From a virus: 39,650 bases of DNA. Both the position numbers and the translations under genes were made by a program. The notes below the pieces were generated by a model. The model had not been told where the DNA came from, did no database searches, and saw only the letters and a list, made by a program, of their open reading frames with translations. This document shows positions 1 through 39,650 of the stretch, one piece after another (position 1 is the stretch's first letter; each line of letters begins with the position of its first letter). The stretch spans positions 1-39,650 of the IMG/VR virus record IMGVR_UViG_3300046616_000204; one strand, given 5' to 3'.

Positions 1-127
1 GCGGGCTTTCAGAGACAGCCTTACCCGCTCCGCAAGGGCAGGGGATAAACGCAGAACAAGGTGAGGAGCTGCTTTTGCAGGTCTAGCCAGGAGTGACGGC
101 CCCTTACGTGACCTACGCGAGCCGGGG
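1..127. repeat. Terminal direct repeat, left copy
   Basis: The first 127 bases are identical to bases 39524-39650. An exact 127-base overlap at the two ends is the usual signature of a circular molecule closed by a de Bruijn assembler with k=127, rather than a biological terminal repeat. The true unit is then about 39,523 bp. A real short terminal redundancy cannot be excluded from sequence alone. Confidence 0.95.
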
Positions 128-231
128 CGATAAAGCGTCAGTCTGTCTTACAAGCCACATGAGAATACCAAGGACGGTCTAGCCTCACCCTACCGTCTCT
201 GGTGATCCTATACCTCCAGAAAGGCTCTCAC
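1..231 (+). other. Non-coding leader upstream of first gene
   Basis: I see no convincing gene here. On the circle this continues the non-coding stretch that starts near 39371. It contains small inverted repeats: CTGC-TTTT-GCAG at 69-80 and GCCCC (99-103) facing GGGGC (124-128). The strand is set by the downstream gene at 232. It could be a structured 5' leader or a small RNA; there is no tRNA-like cloverleaf. Confidence 0.4.
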
Positions 232-492
232 ATGAATGGTAATTCAGAAGAATCCAAGCCCACAAAAAATGAACTAATTTTGACAGTGCAGGAACTCAAC
301 CGGGAATGCGTCCGACTTTCTACCGAGCTAGCCAACGCCCGTAATGCGGCGCTGGAAGATGCCATAGACGCGATTGATGAGTATCGCGAAACCATCCCAA
401 CGGACAAGTTCGGCCCGAAAGCGTGGCCAACCGTCGGCGGAATCAAAGACGCCATTCGTCGCGCCCTCAAGGCAGAAGGGGAGAGCCGGTAA
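232..492 (+). CDS. Hypothetical protein with ARN/ALKAEGES motif
   Basis: An 86-residue, mostly helical, charged protein with no recognised domain. I chose ATG 232 over an in-frame GTG at 202 because AGAAAGG lies just upstream of 232. Its centre (NARNAALEDAIDAIDEY) and its C-terminus (AIRRALKAEGESR) match the C-terminal third of the 201-residue protein at 33557-34162 (NARNLALEEAAKLIDQY, AAIRALKAEGESRE), so the two share a module. The stop overlaps the next start as TAATG, so the pair is probably translationally coupled. Function unknown. Confidence 0.7.
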   Translation: MNGNSEESKPTKNELILTVQELNRECVRLSTELANARNAALEDAIDAIDEYRETIPTDKFGPKAWPTVGGIKDAIRRALKAEGESR

Positions 493-494
493 TG
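460..494 (+). repeat. 35-bp repeat shared with 33558-33592 (minus)
   Basis: This stretch matches the reverse complement of 33558-33592 at 32 of 35 positions. In both places it encodes the ending ALKAEGESR, carries the GGGGAG ribosome-binding site of the following gene, and ends at that gene's ATG. It looks like a duplicated gene-end plus translation-start module. Confidence 0.75.
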
Positions 495-1094
495 CCCTAT
501 GCAAAAAGAACAATTCTTCCGGGCTACCCAAAATCATTCGTCTTTGAATGCCGTGAAGATGTCGAGGCATATTTCGCCGGGGACCGGATCACCTGCCTCT
601 TGTGCGGCCTGAGCTTTAAAGGGCTCGACCCGCATATTCAGGGGGTTCATCAGACGTCAGCCGACGAGTACCGCGAAAAATACGGGTTGCCTTACAAAAG
701 AGGGCTTACGTCTGACGCGACAAGGGATCGTCGATCAGAACATTCCAAGGAGATGTTCGAGCAGAACAGAGAGGCGCGCCTGGCCGATCTGGCGAAGGCA
801 AAAGCCGTTCAGGCAGAATTCGGCAATCCCCAGCGCAATAAGCCCAAGTTCTGGAAGAATGAGCGCACCAAGTACGGCATCAGCGACTACGAGGAATTTA
901 TTCGCCGCGTCGTTGAAGGGAGAACTGTGAGCGATGTTGCCCAAGACGACGACATGCCAGCAACTCCTCACGTCTACTGGTATATGAAGCGCGACAAGGC
1001 CTTCGCGGAGAAATACAGGGCGATTATCCCCTTGTTTGCTCCGATCGGGAAACGCCTAAAGCAGAGACAAGCCGCTCTTATTCCACCGGCCTGA
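492..1094 (+). CDS. Ros/MucR-like zinc-finger regulator
   Basis: A 200-residue protein whose first third resembles the Ros/MucR regulators of alphaproteobacteria. It has C35-x2-C38-x9-H48-x4-H53, then the typical EYREKYGLP stretch at about 59-67. Ros/MucR proteins bind DNA through a Cys2His2 finger and control exopolysaccharide and motility genes. The C-terminal half (about 125-180) is helical and not part of that family; it may be a second DNA-binding or oligomerisation region. The ATG overlaps the previous stop (TAATG) and uses the GGGGAG of the shared 35-bp repeat. A phage copy could alter host surface regulation or act on phage promoters; the target is unknown. Confidence 0.75.
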   Translation: MPYAKRTILPGYPKSFVFECREDVEAYFAGDRITCLLCGLSFKGLDPHIQGVHQTSADEYREKYGLPYKRGLTSDATRDRRSEHSKEMFEQNREARLADLAKAKAVQAEFGNPQRNKPKFWKNERTKYGISDYEEFIRRVVEGRTVSDVAQDDDMPATPHVYWYMKRDKAFAEKYRAIIPLFAPIGKRLKQRQAALIPPA

Positions 1095-1115
1095 GAGCGT
1101 AATGCACGCTCTCAG
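1091..1115. terminator. Perfect 10-bp hairpin between convergent genes
   Basis: CTGAGAGCGT at 1091-1100 and ACGCTCTCAG at 1106-1115 form a perfect 10-bp stem with a 5-base loop. It contains the stop codon of the Ros/MucR-like gene and faces the end of the convergent Arc-like gene. It has no clear T-run on either side, so a bidirectional or factor-assisted terminator is an inference from the stem and position. Confidence 0.6.
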
Positions 1116-1151
1116 CCTTGTGCCTAGATGAGACGATCATGGCGGAGGAGA

Positions 1152-1385
1152 TTAGGCTTTCGATTCATCACGATCTTCGAAATAGCGTATCAGAGCTGTC
1201 GCCCGATCGATAATTTCGCGCAGAGCAGTAACCTCTTCAAAAGCACTCGCCGGGATGAAAGTAGACTCCAACCTGCTTTTGATCTCAGCTGTCATAGAAC
1301 GTTGGTTTTCCAGAGCGGCGTCGTAAATTTTGCGCCTAAGATCCTCGGGGATCCGCAATTTGAAATGGGGGTCTTCGCGAGCCAT
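1152..1385 (-). CDS. Arc-family ribbon-helix-helix repressor
   Basis: A 77-residue protein starting MAREDPHFKLRIPEDLRRKI. The strand-forming PHFKLRIP followed by helices is the Arc/MetJ ribbon-helix-helix fold, in which paired strands of a dimer read the major groove. About 30 residues follow the fold. ATG 1385 matches the family's N-terminus; its ribosome-binding site is weak, and longer in-frame starts add an unlike extension. In P22, Arc and Mnt control the antirepressor. Here the gene stands alone near the repressor, with a 23-bp palindrome 98 bases upstream that may be its operator. Confidence 0.8.
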   Translation of the reverse strand: MAREDPHFKLRIPEDLRRKIYDAALENQRSMTAEIKSRLESTFIPASAFEEVTALREIIDRATALIRYFEDRDESKA

Positions 1386-1653
1386 AATTTCATTGATGAC
1401 ATAAAAATTTACCGCCCTAAATGCCGCACCGATACCCCACGGGGACCTTGCGTGTAGCGGAATTGATAGTAATAGTTGTTTAATGAGGGCACTAATGACC
1501 CTCATCCAAATGGGGTAGGGGACGCGGCTTACAGAAGGCGAACCTTTCAGCTGATGGCCTTCGCGCATTCCCGCGGCAGCCGACAAAATAACGTGGAGGT
1601 GCACCCGAGGAGTGTGCTTATCTACTTGGGATTAAAGGGGGTTTAAGATAAAA
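1386..1653. promoter_or_regulatory. Divergent intergenic region with palindrome
   Basis: This gap separates the leftward Arc-like gene from the rightward gene at 1654. ATGAGGG at 1483-1489 is mirrored by CCCTCAT at 1499-1505, a 23-bp perfect-armed palindrome with a 9-base centre. That size suits an operator of a ribbon-helix-helix repressor such as the Arc-like protein next to it; that assignment is inference. I see no strong consensus promoter. Confidence 0.5.
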
Positions 1654-2004
1654 ATGCCGCAAAGGGAAACTTCGATTTCTTCTTTGGTGAACTTCCAACT
1701 AATGCCGGTCGTTACCGCGATGAAAGATCCGCTTCTAGACTTGATCAAAGCCTACAAGGCAGGGATTGCCGAATTCAACTTGAACGCGCCTGAAGACGAT
1801 GCAGGCGCCAATGCATACGCTGGCATGACCTACATGCCACCGCTGAAGGCGCTGATGGCATGGACAGCGCCAGCCGCCACAAGTGCCGGCGCTGTTGCCG
1901 CCCTAAAGTTGGCACAACAGGCGAATCGCGATCGCGAAGTTATGATCGTTGCGCCTATGCTCCAGGCGGCCATTCTGTATTTCGAAAAAGCACCTTCCGA
2001 ATAA
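1654..2004 (+). CDS. Hypothetical protein between Arc and CI genes
   Basis: A 116-residue protein I cannot assign. It has an N-terminal amphipathic stretch, then DPLLDLIKAYKAGIAEFN and an alanine-rich helical C-terminal half. There is no signal peptide or clear membrane segment. An AAAGGGGG stretch lies about 12 bases upstream of the ATG. It ends one base before the convergent repressor gene ends, so it sits inside the immunity region and may belong to regulation or the lysogenic state. Confidence 0.6.
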   Translation: MPQRETSISSLVNFQLMPVVTAMKDPLLDLIKAYKAGIAEFNLNAPEDDAGANAYAGMTYMPPLKALMAWTAPAATSAGAVAALKLAQQANRDREVMIVAPMLQAAILYFEKAPSE

Positions 2005-2005
2005 T

Positions 2006-2596
2006 CTACATATTGATGACGGAACGGCGCACGCGCCCAATGATATTGGGCTCGTTCTCAAAGAAAATGGGTTCGTAATTGGGGTCGGTAGAGACCGGCT
2101 CAAAGCGCTTAGGCGGACCTGGCCGGTAACGCTTATAGGTGGCGTTACCTTCGATATCTTCGATCACATAGCAAGCATTGTTGATCAGCCGCTTGTCGCT
2201 GCGGTTTACGAAGATGACACTTTCCGGGGGCGATATTCGATCCATCGACGAGCCCTCAACGCGCAATGCGATCCAATCCCCCTTGGGGAGATCGGAAACC
2301 GGAATTGACCCCAGTTGTTCGTCGGCAACCTCATCTCGAGACAGTTTCCCTGCGCTGACCCATGTCACGAGCTGGACGATCTGCGGAGGAGCATCCTCCT
2401 CTATCGGGACTGGGAAACCGGTCAATTCGGATATCTCCAGCATTTCTCTAGCATCGAGGCTGCGCACGCCTGTCTTGATCTTATTTATGATCGATCGATC
2501 ATTAGACCAGCCATACCGCTGATGAAGGCGGCGCACGAGTTCCGCCTGCGAAAGCTGGCTATGCTGAAGAACTGCTGTAATCCATTCTTGTTCCAT
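2006..2596 (-). CDS. cI: CI/LexA-type phage repressor
   Basis: A 196-residue repressor. Residues 1-60 form a helix-turn-helix DNA-binding domain; residues 78-190 form an S24 LexA/UmuD-type peptidase domain. The self-cleavage elements are visible: the A82-G83 bond in SAGK, S117 in VEGSSM and K155 in ATYKRY. It should therefore be inactivated by RecA-stimulated autocleavage during DNA damage, as for lambda CI. I chose ATG 2596 because the -10 box TACAAT lies 6 bases before it, suggesting a leaderless mRNA. It faces the Cro-like gene across GTAGCGAT operator elements. Confidence 0.92.
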   Translation of the reverse strand: MEQEWITAVLQHSQLSQAELVRRLHQRYGWSNDRSIINKIKTGVRSLDAREMLEISELTGFPVPIEEDAPPQIVQLVTWVSAGKLSRDEVADEQLGSIPVSDLPKGDWIALRVEGSSMDRISPPESVIFVNRSDKRLINNACYVIEDIEGNATYKRYRPGPPKRFEPVSTDPNYEPIFFENEPNIIGRVRRSVINM

Positions 2597-2602
2597 GCGA
2601 AT

Positions 2603-2647
2603 ATTGTAGCGATATAGCCGCAACAAGTCTGTTTCCAAGATCGCTAC
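2603..2647 (-). promoter_or_regulatory. Repressor promoter with operator half-sites
   Basis: On the minus strand a -10 TACAAT (2603-2608) lies 6 bases before the repressor ATG. GTAGCGAT at 2606-2613 overlaps it. A second half-site, ATCGCTAC at 2640-2647, lies upstream. No good -35 is visible, as is usual for promoters of the PRM type. The half-sites match the 17-bp operator in PR and PL, so the repressor probably regulates itself. Confidence 0.65.
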
Positions 2648-2655
2648 ATCCCCTC

Positions 2656-2683
2656 TTGCAATTGGTGCGATAATCGCTACAAT
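2656..2683 (+). promoter_or_regulatory. PR promoter with operator in its spacer
   Basis: A -35 TTGCAA (2656-2661) and a -10 TACAAT (2678-2683) are separated by 16 bases. The spacer holds the operator at 2664-2680, which matches GTAGCGATNATCGCTAC except in two left-arm positions; the core GCGAT-A-ATCGC is exact. The predicted start of transcription falls on or next to ATG 2692, so the Cro-like mRNA would be leaderless. Binding of the repressor would block the right early operon. Confidence 0.75.
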
Positions 2684-2691
2684 GCATGCCT

Positions 2692-2922
2692 ATGGAACCA
2701 GCACGCACAATCATCAAACGTTTAGGCGGCCCCAACAAGGTTGCGGCCATTGCCGGAGTTCATCGGACCCGCGTTTCCAACTGGGCGCGCGATAAAAAGC
2801 TCGGCGGAACCGGCGGGGTAATTCCCTTCAAACATGTTCCGGCGCTCCTCGCGGCGGCACAGGAGAGCGGTATTGAACTCGCAGCGCAGGATTTCCTTCC
2901 GAAGCCAGAGAGCGCGGCATGA
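2692..2922 (+). CDS. Cro-like HTH protein
   Basis: A 76-residue DNA-binding protein. IIKRLGGPNKVAAIAGVHRT followed by VSNWARDK is the helix-turn-helix typical of small Cro/YdaS-type phage regulators. The later GGTGGVIPFKHVPALLAAA matches that group. It is the first gene after PR and diverges from the repressor, so by position it is the lytic counterpart. ATG 2692 is preferred to ATG 2686 because the -10 box ends at 2683. The last bases overlap the next start (ATGA). Confidence 0.85.
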   Translation: MEPARTIIKRLGGPNKVAAIAGVHRTRVSNWARDKKLGGTGGVIPFKHVPALLAAAQESGIELAAQDFLPKPESAA

Positions 2923-3005
2923 GCGAGATACATGACGACATCAGGCAGGCAGCTTTTGATGCGGCGATCCAAATGCTGGAAGCCCTCGACGAGGTAGCGG
3001 CATGA
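2919..3005 (+). CDS. 28-residue early protein
   Basis: A very short reading frame, MSEIHDDIRQ... ending DEVAA, that exactly bridges the Cro-like gene and the next gene. It has a four-base ATGA overlap at each end, the arrangement seen throughout this operon. It is acidic and predicted to form one helix. Function unknown; its reality rests on the double overlap. Confidence 0.55.
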   Translation: MSEIHDDIRQAAFDAAIQMLEALDEVAA

Positions 3006-3229
3006 CAGAAGCTTTTTGGATGGTATACGGCCTTCATCATCGCGCGCCAGTTCATCGGCACAAGACCGAACTCAGCGCCGTCACAGAGGCCAAGCGACTC
3101 GCTCGTCAGAACCCGGAAGTGGAGTTCTACGTCCTCGAGGCAACCCACCATGTCGTCAAGCGCGACGTTGACGTTACCGACATCGGAACGCGCGACCGCT
3201 GGACGCCAGACGATGACATCCCGTTTTAG
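3002..3229 (+). CDS. Hypothetical early protein (75 aa)
   Basis: A 75-residue soluble protein beginning MTEAFWMVYGLHHRAP. The pattern (short strand, a helix around AVTEAKRLARQNP, then strand EFYVLEATHHVV) suggests a small alpha/beta fold. The acidic tail is DDDIPF. Its start overlaps the 28-residue gene (ATGA). No family recognised. Confidence 0.65.
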   Translation: MTEAFWMVYGLHHRAPVHRHKTELSAVTEAKRLARQNPEVEFYVLEATHHVVKRDVDVTDIGTRDRWTPDDDIPF

Positions 3230-3242
3230 GAAGGGGCATGAA

Positions 3243-3536
3243 ATGAAATACGCACTAGCACTTTCATCACTTCTCATAGCTTCCCCTGCAATGGCTGAAG
3301 GAAGCCTACGGACTGCTGCTCTCACTGCGGTCGGCATCGAGGTATGCGGTGCACAGGTTCCGAAGGGCTTGCTCACTGCATTGGTAGAGCGGGGCTCCCA
3401 AGAAACCGGCATTCCGGCAGAAGCTGCGGCATACATCGCCCTCGGCATGAAGCTGGCATACACGGACATCATCGCGCGCACCAACACTGCTGCTGAGTTT
3501 TGCTCGGCCACCAAGACGGCGAGGATTGGGCAGTGA
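3243..3536 (+). CDS. Small exported protein of early operon
   Basis: A 97-residue protein with a clear Sec signal peptide: MKYALALSSLLIASPAMA, predicted cleavage after A18. I chose ATG 3243 because it begins the signal peptide and has AGGAAGG upstream; longer in-frame starts spoil it. The mature part has two cysteines (VCGAQ, EFCSAT) that could form one disulfide. The last residues overlap the next gene (GTGA). An exported protein made early from PR could act in the periplasm on infection or superinfection; function unknown. Confidence 0.75.
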   Translation: MKYALALSSLLIASPAMAEGSLRTAALTAVGIEVCGAQVPKGLLTALVERGSQETGIPAEAAAYIALGMKLAYTDIIARTNTAAEFCSATKTARIGQ

Positions 3537-3958
3537 GAATTTTCGTCGATTGCGAATTCAACGGCTTCGGTGGCGAACTCATCTCCATGGCCCTTGTGCC
3601 AGAAAATGAGTTTATCGAACCTTGGTACGAAGTAGTCCTCGGCCAGAGGCAGGCGATTGAGCCATGGGTCGTAGAGAACGTCATGCCGGTTCTCGATAAA
3701 AAGGCGATCAGCCGAGACGATTTCCGGTTCTCGTTCCTGGAATACCTCGATCAATTCGAAAGCCCCACGATCTGCGCCGACTGGTACACGGACCTTGTGC
3801 ACTTCTTCAGCATGTTTGCCGGTGAGGACCACACCAAGAGCGTCGGTTACGCATGTGCGGCTGAACTGGTCCTGATCGACGAGTATCACAGCGAAACTCC
3901 CCACAACGCACTGTCTGACGCGAAGGCTATTCGCGCCGCTTGGAGGAAATTCTCATGA
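3533..3958 (+). CDS. DEDD-type 3'-5' exonuclease
   Basis: A 141-residue protein with the catalytic pattern of the DnaQ/RNase T superfamily: D6 and E8 in VDCEF, D83 in ADWYTD, and H124/D129 in HNALSDAKAI. It is a compact single domain. The likely reaction is metal-dependent removal of nucleotides from 3' ends of DNA or RNA. GTG 3533 overlaps the previous stop and has GAGGATTGGG upstream; it starts just before the first catalytic strand. It could trim RNA, degrade host nucleic acid or assist recombination. Confidence 0.8.
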   Translation: MRIFVDCEFNGFGGELISMALVPENEFIEPWYEVVLGQRQAIEPWVVENVMPVLDKKAISRDDFRFSFLEYLDQFESPTICADWYTDLVHFFSMFAGEDHTKSVGYACAAELVLIDEYHSETPHNALSDAKAIRAAWRKFS

Positions 3959-4152
3959 GCAACGACGCATTCATGATTCTCCTCGCTGTCGGCGTCCCTG
4001 CCGTGGCTATCACCGGCCTAGCTCTGGCGATCTGCGCCACATCTGGACGCTGCAGCCGCAAGGAAGAGCAGGAACTCGATATGGCCTGCTATTTGGCGCT
4101 TGAGGGCGACCTACGCAATTTCAATCCTGACGGTCAGTCTTCCTCCCACTGA
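3955..4152 (+). CDS. Small single-pass membrane protein
   Basis: A 65-residue protein with one hydrophobic helix at about residues 7-29 (MILLAVGVPAVAITGLALAI), then a Cys- and Lys/Glu-containing cytoplasmic-type tail. ATG 3955 has GGAGGAAA upstream and overlaps the exonuclease stop (ATGA). Role unknown. Its last 32 bases overlap a possible convergent gene on the other strand. Confidence 0.6.
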   Translation: MSNDAFMILLAVGVPAVAITGLALAICATSGRCSRKEEQELDMACYLALEGDLRNFNPDGQSSSH

Positions 4153-4435
4153 CCTCGGAAGCTGGTGCCGGTCTTTCCTCCTCAACCCGGATCGGCACCA
4201 GCGACATTCTCGGCAGCGTCCACGCGGCCATCAATCGAACGGCGATCGAGCCAATGGGTACGAATGAACTTTCCCCATCTGGCTCGACCGCATCAACCGA
4301 AGCAACAGGCGGCGGAGCGCTTCGGAAGACTTGAATTACTGGCTTTCCGGTTCCCCGGCGGGCCTCGTGAGACGAAGGGCCATTGGCCCCGGCAAGGGTC
4401 GGTCCTTCGTCTCCAATGTGAATGCGTTTCGGCAT
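4121..4435 (-). CDS. Possible antisense gene in early operon
   Basis: A 104-codon frame on the minus strand in the only sizeable gap of the right early operon (4153-4518). It starts MPKRIHIGDEG and has a strong, well-spaced AAGGAG before ATG 4435. The protein is proline-rich and of no recognised family. No plus-strand frame here has a comparable start signal. It would run against the operon, so it may be a moron; it could also be chance. Confidence 0.4.
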   Translation of the reverse strand: MPKRIHIGDEGPTLAGANGPSSHEARRGTGKPVIQVFRSAPPPVASVDAVEPDGESSFVPIGSIAVRLMAAWTLPRMSLVPIRVEEERPAPASEVSGRKTDRQD

Positions 4436-4518
4436 CTGTGTGGGCTCCTTAAGCACGAGCAACCTCGCACGGAGACGAATGCAGGATGTGCAAAGAAACA
4501 AAGCATTTGGAGCAAGAA

Positions 4519-4869
4519 ATGAGTTCCGCGGTAAAAACCCAGAGCTACATTTGCCGGATGGTCGAGAAAGAGACCAAGGGCTGGGGCGACACTTTGCCCG
4601 CTCTAGAGCGTCTGGCTAACCGGTACGCAATTCCCTTTTGGACAATGAATAACATAAGAATTGGCCGCGCAAAGACCGTCGAGGGCGGGATTATGCGCAG
4701 GGTCAAGCTGGCTTACCTCGACATGTGCGAGCGCCAGTTGAAGAACCTCCAACACGAGCTCGAATTAGAAGGAGGAGACAAGGCAGATGATCTGGATGCG
4801 GATCTGCTGGCTGAGGTTCAAAGCCTCGCTGCGAAAGTTACTCAAGCGAAAAAGGGAATAAGGGCATGA
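4519..4869 (+). CDS. Hypothetical helical protein (116 aa)
   Basis: Starts MSSAVKTQSYICRMVEKETK, with GGAGCAAG upstream of ATG 4519; an in-frame ATG at 4486 lacks such a site. Residues 20-50 could form a helix-turn-helix-like unit (LPALERLANRYAIP), and the second half is a long charged helix with coiled-coil character (RQLKNLQHELELEGG). It overlaps the phosphatase start (ATGAG). Possibly DNA-binding; no family recognised. Confidence 0.65.
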   Translation: MSSAVKTQSYICRMVEKETKGWGDTLPALERLANRYAIPFWTMNNIRIGRAKTVEGGIMRRVKLAYLDMCERQLKNLQHELELEGGDKADDLDADLLAEVQSLAAKVTQAKKGIRA

Positions 4870-5528
4870 GCTACACTTTCGCCATTGGCGACGTCCATGG
4901 ATGCCTGGAGCCCCTACTTAGGCTTATTGGACGCATTGAAGTGTCACGTCCCGAGGGAGGCACAATTGTCTTCCTCGGAGACTACGTCGATCGCGGCCCC
5001 GATAGCAAAGGCGTCATCGACTTAATCATGGCCGGCCCCCAGAGGGCAGGCTGGAAGTGGGTAGCTCTCAAGGGCAACCACGAAGATATGATGGTTGGTG
5101 CACTGACTGGCGAGGACCAGCCAGACATGTGGTTACTCAACGGCGGCACGGCCACAATGGATTCCTACGAGGGGAAGCCGGTGAGGGCGCACGTCGATTG
5201 GGCTAAGTCTCTCCCGCTCAAGCACCGTGACGAGCACCGTTTCTACGTTCACGCCGACATGCTGGAAGACGTTCCATATGAGGAGCAGAGCGAAAACGTT
5301 CTCCTCTGGTCTCGTAAGCCAAAGGACTATTCCGGCGAATATGGCGGCAAACATCTAGTTCACGGCCACACGCCTATCAACGAGCCCACCACCATCGGAA
5401 ACCGGACCAACGTCGATAGCGCCTGCGTCTTCGGCGGCAAGCTTTCCTGCGCCGTCTTCCATGACGAGACGCCCGGACCTCCGATCGAATTCATGAGCGT
5501 ACCGGCTCGCATCCCACAACCGGCCTGA
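4866..5528 (+). CDS. PPP-family metallophosphatase
   Basis: A 220-residue phosphatase with the three metal-binding blocks of the PPP family: GDVHG at 8-12, GDYVDRG at 38-44 and GNHE at 70-73. A later HGHTP supplies the final histidine. The size matches lambda NinI and bacterial PrpA/PrpB (about 220 residues), which remove phosphate from Ser/Thr/His of proteins using Mn2+. It is cytoplasmic and lies between a hypothetical gene and DNA modification genes. The host substrate is unknown. Confidence 0.9.
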   Translation: MSYTFAIGDVHGCLEPLLRLIGRIEVSRPEGGTIVFLGDYVDRGPDSKGVIDLIMAGPQRAGWKWVALKGNHEDMMVGALTGEDQPDMWLLNGGTATMDSYEGKPVRAHVDWAKSLPLKHRDEHRFYVHADMLEDVPYEEQSENVLLWSRKPKDYSGEYGGKHLVHGHTPINEPTTIGNRTNVDSACVFGGKLSCAVFHDETPGPPIEFMSVPARIPQPA

Positions 5529-5600
5529 AGTTCCCCCGGTGGCCATACCTCCATGCCACCCACCTAGGCGCGAATGCCATTTCTCTTCAACGAGGGCAGC

Positions 5601-6383
5601 ATGACGGCTTACTACAACGAGATCGACCCCTACGCGGCACAATGGCTCCGTAATCTCATTGCTGCCGGTCATATCGCCCCAGGCGACGTAGACGAACGGA
5701 GCATCGTGGATGTCCAGCCAGACGACCTCAAGGGCTATACGCAGTGCCACTTCTTCGCAGGCATCGGCGGATGGAGCTATGGCCTACGGCTCGCCGGATG
5801 GAGCGACGATCGACGAGTGTGGACCGGCTCATGCCCATGTCAGCCGCTTTCAAGCGCCGGGAAGCAAAAGGGCCATCTCGACGAACGACATCTTTGGCCC
5901 GCTTTTTTCAACCTCATCACCGAGTGCCAGCCTTCAGTGGTCTTTGGAGAGCAGGTTGCAAGCCCGATTGGCCTCCGTTGGATGTCTGCCGTTCGATCTG
6001 ACCTGGAAGGCGATCGATATGCCTGCGGGATTGCCAGCGTTCCAGGTTTCATCGCGGGCGCGCCCCAGCAGAGGCAACGGCTTTATTGGGTGGCCCGCTC
6101 CAACCGCGCAGGACTCGATCGGTTCACGAAACAGGACGAGCAGCAGGCAACCGGGAGCGATCTTTCACGGTGGAACGACACTGACGGACGCAGCGGTTCT
6201 TTTTGGGCTTCCGCGATCCCAATGGAAGGCGCCGATGGTACCCGGCGCCTACTGTCACCCGGAATTAAGCTCCTGGCTGATGGGCTATCCGAAGGCATGG
6301 GCCAGCTGCGCGGCTACGGCAATGCCATCATCCCGCAAGTCGCGGCAGAAGTGATCGGCGCCTACATGGAGATCGCAGCATGA
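5601..6383 (+). CDS. C5-cytosine DNA methyltransferase
   Basis: A 260-residue enzyme that would place a methyl group from SAM on cytosine C5. Motif I is FFAGIGG (51-57), motif IV is the catalytic PCQ (79-81, C80 nucleophile), motif VI is FGEQV with E117, motif VIII is QQRQR (156-160) and motif X is GYGNAIIPQVA near the end. The target-recognition region between VIII and X is short. ATG 5601 follows GAGGGC; ATG 5574 is an alternative. It may protect phage DNA from host restriction. A second long open frame runs under its central and 3' part. Confidence 0.9.
   Translation: MTAYYNEIDPYAAQWLRNLIAAGHIAPGDVDERSIVDVQPDDLKGYTQCHFFAGIGGWSYGLRLAGWSDDRRVWTGSCPCQPLSSAGKQKGHLDERHLWPAFFNLITECQPSVVFGEQVASPIGLRWMSAVRSDLEGDRYACGIASVPGFIAGAPQQRQRLYWVARSNRAGLDRFTKQDEQQATGSDLSRWNDTDGRSGSFWASAIPMEGADGTRRLLSPGIKLLADGLSEGMGQLRGYGNAIIPQVAAEVIGAYMEIAA
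5710..6354 (+). other. Alternative frame inside methyltransferase gene
   Basis: A 214-codon frame, +1 to the methyltransferase, stays open under most of the gene. Its translation has features I associate with proteins annotated beside phage cytosine methylases: NDIFGPLF, LESRLQARL, WPAPTAQDS, LSSWLMGYPKAW and a MPSSRKS ending. This could be a genuine overlapping gene or the trace of a frameshifted relative. No strong ribosome-binding site was seen before ATG 5710. Confidence 0.4.
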
Positions 6384-6640
6384 CACAGAAGCTCCTCTCC
6401 CTCTTTCGTGAGCCCCACAACATGGACACGGCCCAGATTGCCGCACACCTCGGCGGCGAGGCTGCAGGCTGGACGGAGGGCCGCGTCTACAACCTCATCA
6501 ACGCAGAGCGCCGAGAAGAACGCGCCGTCCCCGTCACATGGAAAGACGTAGAGCCGAAAGAGCGCAAGCACGCCCCCACGGCCAAGCTACGCAAGCTCGT
6601 CCCGTTCGCTGGCTATGACGGCAAGGAGGAGCGTCTGTGA
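6380..6640 (+). CDS. Hypothetical small HTH-like protein
   Basis: An 86-residue basic protein. Residues 13-42 (NMDTAQIAAHLGGE, then GRVYNLINAERRE) look like a winged-helix or helix-turn-helix unit with a recognition-like helix. The tail is lysine-rich. ATG 6380 overlaps the methyltransferase stop (ATGA); the stop shares a base with the RusA-like start. It may be a regulator of early genes. No named family recognised. Confidence 0.65.
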   Translation: MTQKLLSLFREPHNMDTAQIAAHLGGEAAGWTEGRVYNLINAERREERAVPVTWKDVEPKERKHAPTAKLRKLVPFAGYDGKEERL

Positions 6641-7002
6641 TGCCGGATGCCTCCATCTTCCTCCCATGGCCAGACAAGCGCCTCAGCCCGAACGCTCGGC
6701 AGCACTGGGCATCTCTCGCCCGCGCCAAGAAGGCAGCGAAGCGAGCAGCCTACTACACCGCGCTTGAGGCAGGGCTTGGGAAGATCGAAGCAGAGACCAT
6801 CAGCGTCCGTGTGTCGTTCTTCCCGCCAGATCGCCGGCCAAGGGATACCGACAACGCCTTCGCCTCATGCAAGGCAGCTTTCGACGGAATCGCTCAGGCG
6901 ATCGGCATCGACGACAGCAAATGGAACATCACGATAGCTCCACGAGGCCCAGTCGAGAAAAGCGGCATGGTCAAGGTGGACCTCGAATGGGAGGAAGCAT
7001 GA
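6640..7002 (+). CDS. rusA: RusA-like Holliday junction resolvase
   Basis: A 120-residue protein like RusA (also 120 residues in E. coli), which cuts four-way DNA junctions as a dimer. The acidic catalytic pattern is visible: D64, D69 and D71-N72 in DRRPRDTDN, K78, D82 and D91/D92 in GIDDSKW. AAGGAGG lies 10 bases before ATG 6640 (7 before GTG 6637, the alternative start). It lies among replication genes and would resolve recombination and replication intermediates before packaging. Confidence 0.82.
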   Translation: MPDASIFLPWPDKRLSPNARQHWASLARAKKAAKRAAYYTALEAGLGKIEAETISVRVSFFPPDRRPRDTDNAFASCKAAFDGIAQAIGIDDSKWNITIAPRGPVEKSGMVKVDLEWEEA

Positions 7003-7580
7003 CAGTCGTCGCGTCCAATTTCGAGCGTGCAGCTAACGAGCACTACCAGACCGAGGCGTGGGCTACACGCGCTCTTCTCCGCCGCTTCCCGGTCAATGGC
7101 TACACCGTATGGGAGCCAGCCGCAGGCGGTCACATGATGGCCGACGTCCTCCGAGAGGAGGGAGCCACAGTCTGGACGAGCGATATCGAGCACTACGGTA
7201 GAGAGCACGACGAGCTGTTCGACTTCATCAACCAGCATTCAACATGGATGCTTGTCGGCAGCCAGCCGAAGGCGATCATCACGAATCCCCCATACGGCAA
7301 GGGCAACCGCCTAGCCGTCCGGTTCTGCGAACTGGCTCTGGAGCGCTGCAAGGGCGTCGTCGCCATGTTGCTCACTGCCAAGTTCGATTTCGGCAAGACC
7401 CGCCATCACCTGTTTCGCGACAATCCGCGCTTCCACGCCAAGATCAACCTCGTCGATCGCATCAGTTGGGCCGGGAACGGCGAGACTGGGACAGAGGATC
7501 ACGCTTGGTACGTCTGGGGACCGGAACGACCGGGACACATCGCGCGGCCCGCAATTTTCTACGAAGGGAAAGAGGCATGA
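6999..7580 (+). CDS. NPPY-type DNA methyltransferase
   Basis: A 193-residue SAM-dependent enzyme. WEPAAGGHM at about 38-46 is the SAM-binding motif, SDIE at 61-64 the acidic strand end, and NPPY at 96-99 the catalytic motif of N6-adenine (or N4-cytosine) methyltransferases. There is no large target-recognition domain, so it could be non-specific or act on another substrate. ATG 6999 overlaps the resolvase stop. With the cytosine enzyme it may help the phage escape host restriction. Confidence 0.85.
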   Translation: MTVVASNFERAANEHYQTEAWATRALLRRFPVNGYTVWEPAAGGHMMADVLREEGATVWTSDIEHYGREHDELFDFINQHSTWMLVGSQPKAIITNPPYGKGNRLAVRFCELALERCKGVVAMLLTAKFDFGKTRHHLFRDNPRFHAKINLVDRISWAGNGETGTEDHAWYVWGPERPGHIARPAIFYEGKEA

Positions 7581-7903
7581 ACGACTTCAACGAATTCTGG
7601 AGTTTGTACCCGCGCCGCGTATCCAAGCGCACCGCCCAGAAGGCATGGGACAAGGAAACGAAGCAGACCGCCCCCGAGGTGATCCTCGCCGGTCTCCGTC
7701 GCCAGCTTCCATACCTCACCAGCAAAGACCCTCAGTTCATCCCACACGCCTCGACCTGGATAAATCAGGCCCGTTGGGAAGATGAGGTTCAACCCATCCG
7801 CAGCAACACTGGCAGAAGGACGATAGCCGATGCCGCGAGAGACTTCCTCAGCAACGATTATCGCGGCGATGCTTTCGGGGTTCCCAGCATCGGCCGCCAT
7901 TGA
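7577..7903 (+). CDS. Replication-associated protein (108 aa)
   Basis: Starts MNDFNEFWSLYPRRVSKRTA with GGGAAAGAGG upstream and an ATGA overlap with the methyltransferase. FWSLYP-(R/K)R..K..A.KAW followed by QFIPHASTWINQARWEDE is the pattern found in the C-terminal part of many phage replication-initiator (O-like) proteins. Here that unit stands as a separate small protein. It probably contacts DNA or the helicase loader; this is family-based inference. Confidence 0.7.
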   Translation: MNDFNEFWSLYPRRVSKRTAQKAWDKETKQTAPEVILAGLRRQLPYLTSKDPQFIPHASTWINQARWEDEVQPIRSNTGRRTIADAARDFLSNDYRGDAFGVPSIGRH

Positions 7904-8276
7904 TCCCGACATGGCGATCCGAGCCTACCTCATGGCCGTTGAAGGCATAGCGCAGGAGGCAGTAGCCCGAGCAGCGCGCCTCTTCATCACGGGACAGGTG
8001 AAGGACCATAACCGGGATTTTGCCCCGTCCTGCGCCGCCTTTGCCGAGCAGTGCCGCTGGCAACAAGCATCGATCGACGCAGAGCGCCGGCCACGGATCG
8101 AGGAAAAGCCTCAAGAGCCACCGGCAAAGCTCGTCGATCCTCGCAAGCTCAAGCTCCTCAACGCCGCCCTCCAAGGCGACGTATCCGCAACCGAAGAACT
8201 GAAACGAATGTTTCCAGACCTTCCCGTCTGGAAGATGGCCGATCTTCCGGCCTCAAAGCTTTTGGAAAGTGAGTAG
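7830..8276 (+). CDS. Possible helicase-loader-like protein
   Basis: A 148-residue helical protein. Residues 10-72 (from ATIIAAMLSGFP to APSCAAFAEQCR) resemble phage proteins placed with replication initiators and thought to load the host helicase. It overlaps the previous gene by 74 bases; GAAGGA lies 10 bases before ATG 7830. ATG 7869 is a shorter alternative. It is followed by the DnaA-domain protein, so it is probably part of the initiation set. No ATPase motif is visible. Confidence 0.6.
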   Translation: MPRETSSATIIAAMLSGFPASAAIDPDMAIRAYLMAVEGIAQEAVARAARLFITGQVKDHNRDFAPSCAAFAEQCRWQQASIDAERRPRIEEKPQEPPAKLVDPRKLKLLNAALQGDVSATEELKRMFPDLPVWKMADLPASKLLESE

Positions 8277-8281
8277 CAGCC

Positions 8282-8878
8282 ATGAACATGCACCAGTCAG
8301 AACTCGCAAGGCAGCAACATGAATACAAGGACGTTCGCAGCCGGCTATTCGGCAATGCTCCGAAGAAGGAAAAGGCTGTCGTCCTAAGGGGAGCCGATGA
8401 AAGCGCCCTGATCGCCAGCCTGCAGCGCGACAAGCGTTGCCTTGAGGTGGAGCTCAAAGAAGCCCGCCAAAGCCTTCGCTACGTCGCAGAGCGCGAGCAG
8501 CATCATCGTGAGACTGAGAAGCGACTGGAGAAACTGGAGCTCGATCTTGCCGACGCTCGCGCCCGCATTCTCTCCCAAGCCGAGCTGATGAAGATCCTCG
8601 ACGACAACGAAGCTGGGGAGGTGATGGACCAGCGCCGGCCAGTTCATGAGATCGTGGCCGAAGTGCTCCAATATTATCCTGGCGTCACATGGGAGGACGT
8701 GAAGGGCATTCGCCGCACGCGCGACCTGATCGCCCCACGGCACGCCTGCATGAGAGCGGTCTACAACGAGCGGAAGGATCTATCCCTCCCTCGCATCGGG
8801 AAGTTCTTCAATAGGGACCATACGACAGTCATATCGGCACTAGGCCGAAAGAACAGGCAGACCACAGCAGCGGAATAA
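8282..8878 (+). CDS. DnaA domain IV protein without AAA+ domain
   Basis: A 198-residue protein. Residues 40-105 are a strongly charged coiled coil. Residues 118-192 match DnaA domain IV, the DnaA-box-binding helix-turn-helix, including the signature around RDHTTVISA (178-186) and the region IVAEVLQYYPGVTWEDVKG. Host DnaA is about 450-500 residues with an ATPase domain; none is present here. The protein could bind DnaA boxes in the phage origin, or cover host boxes and block host initiation. It follows the other replication genes directly. Confidence 0.82.
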   Translation: MNMHQSELARQQHEYKDVRSRLFGNAPKKEKAVVLRGADESALIASLQRDKRCLEVELKEARQSLRYVAEREQHHRETEKRLEKLELDLADARARILSQAELMKILDDNEAGEVMDQRRPVHEIVAEVLQYYPGVTWEDVKGIRRTRDLIAPRHACMRAVYNERKDLSLPRIGKFFNRDHTTVISALGRKNRQTTAAE

Positions 8879-8892
8879 CGAGGAACGGCGGA

Positions 8893-9525
8893 ATGAGTTC
8901 AAAGGCGGCAAAACTGAGAGCTAAACGCGCAGCACAAGGGGCAGGGCGTCCCAGGAAGGAAGGCGTCGAGCGGTACCCGAGCGGCGACATCAAGCGACAC
9001 GAAACCGAAAAGGAAGCGCTCAGCGTGGCACTGGAAGCAAGGAAGCGCATTCACGGTCTATCGGAGAACAACGCCCTGGCTGGCTACACGCTGGGGCGCA
9101 TGTTCCTTGACGGCTCAGTCAGCGAAGAGCAGCGCAAGGCTGGCGACGAGTACGCCGAGATCATCGCCCGCTATCACCGGACGGTCGGCATCCCGGCCCC
9201 TAGTGCTCGCGCTCAATCGCTGTTCTCGGTCAAGGGCCATGACGGGGAAGTGACCGAAAGCCTCGCCAAGCGCGCCAGAGACGCGAGCAATCGCATGATG
9301 GAGGTGACTGGCATTCTGCTTCGTTGCGTTGACGGCCCACAGGTAAAGGCGATCGTTCATAACCTGTGCGTAATGGATTACGACCACCTTCGCGGCATGG
9401 GACCCCAACAACTTCTGTGGCTTAAGCGTGGATTGAACGCTCTCATCAAAGCAAAGGAGTTGCGTGAGAAGGGCAAATCAGTTATGAGTTGGGATATTCT
9501 ATCATCGCAAGTTTCGTCCGCTTAA
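8893..9525 (+). CDS. Hypothetical phage protein, end of early operon
   Basis: A 210-residue protein with a very basic N-terminus (SSKAAKLRAKRAAQGAGRPR) and a helical remainder. GAGGAACGGCGGA precedes ATG 8893. It is the last gene before the structured gap at 9526-9760 and the late operon, the place where many phages encode a late activator or antiterminator. That role is position-based only; no such family is recognisable. Confidence 0.7.
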   Translation: MSSKAAKLRAKRAAQGAGRPRKEGVERYPSGDIKRHETEKEALSVALEARKRIHGLSENNALAGYTLGRMFLDGSVSEEQRKAGDEYAEIIARYHRTVGIPAPSARAQSLFSVKGHDGEVTESLAKRARDASNRMMEVTGILLRCVDGPQVKAIVHNLCVMDYDHLRGMGPQQLLWLKRGLNALIKAKELREKGKSVMSWDILSSQVSSA

Positions 9526-9594
9526 ATAGAAACGCACCCGCCACGCCTCTCAACGATGCGCATCAGGTGGGTCATTTATCGGGATCGACGCGAC

Positions 9595-9610
9595 GGCGGC
9601 TTAGGCCGCC
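9595..9610 (+). terminator. GC hairpin after early operon
   Basis: GGCGGC (9595-9600), loop TTAG, GCCGCC (9605-9610). A short, very stable stem 70 bases after the last early gene. There is no T-run, so at most a pause or factor-assisted site. Confidence 0.4.
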
Positions 9611-9699
9611 ACAGCGAGACGGCATGAGGCTCACGCCTAACTGGCCTTTGTAGAGCGGCATGCTTCCTGAGCCTTCCAATGCGGAGCCCCGCGCGATCA

Positions 9700-9735
9700 G
9701 CCCCTTATAAGGGTAGCTTGGAAACAAGCTGGGGC
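9700..9735 (+). ncRNA. Tetraloop hairpin with competing stems
   Basis: AGCTTG-GAAA-CAAGCT (9715-9730) is a perfect 6-bp hairpin with a GAAA tetraloop. It can be enclosed by GCCCC (9700-9704) pairing with GGGGC (9731-9735). The same CCC also belongs to a perfect palindrome CCCTTATAAGGG (9702-9713), so the two folds exclude each other. Such a switch suggests a regulatory leader RNA, but it could equally be a protein-binding DNA site for packaging or replication. Confidence 0.4.
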
Positions 9736-9760
9736 AATCTCCCACGTTTCAGGGAACGAG

Positions 9761-9946
9761 ATGCCCGACGAAGACGCATTCTCACCTCTCGAATCCCACT
9801 GCTATCTCCGCCAAGCTATCCTAGACGGCATAGAAGGCTTCGCCCTCATGGACTGCGACGGAGAGATGGAGATATTCGCTGAGAACCGCTCCGACGTGTT
9901 CTTCTACGCAAGAGAGCATGACCTAACCGTGGTATCGCGCCATTGA
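9761..9946 (+). CDS. Small hypothetical protein (61 aa)
   Basis: Acidic 61-residue protein MPDEDAFSPLESHCYLRQAI. AGGGAACGAG precedes ATG 9761. Strand-rich middle (GFALMDCDGEMEIFAE). It is the first gene after the structured gap and overlaps the next gene by four bases. Function unknown. Confidence 0.6.
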   Translation: MPDEDAFSPLESHCYLRQAILDGIEGFALMDCDGEMEIFAENRSDVFFYAREHDLTVVSRH

Positions 9947-10179
9947 GCGTCATCGACCTCAACGCAGAGCGAGACAAGCGATCCGCTCCAGACGTTGAGC
10001 ACGTCAGAACCGACCAATTCGGCCGGCCAATGTTCGAATTCCTCTGCGATTACAGGACAGACAGCGCCTCCTGGTCGCTTCGCCTCTGGGCATACTCGCT
10101 TGAAGACGCAGAAGCACGAGTAGAGGCCATCAGGGGATCGCTTACGTGTCTCGGGCAGCTTTACACCGTCGTTTCGTAG
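9943..10179 (+). CDS. Small hypothetical protein with TTG start
   Basis: A 78-residue protein, MSVIDLNAERDKRS, with aromatic strands in the middle (FEFLCDYRTDSASWSLRLWAYS). The start is TTG at 9943, overlapping the previous stop, chosen because the N-terminus reads like a natural one and no ATG follows in a suitable place. It precedes the terminase genes. No family recognised. Confidence 0.55.
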   Translation: MSVIDLNAERDKRSAPDVEHVRTDQFGRPMFEFLCDYRTDSASWSLRLWAYSLEDAEARVEAIRGSLTCLGQLYTVVS

Positions 10180-10252
10180 AAAATTCTCCCTTACCTATCC
10201 GAGCGGATAGAAATGAAATTCCAATGCACCAACCGCAAGGAGTGCAGAACCA

Positions 10253-10501
10253 ATGGCCGACAAGGGCTTACGGGGTGTCCGCCTCAATCCCGCTCATGAC
10301 GAGCGCACAAGAGCAAAGATCAAAACAAGTCAGATCATCAACCGCTTGGAAAAGTTGGTGAATGGCGAAATCGAAATGAATGCTCAGCAAGTCACGGCTG
10401 CAGGCATCCTTCTGAAGAAGACATTGCCTGATCTCAGCGCGGTCACGATGGACGGCAAGATCACGCTGACCCACGAAGACGCCCTGAATGAGCTTGAGTG
10501 A
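10253..10501 (+). CDS. Probable small terminase subunit
   Basis: An 82-residue protein directly before the large terminase and overlapping it by 14 bases. AAGGAG precedes the ATG. The basic N-terminus (MADKGLRGVRLNPAHDERTR) and the phrase QVTAAGILLKKTLPDLSAV are typical of short small-terminase-like proteins of this kind of phage. Small terminases bind the pac or cos site and feed DNA to the large subunit. It is shorter than P22 gp3 (162 residues), so the assignment rests on position and pattern. Confidence 0.65.
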   Translation: MADKGLRGVRLNPAHDERTRAKIKTSQIINRLEKLVNGEIEMNAQQVTAAGILLKKTLPDLSAVTMDGKITLTHEDALNELE

Positions 10502-12038
10502 GCGAGAGAAGGCAATTCGGCGCAAACTTCGCGACGAGTTCCCGCACTACGCTCCAAGATGCCTGAAGATCAGAACCAAGGGCGGACATGTCGAGCCGTT
10601 CACGCTCAACAGGGCGCAGGAATATCTGCACAGCCGCCTGGAAGATCAGCTAGCGCGCACAGGCAAGGTTCGGGCACTGATCCTCAAGGGCAGGCAGCAA
10701 GGCATCTCGACTTACGTCGGCGGTCGCTACTATCACAAGGTGACGCACAAGCGCGGCCGGCGCGTCTTCATCCTCACTCATGAGCAGGATGCGACCAACA
10801 ACCTATTCGGCATGGTCGAGCGCTATCACGATCATTGCCCCGAACTAGTGAAGCCAACGACGGGTGCGGCGAACGCCAAGGAGCTTTCGTTTCCGAAGCT
10901 CGATAGCGGGTACGCAGTCGGCACGGCAGGAGCAAAGGCGGTCGGTCGATCGCAGACAGTGCAGTTCTTCCACGGATCAGAGGTAGCTTTCTGGCCCAAT
11001 GCGCCCACCCACTTCGCTGGCGTTGTCCAGGCTATACCGGATCTGCCGGAAACTGAGGTCATCCTTGAGAGCACGGCAAACGGCGTCGGTGGCGAGTTCC
11101 ACGAACGCTGGCAGCAGGCCGAGGCGGGGATAGGCGACTACATCGCAATCTTCATCCCTTGGTTCTGGCAGCCGGAATATTCACGGCCCGTTCCTGATGG
11201 CTTCGTCCTCGACGAGGAAGAGGCGACGTATCAAGAGGCTTACGGCCTGACGCTGGAGCAGATGGTTTGGAGGCGGGCCAAGGTGGCAGAGCTGAAAGAC
11301 CCGACGTTGTTCAAGCAGGAATATCCTGCGACCGCGGCTGAAGCATTCCAGATGACTGGCCATGACGGCTTCATCAAGCCGGATCCGGTTGTTGCGGCGA
11401 GAAAGGCGACGATCGAGGGGATTGGGCCGCTAATCCTCGGCGTGGACCCGTCGCGCTTCGGTGATGACAGGTTCTCGGTCGCATGGCGGCGCGGTCGTCA
11501 GGTTTCGAAGATCGAGAGCAAGACCAAGCTCGATAACGTGGCTGGCGCCAACTGGATCAAGCAGCTTATTGACGTTGATAAGCCCGACAAGGTGTTCATC
11601 GACGTAGGCGGACAAGGCGCTGGTGTCTTCGACATCCTCAATAGCTGGGGTGGCACATATGCCGATGTCATTGAGGCAATCGATTTCGGCGGCGCTCCGC
11701 AGGCTCCGGAGATCATTCTCCCGAACGGAGAAAAGAGACCTGGGCCGCTCAATCGCCGTGCTGAGATGTGGATGCGGTCGCGGGACTGGCTCGATGCAGT
11801 GGGTGGGGCTGATATCCCCGACACGGACAGCCTTCAGACTGACGCCTGCGGGCCTCAATACCGATATGACGCCAACCAGAGCGTCATAATCGAATCCAAG
11901 GAACAGATGCGCAAGCGCGGTGTCCGCTCTCCTGACGAGTGGGACGCGGTTGTTCTCACGTTCGCCGCTCCGGTTGTCGAGCGGAAGAAGAAAACAGACC
12001 CGAGGCGTCACGTAGGCGCTGGCGCCTGGATGGGGTAG
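10488..12038 (+). CDS. Terminase large subunit
   Basis: A 516-residue packaging motor. The ATPase half shows a Walker-A-like LKGRQQGIST (66-75) and an acidic E165 in FFHGSEVAFW that fits Walker B/catalytic Glu. The nuclease half has an RNase H-type core: D320 in GVDPSRFGDD and D382 in FIDVGGQG. It cuts concatemeric DNA and pumps it through the portal. P22 gp2 is 499 residues, similar in size. ATG 10488 lies within the small terminase gene. P22-like companions suggest headful packaging, which fits a circular assembly. Confidence 0.93.
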   Translation: MSLSEREKAIRRKLRDEFPHYAPRCLKIRTKGGHVEPFTLNRAQEYLHSRLEDQLARTGKVRALILKGRQQGISTYVGGRYYHKVTHKRGRRVFILTHEQDATNNLFGMVERYHDHCPELVKPTTGAANAKELSFPKLDSGYAVGTAGAKAVGRSQTVQFFHGSEVAFWPNAPTHFAGVVQAIPDLPETEVILESTANGVGGEFHERWQQAEAGIGDYIAIFIPWFWQPEYSRPVPDGFVLDEEEATYQEAYGLTLEQMVWRRAKVAELKDPTLFKQEYPATAAEAFQMTGHDGFIKPDPVVAARKATIEGIGPLILGVDPSRFGDDRFSVAWRRGRQVSKIESKTKLDNVAGANWIKQLIDVDKPDKVFIDVGGQGAGVFDILNSWGGTYADVIEAIDFGGAPQAPEIILPNGEKRPGPLNRRAEMWMRSRDWLDAVGGADIPDTDSLQTDACGPQYRYDANQSVIIESKEQMRKRGVRSPDEWDAVVLTFAAPVVERKKKTDPRRHVGAGAWMG

Positions 12039-12045
12039 TTGCTGA

Positions 12046-14046
12046 ATGGCTGAAGACAAGAAAGACGATCTGCTCTCCGAGGGCAGGACGGCATTCGAGC
12101 GTTGCCAGGACGCAGAGTCCGACAACCGCCAAGCCGCGCTTGATGACATCCGGTTTTCTCGCCTCGGTGAGCAGTGGCCACGCACGATCGAGCAGCAGCG
12201 CCGTAATGAGCAGCGCCCATGCCTGACCATCAACAAGATGCCCGCGTTCATCCGCCAGGTCGTCAACGACAGCCGCCAGAACAAGCCATCGATCAAAGTC
12301 CATCCTGTCGATAGCAATGCAGACCCGAAGACGGCGGAAGTCATCAACGGCCTGATCCGCAACATCGAATACACGTCCAATGCTGATGTTGCCTACGACA
12401 CGGCGATTGAAGCCAGCGTGTCGGGCGGCTTCGGCTATTGGCGCGTCGGCATGGATTACGCCTACGAAGACACGTTCGAGATGGATCTGTCCATTGAGCG
12501 TGTGGCCAACCAGTTCTCGGTCTACGGCGATCCGGACAGCATGTGCGCCGATTCCTCGGATTGGAATGTGGCGTTTGTCGTCGAGCCGATGCGCAAGGCT
12601 GAGTTCAAGGCCAAGTACGGCAGCAAGCAGAACGCAGACGGCGATGCTGTCGACACGGACTTCGAAAGCGATGCATGGGCAAACGCTGGCGTTTGGATCG
12701 AAGACGAAACCGTCATGGTTGCCGAGTGGTGGAAGCGCGAGCCGATCGAAAAGGAGATCGTCAAGCTTTCCAACGGTCACGTCTATGCCGCCGAGGATCT
12801 GGCGCAGGACATGGACCTGCAAGCCTTGATCGAAGCCGGAACGCTTCAGGTCGTCGGCACGCGCAAGACGCGCTCGCACAAGGTGACGCAGATCATCATG
12901 AGCGGCGCCGACATCCTTGAGAAGAACGACTGGCCAGGCTGCTACATCCCGATCATCCCGGTTTACGGCGACGAGATCGTGGTGGAAGGCAAGCGCTATT
13001 TCCAGAGCCTGATCCACAGCGCCAAAGATGCGCAGCGCATGTTCAACTACTGGCGCACGACATCGACAGAGCTTGTAGCTCTCGCGCCTCGTGTTCCGTG
13101 GATCGGTCGCAAGGGCACGTTCGACAGCGATGTGGATCGTTGGGCGACGGCGAACACGACCAGTCATTCGTTCCTTGAGTACGACGGCGACGCGCCTATC
13201 CGCCAGCCTCTCGACGTTGGTCCCGCTGCAGGAGCCCTGCAAGAGGCACTGAACGCCTCCGACGACATGAAGGCCATCATCGGCATTTATGACGCTTCCC
13301 TCGGAGCTCGGTCGAACGAGACATCTGGCAAAGCCATCATGGCACGCCAGCGGGAAGGGGACGTGGCAACGTTCCACTTCATCGACAACCTCGCTCGCGC
13401 GATCCGCCACACCGGCCGAATCCTGATCGACCTCATCCCGAAGGTCTACAGCGACGAGCGCGTTATCCGTGTCCTCGGTGAGGACGGGTCTCCTCGCTCG
13501 GTGCAGGTGAACAGTGGGCAGCCGCAGCCTGTCGTTGGCAACGACGGCAAGCCGCAGGTTGACGAGTACGGCCAAGCCATTATGGCGATGCATGACCTCA
13601 CGGTCGGCAAGTACGACCTGACGGTGACGACCGGCCCGAGCTTCACGACCCGTCGCGAAGAGGCAGCCATGCAGATGACGGAGTTCGTGCGTGCCTTCCC
13701 GGCAGCCGCGCCTGTCATTGGCGACATTCTGGCAATGAACCTCGATTGGCCAGGAGCCGACGAGATTGCCGAGCGCCTGAAGAAGATCAACCCCGCGCTG
13801 AAGGATCAGGGCATCCCGCCTGAAGTCCAGCAGATGATCCAGCAGGGGCAGCAGGCCATTCAGGAACTAACCCAGAAGGTTCAGGCCCTCGAGGCCGACA
13901 AGTCCATCGATCAGTTCAACGCCGAAACGAACCGCATGAAGGTCGTTGGCGACATACAGAACGATCAGGCCAAGACAGCAGTTTCCGCAGCCGGTCAGCT
14001 CGCATCGCTCGACCGTCCTGCACCCCAACCCGCGCGCCAAGGGTAA
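12046..14046 (+). CDS. P22-like portal protein
   Basis: A 666-residue protein of the P22 gp1 portal family (P22: 725 residues). Typical stretches are EQWPRTIEQQRRNEQRPCLT, NKMPAFIRQVVNDSRQNKPSI and TSGKAIMARQREGD. Twelve copies form the ring through which DNA enters and leaves the head. The C-terminal 100 residues are Gln-rich and helical (QQMIQQGQQAIQELTQKVQAL), fitting the barrel helix of P22 portals. It lies immediately after the terminase. Confidence 0.93.
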   Translation: MAEDKKDDLLSEGRTAFERCQDAESDNRQAALDDIRFSRLGEQWPRTIEQQRRNEQRPCLTINKMPAFIRQVVNDSRQNKPSIKVHPVDSNADPKTAEVINGLIRNIEYTSNADVAYDTAIEASVSGGFGYWRVGMDYAYEDTFEMDLSIERVANQFSVYGDPDSMCADSSDWNVAFVVEPMRKAEFKAKYGSKQNADGDAVDTDFESDAWANAGVWIEDETVMVAEWWKREPIEKEIVKLSNGHVYAAEDLAQDMDLQALIEAGTLQVVGTRKTRSHKVTQIIMSGADILEKNDWPGCYIPIIPVYGDEIVVEGKRYFQSLIHSAKDAQRMFNYWRTTSTELVALAPRVPWIGRKGTFDSDVDRWATANTTSHSFLEYDGDAPIRQPLDVGPAAGALQEALNASDDMKAIIGIYDASLGARSNETSGKAIMARQREGDVATFHFIDNLARAIRHTGRILIDLIPKVYSDERVIRVLGEDGSPRSVQVNSGQPQPVVGNDGKPQVDEYGQAIMAMHDLTVGKYDLTVTTGPSFTTRREEAAMQMTEFVRAFPAAAPVIGDILAMNLDWPGADEIAERLKKINPALKDQGIPPEVQQMIQQGQQAIQELTQKVQALEADKSIDQFNAETNRMKVVGDIQNDQAKTAVSAAGQLASLDRPAPQPARQG

Positions 14047-14093
14047 GCGGCGCTCTTTCCTCCCACCAAACCTGAAAAACGGAGTGGACCTCA

Positions 14094-14993
14094 ATGCAAG
14101 AGGCTTTAACGGCTGTTGCCGATGCACAGGCTATGCCTGCAGGCGGAGAGCAGCAGCAGAATGCAGCGAATGCCGGCGAGACTCAGGAAGTCGAACTGGA
14201 GAATGACAACGAGGTCGTAGAAGGCGAAGAGGGCGAAGGGGAAGGCGAACAGCTAGACCCAGAGCTTGCCGACGTTGAATACGAAGGAAAGGCCTACAAG
14301 CTGCCTCCGGAGCTGAAAGACGCTCTCCTCCGGACTGCAGACTATACCCGCAAGACCCAGGAAGTCGCGGAACAGCGCAAGACGGTCGAAGCCAAGATGG
14401 CCGAGGCCCAAGCGGCATACCAGACCTCTCAGGAGGTCATCGAGGCTAGGGCAGTCGCGCATCACATCGATTCGCAGCTCAAGCAGTACGAGAACGTCAA
14501 CTGGCAAGCTCTTGAGAACGAAGACCCCATGGCGGCAATGTCGCACTGGCGTCAGTTCCAGCAGCTCCAGCAACAGCGCGGTCAGGTCGCTCAATACCTC
14601 GACAAGACGCAGAACGACTTGTCCGAACAGGCGAAACAGGCAACTGCAGCTCGCCTCCGGGAAACACGCGCGTTTGCGGAAAAGGAACTTAAGGGCTGGA
14701 CGCCCGAACTGGATAACAAGATCACCGAGTTTGCAACGAAGGATCTCGGCTTCTCAGTCGATAGCCTTCGCGACCAGTACACCCCGCAGGTGTATCGCAC
14801 GCTCTATCTTGCCCACATCGGCCACCTTGCCCTCCAGAAGCAAACAGCCGCCCCCAAGCCCAGCGCCCCGGCAGCCCAACCCCTCACGAAGGTTACGACG
14901 CGAGCAAACCCGCCTCCCTCGGGACTCGATGACCGTCTTTCCATGGATGAGTGGACGAAGCGCAGGAATGCGCAGCTGGCGAAAAAGGGCTGA
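14094..14993 (+). CDS. Scaffolding protein
   Basis: A 299-residue, very acidic then helical protein between portal and coat genes, the position of P22 gp8 (303 residues). Residues 28-60 are rich in Glu and Gly. Then comes VEYEGKAYKLPPELKDALLR, typical of scaffolds of such phages, then long coiled-coil helices. The C-terminal residues are Pro-rich and basic at the end (WTKRRNAQLAKKG), like the coat-binding tail of scaffolds. It would direct procapsid assembly and then leave. Confidence 0.85.
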   Translation: MQEALTAVADAQAMPAGGEQQQNAANAGETQEVELENDNEVVEGEEGEGEGEQLDPELADVEYEGKAYKLPPELKDALLRTADYTRKTQEVAEQRKTVEAKMAEAQAAYQTSQEVIEARAVAHHIDSQLKQYENVNWQALENEDPMAAMSHWRQFQQLQQQRGQVAQYLDKTQNDLSEQAKQATAARLRETRAFAEKELKGWTPELDNKITEFATKDLGFSVDSLRDQYTPQVYRTLYLAHIGHLALQKQTAAPKPSAPAAQPLTKVTTRANPPPSGLDDRLSMDEWTKRRNAQLAKKG

Positions 14994-15023
14994 TCCCCAA
15001 CATCCGGCCAAGGAGCCATTTGA

Positions 15024-16214
15024 ATGTCGAACACACTGTTGACGCCCACTGCGGTCACGCGCGAAGCGCTCCGCATCCTTCACCAGAAGCTGACTTTTGT
15101 CGGCTCGATCAATCGCCAGTATGACGACTCGTTCGCCAAGTCTGGCGCCAAGATCGGCGATAGCCTGAAGATCCGCCTTCCGAACCAGTATCAGGTTCGT
15201 ACCGGCAAGACGATCTCCACTCAGGATACGGCAGAAGACAGCGTAACGCTGCAGGTCGGCACCCAGAAGGGTGTTGACATGAACTTCTCGTCTGCGGAAC
15301 TCACTCTTTCGCTCGACGACTTCTCAAAGCGCATCATCGATCCTGCCATGACCGTACTCGCTGCCAACATCGAGTACGACGCCATGAGCATGTTCAAGGA
15401 TGTCTACAACGCTGTCTGGACCTCTGGTTCGGCCATCACGTACAACAACATCCTTGCCGGCCGCGTTCTCATGAACAACAGCCTTGCGCCCCAGAATGCC
15501 CGCACTGCAAACCTGAACTCTCAGGACATGGCGGATCTGGTCAAGGACACCAAGACCCTGTTCAACGACCAGGCGCAGCTCTCCAAGCAGTACAAAGAGG
15601 GCTACATGGGTCGTGCCGCTGGCTATGACTTCGTGGAAAACACCCTCTGGCCTGGCTACACGCGCGGCGCAGAAGATGCCAACTACGTCGTCAACACCTC
15701 GACGGGCATCACCTCCGGTTCGGCCACCGTTGCCGTTACCGGTGGTACGGGCGCGATGAACAAGGGCGATGTCTTCACCATCGTCGGCGTGAACTCGGTC
15801 CATCCGGAAACGAAGGCAGATACCGGTGTTCTCCAGCAGTTCGTTGTGACTGCTGCGAATGCTGGTGGCGCGGGCAACATCACCGTTTCCCCGACCCCGA
15901 TCACCTCGGGCGCCAAGCAGAACGTCGTCATCAACTCTGCTGGTTCTGGCAAGGCTATGGTCTTCGCCGGCACTGCATCGCAGCAGGACGGCACTTCCAT
16001 GCTGTACCAGGAAGATGCGTTCACCTTCGCAACGGCCGATCTCGTCATGCCGAATGGCGTCGATTTCGCTCGCCGCGAAGTTCAGGACGGCATCTCCATC
16101 CGCATCGTCCGCCAGTACGACATCAACAACGACAACCTCCCTTGCCGCCTCGATGTCCTCTACGGCTACAAGACGCTTCGCGGGCAGTTGGCGACCCGTC
16201 TCCACTTCAACTAA
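15024..16214 (+). CDS. Major coat protein, P22 gp5 family
   Basis: A 396-residue capsid protein of the P22 coat family (P22 gp5: 430 residues), an HK97-fold shell protein. The N-terminus MSNTLLTPTAVTREALRIL and the stretch GDSLKIRLPNQYQVRTGK are characteristic. A Gly/Thr-rich stretch around 230-310 probably forms the inserted surface domain. Ribosome-binding site AAGGAG precedes ATG 15024. Hundreds of copies form the icosahedral head. Confidence 0.93.
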   Translation: MSNTLLTPTAVTREALRILHQKLTFVGSINRQYDDSFAKSGAKIGDSLKIRLPNQYQVRTGKTISTQDTAEDSVTLQVGTQKGVDMNFSSAELTLSLDDFSKRIIDPAMTVLAANIEYDAMSMFKDVYNAVWTSGSAITYNNILAGRVLMNNSLAPQNARTANLNSQDMADLVKDTKTLFNDQAQLSKQYKEGYMGRAAGYDFVENTLWPGYTRGAEDANYVVNTSTGITSGSATVAVTGGTGAMNKGDVFTIVGVNSVHPETKADTGVLQQFVVTAANAGGAGNITVSPTPITSGAKQNVVINSAGSGKAMVFAGTASQQDGTSMLYQEDAFTFATADLVMPNGVDFARREVQDGISIRIVRQYDINNDNLPCRLDVLYGYKTLRGQLATRLHFN

Positions 16215-16238
16215 GGGCTTCGTGAAAGGAGCATGGAC

Positions 16239-16472
16239 ATGGCAGTAGAATTTCTCGGTGCCGGTTCCCCTGACGGAACGAACCTTGGCCGCAATACCAC
16301 GACCGACAAAATCGGTTTCTACGGCACTACCCCCGTTGTTCAACGGGCATCCTCTGCGCAGGCATCCAGCCTGATTGCTGCAACCACGTCGCTTACGGCG
16401 AATATGGCTGCTGCGATTCAGGAAATCATGGCGACCATGACGGCGCTCGGCCTTTGGAAAGGTTCAGCCTGA
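16239..16472 (+). CDS. Small head-associated protein
   Basis: A 77-residue protein after the coat gene. ATG 16239 follows AAAGGAG at proper spacing; ATG 16233 is too close. DKIGFYGTTPVVQRASSAQA is a motif common in small head decoration or fibre proteins of phages. The C-terminus is a hydrophobic helix. Probably a virion component; direct evidence is only the motif and position. Confidence 0.65.
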   Translation: MAVEFLGAGSPDGTNLGRNTTTDKIGFYGTTPVVQRASSAQASSLIAATTSLTANMAAAIQEIMATMTALGLWKGSA

Positions 16473-16474
16473 TC

Positions 16475-17158
16475 ATGAAGATAGTCATTGGGGTTCCGAC
16501 CCTAACGCGACCCCATGACGCCCTTCTGAAGGCAATTGAAGAAGCAGTCCCGGCGCTTGATCGTGCCGGGATCGCACACAGCCTAGTCGCTGAGATTGGC
16601 TGCCCATACATCAGCAGCGCTCGAGCGACCCTCCTGCGCAAGGCGTTCGATGCAGACACCGATGCAATCGTCTTCCTCGACCATGACGTTTCATTCCGCC
16701 CTGACGACCTCGTGAAGCTGGTCGAGGCCACTGGCGACGTGGTTGCAGGAACATACCGCTTCAAGAAGGCGGAAGAAGAATACATGGGAGCGCTGGTAGA
16801 CGTAGAAGATCACCGCCCGATCGTCCGCGAAGACGGATGCATCAAGGCAGATCGCGTCCCGGCTGGTTTCCTCAAGGTCACCCGTGCTGCGGTCGAGAGG
16901 TTCAAGCAGTCTTTCCCGCATCTCGTGTTCAAGGATCGCGACGGCTTCGAATCTGTCGATCTGTTCAACCATGGAGCCCATGACGGGCTCTGGTATGGCG
17001 AAGACTACGCCTTCTGCCGCAACTGGGTGTCGATCGGCGGGGAAATCTGGCTCGTTCCAGACCTGAACATCGATCATCACCAAGGCGATACCGCATATCG
17101 CGGGAACTATCACGAATTCCTTCTGCGTCAGCCTGGGGGCTCGAATGAGCATATCTAA
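16475..17158 (+). CDS. Glycosyltransferase in head operon
   Basis: A 227-residue GT-A-type glycosyltransferase. MKIVIGVPTLTRP begins a nucleotide-sugar-binding fold; FLDHD (67-71) gives the metal-binding D-x-D; PAGFLKVTRAA and YGEDYAFCRN are typical later motifs of GT2/Anp1-like enzymes. There is no signal or membrane segment, so it acts in the cytoplasm. It sits between coat/decoration and connector genes and overlaps the next gene by 14 bases. It is thus expressed with virion proteins and may glycosylate one of them or a host molecule late in infection. Confidence 0.82.
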   Translation: MKIVIGVPTLTRPHDALLKAIEEAVPALDRAGIAHSLVAEIGCPYISSARATLLRKAFDADTDAIVFLDHDVSFRPDDLVKLVEATGDVVAGTYRFKKAEEEYMGALVDVEDHRPIVREDGCIKADRVPAGFLKVTRAAVERFKQSFPHLVFKDRDGFESVDLFNHGAHDGLWYGEDYAFCRNWVSIGGEIWLVPDLNIDHHQGDTAYRGNYHEFLLRQPGGSNEHI

Positions 17159-17789
17159 CTATTCCGAGCTGAAGGCGGCAATCACCGACTGGATGGCGCG
17201 TTCTGACCTGACGGGCAACGCTGCGGACTTCATCACGCTCGCAGAAGCACGCATGAACCGCCTGCTTGGCCCTGTTGGCACGACAGCGCTGTTGACTGGT
17301 GTGCAAGGCGCTCAGACGGTCGATATCTCGTCCCTGTCCGTTCAGGAGCCGCAAAACCTCTACGTGAAAGAGGGCGAAACCGAATATTTTGTGGTTCCGC
17401 GCGCGCTCGGCACCTATTCCACGACATCAATCCAAGGTCGGCCGACCATCTGGGCTATCGAAGGCGACACGATAACGCTCGATCGGCCCATGCTCTCGGC
17501 CTACCCCCTTCGCTTCGTCTACCTCGGCCGCTTTGCGCTATCTGATGCAGCGCCAACCAACGAGTTCCTGACCAATCACCCGGATCTGTATCTGGCCGCG
17601 TCGATCGTCTGGGGCTGCGCCTACGTCAAGGATCAGTCTGTCACGCTGTGGAAGCAGATGCTTGACGAGTTCACTGCAGAGGTCGCCAGCGACAACGCCC
17701 GTAGGAAGCGTTCGCAGCTCACCGTTGATCCTGGCATCGGGACGATCGGCCGCTATCGCTACAGCAGCTTCACGGATTCGTCTGTATGA
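17145..17789 (+). CDS. Head-tail adaptor, P22 gp4-like
   Basis: A 214-residue protein starting MSISNYSELKAAITDWMARSDL, the hallmark of phage adaptor proteins placed after the coat gene. DFITLAEARMNR follows as in that family. P22 gp4 (166 residues) plugs under the portal ring after packaging and joins the tail. It overlaps the glycosyltransferase and gp10-like genes (ATGA). Confidence 0.85.
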   Translation: MSISNYSELKAAITDWMARSDLTGNAADFITLAEARMNRLLGPVGTTALLTGVQGAQTVDISSLSVQEPQNLYVKEGETEYFVVPRALGTYSTTSIQGRPTIWAIEGDTITLDRPMLSAYPLRFVYLGRFALSDAAPTNEFLTNHPDLYLAASIVWGCAYVKDQSVTLWKQMLDEFTAEVASDNARRKRSQLTVDPGIGTIGRYRYSSFTDSSV

Positions 17790-19243
17790 TCATCCCGCTG
17801 CCGAATTTCGAGCCCGACAAGAGCCCATTTGAAGGCACGAGCAGCGCCAACGTCGTCAATGCGCTCCCTGTCGCCAATGGCTGGGGGCCGATGCCTGGGC
17901 TGTCGGTCATCACCGGATCATTGCCTGGGGAATGCCGTGGCGGCGTCTACGTGCGCACGGCGGCAGGCAACTATGTGATCATCGCCGGAACTGCCTCGCG
18001 CCTCTATAAGCTCAACACGTCAGATTACACATGGACCGACATATCCGGTCCTTCGGCGCCCTATAACGTGCCGCTGCAGGACGCTTGGACGTTCACGCGC
18101 TACGGCGACAAGCTGATTGCGCACAACATCACGGATGCCATTCAGGTCTATGACATCGAGGCTGCGGGAAACTTTGCAAACCTCGCCGGCAGTCCTCCGA
18201 AGGCCAAATATTCGTGGGTAGCGGGTGATTTCCTCGTCCTTGGCTACCTCGAAGGCACGAACGGCCAGAAGACAGTCCGCTGGTCGGGCAACAACGACAT
18301 CGAGTTCTGGACGATCGGGCAGAAGGGTTCTGATTTTCAGGAGTTGCCCGAAGGCGATGAGGTCATGGGTGGCTTTGCCGAGCAGGGCGGCTTTACGGTC
18401 ATCCAGCGCGCGGCGATGCAGTTCTTCCCATTCGCGCCGTCGTCTGGCTTTACCTTCACGCGAACCGTGTTGAACCCGAAGCAGGGGACACTTGCGCCGC
18501 GGTCGATCGTCTCGATTGGCCCTAGCCGGTTCTTCTATCTCTCGGAAGACGGGTTCTTTGGTGGGGTTGACCGGTCCCCAATTGGTGCGGAGCGCGTGGA
18601 TCGCTGGTTCCTGTCGCAGGTTGATGCGACGTATCTGGGCGACGTGCAAGGCTCGGCGGATCCGTTCGAAAAGATCGTGTGGTGGAAGTATCGCGCCCTG
18701 AACGGTAATTTCTACCGCCTCGGCTACGACTGGCAGCTTGACCGCTGGTGCACGACCGATATTGCGGTTGGCGAAATGATGGCGCTGGCTACCCCTGGCG
18801 TGACGTGGGACGGCCTATCACTGCTCTATTCGCAGATCGACGACGTGACCGAGCCCTTCGATAGCCGATTGTTTACCGGTGGTCGCCCGACGTTCGCGAC
18901 GTTCACGACCGACAACAAGCTCGCATGGTTCACCGGCCCGAACCTGCAAGCAACCATCGACACAGCAGATGTCGAGATAGACGGAACGACGCGGACGTTC
19001 GTCAACGAGGCTCGAGTTATCACGGACACTCCACGCGACCAGTTCACGCTTGCGGACGGGACGAGCGCCTATCACGGCGACAGCACCACATGGTCGAGCG
19101 CCAACTCTGCCAATCGGGCAGGGGTCGTTCCTTTCCGGTCTGACGGGCGCTTGCACAAGTTCAGGCTGATCATTGCGGAAGGCGCGGTCTGGTCGATCGC
19201 GAGTTCGGTCAATGCTCATGGCTTGGGGAGCGGTGAACAGTAA
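17786..19243 (+). CDS. Tail hub/DNA stabilisation protein, gp10-like
   Basis: A 485-residue protein similar in size and layout to P22 gp10 (472 residues), which closes the packaged head and attaches the tail. It begins IIPLPNFEPDKSPFEGTSSA and shows repeated beta strands (RLYKLN, LVLGYLEG, RFFYLSEDGFFGG, NFYRLGYDWQLDRW) expected of a beta-propeller. It overlaps both neighbours by one to four bases, so it is part of the coupled tail module. Confidence 0.82.
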   Translation: MIIPLPNFEPDKSPFEGTSSANVVNALPVANGWGPMPGLSVITGSLPGECRGGVYVRTAAGNYVIIAGTASRLYKLNTSDYTWTDISGPSAPYNVPLQDAWTFTRYGDKLIAHNITDAIQVYDIEAAGNFANLAGSPPKAKYSWVAGDFLVLGYLEGTNGQKTVRWSGNNDIEFWTIGQKGSDFQELPEGDEVMGGFAEQGGFTVIQRAAMQFFPFAPSSGFTFTRTVLNPKQGTLAPRSIVSIGPSRFFYLSEDGFFGGVDRSPIGAERVDRWFLSQVDATYLGDVQGSADPFEKIVWWKYRALNGNFYRLGYDWQLDRWCTTDIAVGEMMALATPGVTWDGLSLLYSQIDDVTEPFDSRLFTGGRPTFATFTTDNKLAWFTGPNLQATIDTADVEIDGTTRTFVNEARVITDTPRDQFTLADGTSAYHGDSTTWSSANSANRAGVVPFRSDGRLHKFRLIIAEGAVWSIASSVNAHGLGSGEQ

Positions 19244-19590
19244 TGGCTGTCCTCGGCACATACGTCGGCAATGTTGCAATACCGGTCTCGCTCAATCTGT
19301 CCGGAACGTCGATTACGGACCTTTTCACGGCAAGTGACGAATCCACAACGGCGGCGTCCATCTCCTTCGCCAATGACACAGCAGGCTCGGTAAACTGCTA
19401 CGTCTATTGGTATCAGGCGAGCACGGCCACTGACTTCATGATCTGGGTCGGGGCAGTGGCGACAAAGACGACGGTGACAGTTTCTGACATCCCTATCCGT
19501 ATGCGAGACGGGGACAAGATCAAGGTCATCGGCGCGGCGAATGTGCGCGCCACGGCGATCAATATGGCGAATTACGCGCTGTCTCGATGA
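19243..19590 (+). CDS. Small beta-rich virion protein
   Basis: A 115-residue protein dominated by short strands rich in Thr, Val and Ser (VAIPVSLNLSG, AATDFMIWVGAVATKTTVTV), suggesting a beta sandwich. No signal peptide. It overlaps its neighbours (TAATG and ATGA) within the tail module, so it is probably a minor structural protein. Family not recognised. Confidence 0.6.
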   Translation: MAVLGTYVGNVAIPVSLNLSGTSITDLFTASDESTTAASISFANDTAGSVNCYVYWYQASTATDFMIWVGAVATKTTVTVSDIPIRMRDGDKIKVIGAANVRATAINMANYALSR

Positions 19591-20015
19591 AGATCGGTAT
19601 CGCGAATGCTGCGGAAGTAGACGCCGTTTGGCCGTCGATCGCGAAGGAAATGCAGCGCGGATGCGACAAGACAGGCGGCGGCATGTCAGCGGGCGACCTC
19701 TGGCAGATGTGCCGGTCTGGGAATGCCTTCCTGCTCCTGATCTTCACGAATGAGGAAATCGTCTGTTCGTCGGTATGGCGCTTTGAGAACTGGCCTTCGG
19801 GGACCGTGTTCCGTTGCATGGGGCTCTCGGGCCACTCAATGAAGGTCTGGGTCAAGGGCCTTTACGACTTCGCAATGCAGCAAGCTCAATTCGGCGGGAC
19901 AGACCGCCTCATAGCTGAAGGGCGCCCCGGTTGGGTCCGCGTTCTCTCCAGATATCTCAGCCAGCCAGTGAAACCTCTCTGGCAGACATTCGAGGTGCGA
20001 CATGCCGGGAAATAA
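19587..20015 (+). CDS. GNAT-like protein in tail module
   Basis: A 142-residue protein with a GNAT acetyltransferase-like order of elements: an N-terminal helix, strand FLLLIFTNEEIV, strand SSVWRFENW, then a GLSGHSMKVWVKGLYDFA helix region and a Gly-rich LIAEGRPGWVRVL end. Comparable proteins lie among ejection genes of other podoviruses, where they may not be catalytic. The acetyl-CoA-binding Q/RxxGxG/A motif is not obvious, so a structural or assembly role is possible. Confidence 0.55.
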   Translation: MKIGIANAAEVDAVWPSIAKEMQRGCDKTGGGMSAGDLWQMCRSGNAFLLLIFTNEEIVCSSVWRFENWPSGTVFRCMGLSGHSMKVWVKGLYDFAMQQAQFGGTDRLIAEGRPGWVRVLSRYLSQPVKPLWQTFEVRHAGK

Positions 20016-20847
20016 AAGCCAGCAAACATCATCGACCACCACCCAGCCGTGGTCGGGAGCCCAGCCGGCGCTCAATACGGCCCTGAAGGGTGCGCAAGAC
20101 CTCTATAATAGCGGGGTCGGTGGCGGTGTTTATACCGGTTCTACTGTCGTCCCCTATGACGTCCACACCGGAAACGCCCTCAACCAGTTGTCTGCCAACG
20201 CATACGCGAATACAGCCGGCAGGGGGGCAGGGGCGCAGTTCCAGAATATTATCGACGCCGGGGGCTATAATCCTGCTCAATCGGTCGCGCTGAAGAACAC
20301 GCAGAACGTCGCCAATGCCAACTGGTCTGTCTCTCCAGAGCTTCAAAAGATCATCAACCAGACGAATGCAGACGCGACAACCAACGTCGGCTTGGCCAAC
20401 TCGGCAGCCGGTCGCTACGGTTCCGGCCTCGGGAATTCCGCCATCGCGGATACGGTCAGCAAGAACACGAACAATCTTCTCTACTCGGACCTGAACAACT
20501 TCAACACCCGCAAGGATGCGGCCAATTCCAACCTGTTCAATATGGGCCAGACGGGGATAGGTAATCTCGCCTCGTCCTACCAAAACATGAACGCTCCGCT
20601 GACCGATCTTATGAAGGTTGGAGCGACGAGCGAGGACATGGCAACCCGCCAGCTGAATGACAAACTGCGCATCTTCGACGCACAGCAGAATCGTCCCTGG
20701 GAAAACCTGTCGAGGCTTAACGCGATTGCTTCGGGCGCTGGCCAACTTGGTGGGACGCAGACGACGGCACAGCCTGGTGCCAACCCTTGGTTACAGGCGG
20801 CTGGGTATGGGTTGACCGGAGCCGGTTTGCTCGGCTCGTTTTTCTGA
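20002..20847 (+). CDS. Probable ejection/internal virion protein I
   Basis: A 281-residue protein rich in Asn, Ala, Gly and Gln with a hydrophobic C-terminus (GYGLTGAGLLGSFF). This composition, and its place after the connector genes with two larger partners, resembles P22 gp7/gp20/gp16 ejection proteins and other podoviral internal proteins. They leave the head with DNA and span the cell envelope. Assignment by composition and order, not by a motif. Confidence 0.6.
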   Translation: MPGNKSQQTSSTTTQPWSGAQPALNTALKGAQDLYNSGVGGGVYTGSTVVPYDVHTGNALNQLSANAYANTAGRGAGAQFQNIIDAGGYNPAQSVALKNTQNVANANWSVSPELQKIINQTNADATTNVGLANSAAGRYGSGLGNSAIADTVSKNTNNLLYSDLNNFNTRKDAANSNLFNMGQTGIGNLASSYQNMNAPLTDLMKVGATSEDMATRQLNDKLRIFDAQQNRPWENLSRLNAIASGAGQLGGTQTTAQPGANPWLQAAGYGLTGAGLLGSFF

Positions 20848-20856
20848 GGGTAGACA

Positions 20857-21957
20857 ATGGCGATTTTCCCCACTCTCGGCAATCAGACGCTGCCTTCGTT
20901 CTTCGGGAACAGCGACACGCCGTTCAACAACTCCAACACGCTCCTTAGCGTCGGTCTCGGCCTCCTCAGCGGCAAGACGGCACAGGATCAGGTCGGGCAG
21001 GCGGCGTCCAATCTCTACAATGCGAGGCAGGACGGGCGCACCTATAACCGCACCCTGCAGTTCCTGAAGCAGAACAACCCCGATCTGGCGCAGGCCGTGG
21101 AGGCTGGTGCGCTTGGGCCGGCTGACGCCTACAAGGAATACTACCGGCAGAAGCTGGAAGCCCAAAAGCCTCGCAACAACTTCCTGTCTGCGGGCGGAAG
21201 CCTCTACAACACTGAAAGCGGCCAGTGGATCAGCCCCCCGGCCGGCGCTGGCAATGATGCAGAATACGGGCTTGCGCCTCAGTATGGAGTTGATGCGCAG
21301 GGGAATCCCGTCATTCTCCAGCTGTCCAAGGGCGGCACGGCGAAGACGACGCAGCTACCGCAAGGCGTGACGCTCTCCAAGGAGCCGATCAAGCTGGATG
21401 CCGGTACGGAGTTCGTCCTACTCGATCCGATCACCCGTCAGCCTGTCGGGCGCATCCCGAAGGATTTGGCCGGCGCTGAACGTGCAAAGGCCATTGGTGA
21501 AAATGAAGGAAAGCAGATCGCGGCGGCTCCCGGAGACTTCCAGGCAGGACAGAACGCGCTCGATACCATCGCGGCGCTCCGCAGCGATCCATACAAGAGC
21601 CGTGGGACGGGCTTCTCCTCCCTAGGCAACATGATCCCAGGCACTGGCGGTTACGACTTCCAGAACAAGGTGGAGCAAGCCAAGAGCGGGGCATTCCTTA
21701 CCGCCATCCAACAGATGCGTGGCCTTGGATCGCTATCGAACGCAGAAGGTGGCGCAGCTACGGCAGCCGTCAACCGCATGAATACGGCGACTTCTGAAGA
21801 AGAGTTCAACGCGGCATTGGACGACTACGAAAAGATTGTCCGTCAGGGCATGGCTCGCGCCCAGGCTCGCCTCCAGCAAGGCGGCGGACAGGCTCCTGCG
21901 GCGGCTCCAGCTGGCGGCAATGTCGATGATCTCCTCAAGAAATACGGCGGTCAGTAA
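20857..21957 (+). CDS. Probable ejection/internal virion protein II
   Basis: A 366-residue protein with hydrophobic N-terminal stretches (LLSVGLGLLSG), a middle rich in Gly and Pro, and a helical C-terminal part. FQNKVEQAKSGAFLTAIQQM followed by GLGSLSNAEG recurs in internal virion proteins of podoviruses. An Ala/Pro linker precedes DDLLKKYGGQ. It shares one base with the next gene (TAATG). Likely enters the host during infection. Confidence 0.65.
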   Translation: MAIFPTLGNQTLPSFFGNSDTPFNNSNTLLSVGLGLLSGKTAQDQVGQAASNLYNARQDGRTYNRTLQFLKQNNPDLAQAVEAGALGPADAYKEYYRQKLEAQKPRNNFLSAGGSLYNTESGQWISPPAGAGNDAEYGLAPQYGVDAQGNPVILQLSKGGTAKTTQLPQGVTLSKEPIKLDAGTEFVLLDPITRQPVGRIPKDLAGAERAKAIGENEGKQIAAAPGDFQAGQNALDTIAALRSDPYKSRGTGFSSLGNMIPGTGGYDFQNKVEQAKSGAFLTAIQQMRGLGSLSNAEGGAATAAVNRMNTATSEEEFNAALDDYEKIVRQGMARAQARLQQGGGQAPAAAPAGGNVDDLLKKYGGQ

Positions 21958-24347
21958 TGGCAATGCTCTCGGCCCAGCCGAACGCAAAAGGGCTACTTTC
22001 GGCAGGCAACATTGACCTGTCAAAGCGCCCTGTGGTCAAAAACCCTGACGGATCGGTTAGCACCGTGCGTTCCATGTCGTTCAATGAGGACGGCAGGGAA
22101 ATCCTTGTTCCGACCGTCTCCCCAGATGGGCAGTTGCTCGATGAGGATCAGGCCATTGACCTGTATCACCGCACCGGCCAACACCTCGGCATGTTTGATA
22201 ACCCTGACGATGCAACCGCATACGCTCAGACTCTCCATAGCCAGCAAGAACAGATGTACGCGCAGCCGCAGGAGGCACCGAAAATGGACCGCATGCAGCA
22301 GCTCTCCACGGCTCTTGTGAATGCCGACAAGGCGGGTGATGTAGAGGCAGCAAAGACCATTGCCGCTGAAATCATCCGCATGCGCGGCGCACAGAAGCAG
22401 CCAGAAGAGCAAAAGCCGACGCCGAGCGGTCGTCACCTGACCTATGAGGAAGGCCTAGCCGCGATGGATGCCGAAGGCGCGAATGGCGCCGTTGGCACTG
22501 GTATGATGGGCGCGCTTGAGGGCGTTCCTGTCATCGGCCCATATGCCAAGAGCGGCCTTCAAAAGCTCTCCGCTGGCATTTCATCGCTGATCGACGGCGA
22601 GAGCTACGACACGAACCTGAAACAGGCTCAAGCCCTCACCGACGAGGCGCAGCGCGCGCATCCTGGCATTAACATGACGGGACAGGTTGCTGGTGCTGTC
22701 GGGAGCATGATTCCCCTCGGAGCGACGGGCGTTGGAGCTCGTGCTCTAGGCATAGCTGGGCCTACCTTCCGTGGCCGTCTTGCCATGTCCGCTCTCTCTG
22801 GTGGCGGTATTTCTGCGGCAGATACGGCGGCAAGGGGCGGAGACGTTCGGGATGTAATCGGAAGTGGCGAAATCGGTCTAGGCATTGGTGCTGCCGTTCC
22901 GGTCCTCGGTGCTGGTATTAGTGCCGGTCTCCGTGGCGTTGGCAACACCATCTACCCACTAGCGAATTCCATCCTAAACCCTGCGGCAGAGGCCGGCCGG
23001 CGCGTTGGAACAGCGGTAGCCCGAGACGCAGCCGCAAACCCCGCTGGCGTCCTGAGTGCCGCCGACGAAGCGGTGGCCCGTCAAGCCAACGTACCTCTGG
23101 TCAATGCAGATCGCGGCGGGGAAGTAACACGCGCGCTTGCTCGGTCGGTCGCGAACCAGTCACCAGAAGCGCGTGCCATCATCAATAATACCGCTGATGA
23201 CCGCTTTGCGGGGCAGTCTGGCCGCGCCATCAACTTCGTTCGTCGCCTCACGGGTGGGAATGCCGACGATATCGCCCACCAGGAAGCGATCCGCCAGCAG
23301 GCACGCGCGGTCAATACGCCAGCCTATCAGGCAGCAAATTCGGCTCCTGAAGCACAATCGATCTATACGCCCACTCTGCAGCAGTTAATGCAATCGCCGT
23401 CGTTCCGGTCTGCGGTCAATCAGGTGCCGCGCCGATCGGCAGACCGTGGTGCCGTGCAGGGCTTTAGGGAAATTGGAAACCCGTTTTCGGTCAATAGCCG
23501 CGGAGACTATGTTCTTCGCCAAAGGGCTGACGGGACGCTGGTAACGCCTTCGCTGCAGTTCTGGGACCAAGTTAAGCGCAACCTCGATTCGTCCATCAGC
23601 AAGGTTCGTGGGGATCGCACGCGGACTGCTGATCTTGAGGCTCTTCGCGGGCGCCTTGTCGAGGAGTTGGACAATGCTGTCCCGGCATATCAGACGGCTC
23701 GCCGCGGTGCCGCAGGGTTCTTCGACGCGGAAGACGCTCTGGACGCCGGCAGGAGCTTCCTGAACACCCCACGCTCTATTCCTGAGGCTACAAGAGCTAT
23801 TCGTGGCTTCTCGCCAGCCGAACGCCGTGCCTTCGAAACTGGCTATGCATCGGAGCTTATCGATAAGCTCAAGGTTCCCGGTGATCGGACAAACGTCATC
23901 AATTCGGTGTTCGGCAACCAGGCATCTCGTGAACAGATAAACTTGGTGTTCGGCCCAGAGCGCGCCAGACAACTGGAAGCGTATGTTCGCGTCGAAGGCC
24001 TCGCTGACCGCTTACGTGGAGCCATGGGCAACTCGACCACTGCCCGACAGCTTGTCGAGATGGGGCTTGGAGCCGGTGGCGGCGCATATCTTACTGGCGA
24101 CTGGAAAGGTGCCATTGCAGGCGCTGCGGCGGCTCGTGGCGCTCGCTACATCGGCCAGCGTGCTGACGCACAGGTGATGGAGCGCATGGCGCATCTGCTG
24201 ACAACAGACAACCCTGGGAATCTTCGCCTTGCAGTACAGCAGGCAGCGAGAAACCCGGCTTACATGCGAGCATTGCAGTCACTTGAGGCGGTGGTTGGAG
24301 CTCCAGCGCGCGGCGCAGGGCCGGCGATATCATCGCAACGTCAGTGA
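21957..24347 (+). CDS. Large internal virion/ejection protein III
   Basis: A 796-residue protein, the largest virion gene. Residues 17-95 (NIDLSKRPVVKNPDGSVSTV to HSQQEQMY) form a small N-terminal domain seen in several podoviral internal proteins. Around 185-330 lies an Ala/Gly-rich hydrophobic region that could enter membranes, followed by long helices. It occupies the place of P22 gp16 (609 residues), needed for DNA transfer across the inner membrane. Its last 7 bases overlap a small convergent gene at 24341. Confidence 0.7.
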   Translation: MAMLSAQPNAKGLLSAGNIDLSKRPVVKNPDGSVSTVRSMSFNEDGREILVPTVSPDGQLLDEDQAIDLYHRTGQHLGMFDNPDDATAYAQTLHSQQEQMYAQPQEAPKMDRMQQLSTALVNADKAGDVEAAKTIAAEIIRMRGAQKQPEEQKPTPSGRHLTYEEGLAAMDAEGANGAVGTGMMGALEGVPVIGPYAKSGLQKLSAGISSLIDGESYDTNLKQAQALTDEAQRAHPGINMTGQVAGAVGSMIPLGATGVGARALGIAGPTFRGRLAMSALSGGGISAADTAARGGDVRDVIGSGEIGLGIGAAVPVLGAGISAGLRGVGNTIYPLANSILNPAAEAGRRVGTAVARDAAANPAGVLSAADEAVARQANVPLVNADRGGEVTRALARSVANQSPEARAIINNTADDRFAGQSGRAINFVRRLTGGNADDIAHQEAIRQQARAVNTPAYQAANSAPEAQSIYTPTLQQLMQSPSFRSAVNQVPRRSADRGAVQGFREIGNPFSVNSRGDYVLRQRADGTLVTPSLQFWDQVKRNLDSSISKVRGDRTRTADLEALRGRLVEELDNAVPAYQTARRGAAGFFDAEDALDAGRSFLNTPRSIPEATRAIRGFSPAERRAFETGYASELIDKLKVPGDRTNVINSVFGNQASREQINLVFGPERARQLEAYVRVEGLADRLRGAMGNSTTARQLVEMGLGAGGGAYLTGDWKGAIAGAAAARGARYIGQRADAQVMERMAHLLTTDNPGNLRLAVQQAARNPAYMRALQSLEAVVGAPARGAGPAISSQRQ

Positions 24348-24475
24348 AACAGTGAGAGCGTCCACGCGCCCATGTCGTGGGCGTAGTTGGCCTTCATCCA
24401 CCACCCGATAGGGATAAGCACTGCCGCGGCGAGGAAGTAGCTGACTACAGCGATTGCGTCGGGTTTATCGTTCAC
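24341..24475 (-). CDS. 44-residue membrane protein, antisense cassette
   Basis: A small protein starting (GTG) MNDKPDAIAVVSYFLAAAVL, with one membrane helix at about 8-27 and a short polar tail ending WTLSLFH. Its GTG overlaps the stop of the exported-protein gene upstream on the same strand (GTGA), the usual sign of coupling. Its stop overlaps the end of the ejection gene by 7 bases. Too short for most gene callers. With its partner it forms a leftward two-gene unit inside the rightward late operon. Confidence 0.6.
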   Translation of the reverse strand: MNDKPDAIAVVSYFLAAAVLIPIGWWMKANYAHDMGAWTLSLFH

Positions 24476-24714
24476 TTGCAAGGGCTCCAAACGAGTTCCG
24501 ACTTATCCCAGCACTGATGGGCTTTCTTGAGAACGACAGCAAGCCTGTCAAGCTGGCCACAAGCCTTGTCGGAATCTGCTTGTGAGATTGGCTTTCCGTT
24601 GAATTCGCCCATCCGGCAAGCGGCATGGTTCTCGTAAAACCGCTCTTTCAGAGCATCCACATCGTCGGCCATCGCGGCGGACGAAATCAGCATAAAAGCA
24701 ACGAGGTAGCGCAT
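24472..24714 (-). CDS. Exported 4-Cys protein, antisense cassette
   Basis: An 80-residue protein with a short signal peptide MRYLVAFMLISSAAMA, cut after A16. The mature 64 residues have four cysteines (33, 52, 68, 79), enough for two disulfides in the periplasm. ATG 24714 begins the signal peptide and overlaps the divergent start of the next late gene in the palindrome CATG; its ribosome-binding site is weak. The gene is opposite to all neighbours. P22 carries sieA and immI genes at the comparable place, so a superinfection-exclusion role is a reasonable guess. Confidence 0.65.
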   Translation of the reverse strand: MRYLVAFMLISSAAMADDVDALKERFYENHAACRMGEFNGKPISQADSDKACGQLDRLAVVLKKAHQCWDKSELVWSPCK

Positions 24715-26044
24715 GGAAATCCGTGAGGTTGTCGCGGCTGGCCCGGGCTGGACGCAGGTGCGCGCATCAGATGGTAACACGTATACCCTGAGTGGCACAA
24801 GAAACTGGCGAAATAACAACCCCGGGAACCTTGAATATGGGGATTTCGCGCGGTCGAAAGGCGCTGTCGGGACTGATGGGCGCTTTGCCGTTTTCCCGTC
24901 CTATGAGGCGGGCAGGCAGGCTAAATCCTCGCTTCTGTTCGATAGCCCAAGGTACGCCGACAAGACTATTGCGGGAGCGATTACGCAATATGCTCCTAGC
25001 TTTGAGAACGACACGCGGGGCTACTACAGCCGAATAGCACGAGATGCTGGCGTCACCCCAGACACGCCACTCTCCAGCCTTGACGAAGGCCAGCGAGGTT
25101 CGTTGCTCGATTCGATGCAGCGCGTCGAAGGCTATCGCCCCGGTCGGGTGACGGATGCTTATGGAAATCCGGTCAGCGCCGGCCTTCTGAACAGCTACAC
25201 GCCAATGGCGGACATCCCGAACGCGCCGACGCCAACGTCAAGGCCTCCCGACCTTGAAGGCATCCTGAACACTCCAGAGCCCGTCAGCCCTGCGGAATAT
25301 GCTGCCTATAGCTCCCCCCTCACTTCCGTCCAACGCGCTCCATTGAAGGACGTAGACATGCGTGTCCAGCAGCCCACCATGCAAACCGTTCCTGAATTGA
25401 AGTATGACCGGTTCGCGACGACGCTCCCGACGCTCTCTGACGAGGCACGATTTGCGACGAACACTGTCGCCTCTGGCAAGAACGCCGTTCGTCGCGGTCT
25501 CCTCGACCAGCAGCTTGACGCCGGCATTCTCCCATCTCTCGACAACCCCGCCTATGCGGCAATGCAGCAGCCCGATTACGTGGACCCCACGGTAACGAGC
25601 GCCTACGCCGAGCCGGACTCGATCAAGACGGCTGCCGTCCAGCCTCCGGCCTTCGATGCGCAGCCTGGGCTCTCAGGTGGACTCCTATCGCCTCAAGAGC
25701 AGAAGGCCGTGGCAGCACAGCGCGCCTATCTCGAAAGCCAGCCGTTCAACAAGGCTCCGTCGCAGTTCGGCAGTAAGGCCAAGGAAGCGGCAGGCAGCAT
25801 CCTCGGCGCCGTCCTTGGTGGACTCACGCTCGGGCCTGTCGGCGCTCTCGGCGGCGGTCTCCTTGGCAATGTCGTCACGCGCCCCGGTGGGATTCTGGGG
25901 ACCAGCAGCCCCTCTTACTTCCCGGATGCGCCAAAATCTCAATCTCGCGGGGACGGGTCGCTGACCTCATACGGGCAGTCCGTAGCGAATACCTCCGGTC
26001 AATTTTCCCGAGCGATGGCGTCGGGTGGCAAAGGTCTCTACTGA
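24713..26044 (+). CDS. Virion protein with lysozyme-like N-domain
   Basis: A 443-residue structural protein. Residues 30-145 (NWRNNNPGNLEYGDF, GTDGRFAVFPSYEAGRQAK, IAGAITQYAP, LLDSMQRVEGY) match a domain found in phage virion proteins linked to peptidoglycan degradation at entry. The rest is Pro/Ala-rich and then hydrophobic (ILGAVLGGLTLGPVGALGGG), perhaps membrane-inserting. GAGG lies 7 bases before ATG 24713. It overlaps the fibre gene (ATGA-type). Likely ejected or tail-bound; the catalytic residue is not certain. Confidence 0.72.
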   Translation: MEIREVVAAGPGWTQVRASDGNTYTLSGTRNWRNNNPGNLEYGDFARSKGAVGTDGRFAVFPSYEAGRQAKSSLLFDSPRYADKTIAGAITQYAPSFENDTRGYYSRIARDAGVTPDTPLSSLDEGQRGSLLDSMQRVEGYRPGRVTDAYGNPVSAGLLNSYTPMADIPNAPTPTSRPPDLEGILNTPEPVSPAEYAAYSSPLTSVQRAPLKDVDMRVQQPTMQTVPELKYDRFATTLPTLSDEARFATNTVASGKNAVRRGLLDQQLDAGILPSLDNPAYAAMQQPDYVDPTVTSAYAEPDSIKTAAVQPPAFDAQPGLSGGLLSPQEQKAVAAQRAYLESQPFNKAPSQFGSKAKEAAGSILGAVLGGLTLGPVGALGGGLLGNVVTRPGGILGTSSPSYFPDAPKSQSRGDGSLTSYGQSVANTSGQFSRAMASGGKGLY

Positions 26045-26937
26045 TGGCGAAGAACACGATTTATGATTATTCCACGTCGGCTGGTAGCAATACCGACATC
26101 GCCGGGATTGGCGTCCTCGGGACGAACGCGGTCAATAACTTCGACGATGCATTCCGAACCATCATGGCGCAGATCGCCACGGATGTTTCGCCGCGGCGCC
26201 TGTCGATCCAGGGCGCGCTCTACGGCCTGACGCTCTCCAACAACGCAGGGGATGTGACCAACGATATCGACATTGCCGTTGGTATGGCGACGACGGACAG
26301 CACGACAGATCCGCGCACGATGGTCCTGTCGTCCGCCCTCACCAAGCGCCTCGACGCTACATGGGCAGTCGGCACGAACCAGGGCGGTCTAGACACCGGC
26401 ACGGTTGCCGACAACACATATCACGTCTGGCTGATCCAGCGGTCGGACACAGGCGTCGTTGATGCAACATATTCTCTGTCTGCCACGTCTCCGACGATGC
26501 CCGCGAACTTTGACCGCAAGCGCCGTATCGGATCTGTTATTCGATTCCTGGGAACAATTCTGGCCTTCCAGCAGCTTGGAGACGTCTTTCTCCTTACATC
26601 GATCATCACGAACCGGAGCAGCACTGCGGCATTCGCACCTGCGCTTATCGCGGTTTCCGTCCCTGCTGGGATCAATGTTCAGCCAATCCTCCAAAGCATC
26701 CTTAACACAGGCGCCACTTCGAACGTCACAATCAGCATGGGCAATGGGACTGCATCTGGCATTCTCGCTGCGGTTCAGGCGGAAGTTTCTTCCAGCACTA
26801 ACACCATTATCATCGGCCCCGCGTTCTGGACCAATACATCCAGGCAAATCTACTATTCTGTGACGATTGGCGCCGGGACAATCACAAGCAACACATTGGC
26901 CACGCTTGGATGGGTGGACCCACGAGGGAGGACCTAA
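26044..26937 (+). CDS. Tail fibre/receptor-binding protein
   Basis: A 297-residue protein. The N-terminus AKNTIYDYSTSAGSNTDIAG and NNFDDAFRTIMAQIA resemble the virion-attachment part of short fibres of alphaproteobacterial phages. The remainder is strand-rich with many Thr, Ser and Asn and ends in a likely trimer beta region. It would recognise the host surface. It is followed by a small gene that may be its chaperone and by the opposite surface-modification gene. Confidence 0.72.
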   Translation: MAKNTIYDYSTSAGSNTDIAGIGVLGTNAVNNFDDAFRTIMAQIATDVSPRRLSIQGALYGLTLSNNAGDVTNDIDIAVGMATTDSTTDPRTMVLSSALTKRLDATWAVGTNQGGLDTGTVADNTYHVWLIQRSDTGVVDATYSLSATSPTMPANFDRKRRIGSVIRFLGTILAFQQLGDVFLLTSIITNRSSTAAFAPALIAVSVPAGINVQPILQSILNTGATSNVTISMGNGTASGILAAVQAEVSSSTNTIIIGPAFWTNTSRQIYYSVTIGAGTITSNTLATLGWVDPRGRT

Positions 26938-26938
26938 A

Positions 26939-27286
26939 ATGTTCGTTGAGCGTGATAATAATGGCAAAGTCATTGGGCTTTACCTTGAGATGTTCCCGCT
27001 GATTGCGGAAGAAGAACTCCCCGACGACAACGATGAAATCCAAGCCTTCCTTAACCCGCCACCTGGGCCATTCGTGCTCCAGAAAATGCTACTTTGGGCA
27101 CGGCTGACCGATAAGGAGGCCGATACCGTTGATGCAGCCATGGCAGCACAGCCGGCACGACTGCGGGGAATATGGAATTCCGCCACAGAAATTCGCTCCG
27201 ACAGCGAGTTCTTTGGGACATTGGAGGCGTTTCTTACCGCTTCGCTAGGCGCTGATCGTGCGGCCGAACTTCTGCAGCAGGAGTAG
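26939..27286 (+). CDS. Possible fibre-assembly protein
   Basis: A 115-residue acidic protein, MFVERDNNGKVIGLYLEMFP, with GGGAGGA before ATG 26939. The N-terminal strand pair followed by EEELPDDNDEIQAFL is seen in small proteins placed after fibre genes, where some act as assembly chaperones. C-terminal half helical. Last gene of the main late run; its stop is 3 bases from the end of the convergent fusion gene. Confidence 0.55.
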   Translation: MFVERDNNGKVIGLYLEMFPLIAEEELPDDNDEIQAFLNPPPGPFVLQKMLLWARLTDKEADTVDAAMAAQPARLRGIWNSATEIRSDSEFFGTLEAFLTASLGADRAAELLQQE

Positions 27287-27289
27287 GGT

Positions 27290-29455
27290 CTATTTGGATG
27301 AGAGCGCGGCACCAATGCGGGCTATTGTGTTCTCCAGTTCCGCAACTCGGTGTTGGAGGTTTTGGTTCTCCATAATTCTATAGTGATTTTCTGGAAGAAG
27401 TTGGTTTATCTTCCGCAAAAGAAAATTGCTCTGCGTTATGGACCCTGGCATGGGCTCGCGCGATCCTAAAATATCGCCAACTTTTTCTTCTATCAGCAAC
27501 AGGTCATTGAGATCGACGGCATTGTTTATTTCGATAAGGCCATCCCCTCTGGAGATATAATACAAATGAGGGAATTGCGCCGAGAGAACATCGAAAAGCT
27601 CGCTGAATTTGGCGACTACGCCAACAACATCGCACTTGAAGCGGTCAACAATATCTCCGATTGAAAACTCAACGATCACCCTTCGGGTTTTCTTAAGAGC
27701 TTCATCTGCGCCGCTCAATACAACGTCGGTGTATCCTTCAACGTCAATCTTCAACAGTGCGATATGGTCGATGCGCAGCTCTTCCACCAATGTATCTAGC
27801 TTTCGCGCAGGTACTTTGTAGCCAGACGTTCCGTCTACACCAGCGCCGATTTTAGCATTGGTTCCTGAGCCGGAGAATGTGATTTCTCCGTCTAGGTCGG
27901 CGATCGCCAAACAATGGGACTCTATGGGAGAGCCGGAGATGTTCTTCTTCAGTAGTTCATGATTCAGCGGGGAAGCTTCGATAGCAACAACACGAGCAGA
28001 AGGAACTACCCTGCTCATGAAAAGGCTGTTGATCCCAACGTTTGCGCCGATGTCGACGAAAACCTCACCATCCGAAACCAAACGGTTGTAAAGGCAAAGC
28101 TGATTGGCCTCCCATACGCCAGTTGATTCGATCGTTTTCGAGATAATAGTTTCTGCCTCGTCAATCCGGACGGGGAAGTGTACGCCGGCGAACGAAAATT
28201 CTAGTATCTTGCTCACAATTTTCCTCGGTTCTGTTTCTGTTGTCTTCGCCGTTTGGAGCCGGAAGGAGTGCCGTCTTAATAGGTCGCCACGCAGTCGTTT
28301 GGCAATCGACTTGGATAGCTTTAGCAATCTCCCCCGTAAAACTGGAGGAGAGACTATTACTGGCTCCGTCACCCGGACAGAAGGCTGATTATCATCAGTG
28401 GTCGCCGTTTTCGGCTCCCACACTGCCGGATCAAGGCCATAATATCCACGTTCCTTGCGCAGTTTATTGGGCTGCCAAGGCGGCACCTTAACGTCGTCAA
28501 CGCTCGTCAAGCGCGATAGGAGTACGCTCCATAGTTCTGGCGAAAACGCGTGCTGCAATACCGTCGGCCCAGAAAATGCCCAAGACTGCACTTTTGGGTG
28601 GAAAACATGTGTCTTCTTCCCAAAGGCCACGGCTTCCATACCAACTGATGACGCCAGAGTGGCAACGGACACGTCAGCGTCGGAAGCTAGAATTTCATAA
28701 GTATTGGCTTCAATGAGTTCTGCGCCCAATTCCAAGATCACAGCCGCAACTACCGGATTGCCTGGGTCAAGCGGATGCGGTTTGATGAAGACTCGTCTAC
28801 CGTCCATGACATTCCGGAGACCAGAGACCGCTTCTTGGGCGCCGATAAAGCTCCCGTTTTTGATTAGCGTCCGGTCCGCCGACGTTTGAGCAAAGAATAC
28901 CAGCGCACCATTCAGGTCAGTTGGTGCACGGTTCAGATACGTCGATCGCACGCGCTTGACTGACGTCTCTATCACAGCTGCGTCTAACGCCAACTCCGGC
29001 GGGAAAGCTCCATCGAAATGCCGAGACATCCGGAAGGACATTGCGTAGTCCTGAAGGAACCTCAGGGGGCTGATGCCGATATCGACCCACGGTATTCCGC
29101 AAGCATCTAAAATGCGCTGGAGTAGCGGAGACAACTCAAACGAGACTACTAGGGCTCCTAGATAGTCATCGGCAACGCTCTTGATAAGGGCTGGCGATGG
29201 CTCTTCTTCAAAGTGCCTTGCCCAAGAAGACATACAGGGGACAGAGCCCAGAATTCCGTACCAGGAGCGCAAAAGGTCGCCAGCGTCGAAGGGCTCTGGT
29301 CCGGCTAGGCGTATTTCCGTTGGAAGCCCCGTAAGTGACCTAAGCAACGGTGAGATGTGTGAAAATACCCACCGCACGTTTTCGATTTGGCTGCGCTCTC
29401 CGGCGTAGGTGCGAAAAACATCTCCGGTAAAGACTATGCGATCGATCTCAGGCAT
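27290..29455 (-). CDS. GT-B glycosyltransferase-FkbM methyltransferase fusion
   Basis: A 721-residue cytoplasmic protein. Residues 1-320 resemble a GT-B capsular-polysaccharide glycosyltransferase of the KpsC/KpsS/LpsZ kind: KPHP at 225-228, YEILASDADVSVATLASSVG (about 253-272) and MEAVAFGKK. A basic linker (about 370-410) leads to an FkbM-type SAM methyltransferase: VDIGANVGINS 467-477, E493 in AIEASP and LKIDVEG 568-574. The end is a coiled coil (693-715). The pair of activities fits adding and O-methylating a sugar on surface polysaccharide. It opposes its neighbours and is AT-richer (27361-27420: 20 G/C of 60; portal 13801-13860: 36 of 60), signs of a moron acquired by transfer. Confidence 0.82.
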   Translation of the reverse strand: MPEIDRIVFTGDVFRTYAGERSQIENVRWVFSHISPLLRSLTGLPTEIRLAGPEPFDAGDLLRSWYGILGSVPCMSSWARHFEEEPSPALIKSVADDYLGALVVSFELSPLLQRILDACGIPWVDIGISPLRFLQDYAMSFRMSRHFDGAFPPELALDAAVIETSVKRVRSTYLNRAPTDLNGALVFFAQTSADRTLIKNGSFIGAQEAVSGLRNVMDGRRVFIKPHPLDPGNPVVAAVILELGAELIEANTYEILASDADVSVATLASSVGMEAVAFGKKTHVFHPKVQSWAFSGPTVLQHAFSPELWSVLLSRLTSVDDVKVPPWQPNKLRKERGYYGLDPAVWEPKTATTDDNQPSVRVTEPVIVSPPVLRGRLLKLSKSIAKRLRGDLLRRHSFRLQTAKTTETEPRKIVSKILEFSFAGVHFPVRIDEAETIISKTIESTGVWEANQLCLYNRLVSDGEVFVDIGANVGINSLFMSRVVPSARVVAIEASPLNHELLKKNISGSPIESHCLAIADLDGEITFSGSGTNAKIGAGVDGTSGYKVPARKLDTLVEELRIDHIALLKIDVEGYTDVVLSGADEALKKTRRVIVEFSIGDIVDRFKCDVVGVVAKFSELFDVLSAQFPHLYYISRGDGLIEINNAVDLNDLLLIEEKVGDILGSREPMPGSITQSNFLLRKINQLLPENHYRIMENQNLQHRVAELENTIARIGAALSSK

Positions 29456-29579
29456 TCGGGACTCGAAAGTTTAAAGACGGAAATGCTTTAGATCAAATAC
29501 CCCTAGTTTCCAACCCGGTTATCTCCGGCGGCGGTTTCTCAAGGCCAAGCCTTTCTAATCCTCACAATCTGGAGCTTTC
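29456..29579. promoter_or_regulatory. Divergent gap, possible moron promoter
   Basis: This gap separates the leftward fusion gene from the endolysin gene. On the minus strand TTGGAA (29508-29513) and TAAAGC (29485-29490) are 17 bases apart, 30 bases before the fusion gene's ATG; a weak but possible promoter. GGAG lies 6 bases before the endolysin ATG. No operator-like repeat seen. Confidence 0.35.
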
Positions 29580-30326
29580 ATGGATCGCGCGATCTTCTTC
29601 GCCGCGTTGCGCCGTCGCGCATCCGGTGTTTTCGGCACGTCCCTAACTCAAGGGCAGGTGGACGGCATCAACGGCATTCTCGATGCCTTCGCCACGCATG
29701 GAGACGGCAGAGACAAGACGCTCGCCTATGCCCTAGCCACGGCCTACCACGAGACAGGCGCCCGCATGGTCCCCGTTAGGGAGGGTTTCGCAAAGGATGA
29801 CGCCAGCGCACGCCGGATCGTAGCCAAGCGCGCCTACGGCCAGCCTGCGGGAAAATACGGGAATGTCTACTATGGTCGCGGACAGGTTCAGCTCACCTGG
29901 ATGAAGAACTATGACACGTCGTCGAAAGACGCGGCCTATGATCTCGTCGCTTATCCCGACAAGATGCTCGATCCGGTCATTTCCGCCCGGGTGATGATCA
30001 AGGGCTTGCTGGACGGCCGATGGAACGGCGCAGGGAAGGGGATTGCCACCTACCTGCTCACAAACGGCCCTGACGACCTCAAGAACGCTCGCCGCACGGT
30101 CAACGTGACCGACAAGTGGGAATTGATCGGTGGCTACTACACGGCCTTCCTGTCGGCAATCAAAGAGGCTGGCGGCGTTCCTGTCACCGCTCCCCCTCCA
30201 CAGCCAGCGCCCGCACCAACCCCCAAGCCCGTCGTCATCGAGCCGCAACCGGTCTCCTCTGGCGATTGGATCTCCACTCTCATCAAGGCAATCGCTGCCG
30301 TTTTCACGAGGAAAGAAGCATCATGA
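29580..30326 (+). CDS. Endolysin, GH19/lysozyme-like
   Basis: A 248-residue peptidoglycan hydrolase. Residues 1-180 match chitinase-like GH19 lysins: AYHETG with likely catalytic E58, then YYGRGQVQLTWMKNY (97-111). A proline-rich linker (about 203-228) and a short amphipathic end (WISTLIKAIAAVF) follow, which may bind membrane. There is no signal peptide, so release should need the holin candidates downstream. It overlaps the next gene (ATGA). Confidence 0.85.
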   Translation: MDRAIFFAALRRRASGVFGTSLTQGQVDGINGILDAFATHGDGRDKTLAYALATAYHETGARMVPVREGFAKDDASARRIVAKRAYGQPAGKYGNVYYGRGQVQLTWMKNYDTSSKDAAYDLVAYPDKMLDPVISARVMIKGLLDGRWNGAGKGIATYLLTNGPDDLKNARRTVNVTDKWELIGGYYTAFLSAIKEAGGVPVTAPPPQPAPAPTPKPVVIEPQPVSSGDWISTLIKAIAAVFTRKEAS

Positions 30327-30514
30327 ACATGGCCTACGGAAGAATCGCCCTCCGCTATATCGCTGGGTATCTCGTGCTCAAGAGCATCCTGCCGCAAGAT
30401 ATTGCTGACATGGTTGCGCAAGACCCGGATATTGCCGCCGTCATCGGTGCGGCAATCGCAGCCGGTGTCGAGGGGCTATACGCGTTGGCAAAACGCAGAG
30501 GCTGGGCAACGTGA
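30323..30514 (+). CDS. Small holin-like membrane protein
   Basis: A 63-residue protein, MNMAYGRIALRYIAGYLVLK, with two hydrophobic helices (about 8-24 and 36-53) around an acidic turn, ending LAKRRGWAT. Proteins of this pattern follow endolysin genes in alphaproteobacterial phages. GAGGAAAG precedes the ATG, which overlaps the endolysin stop. Probably a holin or pinholin; the next gene is a second candidate. Confidence 0.65.
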   Translation: MNMAYGRIALRYIAGYLVLKSILPQDIADMVAQDPDIAAVIGAAIAAGVEGLYALAKRRGWAT

Positions 30515-30888
30515 TCTGGTCGCTCATCCTCGGCTTCTTCAAGGGGCCGCTGGGGCGCATCCTCGACACCATCGACAAGAACACCGACGCCACGACCGAG
30601 CGCGAGCGGATCAAGACCGAGGCCGTTCAGAACTACGTCAACGCTCAGGCTCAGGTGCTCACTGGGCGAGGGTGGTGGTTTCCGATCCTCTTCCTCGCCC
30701 CGGCTGGCTTCTGGTTCGGCTCCGTGTGCGTGTACAGCGTGCTTTGGTGCCGTGGCTGCGCTTACCCGCAGGAATGGACCATCGCCGCTCTACCGCCTCC
30801 CTTGAGCGATTGGATGGGGGCAATCGTCGGTTCTCTCTTCATCGGCAAGGCTGGTGAGCAGATCCTCGCCAAGTGGCGAAGCAAGTAA
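30511..30888 (+). CDS. Holin candidate with C-terminal membrane helices
   Basis: A 125-residue protein starting at GTG 30511, overlapping the previous stop. An N-terminal hydrophobic stretch (WSLILGFFKGPLG), a charged helix (about 20-45) and two membrane segments (WWFPILFLAPAGFWFGSVC and DWMGAIVGSLFIG) match the layout of the three-segment holins of alphaproteobacterial phages and gene-transfer agents. It would permeabilise the inner membrane and release the endolysin. Confidence 0.7.
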   Translation: MIWSLILGFFKGPLGRILDTIDKNTDATTERERIKTEAVQNYVNAQAQVLTGRGWWFPILFLAPAGFWFGSVCVYSVLWCRGCAYPQEWTIAALPPPLSDWMGAIVGSLFIGKAGEQILAKWRSK

Positions 30889-31045
30889 GCGGCCGGCGCT
30901 CGTGTTCCACCACTGCGCCGACCTGACCGCATGATTCACGCGAGGAATCACGAGGCTGCGGCAAAGCTATCAGCCAAAGTGTTCCCAATTCTTTAAATGG
31001 CATGCAGCATAGGGGCACGGGGAATTGACGCCAACGGAAGACGGA

Positions 31046-31372
31046 ATGATGCATCGCGAGCTAGGTATGCTAACGGCGAAAGTCGATATGATCCTTGAAG
31101 GGGTCCGACGATCGGAAGAAAAATCGGATGTTAGCCGTGCCTCGATGCATCGGCGCATGGACGAGATTGCTGAACGTGTCGGCAAGGTCGAGGGCAACGT
31201 CTCAGCCGTCCAAGAGGACGTGGCCGAGATAAAGCCGACGGTCGATGAGGTGAAGGTATGGCGGCAGCGCGGTATTGGAGCTTTAGCCATCGTTGGCATA
31301 GGAGCCTCGGCGCTGACCTTCATCGCCACAAAGTTCGGCGCGGCGCTCTTCGCGTGGGCTAGCAAGAGCTAA
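31046..31372 (+). CDS. DUF1515-like coiled-coil membrane protein
   Basis: A 108-residue protein. HRELGMLTAKVDMILEGVRR, then ASMHRRMDEIAERVGKVEGN and a C-terminal hydrophobic helix (about 80-98) match the DUF1515 group of rhizobial phages: helical coiled coil followed by one membrane anchor. ATG 31046 has GGAAGACGGA upstream; TTG 31025 is an alternative. Its place after the holins suggests a lysis or envelope role, perhaps replacing a spanin, but no cysteine lipobox partner was found. Confidence 0.65.
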   Translation: MMHRELGMLTAKVDMILEGVRRSEEKSDVSRASMHRRMDEIAERVGKVEGNVSAVQEDVAEIKPTVDEVKVWRQRGIGALAIVGIGASALTFIATKFGAALFAWASKS

Positions 31373-31453
31373 CAGACAAATTAGAAGAATCTCATAAACA
31401 CGTCTTGACTCTCCGGCTCCAATCCTCACCTGATTCGGCCAGAGGTGACGGGC

Positions 31454-31795
31454 ATGACTGAATACGTAGGTGAGCACATCAGCATTAGAGACTGCATTGT
31501 CTGCGTCGAGAAGCGCAAGGGCATCACCATGCGCCGGCATGCAACGCTGTCGGATCTGGCGTACAGCCTGCTCTACCGCTGGCCGGAAGAGAACCGCGGC
31601 AAGGAATGGGTGCGAGCCCAGACCATGTGCCTGGAGGCGATGGAAGGCCACAGAGACCCAGAGCAGGCGCGGGCGGCATTCGTAGCTGCAGCTCTGGCCG
31701 CTGAGATGCTGATGGTCAAGGAAGAGTACATACAGGTGCGGGGCGAGAAGCGTCCCAAGAAGCGCGGGCAGCGGCAGCCGGAAACGAACGTCTGA
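31454..31795 (+). CDS. DUF982 family protein
   Basis: A 113-residue protein of DUF982, a family concentrated in Rhizobiales and often present in many copies on rhizobial replicons. Seen here: SDLAYSLLYRWPEENRGKEW, CLEAMEGHRDPEQARAAFVAAA. The tail is basic. AGAGG precedes ATG 31454; GTG 31445 is less likely. A TTGACT lies about 40 bases upstream. It is the last rightward gene and a good host-range marker; function unknown. Confidence 0.75.
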   Translation: MTEYVGEHISIRDCIVCVEKRKGITMRRHATLSDLAYSLLYRWPEENRGKEWVRAQTMCLEAMEGHRDPEQARAAFVAAALAAEMLMVKEEYIQVRGEKRPKKRGQRQPETNV

Positions 31796-31798
31796 CGC

Positions 31799-31954
31799 TC
31801 ATCCCACCTTCTCCTGCTCCTTGAGGGCTGCGCCTCTGATCGACGATATGCACTCACGAAGCGCGTTGATCTGCCCGATATCCGTATAGAGCGGCAAGCG
31901 AGCCTCAATGATCTTGATCGCTAGCTCCATGCCTTCCTGCTTCCGCTTATCCAT
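31799..31954 (-). CDS. 51-residue protein at end of left operon
   Basis: MDKRKQEGMELAIKIIEARL, a 51-residue helical protein. GAGGGTG lies before ATG 31954, which shares its first base with the stop of the upstream gene (TGATG). It ends 3 bases from the convergent DUF982 stop, so it is the last gene of the leftward operon. Function unknown. Confidence 0.6.
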   Translation of the reverse strand: MDKRKQEGMELAIKIIEARLPLYTDIGQINALRECISSIRGAALKEQEKVG

Positions 31955-32154
31955 CACAACACCCTCATCCTGTTCCCCTCAAGCATTTCTATCACCTTCT
32001 CGGCGTGCATTGCATAGAGCGCGTTCACGATCTCGTCCTGCGTATACCGGTCATCCTTCAAGAGCAGCGGGCCGATCTCCAGAAGGCTGATCGGCGTGCC
32101 TCGCTCTGCCTTGCTGTTGGCGGCGTCTAGGATGGCTTGGCGGATGTCGGTCAT
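31954..32154 (-). CDS. Small winged-helix-like protein
   Basis: A 66-residue protein MTDIRQAILDAANSKAERGT. The order helix, helix (ISLLEIGPLLLKDDRYTQDE), recognition-like helix (IVNALYAMHAEK) and a final strand (VIEMLEGNRMRVL) suggests a winged helix. GAGAGACC precedes the ATG. It lies downstream of the integrase, where a directionality or regulatory protein would fit. No family named. Confidence 0.6.
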   Translation of the reverse strand: MTDIRQAILDAANSKAERGTPISLLEIGPLLLKDDRYTQDEIVNALYAMHAEKVIEMLEGNRMRVL

Positions 32155-32175
32155 TGGTCTCTCGACTGCATATTT

Positions 32176-32350
32176 GGTGCGACAAGCCTCTCAAAATTCC
32201 AAAATGATATCAACGGGGCGATTTTTAGTCCCACCTTCAATCACGCCTTTGATTTCGTTCATTTGTGCCACATCTGCAGGGGTCGCCAAACCACCCTCTA
32301 AGTTATTGATCTTGCTATAGGTGCGACCAAGCAGGGACATAGGTGCGACC
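32176..32350. repeat. GGTGCGAC repeats beside integrase
   Basis: ATAGGTGCGACC occurs at 32317-32328 and 32339-32350, 22 bases apart centre to centre; GGTGCGAC occurs again at 32176-32183. The last copy contains the integrase stop. Spaced direct repeats next to an integrase gene are typical of arm-type integrase or excisionase sites of attP. No tRNA-like core was found, so attP itself is not located. Confidence 0.45.
32191..32340 (-). CDS. 49-residue protein after integrase
   Basis: MSLLGRTYSKINNLEGGLAT, 49 residues ending DIILEF, starts 9 bases after the integrase stop. It could be a small soluble protein with one helix and a strand. The ribosome-binding site is weak, and the frame overlaps the GGTGCGAC repeats, so this may instead be non-coding attP DNA. 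Confidence 0.4.
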   Translation of the reverse strand: MSLLGRTYSKINNLEGGLATPADVAQMNEIKGVIEGGTKNRPVDIILEF

Positions 32351-33384
32351 TACAGTCTGTTCGCGAGGCGTTCCGAAGCGCCCCTAGCAAGCCGCTTTTT
32401 ATCCGCTTCCTTGGTGTAAACTTCAGCCATGGAAAGCCGAGACCATCCAAACATAGCCATCAGCTCATGAGGCGTTGCGCCTTCGTCAGCGGCTATCGTC
32501 GCCCCGGCCTTTCTCAGGCCATGCGCTCTGCACTCATCCGGCAACCCTGCCGCCGTGCATTGCTTCGCAAACCAATTCCCAAACGATGCCCCAGTGCTGA
32601 ACGGCTTGTTCCGCTCGGTGACGAGAAACGCCAGATCACCCGTCTGTGTTGCCTCGATTGATTCCTTGAGCTGCTTGAAGACCGGCAGGTAAACCCATTG
32701 GCCTGTCTTCTTCGTCTTGAGCGAGATAACGCCGTCCTTCATGTGCTGCCGGCCGACGACAACGGCGTCTGAGCGGCGAAGGCCGAGGAAGAGGAGGATA
32801 TCGATCGCCAGCCGTCCCCGCGTTCCAAGCTTGTGGTGCGCGCGGTATTGCTCGACCTGCTCAACGGTCCAAGTGTGGAACCCATCGCTCTTGTTGGAGA
32901 GCTTGCTGACACCAAGTGCAGGGTTGACCGAAACTAGATCCGCCTCAACCGCCCATTTGAAAACGCCGCTCATGGTCTTCATGAAGCTATTGGCTGCCTC
33001 TGGCGTTGCTGCACGCTTGTCCATGCCCTTCTTGATGTGGGCCTTGGTGATGGCGCCGAATGGCCCCTCTCCGTTTTTGGCTTCCGCCAGGATCTGCTTC
33101 AGGATGTTGTCGCGCGCCCTCTTGGTCGATGGCGCAAGCTTCGCAAACTCACCGCTCTTCTTGTACTGATCGAATAGCCATTTGAGAGTGCCGGTTTTCG
33201 CCTTGGGCTGCTCTGCAGGGGCTGCCGAGCCTGTCAGGGCCTTCTCATATGCCGCGTTGAACTCATCGCCGCCGTAGGGCTCTGGAAGGCGGATACGCTT
33301 ACCGCCCCGCTTGAAATACCAAACGAGGCGGCCATGACGTGTCTTTTCATGCGAAAGGAACGGTTTGCGGGGCATGTCGGCCAT
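32350..33384 (-). CDS. int: Tyrosine recombinase integrase
   Basis: A 344-residue integrase. Residues 60-150 form the SAM-like core-binding domain; 170-340 the catalytic domain. Active-site residues: R203 in LGLRRSD, lysine around 223-226, H288 and R291 in HGLRKAG, W314 in place of the second His, and nucleophile Y323 in EVYTKEA. It joins phage attP to host attB. ATG 33384 shares a base with the stop of the excisionase-like gene (TGATG). It lies at the far end of the leftward operon. Confidence 0.92.
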   Translation of the reverse strand: MADMPRKPFLSHEKTRHGRLVWYFKRGGKRIRLPEPYGGDEFNAAYEKALTGSAAPAEQPKAKTGTLKWLFDQYKKSGEFAKLAPSTKRARDNILKQILAEAKNGEGPFGAITKAHIKKGMDKRAATPEAANSFMKTMSGVFKWAVEADLVSVNPALGVSKLSNKSDGFHTWTVEQVEQYRAHHKLGTRGRLAIDILLFLGLRRSDAVVVGRQHMKDGVISLKTKKTGQWVYLPVFKQLKESIEATQTGDLAFLVTERNKPFSTGASFGNWFAKQCTAAGLPDECRAHGLRKAGATIAADEGATPHELMAMFGWSRLSMAEVYTKEADKKRLARGASERLANRL

Positions 33385-33560
33385 CAAAGATCAAAGTCCC
33401 AGGTCTTTGCAATCTCTTTTTCTTGCTGGTCATCGGGGATATCTGGGGAAATGCGGATGATCTTGCCGTTTACCTCGACTTCGACCCGAACGCCGTCCCG
33501 CTTCGCAATCTTGGCCATGCGGTGCAGGTCCGATTCCTTGAGGAGGGCCGCTCTCGTCAT
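33384..33560 (-). CDS. Excisionase-like small protein (58 aa)
   Basis: MTRAALLKESDLHRMAKIAK, 58 residues: an N-terminal helical part followed by strands VRVEVEVNGKIIRISPDIPD. Proteins of this shape precede the integrase gene in rhizobial phages and prophages, and an excisionase or directionality role is inferred from position. ATG 33560 overlaps the previous stop (ATGA) and uses the GGGGAG of the shared repeat. It also overlaps the integrase start. Confidence 0.65.
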   Translation of the reverse strand: MTRAALLKESDLHRMAKIAKRDGVRVEVEVNGKIIRISPDIPDDQQEKEIAKTWDFDL

Positions 33561-34162
33561 TCCCGGCTCTCCCCCTCTGCTTTGAGGGCGCGGATTGCAG
33601 CGGCATATCCAAACCCGACCTTGTTGCCTGAGTTGCCTCTGGGGAGGAGAACGTCAGCGCCCACACCGCACAGCATGTACTGGTCGATCAGCTTCGCTGC
33701 CTCTTCCAGCGCCAGATTGCGGGCATTGGCTGCATCTGGCTTTGGCTCGGCTGCGAGGCAGTATTGCTGCCATAGATCGTTTATCAGCTTGCTGACTTCA
33801 GCGAATGGGGTGTTCTCTGTGATGTTCGCACATCGCATTTCCAGATCCCACTCGGCATCCGTTTCCCAGCCTACTGCCTCTGGCTTGGGAGTGGAGAGGA
33901 GCGCGCTGCGGATGCGGGCCTCGTAGTCGATCCATGCCGCCTCTTTGGCCTCAAACAGGGCCGTTTCGAAGTCGGAGGATTCACCTCTGTCAATCTCGCG
34001 CCCCAGATCGTATGGGGAACCGTTCAGCCGAACGTTCCACTCCCCGCCAATCCGATTGATCGAGTAAATTCCGACAATCGTTTCGGCCCTCGGTACTACG
34101 TCTTCCCACTCCAGCGGCTTCACGCTCACTGTTAGTTCTTCCTCGCGCTTCATGGCTGTCAT
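33557..34162 (-). CDS. Hypothetical protein with shared C-terminal module
   Basis: A 201-residue protein. The N-terminal half (SVKPLEWEDVVPRAETIVGI, then strands and a DYEARIRSALL helix) is a pattern common in rhizobial phage proteins of unknown role. The C-terminal third (NARNLALEEAAKLIDQY, AAIRALKAEGESRE) matches the 86-residue protein at 232-492. GAGG lies 9 bases before ATG 34162, which overlaps the HNH gene stop. Soluble; function unknown. Confidence 0.7.
   Translation of the reverse strand: MTAMKREEELTVSVKPLEWEDVVPRAETIVGIYSINRIGGEWNVRLNGSPYDLGREIDRGESSDFETALFEAKEAAWIDYEARIRSALLSTPKPEAVGWETDAEWDLEMRCANITENTPFAEVSKLINDLWQQYCLAAEPKPDAANARNLALEEAAKLIDQYMLCGVGADVLLPRGNSGNKVGFGYAAAIRALKAEGESRE
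33558..33592 (-). repeat. 35-bp repeat shared with 460-494 (plus)
   Basis: The reverse complement of this stretch matches 460-494 at 32 of 35 positions. It covers the end of the 201-residue gene and the ribosome-binding site and ATG of the excisionase-like gene. Confidence 0.75.
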
Positions 34163-34479
34163 CAGATGTTCCTCGTCTTCGCGAAACCGGCGCTTTTGAT
34201 CTTGGCTCGGGATTTCGGCCAGGCACCGATGTGTTTGGCGCGAATTCTGTCCGCCTTGCGGATGGCGGCGGTATCGTCAGCCGTCTTGACCTTGTGGCAA
34301 CTGAAGTGGGCTGGCTTAACGTTGTCGTCTGAATCGTCGCGGGTAAGCTCCCACGGAACGACGTGCTCCAGTTCCCACGCCTCGCCAACCTGGATCTTCT
34401 CGTCACAGATGTGGCAGCGGCCACGGTTGAGGTCGAAGATCCGGACGCGCTCTTTTCTGGAGAAGTGTTTGCGGGCCAT
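34162..34479 (-). CDS. HNH endonuclease (105 aa)
   Basis: A compact HNH nuclease. C22-x2-C25 (RCHICDEK) and C61/H62 make the zinc site; ELEHVVPW gives the first HNH histidine (H39), N53 the Asn and H58 the final His. It cuts DNA using a metal ion. It could be a packaging-associated nuclease, a mobile intron-less homing enzyme or a restriction factor. The TAATG overlap with the ASCH gene and the overlap downstream show it is fixed in the operon. Confidence 0.85.
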   Translation of the reverse strand: MARKHFSRKERVRIFDLNRGRCHICDEKIQVGEAWELEHVVPWELTRDDSDDNVKPAHFSCHKVKTADDTAAIRKADRIRAKHIGAWPKSRAKIKSAGFAKTRNI

Positions 34480-34838
34480 TATTGCCACTCCCACCTATGC
34501 AGATAGCCAATGAACGAGGGATGCCCATAACGGCCCTTGAACCATGCCAGCATTGCGGCGTAGTCCTCAAACCCATCAAGGCGTGCGAACTCGTCAATGT
34601 CTCGTGGATGCTTTGAGGTATCGCTTACAGTCAGGCCGGTCGGGCTGATATTGACGTAGCCGACATATGTGCAGACAGGATCCTCGGCTACGAGCTTGAC
34701 GCAGTTGCGCGTGCGCATGCCTGTATAGAGTTGGATGCGGTCGCCTACCTTGGCGCGAGGGGTTTGGCGGATGGTCTGTTTCTTTTCACGAGCAGAAACA
34801 GGGCCGGCGAATTCTGGGGAGAAGCTGAACGCCACCAT
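34479..34838 (-). CDS. ASCH-domain protein
   Basis: A 119-residue protein with the ASCH fold: MVAFSFSPEFAGPVSAREKK, TIRQTPRAKVGDRIQLYTG and CTYVGYVNISP. ASCH belongs to the PUA-like RNA-binding superfamily, and some members are nucleases or hydrolyse modified cytidines. I chose ATG 34838 because GGAGG lies 9 bases upstream and it shares a base with the preceding stop (TAATG). In this early operon it may act on host RNA or modified nucleotides; unproven. Confidence 0.82.
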   Translation of the reverse strand: MVAFSFSPEFAGPVSAREKKQTIRQTPRAKVGDRIQLYTGMRTRNCVKLVAEDPVCTYVGYVNISPTGLTVSDTSKHPRDIDEFARLDGFEDYAAMLAWFKGRYGHPSFIGYLHRWEWQ

Positions 34839-35008
34839 TATGCTCGCCTCCAGATCCAGAACAGCCACGATCTGCGCCGCTGCTTCTTCATGTCGGATAT
34901 CTCACGGCGCAACTGGGCTGTGGTTTCCGCTCTCTTTTCGAGATAGGCGAGGGTGGAGGGGCGAGCGTTGGGAAATTTCCGCAGATGGTCGTGCATTGCG
35001 TTGCTCAT
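34838..35008 (-). CDS. 56-residue basic protein
   Basis: MSNAMHDHLRKFPNARPSTL, a 56-residue protein ending in a basic and Trp-rich segment (KKQRRRSWLFWIWRRA) that could bind membrane or nucleic acid. ATAGGAGAGG precedes ATG 35008, a strong site. Its start overlaps the HNH stop (ATGA) and its stop overlaps the ASCH start (TAATG), so it is very likely translated. Function unknown. Confidence 0.65.
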   Translation of the reverse strand: MSNAMHDHLRKFPNARPSTLAYLEKRAETTAQLRREISDMKKQRRRSWLFWIWRRA

Positions 35009-35640
35009 GCTGCCTCTCCTATAAGATATTGAAGTTCCTCAAGCTGGCCGATATCCACCATTCTCCAGACTTTGTGGTAGTCTAGGCCGGTTATGGATAC
35101 CAATTCGGGGACAGAGATTTTCCCCATTGGAAGAGACGCAAACCTAGTGTTTTTCCTTTGGCGCCTATTGTTTGCTTGTTGTTTGTGAGTTGCCCACCGC
35201 ACATTCCCGGGTTCATAGTTCCCATCGTTGTCGATGCGGTCCAAACTCATCCCCTTTGGACGAGGACCTACGTCCGCGAGAAAGTTCGCGAAGCTGTCTT
35301 TCCACCGCTCGCAAATTGTTATGCCGCGACCACCATAATTCTTATACGGCTTGGATTTCTTGTTCAGGCACCTGGTCTTCATCCCAGCCCAAATCCGATA
35401 CTCGGTTGGCATCTTTTGCCCGTTTTTTCTTGTCATCCCGTGTTTAATTACGTTGTGGCGGTTTTCGATTAGAAAGCATCCGCAACTTACGACCTTAGGC
35501 AGATCCCCTGCCTTGATTGATTTGACCGTTCCGCATTCGCACTCACATACCCACCTTGGGCGCTTCCCGGGCTCTGCTGGAAGTCTGTGCAGCACAGTCA
35601 ATCGACCTATCTTCTCTCCCGTTCGGTCTCGAAGTTTCAT
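35005..35640 (-). CDS. HNH homing endonuclease (211 aa)
   Basis: A 211-residue protein of the phage HNH type. GEKIGRLTVL then CECECG and SCGCF form an N-terminal zinc domain. YRIWAGMKTRC, YGGRGITICERW and SLDRIDNDGNY to RWAT make the HNH nuclease core. The last 50 residues (ISVPELVSITGLDYHKVWRM) form a helix-turn-helix-like DNA-binding end. Such genes are mobile, cutting phage genomes that lack them. It overlaps both neighbours, so no intron is needed to explain it. Confidence 0.85.
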   Translation of the reverse strand: MKLRDRTGEKIGRLTVLHRLPAEPGKRPRWVCECECGTVKSIKAGDLPKVVSCGCFLIENRHNVIKHGMTRKNGQKMPTEYRIWAGMKTRCLNKKSKPYKNYGGRGITICERWKDSFANFLADVGPRPKGMSLDRIDNDGNYEPGNVRWATHKQQANNRRQRKNTRFASLPMGKISVPELVSITGLDYHKVWRMVDIGQLEELQYLIGEAA

Positions 35641-36056
35641 GCCGCAATCTCCGCACTTTCGGGGGTTACCCCGTATGTCTCTGCGATGAAGCGAAGCCCG
35701 TCTTCTAGGAATTTTGTGAATTCAATCTCCGTCATCGAGGAGAACGCGATGCTGCGCGGGATCATCACGGTCAGCTTCCCGACCATGACCGGCGTCGTGT
35801 AGCCGCACATCAGTTTTACCGTCTCGTGCAGAGCTTCAGCAGTCGGGCAGCACTCGGTGCTTTTCACGACCTCATGGAGGAAAGCCCACCAGAACCTCAA
35901 CCGGCTCGGCACTCTCCCGGTGCGCACGTCGATGCGGACGCGCTCACCTTCCTTGATTTCGGCTATGCGCTCTCTGTCGGCTGCCATCTCGCCAACAAGG
36001 TTGGAGCCGCAGCGGACGCAGTAGATGGACGGGGTTTCGCTGTTCTTCTTCGACAT
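35637..36056 (-). CDS. DUF1367-like recombination-region protein
   Basis: A 139-residue protein. A zinc-like CVRCGSN near the N-terminus is followed by RFWWAFLHEVVKS, TAEALHETVKLMCGYTTPV, then IPRSIAFSSM and a helical C-terminus. This pattern is common in phage proteins next to RecT-type genes (DUF1367 or NinB-like group). NinB-type proteins bind ssDNA in recombination; transfer of that role here is inference. It overlaps the RecT stop by one base. Confidence 0.65.
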   Translation of the reverse strand: MSKKNSETPSIYCVRCGSNLVGEMAADRERIAEIKEGERVRIDVRTGRVPSRLRFWWAFLHEVVKSTECCPTAEALHETVKLMCGYTTPVMVGKLTVMIPRSIAFSSMTEIEFTKFLEDGLRFIAETYGVTPESAEIAA

Positions 36057-37009
36057 CAGCCACCCGCCAGAGTAACGGTTTCGAGGACCTTCTTATCGTC
36101 GGCGGCTTTATCAATCGCCGCATCGATCATCTTGCGCAGGGCCAGAGCATCGCCGGGATGACGAGCCCAGAACATCTGCAGGCCAGCGCGGTTAGCGTCC
36201 TGCCACTTGGCGATCTTGCCGGGGTGCGTCGTTTTGATGTGCTCGGCAACACGGTCGGCAAACTGCCCGTCCGGAATGTTCTCAAGGGCAAAGCCGTCAT
36301 CCCACCAAACGGTGATCGAGTCCTTGCCGCCGATGGCGCGCATGCGATGATCCTGGCGCTCCTGCTCGACGATCTCCGTAGCTGTGAGGTCAAGAACCTT
36401 GGCTCGGTCCATTTCGGCTTCGTCGTAGAGGCCGGTGAACTGCTCGGGCCATCCAGCGCGGAGAGCCTGCATTTCGGCGCACTTGGCGATCATCAGGCGC
36501 GGCATGCGGCACCAGTTGCCGGAATCGTCCAGAGCGAACTTACCGCTCGGCTTCCGCTTCCCTTCCTCCTTGTCGTAGACCCATTCTTCCTTGACAGGAG
36601 CGAACTCCTCCCAGAACGACTGGCCGGCTACTTCGTACCATTCGCCGCTCTGAGTATCCTTCTTCCATAGGTAGACGGTCGCGGAAACGATGCCCTGAGG
36701 GTTGAGGGGGCTCATAAGCGCCTTGTCGGTCTCGTAGGTCGCTGGCTTAGAAGCTGGCCGGTAATCGCCGCAGCGCTGCGCAATGACGCGCTGGCCGTCG
36801 CGGCTGATGATGATCGTCAGCTTGCGCTTCTCGGCGTTGCCCTTGGAGAAGACCATGGGGATGATCTGGCCGATGAACGGGTCGAGGCCCTTGGCCTTCG
36901 CCACTTCCATGAACAGATCGAACTCGTCCGTGTTGCAGTCCTTCGCGACGGTGTTCTTCACCAGCGCTACCTGCTTCGGCGTCATGTCGAATTTCGTGAG
37001 AGCCTGCAT
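36056..37009 (-). CDS. bet: RecT/Bet single-strand annealing recombinase
   Basis: A 317-residue protein of the RecT/Bet family (lambda Bet is 261 residues). LDPFIGQIIPMVFSKG, IIISRDGQRVIAQRCG, RMPRLMIAKCAEMQALRAGWPE and TGLYDEAEMD are family hallmarks. It coats ssDNA and anneals complementary strands during phage recombination. The ~60 extra C-terminal residues include a Trp-rich part. It follows Gp157; a classical exonuclease partner is not seen beside it. Confidence 0.92.
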   Translation of the reverse strand: MQALTKFDMTPKQVALVKNTVAKDCNTDEFDLFMEVAKAKGLDPFIGQIIPMVFSKGNAEKRKLTIIISRDGQRVIAQRCGDYRPASKPATYETDKALMSPLNPQGIVSATVYLWKKDTQSGEWYEVAGQSFWEEFAPVKEEWVYDKEEGKRKPSGKFALDDSGNWCRMPRLMIAKCAEMQALRAGWPEQFTGLYDEAEMDRAKVLDLTATEIVEQERQDHRMRAIGGKDSITVWWDDGFALENIPDGQFADRVAEHIKTTHPGKIAKWQDANRAGLQMFWARHPGDALALRKMIDAAIDKAADDKKVLETVTLAGG

Positions 37010-37527
37010 TACTTCCTCCGTACCGAGAGAGAAACTGAACCGTTGTCTAGAGATACGCCTGGGATCTGCTCATCCTTGAGCGCAGCCAGAAGGGCTTTCT
37101 TGTCGAGCTTGGGAGCAGGGCGCTCCTGCTCGATCCAGAACTTGACCGGGATATCGGCCTCGTTGGTAACGATCAGAGACGGGGCGCGCTTGGCCAGCGT
37201 CAGCGTTGCGGTCGGCAGCTTCATGGAGAACTGCTCAGTGACCATCATCGCCTGTTCGATCAGCGCCTTGACGCGCTCGACCTTGGCTTCCTTCTTCCGG
37301 CGACGTTCAGCAAACGCCTCTTCTTTCGCCTTCAGGCCGACGATGTGAACTTCTTCCTCGTCGATCTCTGCCAAGGCGGCTTCGATGGCCTCCATAAGGC
37401 TCGTTTCGCCCTCAATGCTGTCCGCTACAAGCTCGGCGTCGTCGGCCGCGCCTTGATCCTTCAGGTTGGCGACGAGGCGCTTCGCGGCTTCAGCCTGGCG
37501 AGCAACGTTGAACTCTACTTCCGCCAT
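37009..37527 (-). CDS. Siphovirus Gp157-family protein
   Basis: A 172-residue protein. The first 110 residues are a helical coiled coil (MEAIEAALAEIDEEEVHIVG); then FSMKLPTATLTLAKRAPSLI, PVKFWIEQERPAPKLDKKAL and a DNGSVSLSVRRK end, all typical of the Gp157 family. Members accompany phage recombinases and may shield DNA ends, somewhat like Gam. AGGTGG lies before ATG 37527. It overlaps both RecT and the small membrane gene. Confidence 0.85.
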   Translation of the reverse strand: MAEVEFNVARQAEAAKRLVANLKDQGAADDAELVADSIEGETSLMEAIEAALAEIDEEEVHIVGLKAKEEAFAERRRKKEAKVERVKALIEQAMMVTEQFSMKLPTATLTLAKRAPSLIVTNEADIPVKFWIEQERPAPKLDKKALLAALKDEQIPGVSLDNGSVSLSVRRK

Positions 37528-37745
37528 GATGCCACCTGTTCCTGATTGTTGAGATTGATCCGGTGCTGTTCTGGCGCCCAGAGCGTCGTCCAAGAGACCC
37601 AGACGACGACCACGCACCACATGGTTGCCAAAGCGTGGTTTAGAACGTTCCGCATCCGCTGCCTCTCAGCCTCATGCCTGGCATTGATGGCTGCTACACG
37701 GGCTATGGTGTCTGATGCGGAGGTGATGTCAGAATGGAAGGTCAT
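37515..37745 (-). CDS. Small membrane protein (76 aa)
   Basis: One hydrophobic helix at about 41-56 (TMWCVVVVWVSWTTLW) after a helical charged N-terminus, and a polar tail. GAGGAG precedes ATG 37745, which overlaps the upstream stop. It overlaps Gp157 by 13 bases. Possibly an early inner-membrane protein acting in exclusion or host takeover; function unknown. Confidence 0.65.
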   Translation of the reverse strand: MTFHSDITSASDTIARVAAINARHEAERQRMRNVLNHALATMWCVVVVWVSWTTLWAPEQHRINLNNQEQVASWRK

Positions 37746-37960
37746 TCGCCCAACTCCTCTATCATCTCGTCGATATCGGCCTTGGAAGCCTCCAGAGAGG
37801 CAGAGCAGCCGCAGCGACGGTCATTGCTATCGGGAGCGCCGTCAAAGTCGTCGTGCCACCAGTCCCAGTCGACGCCCATGGACGCAGGGACAGGCTTGGG
37901 ATTGAAGCGGATCCAGTAGCCGCGGTGAGGGATACGATCACGCATAGGAGGGAAGGTCAT
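37742..37960 (-). CDS. Hypothetical acidic protein (72 aa)
   Basis: MTFPPMRDRIPHRGYWIRFN, with Trp/Asp-rich middle (DWDWWHDDFDGAPDSNDRR) and an acidic helix at the end. Strong GGGAGGG upstream of ATG 37960, which overlaps the HNH-AP2 stop by four bases. Such charge suggests a DNA-mimic or a protein-binding role, but that is speculative. Confidence 0.65.
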   Translation of the reverse strand: MTFPPMRDRIPHRGYWIRFNPKPVPASMGVDWDWWHDDFDGAPDSNDRRCGCSASLEASKADIDEMIEELGE

Positions 37961-38529
37961 GAAACCCTCCCATGATTTTCATGGAACCCGTAAAATCGCT
38001 CTGCCTTTTTTCTGGCCGCAATAGCGTCGGGCTTCTCGGAGAAATATCCTAGGTGAACGCGAGCGTCGCAAACACGTATCGTGGCAATCCATTTTCGAAC
38101 TTGCTTCTTGTAACATACCCCTGGTACGCCACTCGTGTTCTTACGATATAGTTTAAGGTTTCTCGCGTTTTCGAGGGCCGTAGCTTGGCGTAGGTTAATC
38201 AAACGGTTGTCCGACCTGTCGCCGTTGATGTGGTCTAGAAAGTTCTCTGGCCAAAATCCCGTGTGCATGCACCAAATGACCCTGTGGGCCATAAAAGGCA
38301 CACTGAGTACGCATCCAGTTAGATAACCGTGTTTGGTTTTGTGATTGAGAGCTTCTTTCCCGGCATGCTTCACATTCCAGCTGCTGCATATGCGTACAGC
38401 CGAATACTTTTTTGATGCCGAGAAGCTGTCCGGTGTTCTCTGTTTCCAATAAAGGAGCCCTGTGTCCTCCTTGTATTCAAGGAGCAAATTTAGGTCGGCG
38501 CTTGTAAGGTTTTTTTCTTTTTCACGCAT
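37957..38529 (-). CDS. HNH-AP2 homing endonuclease
   Basis: A 190-residue protein. MAHRVIWCMHTGFWPENFLD begins the HNH core; DHINGDRSDNRLINLRQATA supplies His, Asn and the DNA contacts. The C-terminal AP2-type DNA-binding domain is visible in SGVPGVCYKKQVRKWIATIR and LGYFSEKPDAIAARKKAE. Base composition is lower in GC (38101-38160: 25 of 60) than neighbouring genes, fitting an independent mobile gene. ATG 38529 overlaps the 53-residue gene by 8 bases. Confidence 0.87.
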   Translation of the reverse strand: MREKEKNLTSADLNLLLEYKEDTGLLYWKQRTPDSFSASKKYSAVRICSSWNVKHAGKEALNHKTKHGYLTGCVLSVPFMAHRVIWCMHTGFWPENFLDHINGDRSDNRLINLRQATALENARNLKLYRKNTSGVPGVCYKKQVRKWIATIRVCDARVHLGYFSEKPDAIAARKKAERFYGFHENHGRVS

Positions 38530-38683
38530 ATCCACACCAATCGGATTTGAGATGATCCACAACCTCCTGCCATCCTGCTCGGTCGGCTTCGTCCTTGGCT
38601 TTAGCTAGGTGCTCTTCGGCGTGGCGGAGTAGGGCGTTGTGCATGGTGAAGTCTTCGGGCTCAGGAGTGGGTGAGGTGGTCAT
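38522..38683 (-). CDS. 53-residue early protein
   Basis: MTTSPTPEPEDFTMHNALLR, 53 residues, mostly one long helix (LLRHAEEHLAKAKDEADRAG) and a WCGYA end. Its ATG overlaps the previous stop (ATGA) and its stop overlaps the HNH-AP2 start. Coding by the chain of overlaps; function unknown. Confidence 0.6.
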   Translation of the reverse strand: MTTSPTPEPEDFTMHNALLRHAEEHLAKAKDEADRAGWQEVVDHLKSDWCGYA

Positions 38684-38943
38684 TCCGCCGCCTCCCTGAA
38701 ATGATGTTGAAGGCGACTTGCTTCGTTGTGCCCAGTGAAGCTCTCGACGTCCGTACGGCGCATGAGGCGCTGGAACGTGAAGACTTCGCCTCCGAAGCTG
38801 CGCATGTCGCGCACTGCGTCCTGGCGTTCTTCATATTCCCAAGCCATCTCAGGATCGGTCGTCCATTCGCAGCCTCTATCGAGGTAAAACGTCGTGCCGT
38901 TTCGGCTGCATTTCTCGACATTCCAGCGTGTTACGAGTGCCAT
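38680..38943 (-). CDS. Hypothetical protein (87 aa)
   Basis: MALVTRWNVEKCSRNGTTFY, 87 residues, alternating strands and helices, with EMAWEYEERQDAVRDMRSFG in the middle. ATG 38943 shares a base with the previous stop (TGATG); GTG 38946 is an alternative. Second gene of the leftward operon. No family recognised. Confidence 0.65.
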   Translation of the reverse strand: MALVTRWNVEKCSRNGTTFYLDRGCEWTTDPEMAWEYEERQDAVRDMRSFGGEVFTFQRLMRRTDVESFTGHNEASRLQHHFREAAE

Positions 38944-39113
38944 CACGCACCTACTTCGCTGTAGATTACGCGGACGACAGAACCGAATGCTGGCGTGATG
39001 TCAGCCAGCACTTTCTTGTCAGGGCTTAGCCAGCGGCCATTCTCAAGTTTACGGAAATCACTCTTGCGAAGATGGTCTATCGCTAAGTTCTGCGTATCGA
39101 AGTGAATAACCAT
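38943..39113 (-). CDS. First gene of leftward early operon (56 aa)
   Basis: MVIHFDTQNLAIDHLRKSDF, 56 residues with a helix, a short turn (RKLENGRWLSPDKKV) and a final strand pair (SVVRVIYSEVG). GAGGGTGAGG precedes ATG 39113. It is the first gene after PL, 80 bases downstream of its -10, the position of lambda N-type regulators, although no arginine-rich N-like motif is present. Confidence 0.65.
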   Translation of the reverse strand: MVIHFDTQNLAIDHLRKSDFRKLENGRWLSPDKKVLADITPAFGSVVRVIYSEVGA

Positions 39114-39193
39114 TGCCTCACCCTCTGTTCGATGCCGATCGACGTTTCGCTTTGTCCCTTTCGGGCGGTCAGTCGTCGTTGGCTGATGGAATT

Positions 39194-39222
39194 GTTGTAG
39201 CTAATATCGCTACAGAAGTAAA
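39194..39222 (-). promoter_or_regulatory. PL promoter with operator in its spacer
   Basis: On the minus strand TTTACT (39217-39222) and TACAAC (39194-39199) are 17 bases apart. The interval holds GTAGCTAATATCGCTAC (39197-39213), a palindrome with the same arms as the PR operator. This is the only upstream signal for the long leftward operon starting at 39113. Occupation by the repressor would silence recombination and integration genes. Confidence 0.7.
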
Positions 39223-39240
39223 GAGGGGTGAATGTGAAAT

Positions 39241-39257
39241 GTTGCGATGATCGCTAC
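39241..39257. promoter_or_regulatory. Best operator palindrome upstream of PL
   Basis: GTTGCGATGATCGCTAC is a near-perfect 17-bp palindrome, differing in one arm base from GTAGCGATNATCGCTAC. It lies 44 bases upstream of the operator within PL (centre to centre), about two to four helical turns, so cooperative repressor binding is likely. Confidence 0.7.
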
Positions 39258-39267
39258 GCAATATTGC

Positions 39268-39275
39268 ATCGCTAC
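39268..39275. promoter_or_regulatory. Operator half-site upstream of PL
   Basis: ATCGCTAC, a complete half-site with a poor partner arm. It makes the third element of the PL array, parallel to the half-sites of the repressor-Cro region. Confidence 0.5.
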
Positions 39276-39300
39276 GAATCATAGCGTATAAAATGAGAAA

Positions 39301-39330
39301 GCCCTCCGAAGCGGTCATGCTCCGAAGGGC
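39301..39330. terminator. Imperfect 12-bp hairpin
   Basis: GCCCTCCGAAGC (39301-39312) pairs with GCTCCGAAGGGC (39319-39330) with two mismatched or wobble positions and a 6-base loop. On the minus strand it is followed by a T-rich stretch, so it would terminate leftward transcription arriving from the gap. It insulates the PL operator region from upstream transcription. Confidence 0.55.
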
Positions 39331-39336
39331 CAAGCG

Positions 39337-39370
39337 GTGGCGGTTTTGACTGGGGAGTTTTACCCGCCAC
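39337..39370. other. 7-bp inverted repeat, 20-base loop
   Basis: GTGGCGG (39337-39343) and CCGCCAC (39364-39370) form a GC-rich stem. Near the preceding hairpin, it adds to a cluster of structured DNA. Function unknown. Confidence 0.45.
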
Positions 39371-39523
39371 AAGAGACGCAAATGTTATACAATAACGTTG
39401 CAGTCTCCGCAACCGAAAACCCTCCCAACGGGTTGCCGATCCTTCGAAAATCGGGGCTTACGTGCAGGTTTCGTCGCGAGTTTTCGGGCCAAATTTGCAT
39501 ATGGACAGCATGAGACAGACTGT
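39371..39523. other. Non-coding region with many short inverted repeats
   Basis: I find no gene. Inverted repeats include GTTAT-ACA-ATAAC (39384-39396), GTTGC (39397-39401) with GCAAC (39409-39413), and CCGAAAAC (39413-39420) with GTTTTCGG (39480-39487), which encloses CCGAT/ATCGG. TATACAAT at 39386-39393 could be a -10 box. On the circle this joins bases 1-231, giving about 380 bases without a gene: a candidate small RNA, leader or origin. Confidence 0.4.
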
Positions 39524-39650
39524 GCGGGCTTTCAGAGACAGCCTTACCCGCTCCGCAAGGGCAGGGGATAAACGCAGAACAAGGTGAGGAGCTGCTTTTG
39601 CAGGTCTAGCCAGGAGTGACGGCCCCTTACGTGACCTACGCGAGCCGGGG
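39524..39650. repeat. Terminal direct repeat, right copy
   Basis: Exact copy of bases 1-127. It is best removed when the sequence is treated as a circle. Confidence 0.95.

Follow-up and report, generated by a model that had tools for sequence, protein, structure and literature searches.

A GT140-like glycosyltransferase-FkbM methyltransferase fusion gene in an exchangeable slot of a P22-like temperate phage with rhizobial relatives

The DNA analysed here (the window) is a virus record of 39.65 kb, which encodes a P22-type portal, a terminase, a CI-like repressor, an integrase and RecT. It comes from a temperate phage of the P22-like type. Its relatives, the phages of the collection with DNA matching the window, are rhizobial, and it is from them alone that we infer the host. 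Between a fibre-like gene and an endolysin gene the window carries an antisense gene for a two-domain protein. The features that matter for this locus are the following:

2006-2638, minus strand: CI-like S24 repressor, marking a temperate phage
26044-26937, plus strand: fibre-like gene, 297 aa, the upstream neighbour, named by position and without a family match
26939-27286, plus strand: small gene after the fibre-like gene, its start set at an internal ATG from a comparison with L071 5672-6028
27290-29455, minus strand: GT140-like glycosyltransferase/FkbM methyltransferase fusion gene, 721 aa, assigned by sequence and predicted structure
26695-29548, no strand: exchangeable segment, without a DNA match to the related contig L228, both flanks of which match
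29580-30326, plus strand: GH19-type endolysin, identified by domain profile, the downstream neighbour and anchor of the slot
32350-33387, minus strand: tyrosine integrase, marking a temperate phage

The fusion gene starts with ATG and runs for 721 codons without an internal stop, antisense to both the fibre-like and the endolysin genes. Its stop codon lies 3 bases from that of the preceding convergent gene, and a divergent region of 124 bp separates its start from the endolysin side. An earlier note on this DNA had described a glycosyltransferase-FkbM methyltransferase fusion in one gene, lying opposite to the fibre and lysis genes; the orientation follows from the ORF coordinates and strands, and the fusion is borne out by profiles, a PDB match and the predicted structure (below). 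The gene was also said to be AT-richer, which is true with respect to the adjoining late genes (GC of 0.514 versus 0.57-0.62), but both ends of the window have a similarly low GC (0.52-0.54), so that the composition of the gene alone proves little. A promoter consensus scan for the fusion gene gave results at chance level, other promoter types being outside its coverage.

Two other parts of the window deserve mention. Directly after the major head protein gene there is a gene for a 234-aa protein (16454-17158, plus strand) with a weak likeness to GT2 glycosyltransferases (Pfam, E-value = 0.0045), which corresponds to PHROG 1574, a family with no function assigned there; it may represent a second sugar enzyme or an oddity of the structural region. 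A C-5 cytosine DNA methylase is encoded at 5574-6383 (plus strand), just downstream of a calcineurin-like phosphatase (4866-5528).

The fusion protein can be divided into four parts:

28421-29455, minus strand: N-module, residues 1-345, GT140-like, predicted retaining Kdo-transferase; predicted catalytic residues D194, Q190, E107, R132, H227 and P228, from alignment to KrkA
28253-28345, minus strand: basic amphipathic linker helix, residues 371-401, a possible membrane anchor
27536-28228, minus strand: FkbM methyltransferase module, residues 410-640, with VDIGANVG and LKIDVEG
27293-27511, minus strand: C-terminal helices, residues 649-721, the putative coiled coil of the earlier note

In a sequence search against the PDB, residues 7-330 of the N-half matched KrkA (E-value = 4e-13). 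KrkA of Escherichia coli K13 is the founder of family GT140, a retaining beta-Kdo transferase that acts by double displacement and was described in January 2026 (PDB 9YFX, 9YFY and 9YFZ; PMC12887879). The AlphaFold2 model of the full protein has a mean pLDDT of 72.7, the catalytic domains being mostly confident and the linker and most of the C-terminus not. Superposition of this model on KrkA covers 322 residues with Z = 26.1 and rmsd of 3.3, at a sequence identity of about 20%; next in the structure ranking comes the beta-Kdo transferase WbbB, at Z = 14.7. The model thereby supports the N-half as a GT-B-type glycosyltransferase, and its nearest family, by sequence as well as by predicted structure, is GT140. 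The earlier note had called this half a KpsC/LpsZ-like GT-B domain. The GT-B-type fold stands, and both motifs, KPHP and ASSVGMEAVAFGKK, are found in the N-half; the family assignment does not, since the nearest family is GT140 and the Pfam family of the KpsC/KpsS type, Capsule_synth, stays under its cut-off (E-value = 0.32). Given that GT140 is the nearest family, the donated sugar is probably Kdo, and since the window contains no kds genes, CMP-Kdo would come from the host.

The residues found essential or strongly needed in KrkA (PMC12887879) were mapped onto the fusion protein. The nucleophile D193 corresponds to D194 and Q189 to Q190, giving the QxxxD motif (Q190-TSA-D194), and the general base E102 corresponds to E107, within FE at the (Y/F)E position; both the motif and the E107 position are invariant across ten aligned sequences. 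R127 and N21 correspond to R132 and N26, the HP motif is kept as H227-P228 in both proteins, and Y255, S271, S272 and E276 of the CMP site correspond to Y253, S269, S270 and E274. The KrkA equivalents of Q190 and R132 contact the carboxylate or hydroxyls of Kdo (PMC12887879). The fusion protein also keeps, as K225, the basic residue of the (K/R)xHP motif, which in KrkA is replaced by Ser (PMC12887879). The acceptor side is changed: W122 of KrkA is replaced by G127, R170 by either Y173 or N175 according to which alignment is used, and K71, called unconserved (PMC12887879), by W78. Two residues of the ribose-Kdo acceptor site of KrkA (R170, W122) are therefore not kept. They characterise the acceptor of KrkA itself rather than GT140, other relatives varying at these positions too. 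With the donor-side residues kept and the acceptor-side residues changed, the donor is probably CMP-Kdo, a strong case being made for Kdo, and the acceptor is probably not the ribose-Kdo of KrkA.

The C-half exceeds the curated cut-offs of TIGR01444 (E-value = 3e-27; 95.7 versus 37.7 bits) and of PF05050 (E-value = 5e-14; 53.2 versus 22.7 bits), and its top structural matches are all methyltransferases (Z up to 12.7). The structure prediction and profile searches of both halves, which the earlier note had proposed as a check, thus lead to KrkA for one half and, as that note had claimed, to FkbM and other methyltransferases for the other. The helix between the modules (approximately residues 371-401) has a moment of 0.53 and a charge of +7, a score reached in 3 of 300 shuffles of the whole protein; the model places it at 374-401 with low confidence. 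It may reasonably be expected to anchor the enzyme to the membrane. The C-terminal coiled coil finds little support: the model predicts a helix of about 30 residues (691-720), but the heptad score of the tail was reached by 496 of 1000 tail shuffles and so does not rise above them.

To place the gene in context, we compared the window with viral contigs encoding near-identical endolysins. Both flanks of the slot are conserved in these contigs (77-95% DNA identity to the window). Homology to L228, which forms one contig with L015/L071, extends up to 26694 and resumes at 29549, so that the exchangeable segment takes in the cargo gene as well as the 3′-terminal part of the fibre-like gene. For L069 the homology extends up to 26172 and resumes again at 29549, and for L070 it resumes at 29564; the downstream junction is therefore nearly constant. 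At the position of the fusion gene an Acyl_transf_3 gene is found in L069 (plus strand) and another one in L070 (minus strand); L071, like L072, which is nearly a copy of it, has a different, plus-strand FkbM gene there (TIGR01444, E-value = 7e-10). These cargos look like separate acquisitions, since the two acyltransferases are only 22% identical and BLAST finds no match between the FkbM protein of L071 and that of the window. The slot thus holds an extra gene inside a conserved phage backbone, swapped among relatives for cargos which are unrelated or nearly so.

Comparable places in more distant rhizobial phages and prophages are occupied by an FkbM gene (phi3LM21), FkbM-like and GT2-type genes (L219), a class I methyltransferase gene (L020), or a set of genes that includes GT25 and NodZ-like ones (L019). 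In Rhizobium phage RHph_N28_2 the place is taken by an antisense membrane protein, and several related loci have no evident cargo in the slot. An enrichment of glycan-modifying genes in the slot is our impression from the close relatives and not a measured rate. At the slot borders only short imperfect repeats were found in the search for recombination sites. The RHph_N28_2 gene (L004, 8152-10233, minus strand) encodes a 693-aa protein that is rich in hydrophobic stretches and matches DoxD below the threshold; it was considered as a relative of the fusion gene and rejected on comparison. In L071 two antisense low-GC genes are inserted at 2568-3498 (minus strand), upstream of a late gene for a 428-aa protein; one of them has a sub-threshold match to a TacA1-like antitoxin, and this is perhaps a second cargo site.

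The GT140 profile matched in 2 of 385 class-wide genomes and in 4 of 395 genomes of the family Rhizobiaceae, and the latter search uncovered a second prophage with a GT140 gene, L240. Its KrkA-like protein (6156-7322) is 45% identical to KrkA (E-value = 4e-99). The prophage is of a contractile-tail type and unrelated to the window phage. Upstream of the GT140 gene lie genes for baseplate J and a Mu gp48-like protein, together with a long gene at the fibre position; downstream there is a peptidoglycan-binding M15-type gene, probably the endolysin. Directly behind GT140 come a HAD/ribosyltransferase-like gene (Bcs3, E-value = 3e-24) and an antisense methyltransferase gene, and these cargo genes have a GC of 0.50-0.52 within DNA of approximately 0.59-0.65. 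At the comparable place PPF1, which is related to the L240 prophage, has acetylesterase and SGNH hydrolase genes, and RR1-A has no such genes. Thus, two unrelated rhizobial temperate phages carry GT140 together with a methyltransferase in the interval between fibre and lysis genes. The L240 cargo at 6156-10633 (Rhizobiaceae genome G455, contig 1, about 2521155-2525633) is possibly a complete K13-type Kdo-ribose polymerase carried by a phage.

Free-standing relatives of the N-half, of about 370-390 residues and 21-29% identical over the full alignment, are located on alphaproteobacterial replicons and one Escherichia plasmid. The Pseudosulfitobacter relative belongs to a polysaccharide cluster that also contains kdsA, kdsB, an FkbM gene and the gene of a KpsF-type isomerase. 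The relatives in Palleronia and in one Hyphomicrobiales genome (L212) also have kdsA, kdsB and a KpsF-type isomerase nearby, and the E. fergusonii relative is accompanied by a KpsF-type isomerase and capsule export genes. Other relatives had no kds neighbours within the stretch examined.

No further GT140-FkbM fusion turned up in the collections searched, with the patterns and thresholds applied. Viral and genome contigs contained no close relative of the whole protein, and among 397 genomes from the order none gave a match spanning both halves. In tblastn searches of 50,697 phage records the fusion protein was matched through its FkbM half only, and the GT140 protein of L240 had no match. Scans of viral contigs for GT140, with alignment patterns and with the L240 protein, were negative, but pattern scans depend on conserved short stretches, and the absence of GT140 from viral contigs is therefore weakly evidenced. 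Among viral models FkbM proteins ranked top in the structure search; the defence-system library gave one weak methyltransferase match; and in the literature searched no single paper combined bacteriophage, Kdo transferase and serotype conversion, and one paper mentioned GT140 along with glycosyltransferase. None of four closely inspected GT140 regions contained a match to the FkbM half. Two proteins from these regions end in GT4-type domains: L238 (2362-5550) and L239 (2337-5480) encode proteins of about 1050 residues with GT140 followed by a C-terminal GT4-type glycosyltransferase, a bacterial type of fusion.

Starting from the observed two-domain architecture, the predicted fold, the conserved active site and the exchange of the slot, we consider it probable that the gene encodes a lysogenic-conversion enzyme, which adds Kdo to a lipid-linked surface glycan and O-methylates it, resulting in a changed or capped phage receptor. 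The GT140-like module would take Kdo from host CMP-beta-Kdo, form a covalent adduct on D194, as expected from KrkA chemistry, and pass the sugar, with net retention, to a hydroxyl group on a lipid-linked surface polysaccharide, E107 acting as the general base. The FkbM module would then O-methylate the new residue or its neighbour; that both modules work on the same glycan is a reasonable expectation. The linker helix may hold the enzyme to the cytoplasmic side of the inner membrane, the site at which lipid-linked glycans are assembled. Once altered or capped, the glycan might change phage adsorption, most simply because a receptor is spoiled, a step we put forward with some reserve. Nearly every Gram-negative cell makes CMP-Kdo, and such an enzyme would therefore work without additional pathway genes.

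The earlier note had also arrived at prophage-driven change of the host polysaccharide. The other glycan-modifying genes in the same slot of related phages make surface-glycan change the likeliest role, with the fusion gene looking like an exchangeable coat-changing device; the family is refined to GT140, and the coiled coil is doubtful. New in the present analysis are the GT140 assignment, the predicted donor, the exchangeable slot and the second prophage with GT140 at a comparable place. Lysogenic conversion is further supported by the kdsA, kdsB and KpsF-type genes beside relatives, one of which also has an FkbM gene, by the FkbM gene of phi3LM21 at the comparable place, by the cargo of the L240 prophage, and by the integrase and repressor that mark the phage as temperate. 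Against it count the chance-level outcome of the promoter scan, the low identity to KrkA, the acceptor-side differences, the relatives without kds genes, and the related slots that hold no cargo or an unrelated membrane protein. If it is correct, Kdo transfer and methylation from one gene would be a new chemistry in phage-driven surface change, GT140 would gain a role outside capsule loci, and the slot would offer a defined place for finding more glycan-modifying enzymes of rhizobial phages. Since the fibre-like gene contributes its 3′ end to the exchangeable segment, receptor-binding and receptor-changing functions could be swapped together, which makes a phage altering the receptor of its own fibre a directly testable idea. 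As a tentative generalization, GT140 with a methyltransferase may be a fibre-linked coat-changing cargo of rhizobial temperate phages, the methylated Kdo mark or cap, made through a single gene from the housekeeping sugar nucleotide CMP-Kdo, excluding competitors and perhaps altering the plant's view of the host.

A special form of lysogenic conversion, possible but rather unlikely, is that the enzyme is a chain terminator: instead of decorating repeats, methylated Kdo would cap the non-reducing end of an O-polysaccharide exported by an ABC transporter and set or shorten its length. WbbB and WbdD cap O-polysaccharides with terminal beta-Kdo or methyl, which makes capping a serious sub-hypothesis. 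The second-ranking structural match, WbbB, terminates chains with beta-Kdo; WbdD and similar terminators add methyl groups and possess both an amphipathic helix and a coiled coil, and the fusion protein has a basic amphipathic helix and a short C-terminal helix. However, the extended coiled-coil ruler of the WbdD/WbbB type is absent or very short here (the single C-terminal helix of about 30 residues, with its unexceptional heptad score), and the founder of GT140 is a polymerase module, not a terminator.

A donor other than Kdo, such as a Pse- or Kdn-like ulosonic acid activated by CMP, is improbable. Retaining transferases of the same fold do include the Pse transferase KpsS1 (GT118; PMC12887879), and the identity to KrkA is low. 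Several relatives, however, have kdsA/kdsB neighbours, and the Kdo-contacting Q190 and R132 are conserved. Moreover, CMP-Kdo is available as a donor in any Gram-negative host.

Also improbable is the view of the gene as a passenger, a host polysaccharide gene fragment picked up by chance and neither expressed nor selected. Its GC is lower than that of its neighbours, no promoter was recognised and no close relative was usable for a selection test. Yet all 721 codons are open with both predicted active sites intact, related phages repeatedly carry genes of similar function in this position, joined downstream at almost the same point (29549 or 29564), and the second prophage has GT140 in a comparable slot. 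Modification of a phage or host protein, or action in lytic growth (on released debris or on the receptor before lysis) rather than in the lysogen, would fit the position among late genes and the varied substrates on which FkbM methyltransferases act, but is likewise improbable, as the gene is antisense to the late genes, like several of the cargo genes of relatives, and GT140 chemistry targets glycans.

Read as lysogenic conversion, the fusion gene is a variation on known phage seroconversion. Temperate phages of the P22 and Sf types convert the O-antigen with gtr clusters and O-acetylases. They have in common with the window phage a temperate lifestyle and likely surface-glycan enzymes, and relatives of the window phage carry acyltransferases in the slot; the window gene, however, adjoins no gtrA/gtrB flippase-type genes, and its product is a single fusion with predicted cytoplasmic CMP-Kdo transfer and methylation, encoded in a slot by the fibre and the endolysin. 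The GT140 module of KrkA shares with the fusion protein the fold, the nucleophile, the general base and the CMP-binding residues, but is accompanied by a ribosyltransferase instead of the phage-borne FkbM methyltransferase and differs at W122, R170 and K71. WbbB (Klebsiella O12, GT99; PDB 5FA1, 8CSB-8CSF) has the retaining beta-Kdo transferase fold and a possible capping role in common with the window protein, but it belongs to a different family, has its general base elsewhere, and possesses polymerase modules and a long coiled coil that the window protein lacks. A likeness in gene order is found in Sinorhizobium phage phi3LM21, where the FkbM protein p49 is encoded between tail fibre and chitinase/endolysin genes; unlike the window gene, it is a stand-alone gene on the sense strand without a glycosyltransferase, and its product is 23-25% identical to the methyltransferase core of the fusion protein.
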